A DNA stretch of 64,000 nt, taken from assembly GCF_020042345.1 (NCBI RefSeq), contig NZ_CP083387.1, positions 3,286,001 through 3,350,000 of the forward strand, in the 5' to 3' direction. Under the pieces are notes generated by a model. It was not told where the DNA came from, did not search any database, and saw only the letters and a list, made by a program, of their open reading frames with translations. Position numbers and translations under genes: made by a program. This DNA comes from Arachidicoccus terrestris (GTDB lineage: Bacteria; Bacteroidota; Bacteroidia; Chitinophagales; Chitinophagaceae). Below, in pieces: positions 1 to 64,000 of this stretch; the first letter of the stretch is position 1; every line of letters begins with the position of its first letter.

Positions 1-467
1 AGTTTGCGATGACGGTCATATTGCCTAGAGCGGGTAAAAAGCTGGATGAGGTACTCTCTGGTATAGATGGTGCCCAGTGGGAAACACTTAAAGCCAATAT
101 GGCAAAAAGGGAAGTCAATGTCGGCCTGCCCCGTTTTACCATTCCTGCCTTTTCGATCAAGTTGAATGATGTGTTACAGTCGATGGGTATGAAATCGGCT
201 TTTAATAGTACTTTAGCAGATTTGTCTAAAATGGCAGCCCCCAGGAACGGAAATCTCTTTGTTAGCTTTGTGAAACAGGATACTTACTTGAAAGTGGATG
301 AAGAGGGGACTGAGGCTGCAGCCGTTACGACTACCGGAATAGGCGTAACTTCGGTCCCGATAGTATCGCAGTTTATCTGTGATCATCCCTTTGGTATCAT
401 AATCAGTGAGAAAACCTCCAATACGATTTTATTTATGGGTAAGATCATGAACCCAGACGCTGAATAA
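1..467 (+). CDS. Serpin family protein, C-terminal part (5' end outside window)
   Basis: The frame is open to the window edge, so this is the last ~155 residues of a serpin, a family normally of about 370-420 residues. The serpin signature is clear near the C-terminus (FICDHPFGIIISE, then TILFMGKIMNP). The reactive-centre-loop hinge is of the inhibitory type (EEGTEAAAVTTT), so the protein is probably a functional suicide inhibitor of serine or cysteine proteases rather than a non-inhibitory member. Counting 15 residues from the hinge Gly (P15) places P1-P1' at Thr-Ser. Whether the protein is exported cannot be seen because the N-terminus is missing. A strong terminator follows at once, so it is not co-transcribed with guaA. 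Confidence 0.9.
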   Translation, partial: FAMTVILPRAGKKLDEVLSGIDGAQWETLKANMAKREVNVGLPRFTIPAFSIKLNDVLQSMGMKSAFNSTLADLSKMAAPRNGNLFVSFVKQDTYLKVDEEGTEAAAVTTTGIGVTSVPIVSQFICDHPFGIIISEKTSNTILFMGKIMNPDAE

Positions 468-492
468 GCACACGGGTTAATTTTAAATATTC

Positions 493-524
493 AAAAAGCC
501 GGTTTTAATAAGACCGGCTTTTTG
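493..524 (+). terminator. Rho-independent terminator of the serpin gene
   Basis: A perfect 11-bp stem (493-503 with 513-523) with a 9-base loop. The 3' arm ends in a T-run. It lies 26 bp after the serpin stop codon. Confidence 0.9.
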
Positions 525-526
525 TT

Positions 527-534
527 TAGCTTTG
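527..534 (+). promoter_or_regulatory. Candidate -7 element (TAGCTTTG) of guaA
   Basis: An exact match to the Bacteroidota -7 consensus TAnnTTTG, 40 bp upstream of the guaA ATG. The expected -33 position falls in the loop of the serpin terminator and reads TTT rather than TTG. The promoter is therefore stacked directly on the preceding terminator. Confidence 0.5.
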
Positions 535-574
535 CGGCAAATTCCCGGTAACCATTTCCTAATATTCAAATTTT

Positions 575-2110
575 ATGACTGAAAAGATTATCATTTTAGA
601 TTTTGGCAGCCAATACACTCAATTGATTGCCAGAGCGGTAAGAGAAGCGAATGTGTATTGCGACATTGTTCCTTTCCATAGTACGCTGGATTTTAATGAG
701 AATATTAAAGGAGTGATACTGAGTGGCTCGCCTTGCAGTGTGAATGAACAGGATGCGCCGATGATAGATATTCAGGCTATTTTGGACAGCGTGCCGGTTC
801 TGGGTGTTTGTTACGGGGCACAGCTGGCGGCCAAGGTGTTTGGCGGCCGGGTGGAAAAATCTGATAAACGTGAGTATGGCCGGGCGCAGATGCTTCGTCA
901 GTTAGATGATGTGTTATTGCAAGGATTATCTGCTAAAAGTCAGGTTTGGATGAGCCACAGTGACACGATCAAACAATTGCCTGAAGGTTTTGAAGTTTTA
1001 GCGACCACCGAAAGCATACCGGTAGCGGCATTTAAGAAAACATCTGCTGAACCCCATTCGTTATATGGCTTGCAGTTTCATCCGGAGGTATATCATTCAA
1101 CTGAAGGTAAAAAGATTCTGTTCAATTTTCTGGTGGGTATCTGCGGGTGCGCGCAAGACTGGACGCCGGCGTCTTTCGTAGAGGAAACCGTAGCTTCTCT
1201 GAAGGAGAAGATCGGAGATAAACATGTTATTATGGCTCTTAGTGGCGGCGTCGACAGCACGGTTGCCGCTACCCTGATCAGTCGGGCCATTGGCGACAGA
1301 CTTCATGGCATATTTGTAGATAACGGGGTATTGCGTAAAGATGAGTTTAAGCAAGTTCTGGAGACCTATAATGAAATTGGACTGAATGTTAAAGGAGTGG
1401 ATGCCAAAGCGCTCTTTTATAAAGAATTGGCGGGCAAATCTGACCCAGAAGCCAAAAGAAAAACCATCGGTAAGCTTTTTATTGATGTTTTTCACGAGGA
1501 AGCACAGAAAATCAATGAAGCATCGTTTCTGGGACAGGGAACGATCTATCCGGACGTAATTGAAAGTGTCTCTGTACACGGACCTTCTGTTACCATTAAA
1601 TCTCACCATAACGTAGGCGGCCTGCCTGCTACGATGAATCTGGAGCTGGTGGAGCCGTTAAGAGCTTTATTCAAGGATGAGGTCAGAAGGGTGGGACTGG
1701 AACTGGGTATTCCGGCAGATATGATCAACCGGCACCCTTTCCCCGGGCCAGGCCTGGCGATCCGAATTCTGGGCGAGGTAACAGAAGAAAAAGCAAAATT
1801 GTTGCAGGAAGCAGATCATATTTACATTAAAGCATTAAAAGACAGAAATCTGTATAATCAGGTTTGGCAGGCCGGGGCCATTCTGCTGCCGGTTAAAAGT
1901 GTCGGGGTAATGGGGGACGAAAGGACTTACGAATTTACTTTGGCTTTGCGAGCCGTAAGCTCTGTCGACGGGATGACAGCTGACTGGTCTCATCTGCCTT
2001 ATGAGTTTCTGGCAGATGTCTCAAACGCCATTATCAATAACGTTAAGGGTATCAATAGGGTGGTATATGATATCAGCAGCAAACCACCCGCTACCATTGA
2101 ATGGGAGTAA
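575..2110 (+). CDS. guaA: GMP synthase (glutamine-hydrolysing)
   Basis: Converts XMP to GMP using ATP and glutamine, the last step of de novo GMP synthesis, in the cytoplasm. The N-terminal class I amidotransferase domain carries the nucleophilic Cys in GVCYGAQL (about residue 78) and the HPEVYHS histidine/glutamate of the triad. The synthetase domain has the PP-loop SGGVDST near residue 222, and the C-terminal dimerisation domain ends in KPPATIEWE, as GuaA proteins do. At 511 residues it is full length. It appears monocistronic, with a terminator before it and a tRNA promoter directly after it. Long antisense frames inside it are shadows. Confidence 0.98.
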
Positions 2111-2133
2111 CAGAAATTATTATTCCGATTTTT

Positions 2134-2164
2134 TTGCAAAAAATGGATTTTCCCTTTACTTTTG
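2134..2164 (+). promoter_or_regulatory. Promoter of tRNA-Met (TTG-N20-TACTTTTG)
   Basis: TTG at 2134-2136 and TACTTTTG at 2157-2164 are spaced 20 bp apart, a full match to the Bacteroidota housekeeping promoter. Transcription should begin about 30 bp before the mature tRNA. It is the cleanest promoter in the window and supports assignment to this phylum. Confidence 0.8.
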
Positions 2165-2202
2165 CAACCCATTAGCGCACGAGTGTGTTCTTGGGTAACC
2201 AC

Positions 2203-2276
2203 GGCGAGGTAGCTCAGGTGGTTAGAGCGCAGGATTCATAACCCTGAGGTCTCGGGTTCAATTCCCGATCTCGCTA
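2203..2276 (+). tRNA. tRNA-Met (anticodon CAU)
   Basis: A cloverleaf folds with acceptor stem 2203-2209/2269-2275 (G-U at both ends), D-stem GCTC/GAGC, a T-arm with loop TTCAATT, and anticodon CAT at 2237-2239 in loop TTCATAA. No CCA is encoded, so it must be added. G1-U72 is an unusual closing pair. It is called elongator Met because it lacks the three G-C pairs of initiators; a lysidine-modified tRNA-Ile cannot be excluded by eye. Confidence 0.9.
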
Positions 2277-2286
2277 CTCTTATAAA

Positions 2287-2322
2287 ATATCCTAAGTGTC
2301 AATTACTTAGGATATTTTTTTG
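2287..2322 (+). terminator. Rho-independent terminator of tRNA-Met
   Basis: An 11-bp perfect stem (2287-2297 with 2305-2315), a 7-base loop and a following run of T. Confidence 0.9.
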
Positions 2323-2430
2323 CCATATCCTCTAACTGCTATTTACTGCTTGTACTTAATTTGATACCCAACAAAAATATACAACTTAAACCTTCTAGCC
2401 GTGCAATGACAGCAGTCTAAAATATGATTA

Positions 2431-3169
2431 CTATTTAAATAGCATATCCATTTGCAAATCGTTTTGAATCATGGACGAAGCATAGCTATTGGGTGCTAAA
2501 CCAAAAGTGGTAACCAGTGTGAGATATATGGCTGATTTTGTTTTTGTCTGTTCCTTAAATACCGCGATTTTTGTAGCCAGGGCATCAGCATAGCTTTTTC
2601 TGATTGTGAACGGATGGATGGAAAATTTCATCTCGCATAGATTAATTATTCTATCTCGTCTATCAATTACAAGGTCGATCTGTGCGCCTTGATGGTCCCC
2701 GTGTCCAACCCAGGAAGATGTTCTTGTTTCTATGGCCGATATGCCCAATGCGTCGTCTTTGATTTGCTCTATATGCTCAAGGCAGGCTTGTTCAAAAGCA
2801 TAACCGCTCCATGCTCGCTTTTCGGGCTATCAAGTTGCTTGAGCCAATTGGTTTGGTCTAGGTCGCTCGAGCTTTTTATCCATTTTAGGTAGAAAAGTGA
2901 ATAAGGGTCCGCTAATGGGTAGAGGCTCATTTTTTCTTTATTGTTAAAAGGACGATATTTACGAATGAAGTGGCTTTTCTCTAGTTCTTTCAACATAAGG
3001 GTTACGCACCATTATTGGTTAGATGCGCTGCCTTTATAATTTCATTTTGTTTGAGGCCTTTGCCTTTTGCACTTAACGCCTCAATAATTGCAATATGGCC
3101 TTCCGCTTTGCGAAACAGTGCATGAAACAGGTTGCCGAATTCATTTCGGAGAAAGCCGTCCTTTTGGAA
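2431..3169 (-). pseudogene. Decayed DUF234-type AAA ATPase (C-terminal half)
   Basis: Three reading-frame segments match successive parts of the archaeal/bacterial AAA ATPase family with a C-terminal DUF234 nuclease-like domain. From 3169 down: a winged-helix part (FLRNEFGNLFHALFRKAEGH, then GKGLKQNEIIKAAHL); then, after a shift near 3000, LKELEKSHFIRKYRPF and YPLADPYSLFYLKWIK; then, after a second shift near 2825, RAWSGYAFEQACLEHIEQIK continuing to GAQIDLVIDRRDRIINLCEM. The N-terminal P-loop ATPase domain is absent. The last segment keeps the D-x(n)-E-x-K pattern of a PD-(D/E)XK fold. At least two frameshifts plus truncation make this a relic. Intact relatives are often toxin-like or mobile-element-associated ATPases. 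Confidence 0.8.
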
Positions 3170-3588
3170 ACATAGTCGGTCGATATGGGTAAAAAAATAG
3201 TAACACCCTTGAATGCTATGAGATCACTTAGTGGTAATGACAATTATTTAGAAAATAAGGAGGAAAAGGAAAAGTAAGCAGATAGTCAAGGGAAAGGAAT
3301 GCATTTTATGAGATAGTGTATTTGGTGGCACTTCAATATACCGAAGAGAAACTTACACAATGAGCTTATCAATTTGGTAAATGCTATCCGGACTTTAGGG
3401 ATTTTTGTTAGATTGTGTTGTCAATGCCAATCCCTTTTATACTCTCTATTATTGAATAATCGATATTGCTTGCTTTGCTGTTTTGCACATAAATGACTTG
3501 GCACAGATGTTTTTTGTAAATTTATGAGTCACAGACTTGAAATATGAAGAAGGAAAATGTAACAACTAATCGAATACCTGAGGTGTAG
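3170..3588. other. Intergenic stretch without recognisable gene
   Basis: I see no supported coding frame or RNA. It separates the decayed ATPase from the end of the eight-gene minus-strand operon. A short frame at 3544-3588 (14 codons, plus strand) is too small to call. Confidence 0.5.
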
Positions 3589-4686
3589 CTATTTATTAAA
3601 ATATGCATTAAGAAACGGGACCATTATCTTATCATGTGCAGGGAGGAGTTCCAGAAGCCTGAAAAGAATCCCATTAACGTTTTGCTGCACTGTACCAACC
3701 AGCCTTCGGTCGGGTTCGAGATGATCCAGTCGGCCAAGCAAGGTGAGTGTATGAAAAATTAAGGCTGCAGACAGCCCGTCATACCATTGCTGGTCCGGGA
3801 AACAAAGATGACCAATTTCTTCAAGGTGCTTACGATAGGCCTCGGCCAGGGTTATTGGAAAATGGGGGTCGTTCCATAAGTAGTTACCGTTGTCTAGATT
3901 AACTTCAAATTTTCCCATCATGGGTTTGCAAAGATCAATCAGGCTCAAACCAAAACGGGCGTATTCAAAATCTAGCAAAAACAGGTCATCCCCTTGCTCA
4001 AAGGTTTGACGGGCATTTCCGAGATCATCGTGGATCAAAGCCAGGAAGGGTCCGGGAGTTGTTACAATGGCGCGCACCCGTTCCAGTTCTTGTTCCATCT
4101 CGTTGCTATCGATATTACGGCGTCCAGCCAGCGCCAACAGCATTTTTTGCCCCACCTGAAATCGCTTGAGTTGGGCGGGGCCCCCATAACGCCGCCGGTC
4201 ATCTCCGGGATGGCCAAGTCCTGCTTCTTGACGCATGCCATAATAATGAGTTGCTTGTTCGCGTGTACAAAGATGCAATATGGCCAGAGATCTGGATAGT
4301 CTTTCAATAATGTAATCAAAGCTACGCATGGTGCTATGCCCAGATTCACCTAAGTCATCAAGCAAAAAAATGCCCTGCTGGTCGAAGGCCAGCAGGTTGG
4401 CGCGGAAAGGGGCCGATGGCTGAAGCGACTGCAGGAATCGTTGAGCTAATAGCTCTTCGGCAAATTCGACATGGGTATCTACCAACTGTAGAGCAGGAAA
4501 AGCATCAGCGGCTATATGTTTTATAAATACACTTGGCGGGCCGGATCCGCGTAATACCAGCCGGGCCGTGACGGCTGCCCGGCTGGAAAGTGCAACGACC
4601 TCAGCAATCGACGTCTGATTGCCAAAAGTCTTTCGAATCAGATCTTCCAGGGATAGCTGAAATGCATTTTGAATATTTATTGGCAT
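3589..4686 (-). CDS. Phosphotransferase-fold (APH/choline-kinase-like) protein
   Basis: Last gene of the eight-gene operon; 365 residues from the ATG at 4686 (a TTG two codons upstream is less likely). The fold is indicated by LALIHDDLGNAR (about residue 217), corresponding to the catalytic loop, followed by LFLLDFEYARFG (about 236), corresponding to the metal-binding D-F-D/E segment of aminoglycoside phosphotransferase-like kinases. The catalytic loop is H-D-D-L-G-N rather than H-G-D-x4-N, so the usual Asn is displaced and the substrate is unknown. No signal peptide. It starts 9 bp after the preceding stop, so translation is probably coupled. Its role in the cluster may be phosphorylation of a small molecule or a protein partner. 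An antibiotic-resistance role is not supported. Confidence 0.75.
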   Translation of the reverse strand: MPINIQNAFQLSLEDLIRKTFGNQTSIAEVVALSSRAAVTARLVLRGSGPPSVFIKHIAADAFPALQLVDTHVEFAEELLAQRFLQSLQPSAPFRANLLAFDQQGIFLLDDLGESGHSTMRSFDYIIERLSRSLAILHLCTREQATHYYGMRQEAGLGHPGDDRRRYGGPAQLKRFQVGQKMLLALAGRRNIDSNEMEQELERVRAIVTTPGPFLALIHDDLGNARQTFEQGDDLFLLDFEYARFGLSLIDLCKPMMGKFEVNLDNGNYLWNDPHFPITLAEAYRKHLEEIGHLCFPDQQWYDGLSAALIFHTLTLLGRLDHLEPDRRLVGTVQQNVNGILFRLLELLPAHDKIMVPFLNAYFNK

Positions 4687-4695
4687 GATCAAAGG

Positions 4696-6429
4696 CTATG
4701 AGGGGTTTAACAGCATAATATAACACATCGCATACCAGTCCGGTAAAAGGGCAGTGGTATTGGCATCCGTCTTCAGTTGTGAAAAGTCTACATTCAGTTG
4801 GTGGGTATGTTCTCCCGCATTCTGCAATTTGGAATTTGTTCCTGACCCGGCTACATCAAAACCTGCCCAGTGGCCACAGCTGAAGTTTCGGGCATACCAG
4901 TTGGCAGGTAAACTATGTGTATGGCTTCCTGCGTTGTCGAACTGGGCGGTCACCTTGAATCCGGAGAGCATATGCTGATGAACCGGTAAGGGGTCTGTCT
5001 GGCCAGGTGTTTTGCTCCCCCCTGCTCCCATGATAAAAAGGTCTTTAAGATCCGGAGTCCCGTTATTACCGTCGCAAAGCGCCCAGCCTGCGGGAATGTC
5101 TGTTATGCCACCGCTCCAGGCAACAATACTTCCAACCGGTGTCCAACGCTGTGAGATTGCAGGCCTAAAAGTGATCGCGGAACTGGCTGTCTGGAGATCG
5201 CCTACAATCATATCGATTGCGGTAAGGACAAATGAACTGTTCATGTTGCAGGGAACTGCTACTGCCGCACCGGAAGAAGCGACTTTACCCAAACCTGATA
5301 TTTCTATATAGGTGGCGTCATCGACATCCCAATTGAGTTGGGCTGTTGCAAGGGTATTGTTACCAACAATTATCTGCTGTGGCGTTACAGAAAAAGAACG
5401 GATAGCCATCGGAGGGTATTGCTTGTTGAGAAGGGAAGCAAAATAGCCATCATTATACCCCGGGATATTTCTATATTGTACATATAACAGGGTTGGGCCA
5501 TTGATAAAATCCGTGATGATATTGGTGACATTAAACTGAGCAATCGCCTTTCCCTGAATACCTAGTATAGCATGGTTGGATGGATCGGGCTCCAAAATCC
5601 ATGTAGCGGGGCTGCCCAATGTTTTTTGAGGCGTTTTCCAGCCAGAAGTACCCTTGGCCAGGTCAAAGCCGAAGGCGTTTATTGCATCAGGTGTCGTTAA
5701 AGCATAATATCCCGGCGCGCCTCCCGAAGGAACAAACGAAACGATAAATTGCGGAGGGTTGGTGTCCCATGGCACTTTATCCGGTACAATGGGCGTATTG
5801 CCGCTTTTATTCAGAAACGTTAGCTGTAATGTGTTGACATAGGGAGCTGTACTGTCTTTAGTGATACCAATATCAGGTATTTTTTGATTTTTCCCGTTCG
5901 ACGGATCCGGTGGGTTAGCCACTGCGTTAAAAGACATTGTGAGGGTAAGATCCTTGCCACTGGCCGGCGGTTCGTTGATCAATAGCGTGGTTGATATAAG
6001 CGTTTCGTGTTCGGCCCCCAGATTATACAACTCCGAACTGACATAGACAGTTCCGGTACCAGAGGTCGGATTGATCTTATCCGCGGTAAATTCAATCGTT
6101 TCGCCCTTTTCCCACTGCAAGGTATTTGTTGGAGCTGCCGCCCAGACCGGGTAATCGGGGTCGGGGAAGAAACGGATATCCCAGCCAGTAGCGGTCAGGG
6201 TTATTTTCTTTTGATCGTCAGGATCTTCATATAGCATGGAAAAGTCCAGCAGAAAATCTGCCGGCCCGTCTGCAGGTGGCGGTGGATTTATAGCCTTCCC
6301 TCCATTTAGCGTAATAGATTTGCCGGTATTGTTTATGTACTGTATCGTCAACGTGTTATCCTGCCCGGTATATATTTCTGGGCTCTGGTCGTTGTTCTGA
6401 ATGACGACCTGGATATTTAGTGCACTCAT
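4696..6429 (-). CDS. Tail-collar-like (microcystin-dependent-protein-like) protein, paralogue B
   Basis: 577 residues from ATG 6429; the longer frame to 6474 would overlap the preceding gene by 28 bp and is rejected. No signal peptide. The N-terminal ~390 residues are beta-rich with no family I recognise. Next comes an Ig-like module (ATAQLNWDVDDATYIEISG), and the last ~150 residues form a phage tail-collar/Mdp-like domain (AWSGGITDIPAGWALCDG, TPDLKDLFIMGAGG, repeated HQHM, HTHSLP and HTHQL histidine pairs, LPDWYAMCYIM). It shares this whole architecture with the gene before it and is its tandem duplicate. Such collar domains cap fibres in phages, but no other tail genes are present here. Confidence 0.8.
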   Translation of the reverse strand: MSALNIQVVIQNNDQSPEIYTGQDNTLTIQYINNTGKSITLNGGKAINPPPPADGPADFLLDFSMLYEDPDDQKKITLTATGWDIRFFPDPDYPVWAAAPTNTLQWEKGETIEFTADKINPTSGTGTVYVSSELYNLGAEHETLISTTLLINEPPASGKDLTLTMSFNAVANPPDPSNGKNQKIPDIGITKDSTAPYVNTLQLTFLNKSGNTPIVPDKVPWDTNPPQFIVSFVPSGGAPGYYALTTPDAINAFGFDLAKGTSGWKTPQKTLGSPATWILEPDPSNHAILGIQGKAIAQFNVTNIITDFINGPTLLYVQYRNIPGYNDGYFASLLNKQYPPMAIRSFSVTPQQIIVGNNTLATAQLNWDVDDATYIEISGLGKVASSGAAVAVPCNMNSSFVLTAIDMIVGDLQTASSAITFRPAISQRWTPVGSIVAWSGGITDIPAGWALCDGNNGTPDLKDLFIMGAGGSKTPGQTDPLPVHQHMLSGFKVTAQFDNAGSHTHSLPANWYARNFSCGHWAGFDVAGSGTNSKLQNAGEHTHQLNVDFSQLKTDANTTALLPDWYAMCYIMLLNPS

Positions 6430-6446
6430 GGGATAAATTTTGGAAG

Positions 6447-8141
6447 TTAGACGCCTTGTTTCATAATATAACACAGTGCATACCAGGGAGGCAGTGGGGG
6501 ATTATCATTGTTGTCGCTATTAAAGGAGGGGATTACCACTTTGACCGTATGATTGTGTACGCCGGCCTCTTGTGTGTGCGTGTTATTGGCGTCAAAGTGA
6601 CCATTGGTGTCAATGCCGGTATGAACGCCGCAGCTCAGGTTACGGGCGTACCAATTACTGGGCATCGCATGCGTGTGGTTACCGTCAGAGGTAGATGTAA
6701 ATTCGGTATCTGCTACATTAATGGCATGGGTGTGTGTATTGGCCGAACCACTGGAATTGGGCGTATAATTGTTGCCGGCGCCGACAATAAATTTATCTCG
6801 CAGATCCGGTGTGCCATTGGTGCCGTCACATAAGCTCCAGTTGGCCGGTATAGTCTCCGCTGATCCGCTCCATATCAGGATTGTTCCTTTGGGAATGACG
6901 CGTGAAAGAAGGTCCGGCGTGACAGTAACAGTCACCGCTTTGGACACAGCGCCGGCCAGCGAAGCACTGAATGCAGTCAGTACAAAGGTGGTTGTTTGTT
7001 CAATGTAAACATCCTGGTCGGTGACGGTAGCATCTACGATTCCCAGGCCCGATAACGTAACGTAGGCAGCATTTGTAGTGCTCCAGGAGAGTAATACCTG
7101 GGCCGGGCCGTTAATATTGTTGAGGGTGGTGGCATTGGCTGTAAAAGAGTCAATGGAGAGGCCGGCCCCGGCATTGATCTGATCTTCAGTCGCTTGCCTG
7201 ACGGGTATATTCAATATCTGATAACCGTCTGCCATGCCGGGAATATCCAGATAATAAAGAATACATTGTGTGTCGCGGGCAGATTGCTCCAGGCTCTTAA
7301 TATGTATCAGTTTCAGCAGGACTTCTGCCGGTGAGCCGCCTTTAGCCGACGCATAAGTAATCTTCCAAACAGGGTAATCGGCATTGCCGAATTTTTTAAC
7401 CTTCCAGTTATAGGCTTCACTAATCTCAACCCGCATCAATTGTGCCATTTCAGGAGGCATTAGCGCATTAAAATCCCGTGAATAACCATCACTGAGCTGA
7501 AAATAAAAAGAGGTATTAGACCCGTTTTGGCCCGTTTGTAAAAATCCAATACTGTTGGTGATGGCTAGTTTCATAACACCGGCTCCTTCATCATTTGCCT
7601 GGCCGCTTATATAGACGGAATTGTCATAGCGCCAGGTTGCTGCCATGTCACAGACTTCGCCGTTTTTATCCAGGATAAATAAGGCGGTCGTTGATGTAGC
7701 CGTATATGTCCCCTCAACATTTTCAATGCGCGCCTCCACAAAGCCACAGCCATTTTGACCGGTCGCCTTTACCGCGGGAAACAATAGTACGATCTGATCA
7801 TTGGTAAACCAGTTCCAGTAGGGGGCAGTTTGTTCAAACGTATATATGAGGTTGTCCTCGCTGACTGACAGACTGAAACCAGGCACTCTTCGGGGCGGCT
7901 CTGTAAAGACAAGGTTGCCTACGGTCTTTGTAAAATCGATAATGATCCGTGCCCTTGATGCTGTGCTCTCCGCTTTTTGCGTCTGAAATGAACTCCAGCC
8001 ATTATTAACCAGTTTTATTTTAAGTGACTCGGTTTTATCTATGGTCATAAAGTTCAGTCCTTCGCAATTCTGCACTGAGTTAAAAAAGGAAAGTCGCCTG
8101 GTGGCCGTCTGGGGCCGTTTGTTTTTTTGAGGCTTGTTCAT
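6447..8141 (-). CDS. Tail-collar-like (microcystin-dependent-protein-like) protein, paralogue A
   Basis: 564 residues; the start codon overlaps the stop of the 1207-residue gene (ATGA), a sign of translational coupling. The start is lysine- and arginine-rich and not a signal peptide. It has the same order of parts as its downstream paralogue: a beta-rich N-terminal region, an Ig-like segment (QVLLSWSTTNAAYVTLSG) and a C-terminal collar-like domain (IWSGSAETIPANWSLCDG, TPDLRDKFIVGAG, HTHAI, HTHAMP, NWYARNLSCG, LPPWYALCYIM). The two proteins have diverged strongly outside the collar, suggesting an old duplication with separate roles. They could be fibre or adhesin subunits of an unknown assembly. 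Confidence 0.8.
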   Translation of the reverse strand: MNKPQKNKRPQTATRRLSFFNSVQNCEGLNFMTIDKTESLKIKLVNNGWSSFQTQKAESTASRARIIIDFTKTVGNLVFTEPPRRVPGFSLSVSEDNLIYTFEQTAPYWNWFTNDQIVLLFPAVKATGQNGCGFVEARIENVEGTYTATSTTALFILDKNGEVCDMAATWRYDNSVYISGQANDEGAGVMKLAITNSIGFLQTGQNGSNTSFYFQLSDGYSRDFNALMPPEMAQLMRVEISEAYNWKVKKFGNADYPVWKITYASAKGGSPAEVLLKLIHIKSLEQSARDTQCILYYLDIPGMADGYQILNIPVRQATEDQINAGAGLSIDSFTANATTLNNINGPAQVLLSWSTTNAAYVTLSGLGIVDATVTDQDVYIEQTTTFVLTAFSASLAGAVSKAVTVTVTPDLLSRVIPKGTILIWSGSAETIPANWSLCDGTNGTPDLRDKFIVGAGNNYTPNSSGSANTHTHAINVADTEFTSTSDGNHTHAMPSNWYARNLSCGVHTGIDTNGHFDANNTHTQEAGVHNHTVKVVIPSFNSDNNDNPPLPPWYALCYIMKQGV

Positions 8142-11100
8142 GAGTTTGTATTTTTGTCAAGTTTCAGCCAGCCCTCCGATAGATCGGCGGCGTTTTTAAG
8201 CGTGGCTTGTTGATTAACTGTTTGGATGTCCTCTTCTTCCCATTGATTGTTTTGCAGAGTAACCCAACTCCATGTGCCGTCCCCTTCAGCCGGGGCAGGA
8301 AATACCGCTTCCGGTCCGGTGAATAGAATTGGCGCGCCCAGGAAGGTAAATGAGAGGGCTGAAAGCGCTGCGCTGTATATAGCCGGCGGGATCGTGATGG
8401 ATTTAACGGGGAGTACGCCGGTATAGGCATGTATTTCGCAACGTGGATCGATCAGCAAGGCAAGATTATACAGGGCAGTATCTGCTGGCCTGACAGTCAG
8501 CGTACCCGGTAACGGTGCCTTAATATGTGCTGTCTGCGGTGGGGCTGCCTCAGAATAAAATGTCCTGAAATCATAAAGGCCCTCCCCTGCATTGTCAGAC
8601 TTAAAGTAACCATATAGCCCGTCATTGAGCTCTGTGAGGCTTCCCAGCAAAATCGGAAACTCAATATTTGTAAAGCCGGCTACCGACCGGATTTGTACAT
8701 TGCCCCGCTTCATATCCTCTTTGAGGGCCGCAAAACTCTGGTCTGGTTGGGGGCCACCCATTAGGGTTAGGCCTAGTCCGACCTGTATGAGTGCCATCGG
8801 TGTGCCGATCAATACGGCGGTGGAGACGTTCTGCTGTCCGCTGTTCGGAACAACATAGGTGGTGGTCTCATCCAGTGTGCTGATGAAATTACGTATATAG
8901 GAAGCACCATTGGCATTGGCTCCTTCAATAAACTGACGTAGTATCGGGTTGACATCTTTTATGGTCTTTTCCATGTCCGTGCCGGCTGAGGCGCTGCCGG
9001 GCGCATCCCTCCAGAAAACCATATCGCTGCTTGCGGAGGTAAGCAGCGTGCCTATTGCCGCGCCGGTCGCGTCAAAGAACATCAGGCTGCTGTCGAGGTG
9101 ATTAGGAACCACCCATCCGCAAACGGGGCTGTCGTCTGCATGGCTGGTCATTTCAACATGATGGTCCGCAGCCGACAGAAGACGAAAATTCAGTTGCATC
9201 GGCTGCGATAGGCGGGGAGGCAGGAACATCTCCGGCGGCTCATTGAGACCTTGGCGCCGACTCGGAATGGACTGGCTTACAGCCAGATCGTTTATGTTGA
9301 CCATTTTCCTACGCCCAAAAGAATCAATAATATAGAGCTTGCGCAAGCTGGCGCGGCCCGCTCTCAGCGGGTTATACGAGACGCTGAGTAAAGGTGTCCG
9401 TTGATTTTGGTCTGCCACCGCCGGCGGAAGTGTAATATTGGAAAAGTCATAATATGGCCTGGCAATCGCTGCAGGATCAGCAACCGGCATCTGCATCACC
9501 GGTTCCAGCATGGAGAGTATATCATGGAAGCCACTGAGCGACTGGGAAAGCGTGCGCGTGCTTTTTAAATCATTTAGGATCTTCTGAAGTGCGTCGTCTT
9601 TATAATATTTAAGGTATTCAGAAATCTGGGTACGAAGGTCTGAAACAGCGCCACTGCTGAGTAAGGTGGTACCTTGGTATTGCTGAAGCATACCGTTAAA
9701 GTCGGTATCAGTCGGATAGATATAGTTAAAATCTTCTTTGCTGAATTGTAGCGACGATATCAGTATGTCCGGGGGATAGCTTTTATTGTTGTCATGATCT
9801 AGTTTGACTAATGGCGTAAATTCAATATTCCAGGATATAGATGTGGGGAACCAAGGAACATGCCATTTATTGATCAGGATGTTTCCTTCGGGGGCGGGAC
9901 CATTGAAAGAAATATTGTTTTCGGGAGTTTTGGCAGCGAGCCAGGATGCCTGTGCGGTCCGCAGGTTGGTTTCAGTATCCGTCAGGTTGATGATCGCCGG
10001 GTTTCCCTCTCCTCCCTGTTGTTGTAGCAAAATAGCCAGTGCTATGGCAAAGTCTGTATTAAGCATTTGGAGTGCTTTCCAGCTAGATGCTATCCCAGGG
10101 TACGGAAGTTGACTTACATCGCCAAACGGGGGTATCAGAGCGGCTGACAGGTCCATTGCCTGGCTACCTTGGACAAGATCTTTTGGTAAACTGATGGTGT
10201 TAATCAGGTCTTCTGACAAAACACAGTGGACAGGGGCTGTATAATCCGGAGGGAGTGGCGGTATATCCTGTCCGGCCAGTAAGAGGACAGGGTCCAAAGG
10301 CTGGTAAAATCTTGGCGCGGCCAGTGAGACCAGTGCCATCGAATCGGGCAGCGCCTGCATAATCGCGGTTGCCGATTTATCTATTTTATCCTTGGCGTCA
10401 CTAATTGTAGCCTGCAAGAGGCTTAATGCTGTTATTTCCTCATTAATATAGTTATAAACGTCTGTCAACGACGGCTGCCCTTCCTGGTATTCATGCTGGA
10501 CAATCATAAACTTGCTCCAGTCCGCGAAGCTCTGCTGCTGCTGCCGTTTTAGCTGAAGCTGTTTGTCGTCGGTAGCGGCTTGCAGCTCATTCAGCTCTTG
10601 TAATTGCCTTGCCAAAGCGGGGTCTAATGGAGATGTCGGTTGTCCTTCTCTTGGCTGTATATCCCATAGACCTGCCCCTTGATAAGCCTTGTATTCTGCG
10701 CCAAAGAGCAGTTCCTCAAATACGGCCATGCCGCCCGGCTGCCCAAGGTCTTGCAGGGCGCCCAACTGTATGGCGTTCAATAGCAATTCAATAGGTTCCG
10801 TTTCATCGTTTTGGCGATGCCCGGCTGACTGCTCTTCTGACGTTGTCAGCTCGGCTATCAGCTTGGCGAGTGCTTCCGGAGCGGTATTGCCAATGGTGAT
10901 ATCTACTGCCGCCGGATCGTCTGCGTCCGGGAAATAGCCTTTTTGCAGCCCGGGCTCCCAGTCAACCGACCTGGTACATCCCTGTACCAACAGATAATCC
11001 GGACTTAACTGTCCGTTATGGTCATCAAACAACCATCCGAAACGATTGCCGTTCCCGTGGATTACTTCTTTAGATACAGGGTCTGCAGCCGGGTTTTGAT

Positions 11101-11761
11101 ACCAGCCTGTAACGGTATAGCTAAGCTGGGCCGCACTGGCATCAAAACCGCCATTCAGGCTATTATCATACATGCCGAATACGTTGGCGCAGTTAGGATA
11201 ATAGGCCGCGAAATCTGCAATACCATATCCCATGGCATTCAGATGAGGATAATATACGTCCCCTTTATTGCCGTTTTTCAGCCAATCGTCATAATCATAT
11301 ACCCGTCCCAGATAACGCCAGGTATTGTCACTGTCTCCATCGGGTGTCCATGGAACGGAGGTCTGGCTATACTGGTCTGTGACGGAGATATAATCACTTT
11401 CTATAACCCAGTTTTTATAGCTTACAGAGCCGTCTTCTACCAGAACGATGGTGCGGGTGATTAACCAGCGGTTAGGGGCATCGGGGAGGTCGACCTGCCC
11501 GTTGCTGTCGGTCTTTCCTGTCCGTAAGGCTTTTGGCAGAGACCAGTGTAAATAAATACCTTCTGCCATGGATCGGGATCCGGTAAACGGTGGATTGAGT
11601 ACTGACTGGCTCAGGTAGACATTCCCTGTTTTATCTTTCTTAGTCGGCAGATGGGTAAAATCGGCGTTTGCCGGGAGAAAAATATTGTAATTGACGTCCG
11701 CAGCACTGATCAGCAGGGCTTCTACTCGCATAGGGACAATAAGGCCGGTATTTGTACTCAT
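8138..11761 (-). CDS. Uncharacterised 1207-residue cluster protein
   Basis: I do not recognise a named domain. The N-terminus (VEALLISAADVNYNIFLPAN, then GIYLHWSLPKALRTG and PNRWLITRTIVL) looks like a conserved structural core. A glutamine-rich, probably coiled-coil stretch occupies about residues 385-480 (RQLQELNELQAATDDKQLQL, then RQQQQSFADW). The C-terminal half is beta-rich, with proline- and glycine-rich turns. No signal peptide or membrane segment. It overlaps genes on both sides by 4 bp (ATGA), so its dosage is tied to the 287-residue protein and to the collar proteins. Size and position suggest a scaffold or baseplate-like component, but that is inference. Confidence 0.85.
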   Translation of the reverse strand: MSTNTGLIVPMRVEALLISAADVNYNIFLPANADFTHLPTKKDKTGNVYLSQSVLNPPFTGSRSMAEGIYLHWSLPKALRTGKTDSNGQVDLPDAPNRWLITRTIVLVEDGSVSYKNWVIESDYISVTDQYSQTSVPWTPDGDSDNTWRYLGRVYDYDDWLKNGNKGDVYYPHLNAMGYGIADFAAYYPNCANVFGMYDNSLNGGFDASAAQLSYTVTGWYQNPAADPVSKEVIHGNGNRFGWLFDDHNGQLSPDYLLVQGCTRSVDWEPGLQKGYFPDADDPAAVDITIGNTAPEALAKLIAELTTSEEQSAGHRQNDETEPIELLLNAIQLGALQDLGQPGGMAVFEELLFGAEYKAYQGAGLWDIQPREGQPTSPLDPALARQLQELNELQAATDDKQLQLKRQQQQSFADWSKFMIVQHEYQEGQPSLTDVYNYINEEITALSLLQATISDAKDKIDKSATAIMQALPDSMALVSLAAPRFYQPLDPVLLLAGQDIPPLPPDYTAPVHCVLSEDLINTISLPKDLVQGSQAMDLSAALIPPFGDVSQLPYPGIASSWKALQMLNTDFAIALAILLQQQGGEGNPAIINLTDTETNLRTAQASWLAAKTPENNISFNGPAPEGNILINKWHVPWFPTSISWNIEFTPLVKLDHDNNKSYPPDILISSLQFSKEDFNYIYPTDTDFNGMLQQYQGTTLLSSGAVSDLRTQISEYLKYYKDDALQKILNDLKSTRTLSQSLSGFHDILSMLEPVMQMPVADPAAIARPYYDFSNITLPPAVADQNQRTPLLSVSYNPLRAGRASLRKLYIIDSFGRRKMVNINDLAVSQSIPSRRQGLNEPPEMFLPPRLSQPMQLNFRLLSAADHHVEMTSHADDSPVCGWVVPNHLDSSLMFFDATGAAIGTLLTSASSDMVFWRDAPGSASAGTDMEKTIKDVNPILRQFIEGANANGASYIRNFISTLDETTTYVVPNSGQQNVSTAVLIGTPMALIQVGLGLTLMGGPQPDQSFAALKEDMKRGNVQIRSVAGFTNIEFPILLGSLTELNDGLYGYFKSDNAGEGLYDFRTFYSEAAPPQTAHIKAPLPGTLTVRPADTALYNLALLIDPRCEIHAYTGVLPVKSITIPPAIYSAALSALSFTFLGAPILFTGPEAVFPAPAEGDGTWSWVTLQNNQWEEEDIQTVNQQATLKNAADLSEGWLKLDKNTNS

Positions 11762-12621
11762 ATTTGTGGGTTTGAAATAAGATAGTCAACTTCTTGTACT
11801 CCCTGTATCATTTCCAGGGCAAATTCAGCAGCCGTAAAAGGTGCCGAAGAAGAAATGCCCTGGTTATCGATGAGAAGTTGATGTATGTCGCCTGCAAGCG
11901 CCTGGATATCTATGACCTGATTGTTTGTGGTTGCGTCGCGCATAGGTATCATTGCATGCACATCCTTAATGACGGACCCCGGCTGCTCCCCATTTGGACC
12001 TGCCTGCACATATTTAAGCAGCTTCTGCAGTGGTGTGATTCCCTGTTCAACACCAAAATGGAGTGCTTCGGCAGGCTCACTAAAGCGCACTTTTGTAACC
12101 AGCCGGTCAAACAGGCAAAGCATAATGTCTGTGGACAGCCGTTCCATTCTCAGCAACTTCGCCTCGCCACTATCATCACTTCCCCTTACTTCCAGTTGCG
12201 GCCATCCCGGAACAACCGCTGAACGAAGTAAAAACCCCGTAACCTGCCCGGAAGCTTCTACCGGCTCCCCTTCCTGTTGACCCGAACGCTTGCATGCTGC
12301 TTTCGTAAGGATTTTCTTCCTGAGTCTGTCCAGATATTTTTTATCTCTGACATGGTCACCCGTTACAACACGGCCGATACTAAAGGCTCCATCTATAAGC
12401 GCATCCACCCAGTTTTGATCCAACGAAAAGAAGCGGATCGACTCTGTCGGGAGCATACGTTGATCAGGTACAAGATAATGGAAAGGAACGCCTTTTAATA
12501 GCCGGAGATCTGAGAGCCAGTCGGTTATCTGTACTTCAGTCGGTTGCTCTTCCTGGCCACCCTGCTTAAGAGCCTCTTGTATGCCTGCGCGAAAGCGATT
12601 ATGCTGTGTCCAACGTTTCAT
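11758..12621 (-). CDS. Uncharacterised 287-residue cluster protein
   Basis: Soluble, mixed alpha/beta, no signal peptide. Distinct stretches likely to be conserved are LLKGVPFHYLVPDQRMLP, ESIRFFSLDQNWVDALIDGA followed by FSIGRVVTG, and ALHFGVEQGITPLQKLL. No catalytic pattern was recognised. It lies 12 bp after the 441-residue gene and overlaps the 1207-residue gene by 4 bp. The proline-rich middle and the NWVDALIDGAFS helix could be an interface to the larger partners. Function unknown. Confidence 0.85.
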   Translation of the reverse strand: MKRWTQHNRFRAGIQEALKQGGQEEQPTEVQITDWLSDLRLLKGVPFHYLVPDQRMLPTESIRFFSLDQNWVDALIDGAFSIGRVVTGDHVRDKKYLDRLRKKILTKAACKRSGQQEGEPVEASGQVTGFLLRSAVVPGWPQLEVRGSDDSGEAKLLRMERLSTDIMLCLFDRLVTKVRFSEPAEALHFGVEQGITPLQKLLKYVQAGPNGEQPGSVIKDVHAMIPMRDATTNNQVIDIQALAGDIHQLLIDNQGISSSAPFTAAEFALEMIQGVQEVDYLISNPQI

Positions 12622-12633
12622 AATGAACTGGGT

Positions 12634-13959
12634 TTATTTTTTGTATTTTTCGGTAAATCTGGCAAGCAACGGTTTTACTGCTTCATTGATGAGTTTCTGA
12701 TGAAAGTCACTTTGATGCAACCGCTGCCTACCGCTTGCTAACTGAAATCCGGCGGATAGAAAATCTTGCTCAAATGCGTTGACCGCCGCCTGATCCTGAC
12801 TTTGTTTCCAGTTATATAAGGTGGTGGAGAAGCCCAGGTCATTGAGAGCCAGTAACCGTCCAAGCTGCCAGGCAGCAGAAAGAGATAAGTCTGTAATGCC
12901 ATTTTCAGGATCATAACTGATTAAAGCATCTTGAGAGGGTATCGGGACAGTCATCGTTTGTTCAGTAGTAAAGGGCAAAAACGGACCCCGATACCAGCTA
13001 TAGATATCTCCTCCCTGGCGCGTATGGTAAGGCAGGATAGTGTAGCCTAGTTCGAGCGCTTTTTTTACACTTTCATTGGCGGTCCCGGATGCCATCGCGT
13101 AGGGAATCTGCAAAGTGGCCGGAGTGTGGTTCAGGTCCTCGAAGTATTGCCGGAAGGTAACGGGCTGGGCTACACTTGAGAAAAACCACTGGGTCAGGAC
13201 AACCAGACGAAGCGCTGCTGTTCCCGTTGGAAGTCCGGTGCGGTCCGGAAGATATTCGCCCATATTTTCAAGAGAAACCAGGCAGCAGGTCGTTTTATGG
13301 CCCGCCACTGCCAGGCGGTTTCCGGCGACTACCGCCGATTCGCCCAGAGGCGTGTCGACTCCGTCAGTGACGCGGGCTTGTGTCGCCACTTTGCTTACCA
13401 GTCTTGCACTGCTGAGCCATTGCATCTCGGTACTCAGCGGAGCGATGGCTGTAAATAAGTCTGCCGGAACGTCTATATAACGGCAGGGATCTGTTTCGTG
13501 CTGGCCGTATTCAAGGGTAAATCCCGGGTAGGACAATGTTCCGGAAGGAAGATCCGAAAGATCTTTCAGGCTGCCGGAATGGATCTTAGGCGCAGGATCA
13601 CCTTCATCGAATACGAGCACTGCGAGCCATGGATAGGTCAGGCTATCTTCTTCCGTCTGATTGGCGATACCCAGGTCTCGTTGCCAGGGAAGGGTTTTGG
13701 CGGTTAGTACGACATGTGGCAGAACACTGCCGAATTCGCCTTGTGCCGAAGAAGGCGGAAAAACAGTTTGAACATAATTGGGTGAAAGGCTAAAGCGGAT
13801 ACCCTGGACCGCAAAGCTCAAATGGGTGTCAAACTGCTGATTAAATGGGTGGGGTCCTGTTCCGGCAACCTGCTGAGATACAGATACCAGATAATCACCC
13901 GACTCTAGTGGAGGCTGGTAAAATTCGTAAAACGTAATGTCTTTCTTTTTATCGTTCAT
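12634..13959 (-). CDS. Uncharacterised 441-residue cluster protein
   Basis: No recognised family. Readable landmarks are DITFYEFYQPPLESGDYLVS at the N-terminus, FAVQGIRFSLSPNYVQTVFP, VLPHVVLTAKTLPWQRDLG and YPWLAVLVFDEGDPAP, which look like the core of a beta-rich structural protein; the C-terminal ~130 residues are more helical (AAWQLGRLLALNDLGFST). There is no signal peptide. It starts 28 bp after the 1467-residue gene and precedes the 287-residue gene by 12 bp, firmly inside the operon. Confidence 0.85.
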   Translation of the reverse strand: MNDKKKDITFYEFYQPPLESGDYLVSVSQQVAGTGPHPFNQQFDTHLSFAVQGIRFSLSPNYVQTVFPPSSAQGEFGSVLPHVVLTAKTLPWQRDLGIANQTEEDSLTYPWLAVLVFDEGDPAPKIHSGSLKDLSDLPSGTLSYPGFTLEYGQHETDPCRYIDVPADLFTAIAPLSTEMQWLSSARLVSKVATQARVTDGVDTPLGESAVVAGNRLAVAGHKTTCCLVSLENMGEYLPDRTGLPTGTAALRLVVLTQWFFSSVAQPVTFRQYFEDLNHTPATLQIPYAMASGTANESVKKALELGYTILPYHTRQGGDIYSWYRGPFLPFTTEQTMTVPIPSQDALISYDPENGITDLSLSAAWQLGRLLALNDLGFSTTLYNWKQSQDQAAVNAFEQDFLSAGFQLASGRQRLHQSDFHQKLINEAVKPLLARFTEKYKK

Positions 13960-13987
13960 GATTCTACTTTTAATAATATTTGAACTC

Positions 13988-16900
13988 TCAGCTGAGATGT
14001 TTAGGTTCTCCCAGATAAGCCAGTATGATGGGGCTTAGCAGTTGTAAGGTCTGTGCATCCTGCAGAGGCTGTGTATGCAGGGCACCGGTTACGGAGAAAC
14101 CATTCACATAAAGATCTGTCAGGATATCACTGCGCACCTGTGCGACGGAGTCTTCGGCAATCGTTGCTGAAAATGTGCTGTTGGGATCAAGGCCTCCAAA
14201 AGGATCTTTCACAGGTGCAGTATTAACACCCCGGTCAACGGACACTTTTCCTTCTATTTCTGTTTCCAGCGCCGCGACAAGGATGGGCAATGAATGATCG
14301 GGTGTGATGACCTCCGGTATGATATCAAGTCCCTGCAGGACGTTATCGAGCAGAGCGCTGTTATTAAGAACCGTGTTCAGCTGCTTGTCAAAGATCCACA
14401 TCGCTTTTGGTGCACGGGAGATAAAAGGGGTCACAGTGAAGCCATCATATAGCATACAATCTGTCAGCCGACAGATCGTCACCAGATGTGTGCTGCTTAA
14501 CTCGCCAGCCTCCAGTTGCATAGGGCCAATACCAAAATCGGTCAGCCAGGTATAATCAGTACCGCCGGACGTCCATTTTCCGGTTCCCTCCAAGGTATTA
14601 TAGCTGAGGGTTTTCCCGGCTACCAAGGCCTGCGTGCGTAAACTGAAATGCTGTGGATCCGCGATATAATCTATCGGGACCTTTACAGTTTTAGAGGGAT
14701 TAGCAGGATCAGGATGCACATCGATGGACGCATCCGTACCGGTGAGGTCCTGCAAGACGCCGTTGGTTATAACGGCGCGCACGACTGGTGAGTCCGTTGC
14801 AGAAAGACTGGTCACGCTCTTACTGCAGGGACTGTCTGCCACCGGAAGAGCCGTGCCGGATAGCAAGAATGGGTCCCTTGCCTGCCGGGCAACCGGTCGT
14901 TGCATAAAAGAGCTGGCGACGGACGCCGGTGTCATTGAACCACCTTCCTGGTCAAGAAAGGAATCCCGGAAATCAGGCCAGTCAATACCGGCAGGCTGGC
15001 CGCCTCCTTCCTCATCTCCGATGGTAAAGGAAATAATGTCAAGATCAATGACAGCCCGGTAATGAAAATCCGGTCCCCAGATGTGTAGTTCGGCACCCAC
15101 ACTGACTGACAAAGAAATCCGGACAAAGGCCAGATCGATCGAAGCGTTTACGCTAAAGGACACGCCCAGGCGGATATCATAGCTAAAAGGTTTCCAATAA
15201 ATTAAAAAATCTGCATGTGCAATAAAGCTCGCGCTGATAGCGCCGCTTTTCCAGGTCGCTTCCAGGCGTCCACCAGCCATGACGGCGTGAGGCGTAAGTG
15301 CAAAATACATACCTCCTTTAATGACCAGCTCGGAGGAAACTGCCCAGTTCATGCCCAGCCTGGGTACAGTGGGGTAGTACGAAGGAGCTTTGAAGTATGG
15401 GTTGTAACCGCCAAAAGTAATGACAAAGTCCCCAGCGTGCTCATTTGGCGTAAACCAAAGGCAGAAGGCAAACCCTCCCGTTATCCGGCATGCTTTTGCC
15501 AGTATATAGGAATCCGGTGTCAGCTCGGCATATACGGCCAGAAGACCATCCTGCGGTATAAAAAGTGCTTCCAGTGCAAGCTGTGCGAAAATAACCGGTT
15601 CAGGTTCTTTTGCAGGTACTTGAAGCGTACCGAGTCCTAAGAGGCCGAGTTGGAACCGGGTGCCAAAGGCCACTGACAGCAGTGCGTAAACACTGACCAT
15701 GCCAAAAGAAGAGACGCTGACGCCGGCAGCCAACCAATTTTCTCCGATAGATACATTCAGATATTGCTCCATCACTTTCATAGCCTCAGCAAGCGTCGGG
15801 TGGGTGCCAAATGGATTTCCGCCGGAACCCGCACCCGCAACGAGTGGGAAGCTGGTCACTTTATCTATAGGTGGCAGCAGTAAGTTGCAGTTATAGCCAA
15901 AGCCCGCAGAAAGGCCGTTCACATAAAAGTAAGGAGGACCACCGATCGGGGCGTTGATCATGACAAAGGCGAACAGTGATGCCGGATCCGTGGTCGCATA
16001 GGCGCCAATGGCAGTCAAACCGAAATTACCGAAGCGAACCATCAGCTCGCCGGCAAATTCCATGTAATTCGTATTGGCGGTTTTTAGGAATGCACCATCG
16101 ATGCGCAGGGACGGGCAGCTGTAGCTGATACCAAGTCCACCTATCGCAAAGCCTGGAACATATGGACTTTTTAGCGGAATGGTGACCCCGAGCCCCAGTA
16201 CACTGGCATTGAAAGCGGAAAAGGAGAGTGCAGCATTGAACAGGATTTCCAGTCCGCCGTCAGATAGCCGAAACCCTATCTGTTGTATACTTAAGGGGCC
16301 AAAACTCTGTTGTATATTGATCCAGGTACCTGCTTGTGAGCCGGCGTCGACACCTGGAGCTGAATCCGGGCTTGCCAATAAAGGGTAGCCGGCGTCATAG
16401 GCAGACTGATCATTTGCTGTAACGGCGTTGCCAAAAGAAAGAGTGACGGTTTGTGCTTTTTGGCCTAACGTTAAATAGATGGTCAAGGTGGAATTGCCAC
16501 CGGTATCGATATTGAGCGATATGGACTGCAGCCTGATGCTATCTTTTTCGGAAAGGTATTTGCCAACCAGTGGAAGATCTGTCAAGTTGATAGAGGCGCC
16601 TGCAAAAGATAGGGCGGCATCGACAACTATCCGCTGTTCCTTAACGGCATATTCAATGCTGAGATTGGAAAGGTCCATTTCAGGAAATCCGTCAGGTACC
16701 TTAAATCCAAAATAATCCCCAAGATTGCGTAAGAGTGCTGTCAGGCTGGGTATCTGGCCGGGCGCAGTCCGGCCTGTAAAAGTCCAGCCATTCTGACTAT
16801 CGTAGACTGCCGAAACAGACACTGCAATACCACCCAGCAGAAACTGTCCGGTTACTGATCCCTGTATTGCACCGGTGGTGATGTTAGTGGCGAGGGCCAG

Positions 16901-18391
16901 GCTCATCCCGGTTAGTATCAATCCATTTGCACCTCCTATCAGTTCCCATGTTTCTTTTATATCCGCTGAAAAACTATACACAGAATTTCTGATGTCGCCA
17001 TTCACTTCAAAAGTGGCTCCCGTTATAACCGGCATAGGGATCGAGTCTCCCACCAAATTCCTGACCGGTGCCAGCAGATCGATCTCTTTACCCGGATTGG
17101 CTTGCACATCCAACTTGATCGTAAAAAGCAGACTGGGTAGAGCGATATAAGCGCTCAATACGATATTCTTGTTGGATGCCGGATAAAAGATGGCAGAGGC
17201 GTAGATATTACCCGATGCGACCCACCCGTCGTTTTCATTGGTTGCCTGAAGTGAAAATGCGATCTGGTCAATAACGATGAGATCATTAAAAAGCGACCAT
17301 GGCTTTGCTGTAATCGTAAATGAAAACAGGATATCGGAGAAAGACAGCGGATTGACCATGAGATCCAGGCATGCATATGTTAAAGCCAGATTTTCGAAGG
17401 CCGGGAAGCTGCTGATGGGGTCAACAAGGTAGCTGATATCGGCACCGTTTACAAGGGAATTAAGATCACTTTTAGTGCCTGTAAGCGGGGTAAAATTCTG
17501 TCCCACTTCGACGCGGACGCTCTCATTGTCATCCTGATATAGATACATGGTCGCCGGTATCTCCTTCCAGCCTTTTGCACTGAAAATGGATCGTATAGCC
17601 AGGACAGTAAGGGGGGTGACCGCAAATGCCAGGGGGGTATCCGCGACTATTTCCTGGAAGAGAACGGCCATTTGCATGGTGAAAGAGAATTTGTTTTCAC
17701 CATAGCTATAGGACTTGCCGCCAACTGCCATCTCCAGCAGTAATTCGGGGTAAATCGCCTCTGGCATGTAATTATCGCCTTTAAAATGCCAGAGGGATAT
17801 AGGGCCGCTCATGGCGACGGGTAAATTAATCACAGCGCCGATCAGAGACTGTTGTTCGCCCTTTATATTCACTGTCGCGGCAAAAGACAAACCGCTAACA
17901 AGACTATCCGCCACCGGCTTGATTTCCGGAGGGTAGCCGAAGCTGCTTCTGAAATCTGCCGGAAGCTGCGCCGTAGAATCGGTATCGATGATAATGGAGG
18001 GCATTGCCAGCGTGATGGAGTCCACCAGCGGGCCGGACAGTATGGGGAACATCATGGCCAGTGACCAGGATGGATCCGCGATGGAGATTGACAGTTTTGC
18101 CGAGACAGTATTATCTGCTGTATTGAATATAAATTTACCCTCTGTTAGCTGACCTTTCTCAACGCCGGTCAATACGTTTTTACTGACTTCACCTTTAATG
18201 ATTATTAGTTGCAATTTGTCGTCTGCGCTCATCGACGCCTGACTGATGTTCAATGTACCCGCAGATGCAAAGAAGGCCAATTGCCAGAGTGCAGTGAGTG
18301 TGGGCGTCTCCAGTTTGTCCGCCGGCAAAGAAATCTGCTTTTGGTTGTCTGGCGTCAGGAGCTCTTTTAGTTTGTCAAATGTTAAGGCCAT
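13988..18391 (-). CDS. DUF6603-like giant beta-rich protein (1467 residues)
   Basis: Second gene of the operon, 3 bp after the EEP gene. Almost the whole chain is alternating hydrophobic/polar beta sequence with repeated short motifs, starting MALTFDKLKELLTPDNQKQI and without a signal peptide. The region around residues 740-1150 (GLGISYSCPSLRIDGAFLKT, FGNFGLTAIGAYAT, PPYFYVNGLSAGFGYN, FQLGLLGLGTLQVP, SASFIAHADFLIYWKPF) resembles, from memory, the DUF6603 domain; this needs a profile search. The pattern could form a long beta-groove, beta-solenoid or barrel. The final ~300 residues look less repetitive. It is by far the largest protein here and probably the physical core of the system. Function unknown. 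Confidence 0.8.
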   Translation of the reverse strand: MALTFDKLKELLTPDNQKQISLPADKLETPTLTALWQLAFFASAGTLNISQASMSADDKLQLIIIKGEVSKNVLTGVEKGQLTEGKFIFNTADNTVSAKLSISIADPSWSLAMMFPILSGPLVDSITLAMPSIIIDTDSTAQLPADFRSSFGYPPEIKPVADSLVSGLSFAATVNIKGEQQSLIGAVINLPVAMSGPISLWHFKGDNYMPEAIYPELLLEMAVGGKSYSYGENKFSFTMQMAVLFQEIVADTPLAFAVTPLTVLAIRSIFSAKGWKEIPATMYLYQDDNESVRVEVGQNFTPLTGTKSDLNSLVNGADISYLVDPISSFPAFENLALTYACLDLMVNPLSFSDILFSFTITAKPWSLFNDLIVIDQIAFSLQATNENDGWVASGNIYASAIFYPASNKNIVLSAYIALPSLLFTIKLDVQANPGKEIDLLAPVRNLVGDSIPMPVITGATFEVNGDIRNSVYSFSADIKETWELIGGANGLILTGMSLALATNITTGAIQGSVTGQFLLGGIAVSVSAVYDSQNGWTFTGRTAPGQIPSLTALLRNLGDYFGFKVPDGFPEMDLSNLSIEYAVKEQRIVVDAALSFAGASINLTDLPLVGKYLSEKDSIRLQSISLNIDTGGNSTLTIYLTLGQKAQTVTLSFGNAVTANDQSAYDAGYPLLASPDSAPGVDAGSQAGTWINIQQSFGPLSIQQIGFRLSDGGLEILFNAALSFSAFNASVLGLGVTIPLKSPYVPGFAIGGLGISYSCPSLRIDGAFLKTANTNYMEFAGELMVRFGNFGLTAIGAYATTDPASLFAFVMINAPIGGPPYFYVNGLSAGFGYNCNLLLPPIDKVTSFPLVAGAGSGGNPFGTHPTLAEAMKVMEQYLNVSIGENWLAAGVSVSSFGMVSVYALLSVAFGTRFQLGLLGLGTLQVPAKEPEPVIFAQLALEALFIPQDGLLAVYAELTPDSYILAKACRITGGFAFCLWFTPNEHAGDFVITFGGYNPYFKAPSYYPTVPRLGMNWAVSSELVIKGGMYFALTPHAVMAGGRLEATWKSGAISASFIAHADFLIYWKPFSYDIRLGVSFSVNASIDLAFVRISLSVSVGAELHIWGPDFHYRAVIDLDIISFTIGDEEGGGQPAGIDWPDFRDSFLDQEGGSMTPASVASSFMQRPVARQARDPFLLSGTALPVADSPCSKSVTSLSATDSPVVRAVITNGVLQDLTGTDASIDVHPDPANPSKTVKVPIDYIADPQHFSLRTQALVAGKTLSYNTLEGTGKWTSGGTDYTWLTDFGIGPMQLEAGELSSTHLVTICRLTDCMLYDGFTVTPFISRAPKAMWIFDKQLNTVLNNSALLDNVLQGLDIIPEVITPDHSLPILVAALETEIEGKVSVDRGVNTAPVKDPFGGLDPNSTFSATIAEDSVAQVRSDILTDLYVNGFSVTGALHTQPLQDAQTLQLLSPIILAYLGEPKHLS

Positions 18392-18394
18392 CGT

Positions 18395-19651
18395 TTAAGG
18401 TAGTGTGAGCGTGAAGGAAACAGGTAAATGATCACTTATTATACGGCCGCCGATTAGTGAGCCGGAAAGATTTATAGCAGTACGCCCCAGTAATTGGCTT
18501 GCATAATCCGTTAACGGGAGCTTGTAATCACCGGCCTGAAAGCCCCGCTGGTCAAGTTCAGCATAATGACTTACCGAATCCAAAAGTTTGATTTGGCGAA
18601 TGCGGATCAATTCTGGAATATTTGTCGTCAGTGGACCCGCAAAAGTCACGGCGGCAGGTGCAGGAGGACCTGACCTGAGGAAAAAATTGTCAAAGCCACT
18701 GATCGGCAGTTGTGCTGTGGACTTAAAATCGCGCGGACTAAAAAATTTCGGTGTAACCAGATGTGTGCCATCTTTGATGGCTGGTACTCCACCCAGGTCA
18801 GGGTATGCAACTCCCTCTACGGAGCTGTATCCGGTCCTTTGTGTTGGATCAATGAAATTTACATTAAAATCACCGGTCAGTACATAATTACAGACATTAG
18901 CTGTTGCTGTTGCTCCACCGATCTTATAGCTTATGTTAAGCGGAACTGACGGCGGGCCTGCAAAGAGCGGTTGCGGTGAGACGCCATTTATGGGCGAGAA
19001 ATACCGGAGGGTTTGAAATTGTTGAATGGCCAGATTACTATTTGGTGCAAAATGACAGACAATAACGGGCAGTAATTTGTTTGCTCCGCTGGCAGAAGGA
19101 CACCAGAACATACACAAGGCAGGCTGTCGGGTACCCGGCCAGGTTGGAAGACCAAGCGGCCGGCCAAAGATAGAGACTTTCTGGACATCAGGGTATAATA
19201 GACAGGCTCCTTCAGAGATTTTGATTTTGCCGGCAGCGAAAGTATAGGTGAATTTTCTGAATTCAACATCTGCAAAGGAAGGATAAAATAGGCCGCCGAT
19301 TGTCGACACGTGACCGCCAACGGTTTTATCTATCGGATGAAGCGGTATTGTCTTAGTAGGATCACGGATAAAGAAGGCGTAATATTCCAGGCCGGTATTC
19401 GATGAGAGAATACAGAGCCTGTACTCGCTGACACCATTCTTCAGGCTGAGTGCATACAAAGCTTTAGCAATTGAAGCTGCTACTGCACCGGCCGTTGAAT
19501 TTAAGGTGGTATTTAGTTCAACCAATGCGAATATATCAGGACGGATGGCATAAACCGTTTCTGCAATTCCATCTACGATGTCCTTAAACCCGGATTTGGT
19601 TTTCCCATAATTTTGGATGTTCCAGTTCAATACCTTTACCGTTTGAGCCAT
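18395..19651 (-). CDS. Endonuclease/exonuclease/phosphatase (EEP) fold enzyme
   Basis: First gene of the operon, 418 residues. EEP catalytic motifs are all present: KVLNWNIQNYG near the N-terminus (metal/Asn), DIFALVELNT (catalytic Glu, about residue 43), YVLTGDFNVNF (D-x-N, about 263) and ISDHLPVSFTL (catalytic S-D-H, about 408). It is therefore probably an active Mg-dependent phosphodiesterase: DNase, RNase, phosphoinositide phosphatase or similar. No signal peptide, so cytoplasmic unless exported by another route. Extra loops make it longer than minimal EEP enzymes (~260 residues). It leads the operon, so its level should set that of the system. Confidence 0.85.
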   Translation of the reverse strand: MAQTVKVLNWNIQNYGKTKSGFKDIVDGIAETVYAIRPDIFALVELNTTLNSTAGAVAASIAKALYALSLKNGVSEYRLCILSSNTGLEYYAFFIRDPTKTIPLHPIDKTVGGHVSTIGGLFYPSFADVEFRKFTYTFAAGKIKISEGACLLYPDVQKVSIFGRPLGLPTWPGTRQPALCMFWCPSASGANKLLPVIVCHFAPNSNLAIQQFQTLRYFSPINGVSPQPLFAGPPSVPLNISYKIGGATATANVCNYVLTGDFNVNFIDPTQRTGYSSVEGVAYPDLGGVPAIKDGTHLVTPKFFSPRDFKSTAQLPISGFDNFFLRSGPPAPAAVTFAGPLTTNIPELIRIRQIKLLDSVSHYAELDQRGFQAGDYKLPLTDYASQLLGRTAINLSGSLIGGRIISDHLPVSFTLTLP

Positions 19652-19707
19652 ATTTGCTTAAATTATTAATGAGCAAAATATGTTGGTAAAAAGCCTGCTT
19701 TAAGGTT

Positions 19708-19726
19708 GGTCAGCTATCGGTCAGCT
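19708..19726 (-). promoter_or_regulatory. Direct repeat upstream of the eight-gene operon
   Basis: GGTCAGCT occurs twice (19708-19715 and 19719-19726), 11 bp apart, one helical turn, 57-75 bp upstream of the EEP start codon. Paired direct repeats with this period are typical of tandem activator binding. No regulator gene is adjacent. Confidence 0.35.
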
Positions 19727-19853
19727 CCGTTAATTTCAAAAGTCGAACAGAACACTAAATAATCAAAACGATGACAACCTTTAAAGAATGAATACACCGG
19801 CTGTAAATCGTCTTAAGTGTTGGAGTAAAGTTAAGATATTATATGATAAGAAT

Positions 19854-19861
19854 CAAAATTA
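19854..19861 (-). promoter_or_regulatory. Candidate -7 element of the eight-gene operon
   Basis: On the minus strand it reads TAATTTTG, an exact TAnnTTTG match. No TTG is seen at -33. It would give a leader of about 195 bases containing the GGTCAGCT repeat, which argues either for a second, closer promoter or for an mRNA-level role of the repeat. Confidence 0.3.
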
Positions 19862-19883
19862 ATATATGTGAAAGTAAAAGCCC

Positions 19884-21812
19884 TTATTTTACCGACCTGG
19901 GGCGAGGAAGGGTTGCCTGAATCGAACCGCCGGCCGGTTGATTATATCCAACCGGCTGGAGGCAGGTGATCTTCCCGTCCATGGTGCTGACAATAACGGT
20001 ATGGTCATTTAAAGGTAATATGCCATTAACCAGACCATTGGAAACTTTATATTTCCATAGAACTTTTCCGCTTTGCCGGCTTACTGCTACTACCAGGCCG
20101 GAACCGGTAGGCAGGTAAACGATATTATTCTTTTCCACGATAGGAGTGGGGCAGATTTCATAACCCAGTTGAACGTCCGGGTGCCAGGCTAACTGCATGG
20201 TATCAGACGTAGTTGAGAAACCGCATAATTCCCCTTGCATGGTCTTTGTATAAATTAAAGCACTATCCGAAGACAGCCCCATTGATTCCCTGACTTTCCA
20301 GTCAGGATTTCCTTTGCGCCATATAACGCGGCCGTTTTCAGCATTAAAAACGGTCATGACCCTGTCCGGCGCGACGATAAATATCCGGTTGTTGGCGGCC
20401 ACCGGCCAGCAGGCTGCCGGAGAATACATCCTGTTGCCGGAACCATTATTCCATTTCCAGGCTAATTCTCCGGTGGCGGTATCCAGTGCATAGAAATCAT
20501 TTGCCCAGCAGCCAAAATACACTTTGTTGTTATATAGCAATGGCTTATCCACAACAAACCCCTTGACCTCCGGATAGTCCCATAAAAGCTGCCCGGTATT
20601 CAAATTAAATGCTCTGAAATGGCCGTCGGAGCCACCGATATAAACTTTATCATGGACGATGAGAGGGCAAGCCACGTTCGGCTTTTCTGTTGTATACTTC
20701 CAGACAGGCTGACCTGTCGCCGCGTCCACGCAATAAATATTTTTATCAGTCGATGCCACAACAATTTTGTCATCTCCAACAGCCGGCGTAGAATATATCT
20801 TACCTCCCGTCCGGAAGGTCCACTTAAGGCGACCATGTTTTTTGTCCAGCGCAAATAGTGAGCCGTTGGTATTGGTGGTAATTAACAGATTTTCATAGCT
20901 GATGATGCCCGTTCCGATATCACTTTTGTCCTTATACTGCCAGCGGGTCTTAACCATGGGGTAATCTTCATTGACTGCGTAGGATGGCCGGGGGTAGGAG
21001 GTTGTATCCCTTCCAAAATAATGATCTCTCAACGTAATTGCTGCCCAGGGCGCATCGGTTTTAACACCGGGTATTCTTATGGCAAAAGTAGCTATACTAT
21101 CACGGAAATGAACAATATTATAACCGCCTATGCTGTCTTTTGCCCGAAGCGTAGAGCGTCCGACGATGGCGGGAATACCTTCTGTATTCAGTTTCGCGTT
21201 TCGATGCCAGTGCCCGTCAAGTATCAGTTGAATGTCGTGTTTTTTTAAAAGGTCAATCGCTTCATACCAATTATTTAAACCGGAGTCGAGCGGGTAATGA
21301 TTTAGAAAAACGATTGGCTGTTTTTCATTTTTTACTTCTTTTAAGACCGAGTCAAGCCAGACAATTTCTTCACGGGGTATCTGGCCGGGGCCCATGCGCA
21401 TATTTGGGCCGGAGCCTGTCGCGAGAAACAGATAACCACCATAATTAAAGGCAAAAGTTTCTTTGCCGAAAACTGTCCGGAAACTATTTGCTCCACTCTC
21501 TGACCAATTGGCGTCGTGGTTGCCGGGTATGACATAGTATGGCTTGTTCAGGCTGTCCAGTATTTGCTTGGCCAGTTCCAGTTCGGCGTCTGCCCCAAAC
21601 TCGGTGACATCTCCCGTGTGCACCACAAATTTGAGCGAGGTGTCTGCATTGATATCTTTCACGACCCTTCGCAGGTCTTCTGCACCTGTTGCGCTGCCTA
21701 CATGTGTATCAGAAATAAAAGCGAATTTAAAATCGGTGGCTCTGTTTTGTGCGACCGCCATCCGGGTGCAGAGACATGTCAAAAACAGAACAAATAGTCG
21801 TTTTAAAATCAT
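19884..21812 (-). CDS. Secreted metallophosphoesterase fused to a PQQ-type beta-propeller
   Basis: 642 residues from ATG 21812; upstream in-frame codons lack a signal peptide, whereas this start gives MILKRLFVLFLTCLC...AVAQ, a good one. Residues ~25-240 are a calcineurin-like phosphoesterase with FISDTHVG (D-x-H), HTGDVTEFG, IPGNHDANW, LNHYP and DGHWHRN, so all dinuclear metal ligands are present. Residues ~300-630 are repeated PQQ/BamB-like blades (GSLFALDKKHGRLKWTFRT, IYCVDAATGQPVWKY, FRAFNLNTGQLLWDY, FYALDTATGELAWKWN). It probably acts in the periplasm or outside the cell on phosphate esters or nucleotides, with the propeller as a binding scaffold. It sits alone between the large operon and mod genes. 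Confidence 0.9.
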   Translation of the reverse strand: MILKRLFVLFLTCLCTRMAVAQNRATDFKFAFISDTHVGSATGAEDLRRVVKDINADTSLKFVVHTGDVTEFGADAELELAKQILDSLNKPYYVIPGNHDANWSESGANSFRTVFGKETFAFNYGGYLFLATGSGPNMRMGPGQIPREEIVWLDSVLKEVKNEKQPIVFLNHYPLDSGLNNWYEAIDLLKKHDIQLILDGHWHRNAKLNTEGIPAIVGRSTLRAKDSIGGYNIVHFRDSIATFAIRIPGVKTDAPWAAITLRDHYFGRDTTSYPRPSYAVNEDYPMVKTRWQYKDKSDIGTGIISYENLLITTNTNGSLFALDKKHGRLKWTFRTGGKIYSTPAVGDDKIVVASTDKNIYCVDAATGQPVWKYTTEKPNVACPLIVHDKVYIGGSDGHFRAFNLNTGQLLWDYPEVKGFVVDKPLLYNNKVYFGCWANDFYALDTATGELAWKWNNGSGNRMYSPAACWPVAANNRIFIVAPDRVMTVFNAENGRVIWRKGNPDWKVRESMGLSSDSALIYTKTMQGELCGFSTTSDTMQLAWHPDVQLGYEICPTPIVEKNNIVYLPTGSGLVVAVSRQSGKVLWKYKVSNGLVNGILPLNDHTVIVSTMDGKITCLQPVGYNQPAGGSIQATLPRPRSVK

Positions 21813-22044
21813 CAGGTTAAAATTAATGGTTAGAATCTTATAAAAATAATACCACACTGTAAGGCAGTGTAAGCCTTATTGTTTCTGGTAGCGGATAATG
21901 AGCCTGCCAGACAAAGCTAATCAAATTCCTAAACAGCCGCCGTTTTTTCTAATCTAGGCAATAATGCTGAGTAATGAAGTTATTATCTGTTGTTGCCTGC
22001 TCTTCTACTGCGGTCTGGAGAACCTCTATGTGCTTAAAATAGCA

Positions 22045-22052
22045 TATTTTTG
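22045..22052 (+). promoter_or_regulatory. Candidate -7 element of modABC
   Basis: TATTTTTG matches TAnnTTTG 38 bp before the modA ATG. No TTG lies at the expected -33 distance, so an activator may be needed. Confidence 0.35.
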
Positions 22053-22090
22053 ATTCCGGTTGTTTTAACCGCTACAAAAGAGGAATGATT

Positions 22091-22843
22091 ATGCGTCGGT
22101 TCAAGACTTTAGGAGCTATCTTTGTAATTTTGTTATGTATTGCCAGCGTCAATGGACAGACTTTGCGCATAGCTGTGGCGGCAAACGCCCAATTTGTCAT
22201 GGATTCGTTAAAGACAGCTTTTCAAAAAGATCATCCGGGAAAGATCGATTTGATTGTCAGTTCATCGGGGAAGTTGACGGCACAAATCAAGCATGGTGCG
22301 CCCTATGATATTTTTTTGTCGGCGGACATGAAGTATCCCAGCTCTATTTATGAGGCCGGCGATGCACTGGCGGCCCCTGCGATATATGCGTTTGGTAAAC
22401 TTGTATTATGGACTGCCGGCAAGACGACGCCGGGACTGGATAGACTCCGGTCCTCGACGATAAAAACCATTGCGGTTGCCAACCCTGCCATCGCACCTTA
22501 CGGGGTAGCCGCTATAACCGCGCTTAAGAAAACGGGTATGTTTGAAACCATTAAAGATAAAATTGTTTATGGTGAAAGCATCGCCCAGGTCAATCAATAC
22601 CTATTGAGCGGTGCTGCTGATGTTGCGTTTACGGCGATGTCCGTCGTTAAAAGCCCCGATATGAGCCGGAAAGGGAAATGGATAGAAGTAAAAGCAGACC
22701 TCTATCAACCCATAGCGCAAGGCGTCATCATATTGAAATTTGCCAAACGCAATCATCTTAAGATGGCCCGTGCTTTCTATGATTTTCTTTTTAGCTCTGG
22801 GGGAAGAGCGATCTTTAGATATTTTGGTTACAGAATACATTAA
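22091..22843 (+). CDS. modA: Molybdate ABC transporter, substrate-binding protein
   Basis: Periplasmic binding protein of about 250 residues with signal peptide (MRRFKTLGAIFVILLCIASVNGQ). The mature start TLRIAVAANAQFVMDSL, the SSSGKLTAQIKHGAPYDIFLSAD segment and the AAITALKKTG region are typical of ModA; Ser and Ala residues in these loops bind the oxyanion. The second ATG (22091) is preferred over 22085 because a GAGGA purine stretch sits about 6 bp before it. Followed after 15 bp by modB and then modC, a complete importer. Tungstate is the alternative substrate. Confidence 0.93.
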   Translation: MRRFKTLGAIFVILLCIASVNGQTLRIAVAANAQFVMDSLKTAFQKDHPGKIDLIVSSSGKLTAQIKHGAPYDIFLSADMKYPSSIYEAGDALAAPAIYAFGKLVLWTAGKTTPGLDRLRSSTIKTIAVANPAIAPYGVAAITALKKTGMFETIKDKIVYGESIAQVNQYLLSGAADVAFTAMSVVKSPDMSRKGKWIEVKADLYQPIAQGVIILKFAKRNHLKMARAFYDFLFSSGGRAIFRYFGYRIH

Positions 22844-22858
22844 ACAAATCAGCGCTTT

Positions 22859-23539
22859 ATGGCATTCAACTTCCAACCGCTTATTTTGAGCCTTGAACTG
22901 TCACTGATCACTACAGTGCTGTTGTTGGTTGTTGGCATTCCGATCGCCTCCTTTTTGGCCTTCAGATCTTTCAGAGGTAAATCGGTTATCGAAGCGATGG
23001 TCAGCTTACCGTTAGTATTACCGCCTTCTGTGCTCGGTTTTTATCTTTTGGTCACCTTTAGCCCTCATCATTTTGTTGGCGCTTTTTTTCAGGAGTATTT
23101 TGATTTGCGATTGGTTTTCTCATTTCCGGGGTTGGTTCTTGGATCTCTTATTTACAGTCTTCCCTTTATGATTCATCCATTACAGGCCGGCTTGCAGGGA
23201 TTACCTCCCAGCTTCAGAGAAGCTTCATATGTTCTCGGCAGGTCGAAAAAGCAGACACTTTTCAAAGTCCTTCTTCCCAATATTAAACCGGCGCTGCTAA
23301 CGGGAATGGTACTGACTTTTGCACACACACTTGGAGAGTTTGGTGTGGTGCTGATGATTGGCGGAAATATTGACGGCTCTACCAAAGTCGCCTCGATCGC
23401 AATTTATGACTCCGTTGAGTCCCTGGACTTCCACACAGCTCATATTTACTCCATTGTATTGATTGTTATTTCATTTGTTATTTTGCTGTTTGCCTATGGA
23501 TTGAATAAAAAGCTTTTTAATTCCCGTATAAACTTATGA
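22859..23539 (+). CDS. modB: Molybdate ABC transporter, permease
   Basis: 226 residues with about five hydrophobic helices. The EAA-type loop that docks to the ATPase is visible as SFREASYVLGRSKKQTLFKV followed by LLPNIKPALLTG. VSLPLVLPPSVLGFYLL and FAHTLGEFGVVLMIGGNI are characteristic of ModB. It forms the inner-membrane channel for molybdate delivered by ModA. Its stop overlaps the modC start by 4 bp (ATGA). Confidence 0.95.
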   Translation: MAFNFQPLILSLELSLITTVLLLVVGIPIASFLAFRSFRGKSVIEAMVSLPLVLPPSVLGFYLLVTFSPHHFVGAFFQEYFDLRLVFSFPGLVLGSLIYSLPFMIHPLQAGLQGLPPSFREASYVLGRSKKQTLFKVLLPNIKPALLTGMVLTFAHTLGEFGVVLMIGGNIDGSTKVASIAIYDSVESLDFHTAHIYSIVLIVISFVILLFAYGLNKKLFNSRINL

Positions 23540-24378
23540 TCAAGATTTCCCTGCAGAAGCAGTTGAATATGGCCCAGGGCAGCAAAATGTTTACAGCTGA
23601 TATAGAGATCAAATCCGGTGAGTTTGTTGTCATTTTCGGTAAGTCAGGAACGGGAAAAACAAGCCTGCTGAGAATGATCGCCGGCTTAATGAAGCCTGAT
23701 CAGGGACATATAGCAGTGGATAATGTAGTGTGGTTTGACGCTAGAAATAAGGTTCACCTGCCGATTCAAAAAAGAAATATTGGCTTTGTTTTTCAGGATT
23801 TGGCCCTTTTTCCCAACATGTCCGTGATGGATAATCTGATATTCGCGGCAGGCAAGAATAAAGATGAAGCCTATCTGGACCGTCTGCTTTTGATGACGGA
23901 AATGAAAGCGTTGTCAGCCAGAATGCCTCAAACTTTATCGGGTGGACAGCAGCAGCGGGTGGCGTTGATGAGGGCTTTGGCAAGAAAGCCCGGGCTACTG
24001 TTGCTGGATGAACCATTTTCATCTCTGGATGAACAGATGGGGTATCAATTAAGGAAAGAATTAAGAAGCCTCCATCAGCAGTTGCACTTAACGACTATAT
24101 TGGTATCCCATGACCTTATTGATATTAACGGGAATGCGGATAAAGTTGTTGAAATAGAGAATGGACGGACCATCCCCATGAAGACTATTGCGTGTAGATA
24201 CAGCGGTAAGATAAAACGCATTTATGCATATGGATCTGGATTTATGGCGGAAATAGCCCTGGATAATGAGATCCTGAAAATGCCCATAGACGAATTGACC
24301 GCGAGCAAGTTGAAAGAAGGCTCGACCCTCTCTATCGCGTATGGTAATGGCCATGTTCATATATTTCCTCATTTCTGA
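23536..24378 (+). CDS. modC: Molybdate ABC transporter, ATPase
   Basis: 280 residues. Walker A GKSGTGKTS, Q-loop in GFVFQDLALFPNM, signature LSGGQQQRVALMRALARKP, Walker B LLLLDEPFSSLDE and H-loop VSHDL are all intact. The C-terminal ~60 residues (YAYGSGFMAEIALDNEI and onward) look like a single TOBE-like domain, shorter than the MOP pair of E. coli ModC, so molybdate feedback inhibition may differ. It energises ModB. No ModE regulator gene or Moco-riboswitch-like element is visible nearby. Confidence 0.93.
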   Translation: MIKISLQKQLNMAQGSKMFTADIEIKSGEFVVIFGKSGTGKTSLLRMIAGLMKPDQGHIAVDNVVWFDARNKVHLPIQKRNIGFVFQDLALFPNMSVMDNLIFAAGKNKDEAYLDRLLLMTEMKALSARMPQTLSGGQQQRVALMRALARKPGLLLLDEPFSSLDEQMGYQLRKELRSLHQQLHLTTILVSHDLIDINGNADKVVEIENGRTIPMKTIACRYSGKIKRIYAYGSGFMAEIALDNEILKMPIDELTASKLKEGSTLSIAYGNGHVHIFPHF

Positions 24379-24502
24379 AAATAATGAACTTGTTTTAATC
24401 ATGGTATTTGTCGTTTAAGGGCACAAATTGCTATATAACGGCATTCTGACATTTATTTGTATCTTAGTGGAGCGTTATATTTCAATCATTAAAAACTAAT
24501 CT

Positions 24503-26023
24503 ATGAATTTCAGCGACCGTCTAGCGGGTTTGTCAGGCCAACCGGATATTATTATGATTATTACCGATCAGGAAAGGGCGACGCAGCATTTTCCTGAAAA
24601 CTGGGAAAAAGAGCATCTTACATCTCTCACGTTTTTAAAGGAAAACGGATTTAGTTTCGACCGGGCTTTCTGTAATACATGTATGTGTTCTCCCAGCAGA
24701 TCGACCCTGCTGACCGGACTTTATCCCGCGCAGCATCATGTAACGCAAACACTAACCAGTGGAGGAAAATACTCTTCGGGAGAGGTGACACTGGATAATA
24801 CCTTGCCTAACGTTGCCCGGATGTTGGTTGACGCCGGATATGACGTACATTATCGAGGGAAATGGCATATCAGCAAAGGAGAGGACGGCGGCGGGCCCGC
24901 ACCATCGGATATCGCTCTCTATGGGTTCAGGGGCTGGAAAGCGCCCGATGCCGGAGAGGATACCGCTCCGGAGAACTTCGGAGGTGGATTTGCGAACCAT
25001 GACGGTGCATATATACAAGAAGGAATTGAATTTTTGCAAAATGTAAAGCGCCTGAGAGCTCAAGGCAAAAGCAAGCCGTACTGCCTTATCCTTTCTTTGG
25101 TGAACCCACATGATGTGCTCTGTTATCCCAGAGGTTTCCATTATGGATATAGTGATACATTCCTCGAAGGACCTATTATGCTACCAGAGACCGTAAATGA
25201 AGACTTGGTGGCCAATGGAAAGCCTTCCGCGCAGGCACAGGTAAAAACGACAGCCGGCATTAGCCTGGGAAGGCTTAATACAGCGGAGAAGCAAACCAAT
25301 TATCTTAATTTCTACGCTAATCTGCTACGCCAGGTCGATAAGGAAATAGGTTATTTTATTGATGAATTGTATAAAGAGGACGGTGCCCCTAAGCTGGCTG
25401 ATCAGGCAGTGGTTATCCGACTGGCTGATCACGGGGAAATGGGCATGACGCATGGAGGTATGCGACAAAAAGCATTTGTTGCTTATGAGGAAGCGATAAG
25501 GATTCCTATGGTGTTTTCCAATCCAATTCTTTTTCCTAAGGACACGGCTTATAAATCTACCCGGAACCTGGCATCTTTGATAGATATTATGCCCACTATT
25601 GCAGACATCGCTGGCGTAAAGCCTCCGGAAGGCGTTCGAGGTGTCAGCCTTTTGCCTTTATTGAATGAAGATAAGCCGGTACAGGATGCCGTGTTGTTCA
25701 CCTTCGATGACACCAAGGCCAGCGCTGCTGACAAAGCCAGTGTTGTTAAGGCTGCAAATCGCATTCGCTGTGTCCGGACCAACGACTGGAAATATACAAA
25801 ATACTTTGATGCATTGGGCGGCTACCCTGAAGAGTTTGAGTTATATGATTTGCGCCAGGAAAATGCTTTAGAATACGAAAACCTGGCTAATGACCCTAAA
25901 TATACGGAAGTCAGGTTAAAAATGGCTGCACTACTGGACGAACAGGTACAGCAAAAGCTGTCAGTAGATGTGGAAGCCTTTGACGAAGGAAAGTTTACAA
26001 GGTGGTTTGAGCGACCTCAGTAA
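24503..26023 (+). CDS. Type I sulfatase (formylglycine-dependent)
   Basis: 506 residues of the alkaline phosphatase/sulfatase superfamily. The maturation motif C-S-P-S-R occurs in CMCSPSRSTLLTGLYPAQHH, so Cys would be oxidised to formylglycine. Metal ligands are visible in IIMIITDQERATQ and RLADHGEMGMTHGG. The C-terminal part (FELYDLRQENALEYENLAND) is the usual sulfatase tail. Unlike most Bacteroidota sulfatases it has no signal peptide, suggesting a cytoplasmic substrate (choline sulfate or a small imported sulfate ester) rather than a host or algal polysaccharide. Neither a maturase nor a polysaccharide locus is adjacent. Confidence 0.9.
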   Translation: MNFSDRLAGLSGQPDIIMIITDQERATQHFPENWEKEHLTSLTFLKENGFSFDRAFCNTCMCSPSRSTLLTGLYPAQHHVTQTLTSGGKYSSGEVTLDNTLPNVARMLVDAGYDVHYRGKWHISKGEDGGGPAPSDIALYGFRGWKAPDAGEDTAPENFGGGFANHDGAYIQEGIEFLQNVKRLRAQGKSKPYCLILSLVNPHDVLCYPRGFHYGYSDTFLEGPIMLPETVNEDLVANGKPSAQAQVKTTAGISLGRLNTAEKQTNYLNFYANLLRQVDKEIGYFIDELYKEDGAPKLADQAVVIRLADHGEMGMTHGGMRQKAFVAYEEAIRIPMVFSNPILFPKDTAYKSTRNLASLIDIMPTIADIAGVKPPEGVRGVSLLPLLNEDKPVQDAVLFTFDDTKASAADKASVVKAANRIRCVRTNDWKYTKYFDALGGYPEEFELYDLRQENALEYENLANDPKYTEVRLKMAALLDEQVQQKLSVDVEAFDEGKFTRWFERPQ

Positions 26024-26090
26024 GGCAGATCTTTGACACAGACCAATAGAAGTATTCCTTGCTTTTTTTAATTCATAAACCGGGCATCTA

Positions 26091-26432
26091 ATGGCATACG
26101 ACTTGAAACTTGCGGACAGGGTACGTGCGTATTTAGTATCGTTTCCCGGCCTGAAAATTAATGAGAAGGAAATGTTCGGCGGACTTGCTTTTTTAGTGAA
26201 CGGGAAAATGTGTATTAATGTCAGCGGGGACAATTTGATGTGCCGTTTCGATCCGACACAGACTGAAGCGCTGTCAGGAAAATTGGGGTTTCTTCCCATG
26301 ATAATGAAAGGTAAGCAATATTATGGCTATTGTTATGTTGAACCGGAGGGGATTAAAATGAAAAGAGATTTTGAATTTTGGATACAACTCTGTCTGGACT
26401 TCAATAGCGATGCTAAATCCTCCAAAAAATAA
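26091..26432 (+). CDS. TfoX N-terminal domain protein
   Basis: 113 residues, single TfoX/Sxy N-terminal domain: EKEMFGGLAFLVNGKMCINV, LMCRFDP, KGKQYYGYCYVEPEGI. These short proteins lack the C-terminal helical domain of the competence regulator Sxy and have no established role. A basic tail (SDAKSSKK) ends it. It lies 67 bp after the sulfatase, possibly in the same transcript. Confidence 0.88.
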   Translation: MAYDLKLADRVRAYLVSFPGLKINEKEMFGGLAFLVNGKMCINVSGDNLMCRFDPTQTEALSGKLGFLPMIMKGKQYYGYCYVEPEGIKMKRDFEFWIQLCLDFNSDAKSSKK

Positions 26433-26564
26433 TTGGAGAACGATAACAGACTATCGCTTTATAGATATGGCTGTACGTCTAGCGTAGAGGTCTCTCACAG
26501 GTTGAATTTGAATATTACATATTTTAAACCCGGATTTTGTATTGAACACTTGAAAAAAATAAGC

Positions 26565-27671
26565 ATGAAACTTTCTTTGTTATTGCGTACCGCGTTATTG
26601 AGTTTTGCTGCATTTTTGGGATTCTCATTATCCGCCTCAGGGCGGCAGGCACCTCTGAAGGTTGCCCTGGCGGGATTAAGCCATGACCATGTTTACCTTT
26701 TGATGCAGCATTACAAAAAAGGAGAAGTGGCAATTGTTGGTATTGTTGAATCAGATCCTGTCTTAGTTGAGAAGTTTAAAAAGACCTATCATTTGGCCGA
26801 TACTTTGTTTTATAAGGACCTTTCGGTGTTGCTCAGGAACAGAAAGCCAGAAGTCGTTATGGCATTTGGACCGAACGTCGCCCATCTTTCGGTGGTAGAG
26901 GCCTGTGCTCCTTTGCATGTGAATGTCATGGTGGAAAAGCCGCTGGCGACAACGGTGAAAGATGCGGAACGGATTGTTTCTCTGGCTAAGCAGCATCATA
27001 TTTACGTATTAACAGATTATGAAACAAGCTGGTATGCGAGTAACCAGGCCGTATATAAGCAGGTCAGCGCAAATGAAATCGGAGAGGTCAGAAAAATGGT
27101 GGCACACGACGGGCATCAGGGGCCTAAAGAGATCGGCTGTAGCCCACAGTTTTTGTCCTGGCTGACTGATCCGAAAAAGAACGGAGCAGGCGCTTTATTT
27201 GATTTTGGTTGTTACGGAGCGAATCTGATGACATGGCTGATGAATGGCAGCGCTCCCGAAGCGGTCTATGCGGTCACCAGGCAGATCAAGCCCACTATTT
27301 ACCCAAATGTGGACGACGATGCTACTATCGTTTTAGATTACCCCGCTGCTACCGGTATTATTGAAGCTTCATGGAACTGGCCGTATAATATTAAGGATTG
27401 GGAAGTCTTCGGTAAGAACGGCTATCTTCAGGCTGTTGACCCCGACCAGCTGCGTGCGAGAAAGAATGGAGAGATGAATTATACTATAGAAAAGTTGCCT
27501 GCTCCGGCACAACCCTACCGGGATTATGTTGCCTATGTGTCTGCGGTTGTAAGGGGACAGCTGGATCCCGGCAATGATCTGTCTTCCCTTCAAAATAATC
27601 TCATTGTGGTGAAGATACTGGCGGCCGCCAGACAATCTGCCAGGGAGGGCAGGAAAATATACCTGAAGTAG
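26565..27671 (+). CDS. Secreted Gfo/Idh/MocA-family oxidoreductase
   Basis: 368 residues from ATG 26565; the longer frame from a TTG at 26433 puts 44 improbable residues before a good signal peptide (MKLSLLLRTALLSFAAFLGF, then SLSASG). The Rossmann nucleotide-binding part begins LKVALAGLSHDHVYLL, and the family's catalytic-lysine motif is VMVEKPLATT. Later DGHQGPKEIG and GGCGALFDFGCYGANL-like segments belong to the C-terminal sheet domain. Exported members of this family in Bacteroidota act on sugars or glycosides with a tightly bound NAD(H). The substrate is unknown. Confidence 0.88.
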   Translation: MKLSLLLRTALLSFAAFLGFSLSASGRQAPLKVALAGLSHDHVYLLMQHYKKGEVAIVGIVESDPVLVEKFKKTYHLADTLFYKDLSVLLRNRKPEVVMAFGPNVAHLSVVEACAPLHVNVMVEKPLATTVKDAERIVSLAKQHHIYVLTDYETSWYASNQAVYKQVSANEIGEVRKMVAHDGHQGPKEIGCSPQFLSWLTDPKKNGAGALFDFGCYGANLMTWLMNGSAPEAVYAVTRQIKPTIYPNVDDDATIVLDYPAATGIIEASWNWPYNIKDWEVFGKNGYLQAVDPDQLRARKNGEMNYTIEKLPAPAQPYRDYVAYVSAVVRGQLDPGNDLSSLQNNLIVVKILAAARQSAREGRKIYLK

Positions 27672-27700
27672 GCAATAGATATTCTTGAATTGAGCTTATG

Positions 27701-27721
27701 ATAAAAGGAGATCTTTTTTAT
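27701..27721. terminator. Weak bidirectional hairpin between convergent genes
   Basis: ATAAAAG-GAGAT-CTTTTTTAT: an A/T-rich stem with a T-run, in the 60 bp between the oxidoreductase and TonB-receptor stops. A plausible shared terminator, but the stem is weak. Confidence 0.4.
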
Positions 27722-27731
27722 GCTTAACCGT

Positions 27732-30179
27732 TTATATAGGAAATATGATTTTGATACATATATTTCGGCCGGGCCCATAAATGCCGTAACGGTGGGTAGG
27801 AGAGAAGCTATAATACTCAAAGTATTTTAATCTGCTCATATGGCTCTGATATGTAGTATTCATCACATTGTTTATCGCAACCTGTAATTCGATACGTTGC
27901 CGTCCGTTACATTGCAGGGAAACCCCTGTGCCGATATTAACCAGTGTATAAGACGGTGTGGCGGTTTCTGTATTATATAGACCCAGGAACCGGTTTTGAG
28001 ATCCATGGTAATCGAGTTCAGTCATGAAAGTTAGACAACGGAAGACCTTGTTTTGTAAGGAAACAATTTGTGTAATGTTGCTGAGCCAGCTAACCGGTGG
28101 GATGTGAGGCAGATATCTGCCTAATGTGCCTTTATTTTCATATAAGTGACTTGTATTTGCGCCATAGGTGATGGAGAGGTTGTTATTCCAGGAAAGGCCT
28201 TTCAGGGATCGGGGATGTATGTTTGCTGTAAGTTCCAGCCCATATAAGTGTGCACCTGCCTGTTGATATTGAAAAGTTTTATTACCCTGGGCATCGGTGA
28301 GGGGTGCTCCATCATTAGAAAGTTCTGTCAAGTAAATATAGTGATTGATATAATTATTAAAAACGCTAATCGATCCTGAGAAGGCACTGTATTCCATATC
28401 CATGCCAAGGTCTTGCTGGAAGCTGAACTCGGGTTGGGCATTCATATTTCCTTTATAGATAATGTGCGCGCCCGGATCCAGGCCATTTGCGGCAAGCTCC
28501 GTGATGTTGGGTGCTCTGTAACCCCTGGCTATATTTGCTTTCAGGCTGATATGGCTGTTGAAGGTATAGGTGCTGCCCAGACTTAAAGAGAGGCCATGAA
28601 AGCTTTTATTGAAACGACTGAATTGTCTCGTAGCTTTCGCATCAGGATGATCCGTCGTTTTATCAAACCCGGTATACTGATTTTTTACGGTATATAGGGG
28701 TTTGCCATCTATGTGTCTGTGGTCGTAACGAATACCTCCGCTAAAGGTAAAGTGCTTATATTTCCATTTAGAGAAAATGAAGCTGCCGATATCCCAAAGC
28801 CGGTAATCAGGAATGGGAAAATCTGTAGCGTCTTTATTTTTGTTGCCTTGATTCATGCCATTGACGCCAATGGTTAAATCCAAATTTTGCCAGACCGGTA
28901 AAGTATACTTAAATCCAAAGTTCAAGGTATTTAGGCGGACATACATACCGGCCTGATCCGTAATAGTAGGATGACTGAACTCTTGCCGGATGTTTTGTTG
29001 CCAGGCTATGGACGCTTCTACCTCTCCATGTCTTAATTTATACTGGTTGTTTGAATAGATCCGGTAATGTTGTATGCGCTGATGCAACGGACTTAGCCTG
29101 TAGCTGTTTAGTTGTTGATCAGATACGACTGGCCGGTCTTTAATATTATCTCTGTCTCCTTCATATATCTGTTTAGTGAATTTTCTTGTAAGAGAATCTC
29201 TACTGCCATCGGGTATACCTTGCCGGTCATTAAACAAGGTAAGATTAATAGTACTTTTACCGTTGGCTCCGGTGTGCCCTAATGATACGGTAGCTGAGGC
29301 TTCTTTAAAATTGGTATTATAGACACGACCATCTACCGGATTTTGGAAGTTTTTTGCCATCCTGTAACTGCCGGCACCGAGAAAATACCAGTTTCTGTTG
29401 CTGCTGTATAGACGGATACCATTGCCGATTAATCCATTGTTTTGCTGATATTCGCTGGTCAGACGGCCTCGAATGTTTCCGGTCTGGTCTTTTGGCCTAA
29501 AGGGTATCAGGCTGACGACTCCAGCCAATGCGTCAGAGCCATATATAAGACTAACAGGGCCTTTTAGCACTTCCGCTTTCTGCAGGCCGTAGGGATCAAT
29601 TTCAATACCATGTTCATCTCCCCATTGTTGTCCTTCCTGTCGAATGCCATCGTATAAAGTCAACACCCGGTTGTATCCAAGCCCCCGGATAAACGGCTTG
29701 GATATGTTCGGGCCGGTTTTAACCGCATTTAGCCCCGGGACGTTTTTAACAAGGACATCAATGATATTACTTTGAAGCGTCCGGTCAATCTTCAAGGCAG
29801 GTACCGAAGTGATCGCTACGGGGTTTTCCCTCAATTCTTTCTGCCTGTCTGTACGAACCGTTACATCGGTTAATGTGCCTGCTACCTGCTCTAAAAACAA
29901 CGTATGAAATGCTACCGTGGAGCAGAGCATTAGCGTATCCGTTTTATAGCCGGTGGAGGAAATGACGACTTTGACATCAGACGGGTCATTTGCCACATCT
30001 ATTGAGAAGACGCCGTTTTGATCGGTCACAACGCCCTTTGCACTCTCCAGAATCTTTATGGAAGCGCCCGCTAAAGGCCTGTTATTTCCGGCATCTTTAA
30101 CGATACCGCTTATTCTGCGATAATCAACACTAAAACCCATTAGAACGAAAATAGTACCTAAAAGCAATGTTTCTCTCAT
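27732..30179 (-). CDS. TonB-dependent outer-membrane receptor, probable metal uptake
   Basis: 815 residues from ATG 30179 (the frame can extend to a TTG at 30188). After a hydrophobic N-terminus comes a carboxypeptidase-regulatory-like domain (ISGIVKDAGNNRPLAGASIK), then a plug (NVPGLNAVKTGPNISKPFIR, QQWGDEHGIEIDPYGLQKAE, VLKGPVSLIYGSDALAG) and a 22-strand-type barrel ending in an aromatic residue-rich strand. The plug sequence is of the type found in heavy-metal and ZnuD-like receptors, not SusC. Neighbouring COG0523 GTPase genes suggest zinc, but that is inference. No SusD partner. Confidence 0.88.
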   Translation of the reverse strand: MRETLLLGTIFVLMGFSVDYRRISGIVKDAGNNRPLAGASIKILESAKGVVTDQNGVFSIDVANDPSDVKVVISSTGYKTDTLMLCSTVAFHTLFLEQVAGTLTDVTVRTDRQKELRENPVAITSVPALKIDRTLQSNIIDVLVKNVPGLNAVKTGPNISKPFIRGLGYNRVLTLYDGIRQEGQQWGDEHGIEIDPYGLQKAEVLKGPVSLIYGSDALAGVVSLIPFRPKDQTGNIRGRLTSEYQQNNGLIGNGIRLYSSNRNWYFLGAGSYRMAKNFQNPVDGRVYNTNFKEASATVSLGHTGANGKSTINLTLFNDRQGIPDGSRDSLTRKFTKQIYEGDRDNIKDRPVVSDQQLNSYRLSPLHQRIQHYRIYSNNQYKLRHGEVEASIAWQQNIRQEFSHPTITDQAGMYVRLNTLNFGFKYTLPVWQNLDLTIGVNGMNQGNKNKDATDFPIPDYRLWDIGSFIFSKWKYKHFTFSGGIRYDHRHIDGKPLYTVKNQYTGFDKTTDHPDAKATRQFSRFNKSFHGLSLSLGSTYTFNSHISLKANIARGYRAPNITELAANGLDPGAHIIYKGNMNAQPEFSFQQDLGMDMEYSAFSGSISVFNNYINHYIYLTELSNDGAPLTDAQGNKTFQYQQAGAHLYGLELTANIHPRSLKGLSWNNNLSITYGANTSHLYENKGTLGRYLPHIPPVSWLSNITQIVSLQNKVFRCLTFMTELDYHGSQNRFLGLYNTETATPSYTLVNIGTGVSLQCNGRQRIELQVAINNVMNTTYQSHMSRLKYFEYYSFSPTHRYGIYGPGRNICIKIIFPI

Positions 30180-30198
30180 TATAATCAATATATGAGCG

Positions 30199-30206
30199 CA
30201 AATATA
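30199..30206 (-). promoter_or_regulatory. -7 element of the TonB receptor gene
   Basis: Minus strand TATATTTG, an exact TAnnTTTG match and identical to the -7 of the COG0523 operon. The -33 position is not a clear TTG. The 5' leader would be short (about 13 bases). Confidence 0.5.
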
Positions 30207-30306
30207 AGATATAATTTTGGTAAACCTAAATAATTAATTTGGCAATATGAATATTAACTAATAAGGTTGCGGGTTCAAAGCAAAAATGATGAAGATGGAG
30301 TTGAAA

Positions 30307-31518
30307 TTAAGTCTTCATGGGAAAAGGGTCGTTAAACTGAAAACCGTTACCAAAGGGAGATGGCTCATCGTCTTGTAGCAGACAGCTGTTAAGGTCATTT
30401 ATGACCTTTTCCTTTTCTATGTTCTGGCCAATAAATACAAGTTCATTGATCCTGTCTCCCCATTTTTTGTTCCACCTGCTTTCAATATCCTTTTGGTTAT
30501 AAACAAAAGATGCATACTTGATACGCTCAGAGTAAGGCATACTGCACCACCACACGCCTGCTCTTTCCAGTCTTGAAGAGCCTCCCGCCTGGGAGAAATT
30601 CATTGCCTCATCAGGCCGGGAGGCTAGCCAGAATAATCCTTTGGCCCGAATTATCTCCTGGGGGTATTGCTCATTAAGATAGGTCCAGAAACGTTCTGGG
30701 TGGAATGGACGCTTACTTCTGAAAACAAAGGAACTAATACCATATTCTTCGGTTTCGGGCGTGTGGTTTTCTGTCTGGAGTTCTTTTTGCCAGCCGGCAG
30801 AAGTTTGTGCCTCATCAAAATCGAAAAGCCCGGTATTGAGTATCAGTTTCGGATCAATTTGTCCAAAGGAAGATCTTAGAATTCTGGCTGAAGGATTTAA
30901 CTTGTGAATAGCTGCTTCCAGGAGGCCGAGGGTTTTTCCGTCTACAAGATCAGTCTTGTTTAAAACGATGACGTTGGCGAATTCAATCTGATCGGTGAGC
31001 AGATCGACAATGGTCCGGTCATCCCCTTCCATATTGGTGAGTGCCCGATCTGTTAAACGTTCATTTGTGCCGAAATCATTGAAAAAATTAAGACAGTCTA
31101 CTACCGTGACCATCGTATCGATATAGCTGAACCTTGACAGGTCTATACCGCTCTCGTCGTTAACATACGAAAAGGTCTGTGCTACCGGAACTGGCTCGCT
31201 GATACCGGAACTTTCGATGAGCAAATAATCAAAGCGGTTTTCAGCTGCCAGGCGCTCGACTTCTTTTACCAAGTCTTCCCTAAGTGTGCAGCAGATACAG
31301 CCATTACTCATTTCTACTAATCTTTCTTCAGTTCTTGATAAAACCTCTTCATTCTCTACCAGTTTGGCATCTATATTCACTTCACTCATATCATTGACAA
31401 TGACGGCAACTTTAAGATGCTGTTTATTATGTAGTAGATAGTTAAGAAGGGTGGTCTTGCCTGCTCCCAAAAAGCCGCTTAATACGGTTACGGGAAGTTT
31501 TCTTTTATCAGTGTTCAT
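30307..31518 (-). CDS. COG0523/CobW-family GTPase (metal chaperone)
   Basis: 403 residues. The G1 loop is GFLGAGKTTLLNYLL, the metal-binding C-x-C-C motif is GCICCTLREDL, the G3-type segment is in VTVVDCLNFF, and NKTD is the G4 motif. The C-terminal CobW_C domain (RPFHPERFWTYLNEQYP onward) and GVWWCSMP follow. Family members deliver zinc or cobalt to client enzymes. Here the start overlaps the stop of the small gene upstream by 11 bp, and the TonB receptor follows. The promoter has paired TGCAAC-type boxes, supporting a Zur-controlled zinc-starvation role by inference. Confidence 0.9.
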   Translation of the reverse strand: MNTDKRKLPVTVLSGFLGAGKTTLLNYLLHNKQHLKVAVIVNDMSEVNIDAKLVENEEVLSRTEERLVEMSNGCICCTLREDLVKEVERLAAENRFDYLLIESSGISEPVPVAQTFSYVNDESGIDLSRFSYIDTMVTVVDCLNFFNDFGTNERLTDRALTNMEGDDRTIVDLLTDQIEFANVIVLNKTDLVDGKTLGLLEAAIHKLNPSARILRSSFGQIDPKLILNTGLFDFDEAQTSAGWQKELQTENHTPETEEYGISSFVFRSKRPFHPERFWTYLNEQYPQEIIRAKGLFWLASRPDEAMNFSQAGGSSRLERAGVWWCSMPYSERIKYASFVYNQKDIESRWNKKWGDRINELVFIGQNIEKEKVINDLNSCLLQDDEPSPFGNGFQFNDPFPMKT

Positions 31519-31705
31519 ATACGCTGTACCAGTTAATTATATTTTCTAAATGATTTTTCCCATAGATTTCAATAAATCGGCGTGTTTCAGGATGTTCTGC
31601 ATTGCGAAATACGGCCAGCCGGCGCCTCGCGAAGTGTTTACTTAGTTTGATTTCGCATTGATTTTCAATGCAGTTACGCCACTGGTCAAAAGTCTGGGGG
31701 ATCAT
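31508..31705 (-). CDS. Small conserved-looking protein coupled to the COG0523 GTPase
   Basis: 65 residues from ATG 31705 (MIPQTFDQWRNCIENQCEIK, ending ENIINWYSVYEH). A much longer frame to 31927 is rejected because the promoter at 31736-31767 lies inside it. Charged and probably helical, with two Cys (C-x4-C) and several His that could bind metal. First gene of the operon; overlaps the GTPase start by 11 bp. I recall no established function; it is likely an accessory or client of the GTPase. Confidence 0.75.
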   Translation of the reverse strand: MIPQTFDQWRNCIENQCEIKLSKHFARRRLAVFRNAEHPETRRFIEIYGKNHLENIINWYSVYEH

Positions 31706-31722
31706 ATTTTTTAGTTTAATAA

Positions 31723-31777
31723 TGAAACGTTGTTGCAAATATAAAGAATGCCTACTATTTATTGCAACATTGATGCA
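31723..31777 (-). promoter_or_regulatory. Paired imperfect palindromes over the promoter, Zur-like operator candidate
   Basis: Plus strand: TGCAACATTGATGCA at 31763-31777 and TGAAACGTTGTTGCA at 31723-31737, each an imperfect 7-1-7 palindrome, centres 40 bp apart. One covers the -33, the other the -7/start point, where repressors act. Assignment to Zur rests on the neighbouring genes. Confidence 0.5.
31736..31767 (-). promoter_or_regulatory. Promoter of the COG0523 operon (TTG-N21-TATATTTG)
   Basis: Minus strand: TTG at 31767-31765 and TATATTTG at 31743-31736, spacing 21, an excellent Bacteroidota promoter, with a start point about 25 bases before the small gene's ATG. Confidence 0.75.
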
Positions 31778-32005
31778 AATATTTTTTTGACTATTCTGGC
31801 GATCCCGTGTGGAGCGGGGCGGGAACATGAATGGCTTTTTTGTCAGGTGCCCGGGCTTTTCCTGAAAAATAAGGCAGCAGATGAACGAGCAGACAACCTC
31901 CTCAGATGAGGCAATAACGGTGTTCATTAGCTGAGTCAGGTGCCGTTATCGTTCTATTTTTATATTCAAGATATCGCTAAGCCGGTGGGATTGAAGTTTC
32001 GGTAT

Positions 32006-32968
32006 TTATTGCCGGTTGAAAGTATGCACCTCTCTTTGCTTCGTCGCATCCTCTCTGTTCAACATTTTTCCAATCTTGTTGACAAGGTCAATTGAGCCAT
32101 TGATTTCATCTTTTCGAATAGCCAGACTCTCAATATTAAATCCAAAAGGGACGCAGCTTCTAGTGCAGAATTCAATCAGTTGATCAGCAATATCTAGACA
32201 AACATTCAGGGATTTTTCCAACATATTGTCGGCTTGTAATAATTCTTCTTTAAGTTGATCCGGAATATGAATACCCAACCATTCCATAAACCGAAGCGTC
32301 TTTACAGAGCCGCATACCGTTAATGTAAAAACAATCGTGGGAGGGGTGATCTGCTGCTTTTGACTGGTCAGGCAAAGGTCTTCTATCATTTTTTTCGCAT
32401 AGTCCAGATTGAAAACACATTGAGAAATAAAGTAAGAAACGCCACAGGCGGCTTTATCTAAAATGCGTTTATCCTCATCGTGTAAGACAGCGTGTCTTTC
32501 TGGAATCGTAACAGCCCCCAGAACAGATGTTTCATTGAATTTCTGCCACAGACCATAAGCTTCCGGCAATGTTACTTTAACAGGGTAATCAGCTGCAGGT
32601 ACGCCTACAAATACCGGATAGAACTGTTGTATATGAATATCATCCAGCCACTGTGTCAGTTCCTCACTTGAAAATTTACCAGCGGGTCTGTAAATGATTT
32701 TCGGGACCTTCAGATCTTGCAGATACTGCCTGGAGAAATTGAATGGATCAAGTGCATTCATAAAGGGAAATGGACGCTCAACCGAAGTACGGGCTGACTC
32801 GTCCTGCACATCATAAACCACCAGGGCGTCGATATCCAGGGACACGAGCCTTTCCAATGTTTTTTGAGCAATTTCTGCGACTTTCTCCGGAGAAGTGCCT
32901 TCTTTGGGAGGCGTAATTCCGTAGGTTAAAATTCCTGACTTTCCTGATTTGACTTTATCTAAAAACAT
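32006..32968 (-). CDS. Methylenetetrahydrofolate reductase-like protein
   Basis: 320 residues of the MetF-type TIM barrel: ILTYGITPPKEGTSPEKVAE at the N-terminus, IDALVVYDVQDES, SYFISQCVFNLDYAKKMIED. In MetF it would reduce methylene-THF to methyl-THF, the methyl donor of the adjacent MetE. The sequence is a divergent member, and the N-terminal glutamate-containing E-x-x-P-P-K motif reads TYGITPPKEG, so the catalytic Glu is not in its usual place. It is separated from metE by a terminator-like hairpin and has its own candidate -7. It could be a specialised methyl carrier enzyme rather than classical MetF. Confidence 0.75.
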   Translation of the reverse strand: MFLDKVKSGKSGILTYGITPPKEGTSPEKVAEIAQKTLERLVSLDIDALVVYDVQDESARTSVERPFPFMNALDPFNFSRQYLQDLKVPKIIYRPAGKFSSEELTQWLDDIHIQQFYPVFVGVPAADYPVKVTLPEAYGLWQKFNETSVLGAVTIPERHAVLHDEDKRILDKAACGVSYFISQCVFNLDYAKKMIEDLCLTSQKQQITPPTIVFTLTVCGSVKTLRFMEWLGIHIPDQLKEELLQADNMLEKSLNVCLDIADQLIEFCTRSCVPFGFNIESLAIRKDEINGSIDLVNKIGKMLNREDATKQREVHTFNRQ

Positions 32969-33041
32969 ATACCCTTATACTAAACTTGTCCTTGTCTTTT
33001 GTTTAACTATGCTATTTTCTGTCTGATCCGCTTACTATCTG

Positions 33042-33049
33042 CAAAAGTA
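33042..33049 (-). promoter_or_regulatory. Candidate -7 element of the metF-like gene
   Basis: Minus strand TACTTTTG, exact TAnnTTTG, about 75 bp upstream of the ATG. No TTG at -33. Confidence 0.4.
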
Positions 33050-33100
33050 AGTATTATATCGCCGTTTTCGGTTATCTGTTGATGCCCGGTTTTTAATTTT

Positions 33101-33137
33101 AAGAAAACGCACTGCAAACCGTTAGGCTTGCAGTGCT
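33101..33137 (-). terminator. Terminator after metE
   Basis: A perfect 9-bp stem GCACTGCAA/TTGCAGTGC (33109-33117 with 33128-33136), 10-base loop, followed on the minus strand by GTTTTCTT. It lies 13 bp after the metE stop. Confidence 0.7.
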
Positions 33138-33149
33138 CAAATATATAAA

Positions 33150-35456
33150 TTATAGGACAGCTTCTACACTTATTTCTTGCCGAATTTGCCTGGCGGCAGC
33201 AACCATGTTTTCCAGGGCAGCCTTCGTTTCAGGCCACTTTCTGGTTTTTAATCCGCAGTCCGGGTTGACCCATAGATTGCGCGCCGGCAAGAGCCCGGCC
33301 GCTTTCTTCAACAAAGAAGCTATCTCTTCCGTAGCCGGAACACGAGGGGAATGGATATCATATACACCGGGGCCGATTTCATTTGGGTATTCAAAATGAG
33401 CAAATGCCTGTAATAGTTCCATTTGGGACCTGGAGGTCTCAATAGTGATCACGTCAGCATCCATGGCCGCGATGTGTTCAATAATATTATTAAATTCACT
33501 ATAACACATATGTGTGTGGATCTGCGTTTTATCCTGCACACCGCCGGCTGTAATTCTAAACGCCTTTACCGCCCAATTTAGATACTGAGTATGTTTGGCT
33601 TTTCTCAACGGCAGACCTTCTCGAATAGCTGCTTCATCAATCTGTATAATACCGATTCCTGCTTTTTCCAGTGCCAATACTTCATCGCGGATAGCAAAAG
33701 CGATTTGCGCGGCTGTGGTCTCACGAGGCTGATCATCCCGCACAAATGACCATTGTAATATTGTAACGGGGCCGGTCAGCATGCCTTTCATGGGTTTAGT
33801 GGTTTGTTTAGCTGCGAAACTGGTCCAACGGACAGTCATGTCATTGGAGCGGCTTATATCTCCAAAGATCACGGGTGGTTTGACGCAGCGACTGCCATAA
33901 CTTTGTACCCAGCCGTTTGCGGTAAACAAGAATCCGTCCAGTTGCTCGCCAAAATATTCCACCATGTCATTACGTTCGAATTCACCGTGGACCAGAACAT
34001 CCAGGCCGATTTCCTCCTGCCAGCGAATTACATCTGTGGTGGCCTTTTCGATGGCCGTTTCATATTGTTCATTTGTCAATGCACCTTTTTTGAATTTGGC
34101 CCGCAATTGGCGAATGTCATCAGTCTGGGGAAAAGAACCGATGGTCGTCGTCGGAAAGGCCGGTAAGTTAAACCGCTCGTGATGCAGACGCTGGCGTACC
34201 CGAAAGGGACTATTACGTGTCGCATCGGCGTCAGTAATGGTGTCAACTCTGGCCTTTACCGCCGGTTTATGCACTTTCTTTGATGATTTTCGAGACGCTA
34301 TCGCTTCAATATTTGCTTTTAATAGTGTGGTATTGCCTTCTGCAATCCGGGTAAGTTCGCTAACTTCTGATAGTTTTTGCTTAGCGAAAGCCATCCAATT
34401 TTTTATCTCCGGGTCTATAGCTGTCTCCAGAGCCAGATCAATCGGGCTATGTAAAAGGGAACAGGAAGGAGCAATGATAACGCGCTCTTTCCCTAATTTT
34501 TCAACAGCTTTATTGATTAATAGTAATGATTTCTGATAATCATTTTTCCAGACATTACGTCCATCCACGATCCCCAGAGATATACTTAATGAATCCGGGG
34601 CGAGCGCCAGTACTTCTTCCAGTTGTTCGGGTGCCCGTACCAAGTCGATATGAAGTGCTTCAACAGGTAAACTGACGGCCAGTTCTGTATTGTCAAGCAG
34701 GGCGTCAAAGTAGGTAGCAAGGAGTATGTGTATGCCGCCAGTCTGGTCAGCGATCTTTTTATAGGCATATATAAATGCATCTTTCTCTTTTTGGGAAAGG
34801 TCAAGCACGAGACAAGGCTCGTCCAGCTGAACCCAGGTTGCACCTTGTTTTTTTAGACGGTTGATAATGTCAATATATACAGGTATTAATTTGTGGATAA
34901 GATCAACGCGATCAAAACCTGCTTCTTTTTCTTTGCCTAACAGCAGATAACTTACTGGCCCGATTAGAACAGGTTTGGCGCTTTCGCCAAGGATTTGCCT
35001 GGCGTCGCTATATGCATTAAATACATTATCATCGGATATCTTGAATGTCTGATCAGCCACGAACTCCGGGACAATATAATGGTAATTGGTATCCAGCCAT
35101 TTGGTCATTTCCATGGCTGTAATATCCAGACCGTTTTTTTGGTAACCACGGGCCATGGCAAAATATAATTCTATTTTATTATATGCACTATTGGCGGACA
35201 ATAAGGGTGAATAGCGTTCCGGGATAGCACCCAGGAGCATACTTGTGTCAAGAACCTGATCATAAAAACTAAAATCATTGCAAGGTATCAGGTCAATACC
35301 TGCTTCGAGCTGCGCCTGCCAATTCTGTTCTTTAATCATATCCGCGACACTGTTTAAGGCTGTAAGGTCAATCTTACCGCTCCAGAACTGCTCGCATGCC
35401 TTTTTGAGTTGTCGGTGGCCTCCGATTCTGGGATAGCCTAGATTTTGTGTTAGCAT
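33150..35456 (-). CDS. metE: Cobalamin-independent methionine synthase
   Basis: 768 residues, full length. Transfers a methyl group from 5-methyl-THF-triglutamate to homocysteine. The N-terminal domain starts LGYPRIGGHRQLKKACEQFW; the C-terminal catalytic domain has FPTTTIGSFPQTDDIR and the zinc ligands His/Cys in QIHTHMCYSEFNNI, Glu, and Cys in WVNPDCGLKTRKW. Uses no B12 and is typically induced when methionine is short. A divergent Lrp/AsnC regulator starts 188 bp upstream. No SAM or B12 riboswitch is seen in the short leader. Confidence 0.97.
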   Translation of the reverse strand: MLTQNLGYPRIGGHRQLKKACEQFWSGKIDLTALNSVADMIKEQNWQAQLEAGIDLIPCNDFSFYDQVLDTSMLLGAIPERYSPLLSANSAYNKIELYFAMARGYQKNGLDITAMEMTKWLDTNYHYIVPEFVADQTFKISDDNVFNAYSDARQILGESAKPVLIGPVSYLLLGKEKEAGFDRVDLIHKLIPVYIDIINRLKKQGATWVQLDEPCLVLDLSQKEKDAFIYAYKKIADQTGGIHILLATYFDALLDNTELAVSLPVEALHIDLVRAPEQLEEVLALAPDSLSISLGIVDGRNVWKNDYQKSLLLINKAVEKLGKERVIIAPSCSLLHSPIDLALETAIDPEIKNWMAFAKQKLSEVSELTRIAEGNTTLLKANIEAIASRKSSKKVHKPAVKARVDTITDADATRNSPFRVRQRLHHERFNLPAFPTTTIGSFPQTDDIRQLRAKFKKGALTNEQYETAIEKATTDVIRWQEEIGLDVLVHGEFERNDMVEYFGEQLDGFLFTANGWVQSYGSRCVKPPVIFGDISRSNDMTVRWTSFAAKQTTKPMKGMLTGPVTILQWSFVRDDQPRETTAAQIAFAIRDEVLALEKAGIGIIQIDEAAIREGLPLRKAKHTQYLNWAVKAFRITAGGVQDKTQIHTHMCYSEFNNIIEHIAAMDADVITIETSRSQMELLQAFAHFEYPNEIGPGVYDIHSPRVPATEEIASLLKKAAGLLPARNLWVNPDCGLKTRKWPETKAALENMVAAARQIRQEISVEAVL

Positions 35457-35613
35457 GTATCTTGTCTTTAAAAATGGTAAAAACGTCTTTGTTTTTTGAT
35501 AAATAAATCCGTGTAAAGATAAAATTGAAGACTATTAAACTGCCTTAATGATTAAAATTGATAAAAATATCTATTTTAATATGTGAAATAAGTGTATTGT
35601 TCTGTTTTGTTGC

Positions 35614-35621
35614 TATTTTTG
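35614..35621 (+). promoter_or_regulatory. Candidate -7 element of the Lrp/AsnC gene
   Basis: TATTTTTG, exact TAnnTTTG, 23 bp before the ATG; GTG replaces TTG at N19. Confidence 0.4.
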
Positions 35622-35644
35622 CCGGAAAAAAAGAAATTTATTTT

Positions 35645-36106
35645 ATGTATGAACTGGATGAAACAGATATGTTGCTGTTGAAGTTACTGGCCGAAAATGC
35701 GAAATACACAAATAAGGAATTGGCCGGCATGGTGAATCTTTCTCCATCTCCCGTATTTGAACGGATTAAAAGGCTGGAAGGCAATGGATTTATTAAAAAA
35801 TATATTGCTATACTGGACGCAGAGAAGTTCAACCGGGGCTTTATCGTTTTTTGTAACATCAAACTAAAGCAACATAATAAAGAGATAGGTAATAGCTTTG
35901 TAGCTGATATTATGAATATCGATGAGGTGGTCGAATGTTATAACATTTCCGGAGATTACGATTTCATTTTAAAAGTATATGCCCGCGATATGAAACACTA
36001 TCAGGATTTTGTTTTTAATAAACTGGGGTCAGTTAAAAGTATTGGCAGTACACATAGCACTTTTGTGATGTCTGAAATTAAAAATACCCATAATATAAGT
36101 TTTTGA
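35645..36106 (+). CDS. Lrp/AsnC-family transcriptional regulator
   Basis: 153 residues from ATG 35645; the longer frame from 35558 runs through its own -7 element and is rejected. N-terminal winged helix (LDETDMLLLKLLAENAKYTN, LSPSPVFERIKRLEGNGFI) and C-terminal RAM/ligand domain (VVECYNISGDYDFILKVYAR). Divergent from metE, so it probably controls methionine synthesis in response to an amino acid, most simply methionine. The A/T-rich interval between the two is the expected operator region. Confidence 0.93.
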   Translation: MYELDETDMLLLKLLAENAKYTNKELAGMVNLSPSPVFERIKRLEGNGFIKKYIAILDAEKFNRGFIVFCNIKLKQHNKEIGNSFVADIMNIDEVVECYNISGDYDFILKVYARDMKHYQDFVFNKLGSVKSIGSTHSTFVMSEIKNTHNISF

Positions 36107-36174
36107 TAGAGCGCAGTATATTCAGATCACACAAATAAAATCATGCTTAAAAAGCTCTATTTTTAAACAACGCT

Positions 36175-36579
36175 TTATTGGATAAATGTCAAATTCCAGC
36201 ACAAATAAATTAAAAGCAATATACAGATGATGAAAATGAAAACGGTACTAACTTTGATTAACAAATCTGAGTGATTATAGTTACCCTCTTCCAATTGTTT
36301 ACGTGATTTTCGGTAACGTAAATAAGCAAAGACGATGACCAGGCCTCCCAGCGCCACTAAAAATAAGCCGATTACCTGCGAATAGCCGGTGTTCGGCGGT
36401 AAGCCCTGTTCAGCATTTAATGCGATCGATACCTGCCGGATAAATAAAGAAAATTTGACGACTACGAACCCGAACCCCATAATGCCGATGCTTGTCCGGA
36501 CCCAGGCTAAAAATGTCCGTTCGTTTGCCAGTATATCGCTTATTGGGAGCTTTGTAACTGACTTTTTTTGATTTTCCAT
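36175..36579 (-). CDS. DUF202 (YidH-type) inner-membrane protein
   Basis: 134 residues with the DUF202 hallmark LANERTFLAWVRTSIGIMGF and three hydrophobic helices (about 26-48, 68-86, 108-128). The family is small, membrane-embedded and of unknown function; yeast VTC-associated DUF202 domains are the best-studied relatives. Convergent with the Lrp gene and divergent from the MRJP-like gene, so monocistronic. Confidence 0.92.
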   Translation of the reverse strand: MENQKKSVTKLPISDILANERTFLAWVRTSIGIMGFGFVVVKFSLFIRQVSIALNAEQGLPPNTGYSQVIGLFLVALGGLVIVFAYLRYRKSRKQLEEGNYNHSDLLIKVSTVFIFIICILLLIYLCWNLTFIQ

Positions 36580-36810
36580 ATATCTATGATTGATTCTAGT
36601 TGTAATTTAAGAACTATCCTGATACATTGAACAGTTTATTTAACTGGAAGGTTCGATGATGCACGCCGCGCGATCAGAATATTGTGATGAAATCGTCAAG
36701 CCATAATTTCCGCAAACTTTCTATATGAAAGCCTAAGGCTGCTAGTAGCATCAGCAAAATCCCGTAATTTTAGGCTGGCAGTTCAACTATTGATAAATAA
36801 TGGGGCAGCT

Positions 36811-37935
36811 ATGAAAAAGAATAGATTGATCCAGGTCTTGGCCTGTGTAGTTATCGGGACGGTTAGTTTAACCGGTCGCGGGAAGGCCCAGGATAAGGGC
36901 GGACAAGCACTTCAGACGGTTGCAGAGTTTGGCAGGAGCATGGCCATAGGTCTTAGCGTAAATTCCGCAAACAGGCTATTTGTTTCTTTCCCAAACTATG
37001 ATGGTGATGGCAAATATGCTTTAGCTGAGGTTGTCAAGGGCACATTGAAAGCTTACCCTAATGAAGCATGGAATCTAGAGCAGTCAGACAATAAGAACCA
37101 TTTTGTCAGGCTCCAGGATTTATTTGTGGATGATCAGGACAATTTATGGGTATTGGATTCTAAACCGGCCCCTGGCGGCGATATCTTTAAGACGGGTGAG
37201 CCAAAGCAAAAAGCCGGCCGCTTTTCCTTGATCAAAATCAACACAAAGGCTGATCAGGTAGAAAAAATTTACAACTTTCCCAATTTAGATAAATCTTTTT
37301 CTGCACTAAATGATGTTCGTGTAGACACTAAAAGGCAGGTAGCTTATCTCTCAGATCCTGGTCAGGCTGCCATTGTCGTATTGGATCTCCTGTCTGGCAG
37401 ATCCAGGACAGTACTTTCCAGAACAACCTTTACACTTGCTGATGATATTGTATTGCGTTACAGTGGCCGGGAAATGAAAGATCGAAAAGGGCGACCGTTT
37501 AGGTCTAATGTTAATGGGATCGCATTAACGCATGACGGGCAGTATCTTTATTTTAAACCCATAAATGAGGAATTTTTATTCCGGATTAATACCCGTTTTT
37601 TGAGAGATGCCTCTTTATCAGAAAAAGAGCTGGAAACGAAGGTGGAAAATATGGGTAAAGTAGGTGTCACCCACGGGCTGATAGCAGACAGGGCAGGTAA
37701 TATTTATCTGACGACTTCCGAAGGATATTCAATTTCCTATTTGACACCGGAAGGTCAGTTGAAAGTATTGATTAAAGACAAAAGATTACTCTGGCCCGAT
37801 TCAATGGGTATCGGGTCAGACGGTTATCTGTATGTCTCCTGCGCTCAGCTACAGCTATTACCGGCATGGAATAAAGGTGAAAATAGAACACAGTATCCAT
37901 ACCGGGCATATCGGGTACGACTGCCAGTGAAGTAA
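36811..37935 (+). CDS. Secreted MRJP/yellow-like beta-propeller protein
   Basis: 374 residues from ATG 36811, giving signal peptide MKKNRLIQVLACVVIGTVSL...GKAQ; the upstream ATG at 36790 adds seven residues before it. The propeller has family motifs NRLFVSFPNYDGDGKYALAE, DQDNLWVLDSKP, LNDVRVDTKRQVAYLSDPGQ and NVNGIALTHDGQYLYFKP. The MRJP/yellow family includes dopachrome-conversion enzymes in insects; bacterial members are of unknown substrate, perhaps lactones or catechols. Followed 51 bp later by an FMN reductase, a possible redox partner. Confidence 0.88.
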   Translation: MKKNRLIQVLACVVIGTVSLTGRGKAQDKGGQALQTVAEFGRSMAIGLSVNSANRLFVSFPNYDGDGKYALAEVVKGTLKAYPNEAWNLEQSDNKNHFVRLQDLFVDDQDNLWVLDSKPAPGGDIFKTGEPKQKAGRFSLIKINTKADQVEKIYNFPNLDKSFSALNDVRVDTKRQVAYLSDPGQAAIVVLDLLSGRSRTVLSRTTFTLADDIVLRYSGREMKDRKGRPFRSNVNGIALTHDGQYLYFKPINEEFLFRINTRFLRDASLSEKELETKVENMGKVGVTHGLIADRAGNIYLTTSEGYSISYLTPEGQLKVLIKDKRLLWPDSMGIGSDGYLYVSCAQLQLLPAWNKGENRTQYPYRAYRVRLPVK

Positions 37936-37986
37936 ATGGATTTTGGATTGTATATTTGATCGAACATTATAAATTAAAATTGAAAC

Positions 37987-38550
37987 ATGAGCGCAACGCA
38001 TATCGGTATTTTTGTAGGGAGTTTGAGAAAAGGGTCTTATTCAAAAAGTATTGCAGGTTTTATTGAAGGGCTTTCTTCTGATCGCTTTAGTTACAAAATT
38101 ATTGAGATCGGGAATCTCCCGTTATATAATCAGGATTATGATGATGAAGGGACCGCTCCGGAAACTTATGAGAAGTTCAGAAAATCGGTTAAGCCTTTGG
38201 ATGGGGTATTGTTCATTACGCCTGAATATAACCGTTCCGTGCCGGCTGTATTAAAAAATGCCATAGATGTTGGTAGCCGTCCTTATGGACAGAGTGTGTG
38301 GTCAGGTAAACCAGGCGCCATCATAAGTTCCTCTCCCGGAATCTACGGTGGTTTTGGTGCCAACCATCATTTACGTCAGTCTCTGGTATTTTTAAACGTA
38401 TTGCCGCTTCAACAGCCTGAGTGTTACTTGCCTAAAATCGCAGATAGTATTAATGAACAGGGAGAGCTGACTAGTGACAAGCTCAAAGAATCATTGGGTA
38501 GGTTCATAGAAGCCTTCGAAAAATGGGTGATGACCACGAAAGAATCGTAA
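37987..38550 (+). CDS. NADPH-dependent FMN reductase (flavodoxin-like)
   Basis: 187 residues. The flavin-phosphate loop GSLRKGSYSKSIAGF, GNLPLYNQDYDDEG, the FITPEYNRSVPAVLKNAIDV motif and the GKPGAIISSSPG loop are characteristic of the NADPH-dependent FMN/quinone reductase family (ArsH/YieF/Azo-like). Cytoplasmic, dimeric in relatives, reducing quinones, azo dyes or chromate. Lies 51 bp after the MRJP-like gene on the same strand; perhaps co-transcribed. Confidence 0.93.
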   Translation: MSATHIGIFVGSLRKGSYSKSIAGFIEGLSSDRFSYKIIEIGNLPLYNQDYDDEGTAPETYEKFRKSVKPLDGVLFITPEYNRSVPAVLKNAIDVGSRPYGQSVWSGKPGAIISSSPGIYGGFGANHHLRQSLVFLNVLPLQQPECYLPKIADSINEQGELTSDKLKESLGRFIEAFEKWVMTTKES

Positions 38551-38701
38551 ATGATGTGGCTGTATTTTTAGCCCAAAAGTTCCGCCAAATTTTACTGTAT
38601 GTATGGCATGCATATCCGTGCCAGACGCCGGTGACTACCGCTAGAAGTGCTGGTTGGCGGCTATTGATTTGATAACGGATAATTTAATGAATAGGTAGCC
38701 A

Positions 38702-38740
38702 GCCTATAACCGGTCATTGTTTTCTATGACGGCTATAGGC
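38702..38740. repeat. Strong imperfect hairpin in a 301-bp gene-free interval
   Basis: The two arms pair as GCCTATA[A]CCG[G]TCAT with ATGACGGCTATAGGC (one mismatch, one bulge, 8-base loop). There is no T-run on either side, so it is not a classical terminator. The rest of 38551-38851 shows nothing I can name; it lies between convergent genes. Confidence 0.6.
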
Positions 38741-38851
38741 CGGTTACATTCATGTCTGTATTTATGACTATAATCATTGGAAGCCGCATACATGAATATT
38801 TGTCCTTGAGCAGCGGTTAAAGTTGCAGTGTCTTTTATTTCCTGAGTGATA

Positions 38852-39616
38852 TTAAAATTCAATATCATCTACTATACTTCCTGTGCCGTGCTCGCTGGCG
38901 AATTTAGCACTGTATTCCTTTTTCTTTTGCTCCTGATAATCATCCATTGCTGCCATAATGCTAAAATCACTCATCCACTTAAAACCAGCCTCATTTACCT
39001 GAGAAATGGTAACGCCTAACTCATCCACTAGCCATTGAGCCCCGTCAATTCCGTTGTCATAGGCGGCCTGCAATGCTCCCTGGATTTCGTAAAAGTAATA
39101 TTTATCAGAAGCAAGCTTCTCTAAAGTCGCTTTGGCGGCTTCAGAGGAAACAGTGGTTGCCGGTTTGTTTTTGGGTTCGAGAGTCGCTAGTTTAGGATGG
39201 CTTTGGGCCTCCCCATAATATTTGGAATAGACGTTGACGACATTGTAAGTGCCGTCTGAACGCATACGGTTATTCCAGGTTGTCTTGGCTTCTGCCCATT
39301 GTGGCGTTTCGACCCCTAATGCTTCAGCAATTTCTGCATCCGTACACCCTGCTCCCATTCTGGCCATCCCGGCTGCATAGTCTGCGATAGAAATGCCATG
39401 TACAGGCTGTAATAACGGATCATTAGGGTCTTCAGTCGCCGTGTTCATGGTTTTAATGCCCTTTGACGCTGCACCGACATCCATGACCTTCTGCATATCT
39501 CCGTCCATATATGCTTTTAATGCTTCATTATGCGGCGAACCCCCTTGATCGGCGGCTGCTTTCTGTGCTTTGTCTATTAAGTTTTCTGTAAGGTCTTTAA
39601 ACATCTTTTTAAACAT
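38852..39616 (-). CDS. DUF6620-like protein of the SPFH operon
   Basis: 254 residues, acidic, soluble. Landmarks DPLLQPVHGISIADYAAGMA, MGAGCTDAEIAEALGVETPQ and DYQEQKKKEYSAKFASEHG; the first two resemble, from memory, the DUF6620 family, which lacks an assigned function. The repeated helix pairs (AEIAEALGV, QWLVDELGVTISQVNEAGF) look like small HTH-like or three-helix repeats. Last gene of the four-gene SPFH operon, 40 bp after the 258-residue gene. No signal peptide. Confidence 0.75.
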   Translation of the reverse strand: MFKKMFKDLTENLIDKAQKAAADQGGSPHNEALKAYMDGDMQKVMDVGAASKGIKTMNTATEDPNDPLLQPVHGISIADYAAGMARMGAGCTDAEIAEALGVETPQWAEAKTTWNNRMRSDGTYNVVNVYSKYYGEAQSHPKLATLEPKNKPATTVSSEAAKATLEKLASDKYYFYEIQGALQAAYDNGIDGAQWLVDELGVTISQVNEAGFKWMSDFSIMAAMDDYQEQKKKEYSAKFASEHGTGSIVDDIEF

Positions 39617-39656
39617 GATTTTTCTATTTTGTGATTAATGAATATAGGTTAAAGGG

Positions 39657-40433
39657 CTACCATGATTGTCCATATGATTTATAATCATGGATGAGCCGAT
39701 TATAAAAATCTTGGTGATGTTGTTCCAGCCCAGGTAGTATATTATCCATTTCCTGAATGAGAGACTTTGCATAGCGCTCAAAACTTGGCAAACCGGCAGA
39801 GATTCCCTTTTCCTGGTAAATAGCCTTGTGTACTTCCTTTAGATGATGGCATCGCAGGGATGCCAGGGGGTATACAAACATTTCAATTCCTTTCGCTTTC
39901 GACCCCGGATCAAAATTGTTCTGGGTCAAACAAAATTCACATTGTATATATGTATCTATAAAATAGAATTTTTTCAGTTTGAGTTTGGCGCCGCATTGTT
40001 TACAATGAAATTTTTCACGGATTTGTTCGTATTCAGCCATCGCTTCGGCATATTGTTTCTCAAGATCCCTTTCCTGAATATTTTCGAATACGCCGGTCAT
40101 TTGGCTGAGCACTTTTGTGTGCCAGTTATTGTAGAGTTCTGACAGAATCATTTGCTGGTTCCAGCCTGCAGATGGCGCTACCTGTGTATGAAAAGTATTC
40201 GACCCCTTTTGTATGATCGCATTAAACTGTGCAATAATGCCGGCTTTAAATTGATAGTAGTTGCGCTTATAAAGGTCTGGGTCGGTATCCGCGATTTCTT
40301 GTGCGTTTGCCTTTACTTCCTGAAAAAGATCATCCGCTCTTTGCGACAATTTGTTTAAGAATGTTTCCAGCTTCTGCTGGAGCGCGTCGTTTTCTACCTG
40401 TTTGTCTTTATTGCTAAAATTAAGAAAACCCAT
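39657..40433 (-). CDS. Zinc-ribbon protein, 258 residues
   Basis: N-terminal ~125 residues are helical and probably coiled coil (KLETFLNKLSQRADDLFQEV). A central treble-clef/zinc ribbon has C-x2-C HCKQCGAKL and C-x2-C QCEFCLTQN, about 20 residues apart. The C-terminal part is helical. No membrane segment. Its position between a second zinc-ribbon protein and the DUF6620-like protein, downstream of an SPFH protein, suggests a subunit of a membrane-associated assembly. Confidence 0.8.
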   Translation of the reverse strand: MGFLNFSNKDKQVENDALQQKLETFLNKLSQRADDLFQEVKANAQEIADTDPDLYKRNYYQFKAGIIAQFNAIIQKGSNTFHTQVAPSAGWNQQMILSELYNNWHTKVLSQMTGVFENIQERDLEKQYAEAMAEYEQIREKFHCKQCGAKLKLKKFYFIDTYIQCEFCLTQNNFDPGSKAKGIEMFVYPLASLRCHHLKEVHKAIYQEKGISAGLPSFERYAKSLIQEMDNILPGLEQHHQDFYNRLIHDYKSYGQSW

Positions 40434-40449
40434 GATAATAGTTTTTTCG

Positions 40450-40707
40450 TTAGGAGGGTGAATTGTCGGATTTTTTTAAATGAATGCCATCTGTTATTTG
40501 AGCTTTGATAAACTCAAAGTTGCAGTATGCACAGTGAGTTACACCATCACTTTTCGCTCTTCCGGCACCACAATTCGGACACGTGTGCAGATAAAACGTA
40601 GGGGCCGTCGCAGCAGGGATATCCCGCTTCTGAGACCGGAGGGTTTGTTTCATTTTCTGGATCAGGCTTGCAGCCCTCGGCTGCTTCTGCGAATCTTTTT
40701 GCTCCAT
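40450..40707 (-). CDS. Small zinc-ribbon protein
   Basis: 85 residues from ATG 40707; the frame from 40761 would overlap the SPFH gene by 44 bp. Basic N-terminus (MEQKDSQKQPRAASLIQKMK), then C-x2-C (TCPNCGAGR) and C-x2-C (HCAYCNFEF) forming a zinc ribbon. Second gene of the operon, 10 bp after the SPFH gene. Similar in size and kind to the zinc-ribbon partner found beside SPFH/virion-core-like proteins elsewhere. Confidence 0.75.
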   Translation of the reverse strand: MEQKDSQKQPRAASLIQKMKQTLRSQKRDIPAATAPTFYLHTCPNCGAGRAKSDGVTHCAYCNFEFIKAQITDGIHLKKSDNSPS

Positions 40708-40717
40708 ACGGCTTGTT

Positions 40718-41737
40718 TTATAGTTTTGAAAGAATCTCTGCCTTCTTGGCTCTATATTCATCGTTATCTATTAATCCTTGGTCGAAAAGGGATTTTAAGG
40801 TTTGAAACTGTTCGGTAATATTCTTTGGCGTGGCAGCAGGGGTATCGCTGCCATTGCCTGCTTCATCTGAAGGACTGGCATTTGTAGACCTTACAGCCTG
40901 ATGCCCACTTACCGGGGTGATCTGTCCCATGACCAACCCTAAACCCACGCCTTGCCGTGTGGCTTCGTTCAATGCGCTTCCCTGCTGTCCGATAGCCAAC
41001 GCGGTATTGAATTGCCTGTATTTTTCCATATCACCGACCATATTCATTCCTGTGACGGAGTCATAGTATTTACTGACTTCGTCGGGGAGATTGACTGATG
41101 TTACGGTAAATTCAGTGATTTCAATACCAAAAGGATCAAAGAACTGGCTGATTAACGGACCGATCTTATCATTAATGACACTTAGATTTTTGAAGAGGTC
41201 GAGAACGGATACGCCGCTGACTGCAATGGCCTCTCCAAATTTGGGGGCAATAAAGTCTCTTAATTTTCTTTCAAAATCCTGAATGGTGATTATGGAAGTG
41301 GCTCCTGCATATTCTTTAAAAAAGGCCTCCGGACGGGCAATCCTGATATTATACGTTCCGAATCCACGAACACGTATCTGGCCAAATCGGGGATCCGGCA
41401 TCATGATCGGAGCGGGTGTGCCCCATTTTAAGTTGATGAACTGCCGGACGGAGAAATAGAATACGTCTACCTTAAATGGACTTTTAAAACCATACTGCCA
41501 TCCTTTTAAACGCGAAAGGATCGGAATATTTTCTGTGGATAGGGGATGGGTTCCTGCCTCAAATGTATCGGCTATTTTACCCTCGTTCAATAACATGGCA
41601 GACTGACTTTCTCTAACAATCAATCTGGCTCCGTTTTTTATTTCCTGATCACTGTCCGGAAACTTCCACATCATAACATCCGGATCATCTTCTAACCATT
41701 GAATGATCTCTAAAAAGGGTAAATTTGTCAGGCGCAT
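40718..41737 (-). CDS. SPFH-SHOCT (YdjI / virion-core-like) protein
   Basis: 339 residues. An SPFH/band-7 domain of the COG4260 type fills residues ~25-260 (VRESQSAMLLNEGKIADTFE, AGTHPLSTENIPILSRLKGW, FGTYNIRIARPEAFFKEYAG, VSVLDLFKNLSVINDKIGPL, FGIEITEFTVTSVNLPDEV). It ends in a SHOCT motif (LKSLFDQGLIDNDEYRAKKA). Without a transmembrane helix it would associate with membranes peripherally. First of four co-directional genes; in Bacillus the comparable gene ydjI sits with zinc-ribbon and membrane partners in a PspA-linked envelope-stress module. Four CTACAA half-sites lie upstream. Confidence 0.88.
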   Translation of the reverse strand: MRLTNLPFLEIIQWLEDDPDVMMWKFPDSDQEIKNGARLIVRESQSAMLLNEGKIADTFEAGTHPLSTENIPILSRLKGWQYGFKSPFKVDVFYFSVRQFINLKWGTPAPIMMPDPRFGQIRVRGFGTYNIRIARPEAFFKEYAGATSIITIQDFERKLRDFIAPKFGEAIAVSGVSVLDLFKNLSVINDKIGPLISQFFDPFGIEITEFTVTSVNLPDEVSKYYDSVTGMNMVGDMEKYRQFNTALAIGQQGSALNEATRQGVGLGLVMGQITPVSGHQAVRSTNASPSDEAGNGSDTPAATPKNITEQFQTLKSLFDQGLIDNDEYRAKKAEILSKL

Positions 41738-41805
41738 AGATTAGGCATTTTTATATAGCCAAAAATAGAAAACACACGACCGGATTCCGCATTTTCACCG
41801 TTGCA

Positions 41806-41869
41806 TTGTAGCTACATAATGAAAGAAAAGTGACTACAAAATAGCTACAAGAGGTATAAGTTGTTGTAG
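41806..41869 (-). promoter_or_regulatory. Four CTACAA/TTGTAG half-sites upstream of the SPFH operon
   Basis: TTGTAG(CTAC) at 41806, CTACAA at 41834 and 41845 (11 bp apart) and TTGTAG at 41864. TTGTAGCTA and TAGCTACAA form an inverted repeat (41806-41814/41842-41850). On the minus strand GCTATTTTG is one base short of the -7 consensus. The remaining 41870-42126 shows no gene. Confidence 0.45.
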
Positions 41870-42126
41870 GTCAATTAAGCAAGGGCTATTTTCATACATC
41901 TAAGGTTGAATCGATTGACGCGGATTTGCAGATCTCAGATGGATTATGGCAAGAGGAAAGACGGTCTTTGCTAATTGACGGAGGTAGACATGATCAGTTG
42001 GCAGGGTGTAATTACTTGCTTTTTTTCTCGTGAAAGACGATATCTGCTGCCATTATGGCTGTCTATATCAGTGCAGGTGATATAGAAGCACGGTAGACGC
42101 CCTGTAAGACGGGGAAGGAAGTTCAA

Positions 42127-43953
42127 TTATTTCAGACTCTGAATAAAGTTATCCAGATCGGTGTCTTTCCCCAGTTGAAGTTTCTGTTTAATGCGATACT
42201 TGCTTACTCTTATACTTTTAGGGTCTACATGGAATACAGATGCCATTTCTTTTGTGGACAGCCCAAGTAAGAGATAGGCGCAATGTTTTAATTCCAATGG
42301 AGTTAACCTGTTACCTGATTTTTCTTTTAGCTTCTGGAAAAAATCAGGGTTGATATGTTTGAACTCCTTTACGGATTGTTGCAATGCTTCCTCAATTTGC
42401 ATTTCTTCACGGATAAGCCGATCCACCGTGCCCCGGTTTCCTTCAGTCTCCAGCTTTTTCAATTTGTCCTTAAGCTCTAATAACAGGTTATTTTTTCGTT
42501 CAATCTGGAGCGCGTCTGCCATGGCCTCTTTTTCCAGTTGTTCTTTTTGCAAAGTAAGCAGTTCTTGTTTGGTTTCCAGTTGAACCTTTGCTGTTTGCTC
42601 CATTTGTAGTCGCATGGCACTCCTTTGACGTTCTTCCTCTTTCTCATTTTCCAGTTTCAGGGCATTTTGGACATGTAGCCTGGTTTTAGCTTTAAAATAT
42701 AGTAACAGTAAAAGTAGGCTGACACCCAGTAATAAGCAAATAGCCCACAAGCGTATATTCAGCCTTTTTTTGTTGCTTGCTTCCTGGTCAGCGATTTTCA
42801 GGTCTTCCTGTAGTTTTTTATTTTCGAATTGTGCTTCTAATTTTTTGACCTGTTGTAAACGGGCTTGGTTAAATATAGAATCATTAAAGACTTGCTGTTC
42901 TTTCTGATAGAATAAGGCAGATTTGTATTTTTTCTGGCGCTCATATAGTTTTGTTAAGCCTTGCGCAACATTGAATAAGGTATAATAAGAAGGGCGAGGT
43001 GCGTTTTTTAAGTGAATATAGGCATCCATCAGATACGCTTCTGCCTTCGGCACTTCGTTTTTGAGGAGCGCTATTTCTGAATGGAGTCCTTTTACGTTAC
43101 CCAGTATCTCATAGTTCCGGTCAAAGTTTTGTGCTGCACGTTCCGCGATGCCTGTAAAGTATATAATACTGTCTTGCTGAATGCCGTTATTCTCAAGTTG
43201 ATACTGGAAGAAAAAATTGGCAAGGTTTAGGTTCGCAATAGCATATGTCCGGATGCCTACTTGGCCAGGATGCTCCTCAAACAGATCAACAGCCTTATGA
43301 AGATATAAACGTATGCTATCTACATACAAGCTGTTTTTTGATTTTTTGTAATGGTAACCCATCACAATAGACTTGGCGGTGAATGCATTGCTCAATATTT
43401 CATACTGACCCGCAGCGATCGCTGCAGCGATCGCCAGATCGGCGTATTTGCCGCTTTGTACCATGTCGTTCCAGTTGGTGTATACACCATACATCATATA
43501 GTAAAGCCTGGCCTGTAGATCCTGGTCAGGATGGGTGCTTAATATATGTAAAGCTTTTTGGGCATTTGCGACGGCTATATCCCGTATATCCAGATAATTA
43601 TACCAGTTGGCTATGGCGTAATAGCCATAGGCGGTGGCTAACGGGCTTTTAGACTGTTGTCCGATCGCCAGGCTCTTCTGTGCGTATGATTTAGAGAGAT
43701 CATAATTTGTGTTCGAGACAATACTTTGTTTGCTTAATTCACTATACACCTTCGCTGTCAATACCGGGTCTGTTTTGCGGGTGATGGCTTTTTGTGCTTT
43801 CGACAAATACATCAGATTGCCATTATAGTCGGCGCGAAGCCGGCAGTAATAGGCCGAGTCTAGTAAGGAGGAAATAGGGCCTGGACTGCCGTATGCTATG
43901 CTGACAAAACATAGTGATAGACTAAGGGCTATAAAAAAGCTATTTATTTTCAT
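42127..43953 (-). CDS. TPR sensor-regulator with LuxR-type DNA-binding domain
   Basis: 608 residues. Signal/anchor at the N-terminus (MKINSFFIALSLSLCFVSIA), ~350 residues of TPR-like helical hairpins (AYYCRLRADYNGNLMYLSKA, ANAQKALHILSTHPDQ, FNVAQGLTKLYERQKKYKSA), a transmembrane helix (AICLLLGVSLLLLLLYFKA, about 400-420), a long charged coiled coil and a C-terminal helix-turn-helix (NRLTPLELKHCAYLLLGLST, KEMASVFHVDPKSIRVSKYR). Common in Bacteroidota, linking periplasmic sensing to gene control from the membrane. Divergent from the GH31 gene, a plausible target. Confidence 0.88.
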   Translation of the reverse strand: MKINSFFIALSLSLCFVSIAYGSPGPISSLLDSAYYCRLRADYNGNLMYLSKAQKAITRKTDPVLTAKVYSELSKQSIVSNTNYDLSKSYAQKSLAIGQQSKSPLATAYGYYAIANWYNYLDIRDIAVANAQKALHILSTHPDQDLQARLYYMMYGVYTNWNDMVQSGKYADLAIAAAIAAGQYEILSNAFTAKSIVMGYHYKKSKNSLYVDSIRLYLHKAVDLFEEHPGQVGIRTYAIANLNLANFFFQYQLENNGIQQDSIIYFTGIAERAAQNFDRNYEILGNVKGLHSEIALLKNEVPKAEAYLMDAYIHLKNAPRPSYYTLFNVAQGLTKLYERQKKYKSALFYQKEQQVFNDSIFNQARLQQVKKLEAQFENKKLQEDLKIADQEASNKKRLNIRLWAICLLLGVSLLLLLLYFKAKTRLHVQNALKLENEKEEERQRSAMRLQMEQTAKVQLETKQELLTLQKEQLEKEAMADALQIERKNNLLLELKDKLKKLETEGNRGTVDRLIREEMQIEEALQQSVKEFKHINPDFFQKLKEKSGNRLTPLELKHCAYLLLGLSTKEMASVFHVDPKSIRVSKYRIKQKLQLGKDTDLDNFIQSLK

Positions 43954-44552
43954 GGATATTCTACTTATGATTCAACGGCCCACTGACGGTTGAATGGTAT
44001 TTATTTGCAAAGCAGGGCTCTATTTGGTCTTGATAAGCCCGCAGACAGGAGATCGCCGGCAGAGTCGCTGGCCCAGTTTGACAGGCTGTCCCGAGCGATA
44101 ACTGTAAATTAAGGGGCGAAAAAGTAGTGCTGGGTTCCCTTCCATAAATATCTTGTTTCATTATAACTTAAGACAGGCGGTGCTGGTCAATTATTTTTAG
44201 GTTGACGTAGATGTTCCAGGTTTGATAAGGATTGAACCAATCCGGCCATAAAACTACTGAAAATTAACTTATTATTGCCCTTGGTTGTCTTCTTTTGTGG
44301 CATTTCTCAATATTGGCGGGCCATCTTTGAAGGCATGTCTTTTTACGCACAGCGGGGGACTCGAGAAGTATAATTATGGCAAATTTATCATTTTATATAA
44401 TTAACTAATTGATTATAAACCTTTTTTACGCAAACGAATGTGTAGTATTTTACTAATATCCGTTATTTAATAGACAGTCTTTTTTATTTTTACAGGAATG
44501 CGGCCCATAGTGACCGCATTTATTTTTCATACAAACAGCATATTTACCAAAG
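43954..44552. other. Intergenic region between the TPR regulator and GH31
   Basis: About 600 bp, A/T-rich toward the GH31 side. A minus-strand frame at 43961-44161 has no signal or family likeness and is not called. The interval is long enough for two divergent promoters, but I see no clean TAnnTTTG match. It contains the hairpin at 44497-44528. Confidence 0.5.
44497..44528 (+). terminator. Terminator-like hairpin in the GH31 leader
   Basis: AATGCGG (44497-44503) pairs with CCGCATT (44514-44520), followed by TATTTTTC. It ends about 25 bp before the GH31 ATG, where it would terminate or attenuate transcription entering the gene. Confidence 0.55.
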
Positions 44553-47500
44553 ATGATCAGGCGAATCCAAAACTTTTTTTCCTTCAAATTGCTATTGTTG
44601 AGTCTTTTGCTAGGCCCTCTTATGGCTAATGCAACCAATTTCGATCCTGCGGACAGCGTTTCCAGCAAGATCGAGCGGGCGGAACAGATCAATCCGACTA
44701 CAGTACAGTTAGTATTTACAGACAACCACAGGCTGAGTATTGACTTTTTTGGAGAAAATATTTTCAGAATCTTTGAAGATATTAAAGGTGGTATTATACG
44801 CGATCCTGAGGCAAAACCAGAGGCGCAGATATTGGTTGATAATCCCAGAAAGAATCCCGGAATACTGAGTGTCACAGATCGCGATGGAGAAATTATCATC
44901 AGTACAGATGCCGTTGCGCTGCAATTCGATAAAGGAAGCGCGGTATTTAGGGTCACCAACAAAGTAACCGGTAAAACGGCTATACAGTCTCTGCATTCAA
45001 TTGATTTCAGCGATGACAAAGTAACGCTTTCCCTTAAAGAAAATACGGATGAATATTACTATGGCGGTGGCGTCCAAAACGGCCGTTTTTCCCATAAAGG
45101 ACATCAAATATCGATAGAAAATCAGAATAGCTGGACAGATGGCGGGGTGGCCTCTCCGACGCCTTTTTACTGGTCTACCGCTGGTTATGGTATCATGTTC
45201 TATACTTTTAAGAAAGGTACTTACGATTTTGGATCAAAAAATAAGGGCGTTGTTACCCTGTCACACGATGCAGCCTATTTCGACGCCTTTTTTATGGTTG
45301 ACACGGGTGCCGAAAAATTGCTACAGGATTTCTATCAGTTAACAGGTAATCCGGTTTTGCTGCCTAAGTTTGCTTTTTACGAAGGCCATTTAAATGCGTA
45401 TAATCGTGATTATTGGAAGCAAGACTCTACGGGTATTCTGTTTGAAGATGGTAAAAGATATAAAGAAAGCCAGAAAAATAACGGCGGGATCAAAGAATCG
45501 CTGAATGGTGAAAAAGGCAATTATCAGTTCTCTGCCAGGGCAGTGATTGACCGGTATGCCAGTCACGACATGCCACTAGGCTGGCTGTTGCCCAATGACG
45601 GATACGGTGCCGGATATGGGCAAACCAGTACACTGGATAGCAATATCGCTAATTTGAGATCTCTGGATGATTATGCGCGCAGCAAAGGGGTCGAAATCGG
45701 TCTTTGGACACAGTCCGACCTGCATCCTAAACCGGGTATCAGCGCATTGCTGCAAAGAGACATTGTGAAAGAAGTTCGTGATGCAGGGGTAAGGGTATTA
45801 AAAACCGATGTCGCCTGGGTAGGTGCCGGTTATTCGTTTGGGTTAAACGGGGTCGCTGATGTGGGACATATTGTGCCATATTATGGCCACGCAGCCAGGC
45901 CGTTTATTATATCATTAGACGGATGGGCCGGCACGCAAAGGTATGCGGGCGTCTGGTCCGGTGATCAGACCGGCGGAAACTGGGAGTATATTCGTTTCCA
46001 TATTCCGACTTTTATTGGATCGGGGCTTTCCGGGCAACCCAATATCACCTCTGATATGGATGGGATTTTCGGTGGTAAGAATCCGGTGGTCAATGCCAGG
46101 GGGTTTGAATGGAAGACGTTTACTCCGATGGAGCTCAACATGGATGGTTGGGGTGCTAATGAAAAGTATCCCCAGGCTCTGGGAGAGCCCACGACGTCCA
46201 TTAACCGTACCTATCTTAAACTTAAATCAGCATTGCTCCCTTATACTTATAGTATAGCCCACCAGGCAGTTACAGGCCTGCCAATGGTCAGAGCTATGTT
46301 TTTGCAGTATCCTAACGCATACACCCTGGGTACCGCCACAAAATATCAGTTTATGTATGGGCCGGGATTGCTGGTGGCTCCAATCTATCAATCCACCCAA
46401 ATGGATAAGGAAGGTAACGATATTCGGAATAATATTTATTTACCAGAAGGGCAATGGGTCGATTATTTTACCGGCCAGCAATATGCAGGAAACGTCGTAT
46501 TGAACAGTTTTGATGCGCCAATATGGAAATTGCCCGTTTTTGTAAAAAGAGGTGCTATTATCCCTATGACCTTACCCAATAATAATATACACGGCATCCG
46601 GAATGATTTACGGATCTATGAGCTTTACCCTTACGGTAAGTCCTCCTTTGAACAATATGATGATGATGGCAGGACTCAGGCCTATAAAGACGGTGAAGGC
46701 GCCACTACACTTATTGAATCCAGGCTGACCGGGAGCAATGCCCGGATTACGGTGCATGCAACTAAGGGCACCTTCAAGGGGTTTGTGAAAGAAAAATCGA
46801 CACTGTTTAAAATCAACCTGACTGAGCAACCCAAGTCTGTTTCTGTAAAACTGGGTAGTCATAAAGTGAAACTTACTGAGGTGTCATCCCTGGAGGCTTT
46901 TAATCAAACAGATAATGTTTATTTCTATAATTCCGCGCCTAATTTGAATCAGTTCGCGACAAAGGGTAGTGCTTTTGAGAAAGTTAAAATGATCAAGAAT
47001 CCACAGGTCTGGGTAAAGGTTGGCAAGTCAGACATTACAAAAAATGATTTGCAGCTTGATATAAAGGGTTATGCATTTGCGCCAGTAGACAGGTCCATGA
47101 CCCATACAGACGATCTTACGATACCTGGCCGTTTAACTGTATTGGACAGCAACAAAGCCGCTTATTCATTAAATCTTACATGGAGTAAGGTCGCTGGTGC
47201 GGATTATTATGAGATTGAGTATGACGGTATGCGGTATACACATATTATACCGACCCATTTTTTGTTTGAACAGTTGCAACCTGAAACAGATTATAGTTTT
47301 AAACTTAGGGCAGTGAATAAAGGAGGTACTTCTGACTGGGCAACGCTCGAAGCAAAAACAAGCAAGGATCCTCTTGAGTTTGCAGTTCATAATATTACTG
47401 CAGTATGTACTGCTCCGTCACAGGGGCGCCGCATGGGTATCAATAAAATGTTTGATTTTGACGAGAGCACTGACTGGCATACGGACTATGATACCAAAGC

Positions 47501-48419
47501 GGTGCCGTTTGATGTTGTAATTGACCTGCATTCTGTGAACGAACTGGATAAAATGCAGTATCTGCCTCGCATCAGTGGCAGAAATGGAATCATAACCAAA
47601 GGGAAAGTTTACTATAGTCTGGATAAAAGCGACTGGAAGGAAGTCAGTGAATTTACGTGGAAGAGCGATAACGAAATCAAAGAATTTACTTTTAAAGGCC
47701 ATCCGTCCGCAAGATACATTAAAATAGAGGTTGAAGCAGGTATTGGTCAGTTCGGGTCAGGTCGTGAACTATATATTTTTAAAGTGCCTGGATCAGAAAG
47801 CTATCTGCCGGGGGATATTAACAATGATCATAAGATCGATCGAAATGACCTGACCTCTTATATGAACTACACCGGATTAAGGCAAGGAGACGGCGACTTT
47901 GAGGGATATATCAGTAACGGAGATATTAATAAAAATGGGCTCATTGATGCCTATGATATTTCTGTGGTGGCCACGCAGCTGGACGGAGGCGTACGATTAA
48001 AAAGAAGTCAGACCCCTCTTGAGGGATCGCTGGTAATCACCGCCGGGAAAGCGGATTATAAGAAGGGAGAAACCATAGAAATTCTTGTCAAAGGAAAAGG
48101 CTTGAAAAATGTGAATGCCTTGAGTTTCGCACTGCCATATAATCCTGATGATTTTGAGTATGAAACGGTTCAGACGTTACATACGGGTAAAATGGAGAAT
48201 CTGACCTATGATCGTTTGCATTCGAATGGGAAGAAGGTATTGTATCCGACATTTGTCAACATAGGGGAGCAAACCGTTTTAGATGGTAGTGATGATCTGT
48301 TTATCATTAAATTCAAAGCTAAACGTTCGCTGAAACTGAACCTGATAGCAACGGAGCGTATTTTGGTGGATCCGGCACTGGACTTCACAGCGGCACCAGC
48401 TGCTATAAAAATTGATTAA
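44553..48419 (+). CDS. Secreted GH31 glycosidase with FN3, F5/8C, dockerin and cohesin domains
   Basis: 1288 residues. Signal peptide (FKLLLLSLLLGPLMANA), GH31 N-terminal beta-sandwich to ~250, TIM barrel ~265-620 with nucleophile Asp419 in LKTDVAWVGAGYSFG and acid/base Asp471 in WSGDQTGGNWEY, then proximal/distal sheets (GPGLLVAPIY, WVDYFTGQQYAGNVV). From ~863 an FN3 domain, ~945-1080 an F5/8C (CBM32-like) domain, ~1083-1148 a duplicated dockerin (GDINNDHKIDRNDL, GDINKNGLIDAYDI), then a cohesin-like domain to the end. KTDVAW is unlike alpha-glucosidases and recalls the GH31 alpha-N-acetylgalactosaminidase subgroup, so host or microbial O-glycans are a possible target (inference). Monocistronic, downstream of a leader hairpin. 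Confidence 0.9.
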   Translation: MIRRIQNFFSFKLLLLSLLLGPLMANATNFDPADSVSSKIERAEQINPTTVQLVFTDNHRLSIDFFGENIFRIFEDIKGGIIRDPEAKPEAQILVDNPRKNPGILSVTDRDGEIIISTDAVALQFDKGSAVFRVTNKVTGKTAIQSLHSIDFSDDKVTLSLKENTDEYYYGGGVQNGRFSHKGHQISIENQNSWTDGGVASPTPFYWSTAGYGIMFYTFKKGTYDFGSKNKGVVTLSHDAAYFDAFFMVDTGAEKLLQDFYQLTGNPVLLPKFAFYEGHLNAYNRDYWKQDSTGILFEDGKRYKESQKNNGGIKESLNGEKGNYQFSARAVIDRYASHDMPLGWLLPNDGYGAGYGQTSTLDSNIANLRSLDDYARSKGVEIGLWTQSDLHPKPGISALLQRDIVKEVRDAGVRVLKTDVAWVGAGYSFGLNGVADVGHIVPYYGHAARPFIISLDGWAGTQRYAGVWSGDQTGGNWEYIRFHIPTFIGSGLSGQPNITSDMDGIFGGKNPVVNARGFEWKTFTPMELNMDGWGANEKYPQALGEPTTSINRTYLKLKSALLPYTYSIAHQAVTGLPMVRAMFLQYPNAYTLGTATKYQFMYGPGLLVAPIYQSTQMDKEGNDIRNNIYLPEGQWVDYFTGQQYAGNVVLNSFDAPIWKLPVFVKRGAIIPMTLPNNNIHGIRNDLRIYELYPYGKSSFEQYDDDGRTQAYKDGEGATTLIESRLTGSNARITVHATKGTFKGFVKEKSTLFKINLTEQPKSVSVKLGSHKVKLTEVSSLEAFNQTDNVYFYNSAPNLNQFATKGSAFEKVKMIKNPQVWVKVGKSDITKNDLQLDIKGYAFAPVDRSMTHTDDLTIPGRLTVLDSNKAAYSLNLTWSKVAGADYYEIEYDGMRYTHIIPTHFLFEQLQPETDYSFKLRAVNKGGTSDWATLEAKTSKDPLEFAVHNITAVCTAPSQGRRMGINKMFDFDESTDWHTDYDTKAVPFDVVIDLHSVNELDKMQYLPRISGRNGIITKGKVYYSLDKSDWKEVSEFTWKSDNEIKEFTFKGHPSARYIKIEVEAGIGQFGSGRELYIFKVPGSESYLPGDINNDHKIDRNDLTSYMNYTGLRQGDGDFEGYISNGDINKNGLIDAYDISVVATQLDGGVRLKRSQTPLEGSLVITAGKADYKKGETIEILVKGKGLKNVNALSFALPYNPDDFEYETVQTLHTGKMENLTYDRLHSNGKKVLYPTFVNIGEQTVLDGSDDLFIIKFKAKRSLKLNLIATERILVDPALDFTAAPAAIKID

Positions 48420-48536
48420 GTGTTTGATTAGGTGTTTTGCAATAATGGATGGAGCCTGCAGGCCTTGCGCTTGCGGGCTACTTTCGTTCTAGGCCTAGGA
48501 TTGCTAAAAAATGTTTAGATTACGGTGGAAGTGTTA

Positions 48537-49137
48537 ATGTGAAAAGTACTTATTGGTTATGGCTGCGGTGCTGTTTTTATTGCCTTTAACGCGCACACAG
48601 AAGGTCATGGATCTGTATGATGACCCTGTGCCTGGTGCCAGAGGGGCGCAAAACCGGGAGTATGTAGAGAGCAAGTCTATCATAAGGTTAGCCAACCTAA
48701 ATTGATTATGTATGTCCCCATCACCGGATAAATCCAATGGAACAGCGGAGATCATTTGCCCCGGTGGAGGCTACGAAGGTCTCTGGATGGAACTAGAAGG
48801 GTCATCTGTTGTGAAAAAAATGAATGCACTTGGTAATTACGGCTTTTGTACTCAAATATAGGCTACCCGATGACTGTACTATGAAAAACAAATGTTTTGA
48901 CCCTTTGCAGGATGCACAACGCGCTATACGACAAGTGCGCGAGCATACTAGTTATAGGACAAAACCGTTCCTGTTGAGAATAGTTTATTGTTTTATCAGG
49001 CACTGCTTCGTCATGATGTTTCTGCTGCCATGCATCAGTTTGATATTGGAGGGCATGGCTTTCCGGAAGAACCCGCGAAAAGTCATTGGTCTGACTATGC
49101 AGCAGACTGGTTGCGGTTTAAAGGCCGGGTCCAATAA
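48537..49137 (+). pseudogene. Decayed alpha/beta-hydrolase (BD-FAE/acetyl-esterase-like)
   Basis: Pieces of one esterase appear in different frames: a signal-like start (YLLVMAAVLFLLPLT), VMDLYDDPVPGARGAQNREY, then TAEIICPGGGYEGLWMELEG and KKMNALG, then ITAFVLKYRLPDDCTMKNK and PLQDAQRAIRQVREH, and finally SLLFYQALLRHDVSAAMHQF, then DIGGHGFPEE and DYAADWLRFKG. The frame changes several times, stops intervene, and the middle with the G-x-S-x-G nucleophile and catalytic Asp is deleted. The start ATG is followed directly by TGA, restored by deleting one base. It lies between GH31 and the PIG-L gene, pointing to recent loss of an esterase from this glycan-related neighbourhood. Confidence 0.85.
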
Positions 49138-49261
49138 CAATAAGTGAAATTTTGATTCTTTTATGGATCTATCTGGTCATAAAAGCAGAATATTGAGTAA
49201 TTTGGTCATATTTTCCCAAACAGGGTAAAATCTCTCAATCTAATATTTTTATAATTTGCTC

Positions 49262-51745
49262 ATGCGAAAAGTTGGAATACTCTCGTTATTATTGATTCTT
49301 TATACCGTTTCCATCGCACAGCGCCCCCGGCGATGGAGCGCCTCAGACATAAAATTTCATCTGGAAAAATTAGGTGTTCTTGGAAGGGTACTCTACCTGG
49401 CAGCTCATCCGGATGATGAGAATACAATGCTCATTTCTTTTTTATCTAAAGGCAAAATGTATGAAACAGCCTATCTGTCATGCACCAGAGGAGATGGTGG
49501 GCAGAATCTGATCGGCAGCGAGCAAGGCAGCGAACTAGGGCTTATTCGTACTGAAGAGCTTCTGGGTGCCAGGGCTATAGATGGCGGAAAACAGTTCTTT
49601 ACGACTGCCAACGACTTTGGGTTTTCAAAAAGTGCAACGGAGACGCTCAAATTCTGGAGGCACGACAGTACTCTCGCTAATATTGTATGGATCATCCGGA
49701 ATTATCAGCCCGATATTATTGTCACCCGATTTCCGGAAGACGCCCGGGCAGGTCACGGCCATCACTGGACGTCTGCCCTACTGGCTCATGAAGCTTTCAA
49801 AGCCGCCGCGGACCCTAATCGTTTCAAAGAACAATTACAGTTTGTTCAAACCTGGCAGGCAAAGCGCTTACTTTGGAATACCTTTAGTTTTGGACACCGT
49901 AATACGACGTCCCCGGATCAGTTCCATATTGAAACCGGAGGATATAATCCTTTATTAGGGAGAAGCTATGGAGAGATTGCTGCTGCCAGCCGGAGTATGC
50001 ATAAAAGCCAGGGGTTCGGTGCCGCTCCTTATATGGGTGAGCGGCTGGAATATTTCAAGACAATAGAAGGTGAAGCGCCTGAATCTTCCCTAATGGATGG
50101 CATCACAACTGACTGGTCCAGGATAAAGGGCGGTGCTGCCATCGGCGAACAGATAAGCGAGATTAACCGAAGTTTCCAGATTAATAATCCCGCCGCAAGT
50201 GTTAAAAGCCTGCTTGCGCTATTAAAATCCATTCAAGAATTGCCGGATGGCCGTTGGAAATCGGAGAAGTTATCCGAGACCCAGGCACTTATTCTTGCTT
50301 GCCTGGGATTTTTTGCAGACGCGACGACCAGTGAAGCTGTTGCGGCTGAGGGGGCTGAAATAAGTGTACAAATCAGGGCGTTGAACCGCTCTGACATTCC
50401 TGTTGAGCTGATAAGCTATCAGCTGGCCGGACTAGATAAATCCATTCATCAAGCGCTTTCTAAGGGCAAGGACTATAATGCCAAACTTGTATTATCTATA
50501 CCCAGTGATGCTCCTATTACAGAGCCGTACTGGCTAAAAGAGGCGCATCCGATCGGCTATTATAACGTTGATGATCCAAAACTTGTTGGCCGCCCTTTAA
50601 ATCCGCCACCCTATATAGCACGGCTGCGATTAAACGTGGAGGGCACGGCCCTTGATTTGAGGTTGCCCATACAATACCGGCATACCGATGAGGTAAAAGG
50701 AGAGCTGTATCAGCCCCTTGTTATCGCCCCGGCAGTTACCATTAACATGAATGATCCGGTAGTACTACTCAGCCGGGACGCGCCAGCTAAAATGATTCGG
50801 GTGGAGGTGAAGGCGTTTAAAGATCATCAACAGGGAACACTGCACATTCATGTGCCGGATCAGTTTGAGGTGGTTCAAAACGACCTGCCGTTTAATTTAG
50901 ACAAAGCAGGAGATAGTTGGATGGGCGTATTTGAACTCCGGTTGAAACCTGGCTTGGTAAATTCAATCAGCCTTAATGCAAAAATATCTGCGATTGTGGA
51001 CGGCAAGACGTACGACAGAGGCATTAAGGTCATTGAACACAGTCATATTCCTGCTATAACCTTGTTTCCCAAAGCAACGACTCGTCTGGTGGGACTAGAT
51101 ATAAAAACAACCGGCAAGAATATCGGTTACGTAGCGGGAGCGGGCGACCTTGTGCCGGCCTCTCTACGACAATTAGGCTATCAGGTGACACCTATTACTT
51201 CTGCTTCTATTTCTCAGAAAGCGCTTTCGGGCTTTGACGCGATTATTACAGGCATCAGAGCTTACAACATTAATCCTCTGCTCCATCCCTTGCAGTCCAA
51301 GTTGCTGAATTATGTCAAAGACGGTGGCGTCTTATTGGTACAATATAATAAGAATGGTCACATGGTCACTGACCACATGGGGCCTTATCCTTTTAACGTC
51401 TCCGGGGACCGTGTGACGCAAGAGGATGCCCCGGTTAAATGGCTGCTGCCTGATCATGCGGCCCTGCATTATCCGAACACGCTTCAGCCGGCAGATTTCG
51501 ATGGGTGGATACAGGAACGTGGGCTATATTTTACCAGTGATGCAGATCCGCATTACAGTAGATTGTTTGAGATGCATGACAGCGGTAGCCAGCCGCTGGA
51601 TGGCTCAACTATAGTCTGCAATTATGGAAAGGGAAAATATGTGTACAGCAGTCTGGACTTTTTTCGCGAATTACCGGCAGGAGTTCCCGGCGCATTCAGG
51701 TTATTTGTCAATTTACTGGCTAAGCCTGCAGATTCTACCAAATAA
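49262..51745 (+). CDS. Secreted PIG-L family deacetylase with C-terminal domains
   Basis: 827 residues from ATG 49262 (a TTG two codons earlier is less likely). Signal peptide MRKVGILSLLLILYTVSIAQ. The PIG-L/LmbE fold (~35-260) has zinc ligands in LAAHPDDENTML and GHGHHWTSALLAHE, plus CTRGDGGQNLIGSEQGSELG. Family members remove N-acetyl groups from GlcNAc-type substrates. The remaining ~550 residues are beta-sandwich-like and then a Rossmann-like C-terminal region (GFDAIITGIRAYNINPLL, GGVLLVQYNKNG). In Bacteroidota this long form commonly sits by a symporter; here it is followed 12 bp later by a small membrane protein and the symporter. Confidence 0.9.
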   Translation: MRKVGILSLLLILYTVSIAQRPRRWSASDIKFHLEKLGVLGRVLYLAAHPDDENTMLISFLSKGKMYETAYLSCTRGDGGQNLIGSEQGSELGLIRTEELLGARAIDGGKQFFTTANDFGFSKSATETLKFWRHDSTLANIVWIIRNYQPDIIVTRFPEDARAGHGHHWTSALLAHEAFKAAADPNRFKEQLQFVQTWQAKRLLWNTFSFGHRNTTSPDQFHIETGGYNPLLGRSYGEIAAASRSMHKSQGFGAAPYMGERLEYFKTIEGEAPESSLMDGITTDWSRIKGGAAIGEQISEINRSFQINNPAASVKSLLALLKSIQELPDGRWKSEKLSETQALILACLGFFADATTSEAVAAEGAEISVQIRALNRSDIPVELISYQLAGLDKSIHQALSKGKDYNAKLVLSIPSDAPITEPYWLKEAHPIGYYNVDDPKLVGRPLNPPPYIARLRLNVEGTALDLRLPIQYRHTDEVKGELYQPLVIAPAVTINMNDPVVLLSRDAPAKMIRVEVKAFKDHQQGTLHIHVPDQFEVVQNDLPFNLDKAGDSWMGVFELRLKPGLVNSISLNAKISAIVDGKTYDRGIKVIEHSHIPAITLFPKATTRLVGLDIKTTGKNIGYVAGAGDLVPASLRQLGYQVTPITSASISQKALSGFDAIITGIRAYNINPLLHPLQSKLLNYVKDGGVLLVQYNKNGHMVTDHMGPYPFNVSGDRVTQEDAPVKWLLPDHAALHYPNTLQPADFDGWIQERGLYFTSDADPHYSRLFEMHDSGSQPLDGSTIVCNYGKGKYVYSSLDFFRELPAGVPGAFRLFVNLLAKPADSTK

Positions 51746-51757
51746 TCCAAACAAAGC

Positions 51758-51907
51758 ATGCGGGAAAAGAAAATACATATACGATCTGACAGCAAAGAGG
51801 AACGTCCGCCGCTATTTAAAAATTGGCGTGGATGGTACGCAGCTGTATTGCTGATATTGGTATTATTGATCCTGTTATTTTATTTATTTACGAAGCATTT
51901 CGCATGA
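51758..51907 (+). CDS. Small single-span membrane protein
   Basis: 49 residues (MREKKIHIRSDSKEERPPLF then KNWRGWYAAVLLILVLLILL and FYLFTKHFA). A basic, hydrophilic N-terminus precedes one strong hydrophobic helix (about 24-44), predicted N-in. It starts 12 bp after the PIG-L stop, and its TGA overlaps the symporter ATG (ATGA at 51904), so it is translated in coupling with it. It is a likely small subunit or chaperone of the symporter, missed by length filters; conservation between genomes would confirm it. Confidence 0.75.
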   Translation: MREKKIHIRSDSKEERPPLFKNWRGWYAAVLLILVLLILLFYLFTKHFA

Positions 51908-53640
51908 GTAACCTCGACTGGTGGATAATGTGTCTGACCTTTTTGGTAATCATTTTGTATGGTGTATACAAAAGCAGGGGACAGCGCAATGTAGACAGCT
52001 ATTTTCTGGATAATAAATCCATGCCCTGGTACCTGATCTTATTTTCTATTATCGGTACACAGGCCAGCGCTGTTACCTTCCTGTCTGCTCCGGGACAGGC
52101 CTTTACGGATGGAATGCGCTTTGTACAGTATTATTTTGGGCTGCCCATTGCGATGATTGTTATCTGTATTGCCTTTGTGCCGATATTTCATAAGTTAAAA
52201 GTCTATACAGCTTATCAGTTTCTGGAAGACCGGTTTGATCTAAAAACAAGGTCTTTAACAGCTTTTCTGTTTTTATTGCAACGAGGCATGTCTACGGGCA
52301 TCAGTATTTATGCCCCGGCTATTATCGTCTCTTCGATATTGGGCTGGAATATCTACTGGACCAATATATTCATGGGCGGCTTTTTGATCATTTATACTGT
52401 ACTTGGCGGAACCAGAGCGGTCGCGCATACGCAAAAACTACAGCTTTTTATTATTATTGCAGGTATGTTTCTGGCCGGTTATATGGTCGTCCACTTATTA
52501 CCGAACGGTGTCAGTTTCTCTGATGCTTTGCATATTGCCGGCAAATCGGGTAAACTTAATGTTATTACCACGCCTACCAATGTCGGGGATCATAGTTTCT
52601 GGGAAGATAAGTATACTTTGTGGAGTGGATTAATCGGGGGCTTTTTTCTGGCGCTTTCCTATTTTGGTACGGATCAGAGCCAGGTGGGCCGCTACCTGAC
52701 GGCCAGATCTATACGGGAAAGCCGGATGGGATTGCTGTTGAACGGCCTGGTTAAAGTACCTATGCAGTTTCTGATCCTGTTAATCGGTGCACTCTTATTT
52801 GCCTTCTATCAGTTTCAGCCGGCACCACTTTCTTTCAATGAAATGCAGCTCCACAAAATAGAAGACCCCGTCTTACATAACCGGATCAGCGAGCTGCAAC
52901 GACGTTTTGATTCTGTCAGTCAACTAAAGAATACAACGACCCTGGCACTGGTCGACCAGATCCATGCAGATGATAAAAAGAAGATTCAACAGTCCAGGCA
53001 ACAACTGTCCAACTTACAAATCCAAACGGAACAACTAAGAGCGGAAGCGAAAACAGTGATCAAGAAAGCCGATCCGGCCGCCGACACCAACGACACCAAC
53101 TACATTTTTTTAAATTTTGTGATTCACTATCTACCCAAAGGCCTGATCGGTTTATTATTTGCGATCATATTTCTGGCTGCCTGGGGATCTATTGCTGCGG
53201 CCCTTAACTCTCTGTCATCAACCACGGTGATTGACATCTATAAAAGGTCCGTCAGGCCGCTGGCCTCGGAGCGTCATTACCTGAATGTGTCCAGATGGTT
53301 TACACTGTTTTGGGGTGTGTTTTGTATTGTGATTGCGCAGTTTGCCAATAAACTGGGCAGCCTGATCGAAGCCGTTAATGTATTGGGATCGTTATTTTAC
53401 GGTACAATACTAGGTATTTTTATGATTGCTTTTTTTATGAAGCGGGTCAAAGGCGCTGCAGCTTTCTGGGCCGCTATTCTTACGGAACTGATCATAATCA
53501 TCATTTATAATCTGGATATCGTATCTTTTTTGTGGCTCAATGCCATCGGCTGCCTATTGACGATGTTGTTGGGATATTTTTTGCAAAAAATATTGCCCGA
53601 CCCGCCAGATAAGAAAGCGGCTGGTGTGTTCGAAAAATAA
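51904..53640 (+). CDS. Sodium:solute symporter (SSS family)
   Basis: 578 residues from ATG 51904; the frame from 51823 would overlap the small membrane gene. About 13 transmembrane helices in the LeuT-like SSS fold, with ILFSIIGTQASAVTFLSAPG, GGFLIIYTVLGGTRAVAHTQ, YFGTDQSQVGRYLTARS and AALNSLSSTTVIDIYKRS matching the family. Residues ~315-400 are a charged, helical insert (RISELQRRFDSVSQLKNTTT to TDTNDTNYIF region) between membrane helices. Sialate, sugar or amino-acid type substrates are possible; the PIG-L partner suggests a deacetylated aminosugar product. Confidence 0.92.
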   Translation: MSNLDWWIMCLTFLVIILYGVYKSRGQRNVDSYFLDNKSMPWYLILFSIIGTQASAVTFLSAPGQAFTDGMRFVQYYFGLPIAMIVICIAFVPIFHKLKVYTAYQFLEDRFDLKTRSLTAFLFLLQRGMSTGISIYAPAIIVSSILGWNIYWTNIFMGGFLIIYTVLGGTRAVAHTQKLQLFIIIAGMFLAGYMVVHLLPNGVSFSDALHIAGKSGKLNVITTPTNVGDHSFWEDKYTLWSGLIGGFFLALSYFGTDQSQVGRYLTARSIRESRMGLLLNGLVKVPMQFLILLIGALLFAFYQFQPAPLSFNEMQLHKIEDPVLHNRISELQRRFDSVSQLKNTTTLALVDQIHADDKKKIQQSRQQLSNLQIQTEQLRAEAKTVIKKADPAADTNDTNYIFLNFVIHYLPKGLIGLLFAIIFLAAWGSIAAALNSLSSTTVIDIYKRSVRPLASERHYLNVSRWFTLFWGVFCIVIAQFANKLGSLIEAVNVLGSLFYGTILGIFMIAFFMKRVKGAAAFWAAILTELIIIIIYNLDIVSFLWLNAIGCLLTMLLGYFLQKILPDPPDKKAAGVFEK

Positions 53641-53650
53641 GGGAGCCTGT

Positions 53651-53893
53651 TTAATGGTCTGGAAAGGGCCCCCTATTTGTATCCGGCACACTGTCATGGG
53701 GGCTGTCAGCTGGCCGGGCCTTAGATGAAAGAAATTTTTCCTGGTAGTGCTTGCCAAATTGCTCTTTGAGTGTCTGGTTCAGGATAAATTCTATTTGGCC
53801 GTTAACGCTTCTAAATTCATCGGAGGCCCATTTCTCCAATGCTTTGTAGGTTGCTGGATCTAATCTTAATACAAAATTCTTTTTTTCGGGCAC
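53651..53893 (-). CDS. Arc-like ribbon-helix-helix protein
   Basis: 80 residues. The N-terminal ~50 form a ribbon-helix-helix (KKNFVLRLDPATYKALEKWA, SVNGQIEFILNQTLKEQFG), the rest a disordered tail rich in Pro, Ser and Asp. It starts 15 bp after the SPFH gene stop and is probably co-transcribed, and is the only DNA-binding candidate for that operon. Convergent with the symporter gene, 10 bp from its stop. Confidence 0.8.
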   Translation of the reverse strand: MPEKKNFVLRLDPATYKALEKWASDEFRSVNGQIEFILNQTLKEQFGKHYQEKFLSSKARPADSPHDSVPDTNRGPFPDH

Positions 53894-53908
53894 AATTATT
53901 CGTTTTGA

Positions 53909-54772
53909 TTATTGATAAAGTGTACCTGCGTTGACGACAGGTGAGGCTGCTTTCTCTCCGCAAAGCACAACCATTAAGTTACTAACCATGGCAGCTTTTC
54001 TTTCATCATCTAATTCTACCACATTTCTCTCAGACAGCCTTTGGAGGGCCATTTCCACCATACCCACAGCCCCTTCGACGATCTTAGCCCTTGCTGCGAC
54101 AATAGCCGTAGCCTGTTGACGTTGCAACATGGCACCGGCGATCTCCGAGGCATAGGCCAGGTGGCTGATTCGTGCTTCAATAATTTTGATGCCGGCAGGG
54201 GCCAGGCGGTCGGACAACTCCTTTTCCAGGATCTCATTCACCTGGTGACCACCTTCTCTTAAAGTGATACTGGCGTGTTCATCCTCCAGGTTATCATAGG
54301 CAAAACTGCCTGTCAGCATCCGGACGGCAGCTTCGCTCTGGATCTTGACATAGCCTTCATAGTCCTGAACTTCATACGCAGCCTTGTATGTATCGCCTAC
54401 CTGCCAGACAATAACGGCGCCGATTTCAATGGGATTGCCCATTTTGTCGTTGACTTTCAGTATCTGGCCCTGTAAGTTGTTCAGGCGCAGGCTGATCCTT
54501 TGTGTAGAGTATAGCGGATTGACAAAAAAGAGTCCGTTGTCTTTCACAGAAGCGATATACTTTCCGAAGAAATTCAGTACTCTGGAATGATTCGGGCTGA
54601 TGACCATCAGGCCCTTCATCAGGAAGATAAAAATGATCATACAGATAAATCCACCGATCACTAGCAGGACCTGTCCTGCACCGTAAATAAAAAGGATGAT
54701 CCCTGCTGCAAAAGATAGTATTGCCAGCAATAGGGCCAGGAAACCGGACATGGGTTTGACTAATTTTTCCAT
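53909..54772 (-). CDS. SPFH-domain membrane protein
   Basis: 287 residues. Two N-terminal membrane helices (MSGFLALLLAILSFAAGIIL, VLLVIGGFICMIIFIFLM), then SPFH/band-7 domain (VISPNHSRVLNFFGKYIASV, VKDNGLFFVNPLYSTQRISL, GAVIVWQVGDTYKAAYEVQD, LAPAGIKIIEARISHLAYAS), and a C-terminal helical oligomerisation region (QRQQATAIVAARAKIVEGAV). It resembles the YqiK/QmcA/HflC branch more than the YdjI-like SPFH protein elsewhere in this window. Forms membrane microdomain scaffolds in relatives. Operon with an Arc-like protein. Confidence 0.9.
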   Translation of the reverse strand: MEKLVKPMSGFLALLLAILSFAAGIILFIYGAGQVLLVIGGFICMIIFIFLMKGLMVISPNHSRVLNFFGKYIASVKDNGLFFVNPLYSTQRISLRLNNLQGQILKVNDKMGNPIEIGAVIVWQVGDTYKAAYEVQDYEGYVKIQSEAAVRMLTGSFAYDNLEDEHASITLREGGHQVNEILEKELSDRLAPAGIKIIEARISHLAYASEIAGAMLQRQQATAIVAARAKIVEGAVGMVEMALQRLSERNVVELDDERKAAMVSNLMVVLCGEKAASPVVNAGTLYQ

Positions 54773-55191
54773 AAGTATTATTTTGATATTAAAATGATAT
54801 TAAAGATAGAACAATTTCTTCAATAATCGTAAAAAACAACAACAACTTTCTCAGTGGATAAATCGGGACAAATAATTTTATTATATTGATAATTATATAT
54901 TTATGTCTTTTTACAGGACCTGCTGCCGTTCCCCCGACCCCGACCTTCGGTAAAATGCGATTGTTGCCTCCGGCGACGCTCGGAAAATAGGAGGCAAATA
55001 TTTCCAAAAATCAGCAGGCAGGGGAACGGAAGTGTTCAGAAAATCAGTGATTTTCTATCAAAATTCTAACAAAATAATTGACAAGGCTATCTTGTAATAT
55101 CAATACTTTCCCTTAGGTTTGCTGTCAATCCAAAATCAGTTATTTTTATAACCATTTTTAATTTTATTATTAGCAGTATAATTATTTTCAG
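54773..55191. other. 419-bp divergent intergenic region with a structured element
   Basis: Between the SPFH gene (minus) and the DUF2723 gene (plus). A/T-rich flanks enclose a G/C-rich block (54919-55029) with crossing inverted repeats. A near-palindrome AAAATCA-G-TGATTTT lies at 55040-55054. No open frame is credible. Confidence 0.6.
54919..55029. repeat. Crossed inverted repeats, pseudoknot-capable element
   Basis: CCTGCTG (54919-54925) matches CAGCAGG (55012-55018); directly adjoining CCGTTCCCC (54926-54934) matches GGGGAACGG (55021-55029); TTGCCTCC (54964-54971) matches GGAGGCAA (54990-54997). The order A-B-C-C'-A'-B' means A-A' and B-B' cross, giving either an H-type pseudoknot or two mutually exclusive folds. 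No known RNA family recognised. Confidence 0.6.
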
Positions 55192-58100
55192 ATGAATTTT
55201 AAGAAATGGAACAACCTTGTCGGGTGGGCGGTTTGCCTGATTGCCTGTGCAACCTATATATTAACCACTGAATTAGGCGGTAGTTTCTGGGATTGTGGTG
55301 AATTTGTCAGCAGCTGTTACAAAGTACAGATTCCCCATCCACCGGGCGCGCCCTTGTTTGTGCTCATTGGCCGTTTTTTTATTGTTCTGTTCGGCGATCA
55401 TCCTGAAAATGCGGCCAAAGCGGTCAATGTGATGAGCGCACTGGCCAGCGGTTTTGCCATCTTATTTTTGTTCTGGACAATTACCCACTTCGCCCGCAGG
55501 ATTGTGCAGGGTACCAGGGCTCTGGCTGATCTGACCAAAAATGAAGTGGTGATGATTATGCTGGCCGGTGTAGTAGGAGCGTTGGGATATGCCTTTACGG
55601 ATTCCTTCTGGTATAGCGCCGTTGAAGGGGAAGTATATGCTTTATCGGCTTTCTTTACGGCGTTAGTCTTCTGGGCTATGCTTAAATGGGAGCATAAGGC
55701 AGATGAACCAGGCGCTGATAAGTGGATTATTTTCATCTTCTTTATGATGGGACTTGCCGTGGGGGTCCACCTGTTGAACCTGTTGACGATTCCGGCGGTT
55801 GTTATGATCTTCTATTTCAGGAAAAGACATCTTTTTAATTACACACTGGTCAAAAAGTATTTTATCCGCATTGTGCTGATCGGTGGTGGTCTGGGATTTG
55901 TCGGTGCTTTACTGAGCGCTAATTCTGTTGCGAATAGCGCCGGTGTGCCCATGGATTCTACCGTGGCTATGCTGATTCTGTTCGGCGCTATTATCTGTGC
56001 GCTGCTGGTAAGAGGCGTAGAAAAGATCAATAGTGATAAGAAGGAATTATACGGAGGCGCATACATCTTTTTTGTCATCAGTGTAATAATCCTGGGATTT
56101 GTGCAGATTGGTGTTATTCAAACCTCGATCAAACTGGCAGGTCATTTGGATATCTTTTTTGTGAATTCTCTGAATCTGCCGATTTTTTCCGGATTTATCG
56201 CCTTTTTTGTAATCCTGGCGATTGCCCTGTTTATCGTATTGAGGATGGCAAAAAAGAAAAACTGGCAGTTTGTCAAACTGGGTGTCTGGTGTATTGTTTT
56301 CCTGTTGATCGGGTTCAGCTCCTATCTGACGACAATGATCAGAAGCACAGCCAATCCGTCCATTGATATGTATAATGTGGACAATCCTATGAGTCTGGTT
56401 GGCTATCTGGGCCGTGACCAATATGGCGATTTCCCGTTACTCTATGGACAGAAGTTTACTGCTTCTCCCATCGCCCCTTATTACGGAGCCACCCAATACC
56501 AAAAAGGGGTAGACGCCAACGGTAAGATCAAATACATCCCGACAGGGAAGAAATTTTCCTTTCTTTACAGTTCAGAAGATCAGATGATCTTCCCACGTGT
56601 CTGGAATACCGGCCATGACAGGAGACAGACCGATTATTATGCGAACTTCCTGGGTATTGGTAAGGACCAGCAGGGTAATTATGAAAGAGCGCCCAATTTT
56701 GTGGACAATCTCAAGTTCTTCATGGGCTATCAGGTCTATTACATGTATTTGAGGTATTTCCTGTGGAATTATAGCGGCCGGCAAAATGACATGCAGGGTA
56801 ATACGGTCTCGGATGTCAGAGACGGAAACTGGATCACCGGGATTCCATTCATTGATAATTTTATGTACGGAGACCAGTCCCTGATGCCTGAAGCGCTGAA
56901 AACGAATAAGGCTCATAATGTCCTGTTCGCCTTGCCGCTGATCCTGGGGCTTATCGGAATGTTCTACCAGTTTAAGCGTAAAGGAGATGACGGATTGATT
57001 ACCTTCCTGCTATTTTTTATGACCGGTTTTGCGATCGTTATGTATCTGAATCAGGCAGGGAATGAGCCCAGGGAACGTGATTACGCATATGCAGGCTCCA
57101 CCTATGCTTTTGCAATATGGATCGGCATCGGTGTCTTTAAAGTCCGTGACTGGTTCCAGAAGATATCCAATCAGAAGGTAGCTACGACACTGGCCGGGGT
57201 TGTTTGTGTACTGGCCGTACCGGTACTGATGGCCGGTCAGGAATGGGATGATCATGACCGCAGCAATAAAGCATTGGCACCCGATCTGGCTAAAGACTAC
57301 CTGGAAAGTTGTGCACCGAATGCCATTCTCTTTACTTTCGGGGATAATGACACTTATCCACTTTGGTTCGCCCAGGAAGTGGAAGGTGTCCGGCCGGATA
57401 TCCGTGTGATTAATACCAGTTTATTAGGCATTGACTGGTATATCAATAACCTTCGCGTTAAAGTCAATGAAAGTGACTCCGTGGACGTGATCCTTTCTCA
57501 AAAACAAATAGAAGGGGATAACCGGAATCAGGTTGTTTTTGTTCCCAAGAACTTTCCACAGGACAGGTATTATGATTTGTATGATATGATGAAGAATTAT
57601 GTGGGAAGTGAAGATCGCTCTAAGCAAGTGCAGATGAACGATGGTAACATGTATAGTACTTTCCCCGTTAAAAATGTATTCGTTCCTGTTAATAAGGAAG
57701 TAGTAGAGAAAAACGGAACGGTCAACGCGAAGGACAGTGTGCTGAGTTCTTTGCAGTTTACGATTCCAAAGAATAACCTATTTAAAAACGACCTGGCTAT
57801 TCTGAATATCATTGCTGCCAATAAATGGAAACGGCCCATTTATTTTACCATGAATCAGCAAATCGGACTGGGTTTTGATGAATACCTGCGTAAAGATGGT
57901 TTAAGCTATCGTCTGGTACCTGTTGCGCCGAATACAACCAGTACGGATTCTGTTTTTAACCGTTTTAATGCTAAATATGGCTCTATCATGGGACTGCTGA
58001 AAGAAAATGTCAATGCAGACTGGATGTATGAAAAACTCATGAAAAAGTTTGTATTTGGCAATGCGGATTTGCCAGGTGTCTATTTTGACGAAGAAAACAG

Positions 58101-58539
58101 ACGGCATTTAATTACAATCAGAGAGGCCTTTGCAGATGCAGCCATCGCGATGGTGAAGAATGGCAAACATGATGAAGCCAAAAAATTGCTGGAAAGAGCC
58201 GATAAAATGATGCTGGAACAGAACTTTCCTTACGGAATGCCTTCCAGAATGGGGATGCATAATCAGACGAGTCTGAAGTTCCTGATGGCCGCCTACATGG
58301 CTGGTGATGAACATTTGGCCAAAAAGGTGGATAAGTCACTGCGTACAGACCTGCAGCAGGAAATTACCTACTTCAACTCTATATCGCAAGACAAAATAGG
58401 CAACTATTATTTTGAGGTGACCAGCTATCCGCAATACCTGATTATGATGGATGAACTGTCTAAAGATGCAAGTCCCCAATCGCCCGTCAATCATCTGGAA
58501 AACGCAGATACCTTAAATACAATGGATACCGGTAAATAG
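55192..58539 (+). CDS. DUF2723 membrane protein (O-mannosyltransferase-like)
   Basis: 1115 residues. N-terminal DUF2723 domain with the family motifs TELGGSFWDCGEFVSSCYKV and QIPHPPGAPLFVLIGRFF, in which the Asp/Glu recall GT-C active sites, then about ten further membrane helices to ~690. The second half is soluble (FGDNDTYPLWFAQEVEGVRP, VINTSLLGIDWYINNLRVK) and ends with TPR-like helices. The eukaryotic relative TMEM260 is a protein O-mannosyltransferase, so this protein probably glycosylates secreted proteins in the periplasm (inference from family). A strong terminator follows. Confidence 0.92.
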   Translation: MNFKKWNNLVGWAVCLIACATYILTTELGGSFWDCGEFVSSCYKVQIPHPPGAPLFVLIGRFFIVLFGDHPENAAKAVNVMSALASGFAILFLFWTITHFARRIVQGTRALADLTKNEVVMIMLAGVVGALGYAFTDSFWYSAVEGEVYALSAFFTALVFWAMLKWEHKADEPGADKWIIFIFFMMGLAVGVHLLNLLTIPAVVMIFYFRKRHLFNYTLVKKYFIRIVLIGGGLGFVGALLSANSVANSAGVPMDSTVAMLILFGAIICALLVRGVEKINSDKKELYGGAYIFFVISVIILGFVQIGVIQTSIKLAGHLDIFFVNSLNLPIFSGFIAFFVILAIALFIVLRMAKKKNWQFVKLGVWCIVFLLIGFSSYLTTMIRSTANPSIDMYNVDNPMSLVGYLGRDQYGDFPLLYGQKFTASPIAPYYGATQYQKGVDANGKIKYIPTGKKFSFLYSSEDQMIFPRVWNTGHDRRQTDYYANFLGIGKDQQGNYERAPNFVDNLKFFMGYQVYYMYLRYFLWNYSGRQNDMQGNTVSDVRDGNWITGIPFIDNFMYGDQSLMPEALKTNKAHNVLFALPLILGLIGMFYQFKRKGDDGLITFLLFFMTGFAIVMYLNQAGNEPRERDYAYAGSTYAFAIWIGIGVFKVRDWFQKISNQKVATTLAGVVCVLAVPVLMAGQEWDDHDRSNKALAPDLAKDYLESCAPNAILFTFGDNDTYPLWFAQEVEGVRPDIRVINTSLLGIDWYINNLRVKVNESDSVDVILSQKQIEGDNRNQVVFVPKNFPQDRYYDLYDMMKNYVGSEDRSKQVQMNDGNMYSTFPVKNVFVPVNKEVVEKNGTVNAKDSVLSSLQFTIPKNNLFKNDLAILNIIAANKWKRPIYFTMNQQIGLGFDEYLRKDGLSYRLVPVAPNTTSTDSVFNRFNAKYGSIMGLLKENVNADWMYEKLMKKFVFGNADLPGVYFDEENRRHLITIREAFADAAIAMVKNGKHDEAKKLLERADKMMLEQNFPYGMPSRMGMHNQTSLKFLMAAYMAGDEHLAKKVDKSLRTDLQQEITYFNSISQDKIGNYYFEVTSYPQYLIMMDELSKDASPQSPVNHLENADTLNTMDTGK

Positions 58540-58557
58540 CCGCCAGGAATATATAGA

Positions 58558-58600
58558 AATAGCCGCACCTGCTAAAGACAATAGGTGCGGCTATTTTATT
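58558..58600 (+). terminator. Terminator after the DUF2723 gene, probably bidirectional
   Basis: A perfect 13-bp stem AATAGCCGCACCT/AGGTGCGGCTATT (58558-58570, 58583-58595), 12-base loop, then TTATTT. The minus-strand side (TATTTCTATATATT) is also T-rich and may serve the convergent GH13 gene. Confidence 0.9.
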
Positions 58601-58652
58601 TATGCGGTGTAAGGATTATAGGGATATAGAAAGCATGACCGATAATCTTTTC

Positions 58653-59969
58653 CTATCCTTCCTTCGAATAATATACACTAAAGCTGGCTGGCGGCAACAC
58701 CCATTGTTGATCCGGCTGTATTTTTTGATTTTCCTGCTGACGCATCCTCTGGTCCATATGCGTGTATATCCCTGTGATCGTCTCTTTGGGCAATTGCCCT
58801 GCCAGATTAAAGAGCTGACTTTGCTGCTGAGATAAATTGAGCATAACCAATGCCTTCCCATTGCCTCCCTCCGTTGCCTGAATGAAGTAGGCAAGAATAG
58901 TGCTATTTGGGCCGGTATCCAGCCAGTGAAGTACGGTATTAAAGCCAAATGCCGGATGCCTGTGCAGGCTGATGACGCTCTCGTAGAACGGGGCTAATGC
59001 TGGTGGGTCGGAGGCAGGCCAATCCAGTTGGTCTTTGTCAAAAAAACTTAATCTTTTTGTATTCGGGATTTCCTGCCCGCCGTAAATAAGCGGAACTGCC
59101 GGGTATAGGAAAGTAAAGGCAGCCAAGGGTAGCGCTAAGTCAGCGTATTTTTCATAAGCGGTTCCATTCCAACTATTCTCATCATGATTGCCGGTAAACA
59201 GTAGTTTTTCTGCACCCGCGGGTAAACTTTTATAATGCTGTAATGTGCCTGTCATATGCTGAATATGCGCCGGGAGGTCTTCATTATACCTTAGTTTCTC
59301 GCTGTCATGCATCCATCGCCAGGCATAGGTGATATCGAAAACATCACTATAAGAATCATCATCACACTCCCCCAGCCATAATAACTGCTTCAGTTGCTCT
59401 AGGTCAGTTCTGGCTTTTTGCCAGAAGGACAGGGGAACCAGGTGAGCCATATCACATCTAAATCCATCAATATCAAACATGCCGATCCAGTATTTCATGG
59501 CATGAATCATTGCTGTCTGCATATCCTGATTCTGATAATTGAGGTCTATGACATCTTCCCAGCCATGGGTTTCTGTAAAATTGCCTTGTTCATCTTTAAG
59601 GTACCAATCGGGATGTTGGGTCCATATATGGTCCCAGCCTGTATGGTTGGCCACCCAGTCGATGATCACCTTGAAACCAAGTGCATGGGCTGCATGAACC
59701 AGCTGTTTAAAGTCTTCGGTCGAGCCAAACTCGGGATTAATATCCATATAGTTACTGGCCGCATAGTAACTGCCTAAACTTCCTTTCCTGTTCTTCATAC
59801 TGATGGGAGTGAGTGGCATGAACCATAGAATATCAACCCCCATTTTTCTGATCCTCGGCAAGTGTTTTTCGAATGCTTTTAAGGTGCCTTCCGGTGTATA
59901 TTGTCTGACATTTACCTCGTAAATGCTGGCCCCATTCAGCCAGTTGACACCCTTAAATCGAATACTCAT
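58653..59969 (-). CDS. GH13 alpha-amylase-family enzyme
   Basis: 438 residues, no signal peptide, so cytoplasmic. Region I DWVANHTG, region II GFRCDMAH (nucleophile Asp, about residue 170), region III WLGECDD (acid/base Glu, about 200) and region IV FTGNHDENSW are intact; domain B is short. N-terminal GASIYEVNVRQYTPEGTLKA and a C-terminal sheet domain complete it. Substrate probably maltodextrin or a small alpha-glucoside. It lies downstream of the MoxR-like gene on the same strand, 103 bp apart. Confidence 0.92.
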   Translation of the reverse strand: MSIRFKGVNWLNGASIYEVNVRQYTPEGTLKAFEKHLPRIRKMGVDILWFMPLTPISMKNRKGSLGSYYAASNYMDINPEFGSTEDFKQLVHAAHALGFKVIIDWVANHTGWDHIWTQHPDWYLKDEQGNFTETHGWEDVIDLNYQNQDMQTAMIHAMKYWIGMFDIDGFRCDMAHLVPLSFWQKARTDLEQLKQLLWLGECDDDSYSDVFDITYAWRWMHDSEKLRYNEDLPAHIQHMTGTLQHYKSLPAGAEKLLFTGNHDENSWNGTAYEKYADLALPLAAFTFLYPAVPLIYGGQEIPNTKRLSFFDKDQLDWPASDPPALAPFYESVISLHRHPAFGFNTVLHWLDTGPNSTILAYFIQATEGGNGKALVMLNLSQQQSQLFNLAGQLPKETITGIYTHMDQRMRQQENQKIQPDQQWVLPPASFSVYYSKEG

Positions 59970-60072
59970 ATTAAATTATTATATAATATATTATCAGGCT
60001 TCTATCCAGATATTGAATAAAGCGCTCTATAACTGTGGGTTATCTGCTTGTTTTTTTGAATCCACATTACAT

Positions 60073-61569
60073 CTACTGATCCTCGTCATCAAAATCCATC
60101 ATACTGCCAATAAGATCATTAAAATGGATCTGCCCTTCTACCACTTTCTTGCTGATCAGCGAGTAGGCAGACAAGCCATGTAAAACGAATTCCATCATCA
60201 GCGTGTGCTCTGAGGATGATAGTGCCGGGTAGTGCTGACTGACGATTTCCGACAGACCAGAGACCTGCTTTAGTTGTTTTTGCCGGTCCTTATCTTTCAT
60301 ATCTGTCAGGATATCCAGGTTACCGCCTTGATCAAACCAAGAGATGACTTGCCGGTAGGGATTCAATTCCCTTCCTTCCATAGATGATTTGCCGGTCGGA
60401 CTCCTTTTGGCAGGTACTGGAAAGTACAAAACAAACTGGCTTCGAATGGCCTTTTCCAATAGGTGGAGGGCGACCTGAAACGGGCCTTCCTGTTCTCCTT
60501 CGTACACCAGTTCAATTTTTCCGGTAATAGCCGGAATAGTGCCCATTAAGTCACTGATCCAGATAGAGGTCTGCTTCTCCCGATTGATCAATGCTCTTCT
60601 TTCTGCGCTACTGACCAGGTTTTCAAAAGCCGCTATCGTCAGGCGGGCACTGACGCCGCTTTTCCTGTCTACATATTCGCTTTTTCTGGCTTCAAAAGCA
60701 ATTTGCTCCACTATCTTTTTGACCAGGTCCGGTATGAGGACTTTTAATTTTTGTTCTTCCAGTATAGCGGCCTGCTGTTCCGTAATTTGTAATGCTGTAT
60801 TTAGGTCTTTTGGATAATGTGTAAGTATTTGGCTTTCAATTCGATCCTTTAAAGGTGTTACAATGCTCCCCCGGCTGGTATAATCTTCGGGATTGGCCGT
60901 AAACACAAATAAAATATCCAGATTGAGTCGTAATTTGAACCCTCGTATCTGAATATCTCCTTCCTGCAAAATATTAAATAAAGCAACTTGTATTCTAGCC
61001 TGAAGGTCGGGTAACTCATTGATTACGAATATACTACGATTGCATCTTGGGATAATCCCATAATGAATAACTTCCTCATCTGAAAAGCTGAGCCTTAGAT
61101 TAGCGGCCTTAATCGGGTCAATATCGCCTATTAGATCCGCAACGCTGACGTCCGGTGTGGCAAGCTTTTCGCCAAACCTGTCTGACTTATGCAACCACTG
61201 TATAGGAGTCTGATCGCCCATTTTCTCAACTAACTGCCGCCCAAATTTGCTGACAGGGGCAAAAGGATCATCATTGACCTCACTGCCTTCGATAATAGGC
61301 ATATATTCATCCAACAGATCAACCATCTGTCGTGCGATTCTGGTTTTGGCCTGACCGCGAAGTCCGAGAAGCAATATATTATGACGGCTTAAAACGGCTG
61401 TTTCAATGTCCTTTAATACAGTTGAATCATATCCCAGGATTCCCTGAAACCGGGGTCCATTATTTTGGATTCGGTGAATTAGATTTTTCCTGATCTCTTC
61501 TTTAATGGAAAGGGGCTGATAGCCGGATTTTTTTAACTGCCCCAGGTTCTTAATTTTTTGAATATCCAT
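60073..61569 (-). CDS. MoxR/ChlI-like AAA+ ATPase
   Basis: 498 residues. Walker A GLRGQAKTR (about residue 73), Walker B-like FVINELPDLQARIQ, and ILFVFTANPEDYTSRGSIVT with a sensor and GSIVTPLKDRIESQI arginine-finger region, as in magnesium-chelatase-I-like ATPases. The C-terminal ~180 residues are helical and of a less common type. Such ATPases usually act with a VWA-domain partner to load metals or remodel complexes; no VWA gene is in the flanking sequence. Cytoplasmic. Confidence 0.88.
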   Translation of the reverse strand: MDIQKIKNLGQLKKSGYQPLSIKEEIRKNLIHRIQNNGPRFQGILGYDSTVLKDIETAVLSRHNILLLGLRGQAKTRIARQMVDLLDEYMPIIEGSEVNDDPFAPVSKFGRQLVEKMGDQTPIQWLHKSDRFGEKLATPDVSVADLIGDIDPIKAANLRLSFSDEEVIHYGIIPRCNRSIFVINELPDLQARIQVALFNILQEGDIQIRGFKLRLNLDILFVFTANPEDYTSRGSIVTPLKDRIESQILTHYPKDLNTALQITEQQAAILEEQKLKVLIPDLVKKIVEQIAFEARKSEYVDRKSGVSARLTIAAFENLVSSAERRALINREKQTSIWISDLMGTIPAITGKIELVYEGEQEGPFQVALHLLEKAIRSQFVLYFPVPAKRSPTGKSSMEGRELNPYRQVISWFDQGGNLDILTDMKDKDRQKQLKQVSGLSEIVSQHYPALSSSEHTLMMEFVLHGLSAYSLISKKVVEGQIHFNDLIGSMMDFDDEDQ

Positions 61570-61864
61570 TTTTTTCCTTTCGCTTTTAAAAAATAACCAA
61601 TATCTAAGTTAGCCGATTTTAAGAAACTAACTGCTAAAATGGACCCAATAATAACCTGCCGTTTAAAAATTAATGGATGACAGGATAGTAATAGCAGAAA
61701 TGCCATCAGGTAAAATGTCATATGACCAGGCAGGAAAACCCCGAACCGCTGAAAACAAATAATGGAAGTTTTGTTCACAGCCGAGATTCAAAAAGTCGAC
61801 ATGATGGCCGCCAGGGCGAAAACCATCCGCATCCTCCAATAGAGTAATGGAACCTCTTAAAAGA

Positions 61865-62308
61865 TCAAAACCGGATCGATTGTTTTGTAGAAACATCAAA
61901 AGGGACCTGCACAAAAATCCCCGAACGCCCCACCTTGGTTTTGCCCTTCACCTCTAATAGAACCTCCTTTTTAAAAAAAGCATCCGCTATATTATTAAAA
62001 ATTTTATTACGATCAAATCTGAGGCTTGTCCCAAAAGTAAATGTTGTATCTGCGGGAATAGTTAAAGATGTGTCCAGATTATAATGTGTTATCAGTTGGC
62101 GGTTTGCGAAAACATCGGCATCGATTTTTTTGAGCTGGATCGAATATTTGTTCGGATTGAAAAATGTCAGGGTACCAAAAACCGTTGCGGTGTCCCCGGA
62201 AAAATCTATCAATTTAATGTTCTTGATGCCCCGGAATTCGATGCCGGATGGTTTTTTGCAGCCCCAAATTACGAGGCCAAAGAGTAGGATAGAAGCGATT
62301 TTTTTCAT
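61865..62308 (-). CDS. LEA type 2 family lipoprotein
   Basis: 147 residues. Lipoprotein signal MKKIASILLFGLVIWGC with lipobox LVIWGC, then a single LEA-14/WHy domain (IKLIDFSGDTATVFGTLTFF, NPNKYSIQLKKIDADVFANR). Such small beta-sandwich proteins are periplasmic and stress-related. A TATTTTG motif upstream is one base short of the -7 consensus. A 295-bp interval to the MoxR-like gene has no convincing gene; a minus-strand frame at 61663-61914 overlaps this gene's end and is not called. Confidence 0.88.
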   Translation of the reverse strand: MKKIASILLFGLVIWGCKKPSGIEFRGIKNIKLIDFSGDTATVFGTLTFFNPNKYSIQLKKIDADVFANRQLITHYNLDTSLTIPADTTFTFGTSLRFDRNKIFNNIADAFFKKEVLLEVKGKTKVGRSGIFVQVPFDVSTKQSIRF

Positions 62309-62374
62309 TTTGAATGATTATCCTGCAAAATACAAAATATGCCCGTAATCGAACATATATTAATTTTTTTGTTG

Positions 62375-62382
62375 TATCTTTG
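62375..62382 (+). promoter_or_regulatory. Candidate -7 element of the WbqC-like gene
   Basis: TATCTTTG matches TAnnTTTG exactly. No TTG at -33. It would give an A/T-rich leader of about 180 bases. Confidence 0.4.
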
Positions 62383-62566
62383 ATGACTATAATACTTAGT
62401 AATTTTAAAAGTAAATGAAAGGAGATACTAATCTAATATGTTTAGTATATTATATAAATTATAAATTAATGATTACCACATATTAATCCGTTTTATATAA
62501 AGTAAAAATTTACATATTATAAGCCGGATTTTTGTTAAAAAATCAATTAAAAAACATCTTATAGAT

Positions 62567-63193
62567 ATGCTCAATGAAATGAATGAAATAACAATTTATA
62601 CTGTTGATAATCAGTTTCTACCAAATATTAATTGGTTTAAAATTTCAATTAAAGGAGAATATATAAATTTTAGTTTATTTGAAAGGTGGAAAAAAATGAG
62701 TTTTGGTAACCGTTGTACCCTATCCGGAGGCAATGGCCCGGTAAATCTTTCCATTCCCCTGGAAAAAGGGCGGGATCAAAAATCATTATTTCGGGATATT
62801 AAAATTTCTTATTTAGATAATTGGCAAGTTAAATTTTGGAGAACCATAATTTCATGCTATAACCGCTCACCTTTTTTTGAGTATTATGGTGATGGATTCC
62901 GGGAAATCTTATTTAAGAAGCACAGTTTCCTGCAAGACCTGAATATAGAAATGATTTATTTATGTTTGAACTATCTGAGTATAAATAAAGAAGTTATGAT
63001 GGTTAGTGACGATAATTTACCCCATATTGACAGTAGGAAGCATTACCTGACCCCTAAAACATATCACGAAGATCCTGATCCCGTTATCTACCATCAAATG
63101 TTCATAGACAGGTTTGGCTTTCAAGCAAATTTGAGCATCTTGGACTTGCTATTCATGGAGGGTCCTGAAGCTCATTATTTATTAAATAAATAG
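62567..63193 (+). CDS. WbqC-like family protein
   Basis: 208 residues. EITIYTVDNQFLPNINWF, NLSIPLEKGRDQKSLFRDIK, ISYLDNWQVKFWRTIISCYN, RSPFFEYYGDGFREI and LSILDLLFMEGPEAHYLL follow the WbqC-like family, a group linked to surface-polysaccharide loci in some genomes without a proven reaction. The start LNEMNEI could also be the ATG at residue 5. The gene is markedly A/T-rich, with Asn-, Ile- and Tyr-rich codon usage compared with its neighbours, and stands alone without other polysaccharide genes. Confidence 0.85.
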   Translation: MLNEMNEITIYTVDNQFLPNINWFKISIKGEYINFSLFERWKKMSFGNRCTLSGGNGPVNLSIPLEKGRDQKSLFRDIKISYLDNWQVKFWRTIISCYNRSPFFEYYGDGFREILFKKHSFLQDLNIEMIYLCLNYLSINKEVMMVSDDNLPHIDSRKHYLTPKTYHEDPDPVIYHQMFIDRFGFQANLSILDLLFMEGPEAHYLLNK

Positions 63194-63575
63194 TATTATG
63201 TATTTATATACAATTAGTTGTTATTATTTATATAACGATTTTCATTTAGGGCATTTCTTCAAATGTTGAATATTTAACTATATTTATTATTGTTGTATTA
63301 AATCAGATAGGTACTTGATATTGTAAATCATGTCAAAAATCATATGACCGTTTTTGAATATTTGTTTGCATTGGAAGAACTCTCTTATTTATATTAGTCA
63401 AATATTTAAATTATTAAAATTCGTATGTTTGAATTGGATGAGGATTATTTTTTCCGAAATCTTTAAGGATTTGTAAAAACTGTTATTAGATTTCAGTTTT
63501 AACTAAATCCTTCTTTGCTTCAGAAGATTTGCCTTATTTTTAGCCAACTATTTTTTTCATTAAATTTTTCATGCA
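63194..63575. other. Intergenic region with a long inverted repeat before GH125
   Basis: A/T-rich, no gene. An inverted repeat AAGGATTT-GTA-AAAACTG / CAGTTTT-AACT-AAATCCTT (63465-63482 with 63494-63512, 11-base loop) forms a stable hairpin, probably a WbqC terminator, though no clean T-run follows. A weak promoter (TTG 63515, N17, TATTTTTA 63535-63542) lies 34 bp before the GH125 start. Confidence 0.5.
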
Positions 63576-64000
63576 ATGCATCGTAGAAAATTTTTACAAC
63601 AATCTGCTATGGCGGGCGCAGGTGTGATGGTGGCAAAATCCGGCTTTTCCCGATTAACAAAATTTGAGGATTTTCCGGTAGTGAGGGTTCCGGTAGGACA
63701 ACGGAAATTTAGAAGTGATGCGGTAGAAGCTCTGATCACGGAGGTGAATCAGAAAATAGGTAACAAGGAAATTGCGTGGCTCTTTAATAATTGTTTTCCC
63801 AATACTTTAGATACGACCGTCGACTATTCTTTGATCGGTGGTAAACCAGATACGTTTGTTATTACCGGTGATATTGATGCGATGTGGTTGCGGGACAGCA
63901 CTGCGCAGGTTTCTCCCTATTTACCTTTATGTAAGAAGGATAAGAATCTGCATAAAATGATTGAGGGCGTCATTCGAAGACAGAATAAATGTATTATTAT
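63576..64000 (+). CDS. GH125 exo-alpha-mannosidase, N-terminal part (3' end outside window)
   Basis: Begins at ATG 63576 and is open to the window end (141 codons seen of an expected ~470-480). MHRRKFLQQSAMAGAGVMVA is a Tat-like/lipoprotein-like export signal with RR. The GH125 core is recognisable: IAWLFNNCFPNTLDTTV, DTFVITGDIDAMWLRDSTAQ, VSPYLPLCKKD, MIEGVIRRQNKCII. GH125 enzymes are metal-independent alpha-1,6-mannosidases. Asp in GDIDAMW and the RDS arginine bind mannose in relatives. Targets mannose-containing glycans, in keeping with the other glycan genes here. Confidence 0.92.
   Translation, partial: MHRRKFLQQSAMAGAGVMVAKSGFSRLTKFEDFPVVRVPVGQRKFRSDAVEALITEVNQKIGNKEIAWLFNNCFPNTLDTTVDYSLIGGKPDTFVITGDIDAMWLRDSTAQVSPYLPLCKKDKNLHKMIEGVIRRQNKCII

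What the first reader, a model, noticed from the sequence alone, without database searches (positions are those of the whole stretch)
3589..19651. Eight-gene, 16-kb operon with no described function
Seen in the sequence: eight minus-strand genes with gaps of 3-28 bp or 4-bp ATGA overlaps, no internal terminator, no signal peptides, and sizes from 287 to 1467 residues. The content is coherent: two enzymes at the ends (EEP-fold and phosphotransferase-fold), two collar-domain proteins, and four large proteins, one DUF6603-like and three with no family I know. Established knowledge: collar/Mdp domains sit at fibre tips, EEP enzymes cut phosphodiesters. Inference: an intracellular multiprotein assembly, possibly conflict-, adhesion- or lipid-related. 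A contractile injection system is not supported, because sheath, tube, spike and ATPase genes are absent.
Basis: partly seen in the sequence, partly recalled or inferred. Interest (0 to 1): 0.88.

Follow-up and report, generated by a model that had tools for sequence, protein, structure and literature searches.

The report
Undescribed DUF6603 gene system across phyla
A cluster of eight bacterial genes turns out to be built around a four-gene set that recurs as a unit in many bacterial phyla, with exchangeable enzymes and exchangeable fibre-tip-like proteins attached; its function is unknown.

Summary
The eight minus-strand ORFs exist at the stated coordinates. The conserved unit is smaller: four genes, b (DUF6603), c, d and e. 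In 80 loci fetched through c, c and d are in 80, b in 71, e in 68 and all four in 63, from 13 named phyla. The four co-evolve (distance correlations 0.78-0.92; shuffled maximum 0.13), while the c tree follows phylum labels only partly, which fits transfer as a block. Around the core, parts are swapped. One is a hydrolase: ComEC-like MBL, EEP or class-3 lipase, never two of these kinds in one locus (36 of 84 have one). The other is an Ig-like protein whose C-terminus may be a phage collar, lectin, kelch/propeller or endosialidase-chaperone domain. The core mostly lacks signal peptides, was not found in phages or viral contigs, and a confidently predicted c+d structure has no significant match in the PDB or viral library. 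Most likely (inferred, 0.4): a non-contractile protein device assembled in the cytosol that pairs an enzyme payload with a targeting tip. No function was tested. No paper in the searched library contains DUF6603 or PF20248.

The parts
18395..19651 (-). a: EEP-fold (DNase I-like) hydrolase, first gene; exchangeable accessory
   Evidence: Pfam Exo_endo_phos 0.0016; N11, E45, H200, D261, N263, D321, S406-D407-H408 each conserved in 11 or 12 of 12 aligned EEPs
13988..18391 (-). b: DUF6603 core protein, 1467 aa; predicted as a long run of beta strands; DUF6603 domain at residues 693-1157
   Evidence: PF20248 1.3e-130; AlphaFold2 of residues 268-1467, pLDDT 74 overall and mostly above 85 over model residues 420-870, that is protein residues 687-1137
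12634..13959 (-). c: core protein, 441 aa, no known family; fused to d in many relatives
   Evidence: present in 80 of 80 loci, being the bait; a fused c+d relative is predicted with pLDDT 87.7 and has no PDB or viral fold match at E<=0.001
11758..12621 (-). d: core protein, 287 aa, no known family
   Evidence: 80 of 80 loci
8138..11761 (-). e: core protein, 1207 aa, no known family
   Evidence: 68 of 80 loci; no convincing solved relative by profile (best E 0.14)
6447..8141 (-). f: protein with C-terminal phage tail-collar domain, Ig-like region before it
   Evidence: phrog_5795 1.9e-20, phrog_1800 9.5e-20
4696..6474 (-). g: paralogue of f with C-terminal collar domain
   Evidence: phrog_5795 1.8e-14; 37% identical to f over 274 aligned positions
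3589..4692 (-). h: phosphotransferase-like protein with an altered HxDL motif (HDDLGNAR), accessory
   Evidence: CotS 0.001, choline kinase 0.17; the window protein and 3 of 3 relatives carry R where recalled kinases have N

Best explanation
Shown: b, c, d and e are a conserved, co-evolving four-gene core, patchily spread over phyla, with an exchangeable hydrolase (usually next to the start of b) and exchangeable Ig-like/tip proteins. Inferred: the core assembles in the cytosol into a large, beta-rich, non-contractile protein complex. The Ig-like protein with its collar, lectin or propeller C-terminus is the targeting or adhesion tip. The hydrolase (here an EEP-type phosphodiesterase) is the payload. 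The DUF6603 protein, a run of amphipathic strands, contacts or crosses a lipid surface. The complex would leave the cell by lysis or another non-Sec route, bind a target through its tip, and present or deliver the enzyme.
For: Core unit: all four genes in the fetched stretch (match +- 10 kb) in 63 of 80 loci; core-core gaps median 4 bases, 142 of 159 at most 50 bases; distance correlations among b, c, d, e 0.78-0.92 against a shuffled maximum of 0.13; on one draw of 395 Bacteroidota genomes all 10 with a c match are among the 17 with DUF6603 (hypergeometric 8.6e-16). Exchangeable hydrolase: MBL in 17, EEP in 12, lipase in 7 of 84 loci, never two of these kinds together, 26 of the 36 within 110 bases of the start of b; active-site residues kept in EEP and MBL; patatin, lipase_3 and subtilase elsewhere; 7 changes of hydrolase kind on the c tree where 2 is the least possible. 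Exchangeable tip: among 59 g-like proteins collar 14, kelch 8, LamG 6, Fib_succ_major 6, YNCE propeller 5, Gp10_C 4, Peptidase_S74 3. Few signal peptides by a hydropathy proxy: c, d and fused cd 0 of 116, b 2 of 67, e 5 of 56, against 53 of 247 genes outside the operons. Beta strands; amphipathicity 2.47 against 1.14 shuffled.
Against: No particle, secretion or target has been observed. Hydrolase kinds are also clustered on the tree (7 changes; shuffled mean 15.5). In 48 of 84 loci no EEP, MBL or lipase was detected, some of them with full flanks (of 57 loci with b and at least 1500 bases before it, 31 have none). Some accessories (AMP-ligase/ketosynthase, glycosyltransferase, phosphotransferase) do not look like payloads. 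Amphipathic strands are normal in beta sheets, and the Foldseek rows shown for b have TM at most 0.29. c+d resembles no phage or virus structure. The EEP, MBL and lipase profiles were built largely from the loci that they then counted, and the hydropathy proxy also flags 8 of 67 b proteins for an internal hydrophobic stretch.
Confidence: 0.4

Rival explanations
1. Intracellular conflict (anti-phage or abortive) system: the b-c-d-e complex senses an intruder, perhaps through the collar-type protein, and unleashes the interchangeable hydrolase on nucleic acid or membrane.
For: Interchangeable nuclease-type and lipase-type enzymes, the EEP and MBL with intact active sites, look like effector slots; few signal peptides; patchy distribution, 7 of 147 family genomes with e including the window's; GC 48-51% against 43-45% in the flanks; not found in the 5-13 kb read after the guaA/tRNA-Met junction in 5 of 5 congeners.
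Against: No PADLOC match for any of the 8 proteins; no ATPase, sensor or nucleotide-signalling domain found in them; LamG, kelch, S74 and Fib_succ_major tips are unusual for intracellular sensing; very large beta proteins are unlike known effectors.
Confidence: 0.2
2. Lipid- or envelope-related assembly: DUF6603 is a lipid-binding amphipathic beta sheet (ApoB- or LptD-like in working) and the hydrolases and acyl-activating enzymes process the lipid or surface polymer.
For: Best Foldseek hits of b are ApoB100, an S-layer/outer-membrane deinoxanthin-binding barrel, LptD and ushers; AMP-ligase/ketosynthase in one sub-lineage, lipase_3 and patatin, glycosyltransferase.
Against: Rows shown have TM at most 0.29 and probably reflect long beta meanders; EEP and ComEC-like MBL are not lipid enzymes by default; no signal-like N-terminus on b in 65 of 67; phage-type tips unexplained.
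Confidence: 0.2
3. The core is cargo or an adaptor of a spike (VgrG/gpV plus PAAR) of a type VI or extracellular contractile system.
For: L145: VgrG-like OB (1.8e-19) and PAAR (4.6e-23) just before the core, one 279-aa gene between; a Paenibacillus plasmid has baseplate-V and DUF4280 genes about 9 kb before DUF6603; PF04717 in 10 of 17 DUF6603 genomes against 88 of 378 others (Fisher 0.002), and in 6 of 10 genomes with a c match against 92 of 385 (0.018); in 14 of 15 other carrier genomes that I chose.
Against: The window's own genome has no PF04717 match; its one sheath gene lies in a prophage about 2.2 Mb away. A spike OB profile found such genes in 1 of 80 genome loci and 1 of 4 plasmid loci. 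Genome size and lifestyle were not controlled, and the 15 genomes were hand-picked.
Confidence: 0.12

Closest known systems
Extracellular contractile injection systems, tailocins, type VI secretion
   Same: Fibre-tip domains (collar, S74, Gp10_C), exchangeable enzymes, few signal peptides; one relative has VgrG-like and PAAR genes beside the core
   Different: No sheath, tube or baseplate gene among the 8; c+d has no significant viral or PDB fold match; own genome has no PF04717 match
DUF6603 family (PF20248)
   Same: b is a strong member (436.8 bits, cut-off 27)
   Different: The Pfam entry is a family of unknown function; the fixed partners c, d and e have no family in the libraries searched
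Modular anti-phage or conflict systems with exchangeable effectors (recalled, e.g. Lamassu, CBASS)
   Same: Constant core with interchangeable hydrolases
   Different: No PADLOC hit, no ATPase or sensor module found
ApoB100 / LptD type lipid-contacting beta sheets
   Same: Long run of amphipathic strands; best Foldseek rows
   Different: TM at most 0.29 in the rows shown, 6-12% identity, no signal-like N-terminus

Membership tests
DUF6603 (PF20248) | profile match over the curated cut-off | tested here: met
   436.8 bits against 27
Contractile injection system or tailocin | sheath gene in the locus | tested here: not met
   no Pfam or PHROG sheath match in the 8 proteins; the genome's one PF04984 hit lies in a prophage with terminase, portal, capsid and tube genes
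Contractile injection system or tailocin | VgrG/gpV spike | tested here: not met
   no PF04717 match in the window's genome; near the core in L145 of 80 genome loci and L081 of 4 plasmid loci. The prophage has a weak GpV apex motif
Prophage or phage remnant | homologues of the core in phages or viral contigs | tested here: not met
   none in 50,697 phage records (c only) or in IMG/VR (c and e); b and d not searched there
Known anti-phage system | PADLOC model match | tested here: not met
   none for 8 of 8 proteins at E<=0.1
EEP hydrolase (gene a) | catalytic Asn, Glu, His, Asp-x-Asn and Ser-Asp-His (recalled set) | tested here: met
   all present in the window protein; each conserved in 11 or 12 of 12
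Phosphotransferase/APH-like kinase (gene h) | Asn in the HxDLxxxN loop (recalled) | tested here: not met
   R at that place in the window protein and 3 of 3 relatives; profile support weak
Phage tail-collar proteins (genes f, g) | collar profile match | tested here: met
   phrog_5795 and phrog_1800; Pfam Collar below its cut-off
Secreted by Sec | N-terminal signal peptide | tested here: not met
   hydropathy proxy only, 0 of 8

The most novel reading that the evidence does not exclude
A new class of non-contractile, cytosol-assembled payload-delivery particle, found in 13 named bacterial phyla, built from DUF6603 and protein folds not yet in the PDB, with interchangeable enzyme payloads and interchangeable phage-, lectin- or propeller-type targeting tips.
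Probability: 0.3. Interest if true: 0.92.

Novelty: categorically new. Interest (0 to 1): 0.76.

Why it matters
A four-gene core kept together in loci from 13 named phyla, with no family beyond a DUF and no function, is a gap in the list of bacterial machines. The swapped hydrolases and tips make its function directly testable: remove one core gene and look for a lost particle, a lost competitive effect or a lost immunity. If it delivers enzymes, it would be a delivery machine that, apart from its tips, shows no likeness to phage tails. The label 'categorically new' rests on the make-up of the system; its mechanism is unproven.

Tried and rejected
Contractile system or prophage: rejected for this locus. 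Known defence system: no PADLOC match. Bacteroidota promoter consensus (recalled): 5 matches in the window against 2.8 expected, none just before the operon. The e protein against the 1.5-1.9 kaa protein of the type II arrangement: hhalign E 0.015, probability 3%, not accepted as homology. Solved relatives of c, d and e by profile: none for c and d, best E 0.14 for e. Structure of b: Foldseek hits too weak to name a fold. Empty site: guaA-tRNA-Met is conserved in 5 of 5 congeners and no gene of the operon was found in the 5-13 kb read beyond it, but the right boundary could not be set. Two first statements of mine were mended on checking: one of the 10 genomes with a c match (G253) proved to carry the type II arrangement, and the first search for spike genes was too weak, since it missed L145 in the full set; one search repeats it with a better profile. 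Structure of e: not predicted, both jobs went to b and c+d. Literature: DUF6603 and PF20248 each in 0 papers of the held PMC library; three broader searches gave 0, 1 and 0 papers; only search listings were seen, no paper was read.

Full report
Observation. The window lies at 3,286,001-3,350,000 of a 4.9-Mb single-contig genome. The eight ORFs are real and at the stated places. Junctions, computed from those coordinates, are gaps of 3 to 28 bases, two 4-base overlaps and one 28-base overlap that depends on the start codon chosen. Letters used below: a 18395-19651, b 13988-18391, c 12634-13959, d 11758-12621, e 8138-11761, f 6447-8141, g 4696-6474, h 3589-4692, all minus strand.

Families. Only b has a strong Pfam match (PF20248, DUF6603, 1.3e-130). 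a is EEP (0.0016), h weakly kinase-like (0.17; CotS 0.001 in NCBIfam), f and g have collar domains (Pfam 0.027 and 0.0022; PHROG tail proteins 1.9e-20 and 1.8e-14); c and d match nothing and e nothing below 0.05; PADLOC has no match for any. The EEP catalytic positions are present in a. In h the recalled catalytic Asn of the HxDLxxxN loop is Arg, as in three of three relatives.

The conserved unit is b-c-d-e. Searching 147 genomes of the family with e found 7 carriers including the window's own; in the 6 others b, c, d and e sit together while the remaining genes differ. A scan of one genome per species (84,980) with a c profile found 193 relatives, of which the best 80 were kept. In these 80, c and d are in 80, b in 71, e in 68, all four in 63; 13 of the 17 exceptions are on fetched stretches shorter than 20 kb. 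Order is b-c-d-e in 34, e-b-(cd) in 17, b-(cd)-e in 10 and two further orders once each; c and d are one fused protein in 28 of the 63. Core-core gaps have a median of 4 bases and 142 of 159 are at most 50 bases. Relatives of c also lie on Streptomyces, Embleya and Paenibacillus plasmids (8 of 72,556 records).

They behave as a unit. Pairwise distances of b, c, d and e correlate at 0.78-0.92, against a maximum of 0.13 after shuffling taxa. On one draw of 395 Bacteroidota genomes DUF6603 is in 17 and a c match in 10, all 10 among the 17 (hypergeometric 8.6e-16). Nine of the 10 have the b-c-d-e set (and the window). The tenth, G253, has a sister arrangement (type II), as do 6 of the other 7: a DUF6603 protein, a protein of 0.97-1.16 kaa whose N-terminal part is related to c (hhalign E 1.7e-9, probability 96%; in G253 the c profile itself finds it at 1.4e-5), and a protein of 1.5-2.2 kaa. 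The last, G250, is only a weak DUF6603 hit (6.5e-4). The c tree has 79 rows from 13 named phyla (4 rows unassigned, the window among them); two loci (L156, L159) and the plasmid loci were left out. Bacteroidota and Cyanobacteriota cluster but are not single clades, Pseudomonadota is no more clustered than shuffled labels, and Myxococcota (2 rows) is one clade. With the higher GC of the operon (48-51% against 43-45%) and no trace of it in the 5-13 kb read beyond the conserved guaA-tRNA-Met junction in 5 of 5 congeners, this fits transfer as a block; paralogy and loss are not excluded.

Exchangeable enzyme. Profiles made largely from the loci themselves found an MBL (ComEC-like) in 17, an EEP in 12 and a class-3 lipase in 7 of 84 loci (80 plus 4 plasmid loci), never two kinds together; 48 have none of the three. 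Of the 36, 26 lie within 110 bases of the start of b; five EEPs stand 1.3-1.9 kb before it with small genes between. Of 57 loci with b and at least 1500 bases before it, 26 have one. The MBL keeps HxxxDH and a further Asp and His in 15 of 15 aligned; the EEP keeps each catalytic residue in 11 or 12 of 12. Other loci have patatin (L117, 3.6e-6), lipase_3 (G006) or, in type II, subtilase in 3 of 5 tested genomes. On the c tree the three kinds need 7 changes where 2 would be the minimum; shuffled labels average 15.5, so kinds are also inherited.

Exchangeable tip. A protein of the f/g cluster is in the operon in 50 of 80 loci. Of 59 such proteins scanned (57 from the loci, 2 from the window; one plasmid row and four short ones were left out), 14 match collar, 8 kelch, 6 LamG, 6 Fib_succ_major, 5 YNCE propeller, 4 Gp10_C and 3 Peptidase_S74 at E<=0.01.

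Location. By a simple hydropathy proxy c, d and fused cd have N-terminal hydrophobic stretches in 0 of 116, b in 2 of 67 and e in 5 of 56, against 53 of 247 genes outside the operons (plasmid loci and proteins under 150 aa left out). No core relative was found in 50,697 phage records (c only) or in IMG/VR viral contigs (c and e).

Structure. b residues 268-1467: pLDDT 74, high over model residues about 420-870, where 27 strands of three or more residues follow one another; that they form an antiparallel meander is my reading of that order. Strands are amphipathic (2.47 against 1.14 shuffled), which holds for many sheets. Foldseek gives ApoB100, a deinoxanthin-binding barrel, LptD and ushers with E down to 1.5e-6 but TM at most 0.29 in the 50 rows shown: a lead, not an assignment. 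A naturally fused c+d (L093, Caulobacter sp. Root1455) is predicted with pLDDT 87.7 and pTM 0.79, yet has no match at E<=0.001 in the PDB or in the viral library (best 0.16 and 0.0053).

Link to contractile systems. In L145 (Flavipsychrobacter MAG) a VgrG-like OB protein and a PAAR protein stand just before the core, with one 279-aa gene between. A spike OB profile found such genes in that one of 80 genome loci and in one of 4 plasmid loci (L081). PF04717 is commoner in DUF6603 genomes (10 of 17 against 88 of 378, Fisher 0.002; with a c match 6 of 10 against 92 of 385, 0.018), and in 14 of 15 other carriers that I picked. The window's own genome has no PF04717 match, and its single sheath gene belongs to a prophage about 2.2 Mb away with terminase, portal, capsid and tail-tube genes. 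So a spike of this family is not needed here; an association elsewhere is possible.

Interpretation. Shown: a conserved, co-evolving four-gene core with exchangeable hydrolases and tips, mostly without signal peptides and of no kind known to the libraries searched. Inferred: a cytosol-assembled, non-contractile device that pairs enzyme with tip (0.4). Rivals: intracellular conflict system (0.2), lipid or envelope assembly (0.2), spike cargo (0.12). No paper of the held PMC library contains DUF6603 or PF20248; most subscription literature and all preprints were not searchable, so 'undescribed' is limited to that.

Noticed in passing
window 2431-3180: Short minus-strand ORFs that look like remains of a broken gene between tRNA-Met and the operon; congener G116 matches the window on to 3186.
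   Followed up: partly
window 19884-21857 (-): A separate gene with an N-terminal signal-like stretch, metallophosphatase plus PQQ beta-propeller, 232 bases before the EEP gene.
   Followed up: partly
G000:C1 about 1106000-1134000 (L199, L200): A prophage with terminase, portal, capsid, sheath, tube and tail genes; no profile of genes a-e, g or h matched there.
   Followed up: partly
L145:1-1973: VgrG-like and PAAR genes just before the DUF6603 core in a Flavipsychrobacter MAG.
   Followed up: partly
L058, L060, L062, L064, L068, L072, L070: A sister arrangement (type II): DUF6603 with two giant proteins, one with a c-related part, in 7 genomes; a subtilase beside it in 3 of 5 tested.
   Followed up: partly
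L142, L161, L162, L152, L157: A sub-lineage with DUF6603 proteins of about 3,200 aa, a class-3 lipase and an AMP-ligase/ketosynthase cluster.
   Followed up: no
L027/L028 (G006): Glycine-rich collagen-like proteins and a very large gene that begins like an acyl ligase, read by eye, beside the core.
   Followed up: no
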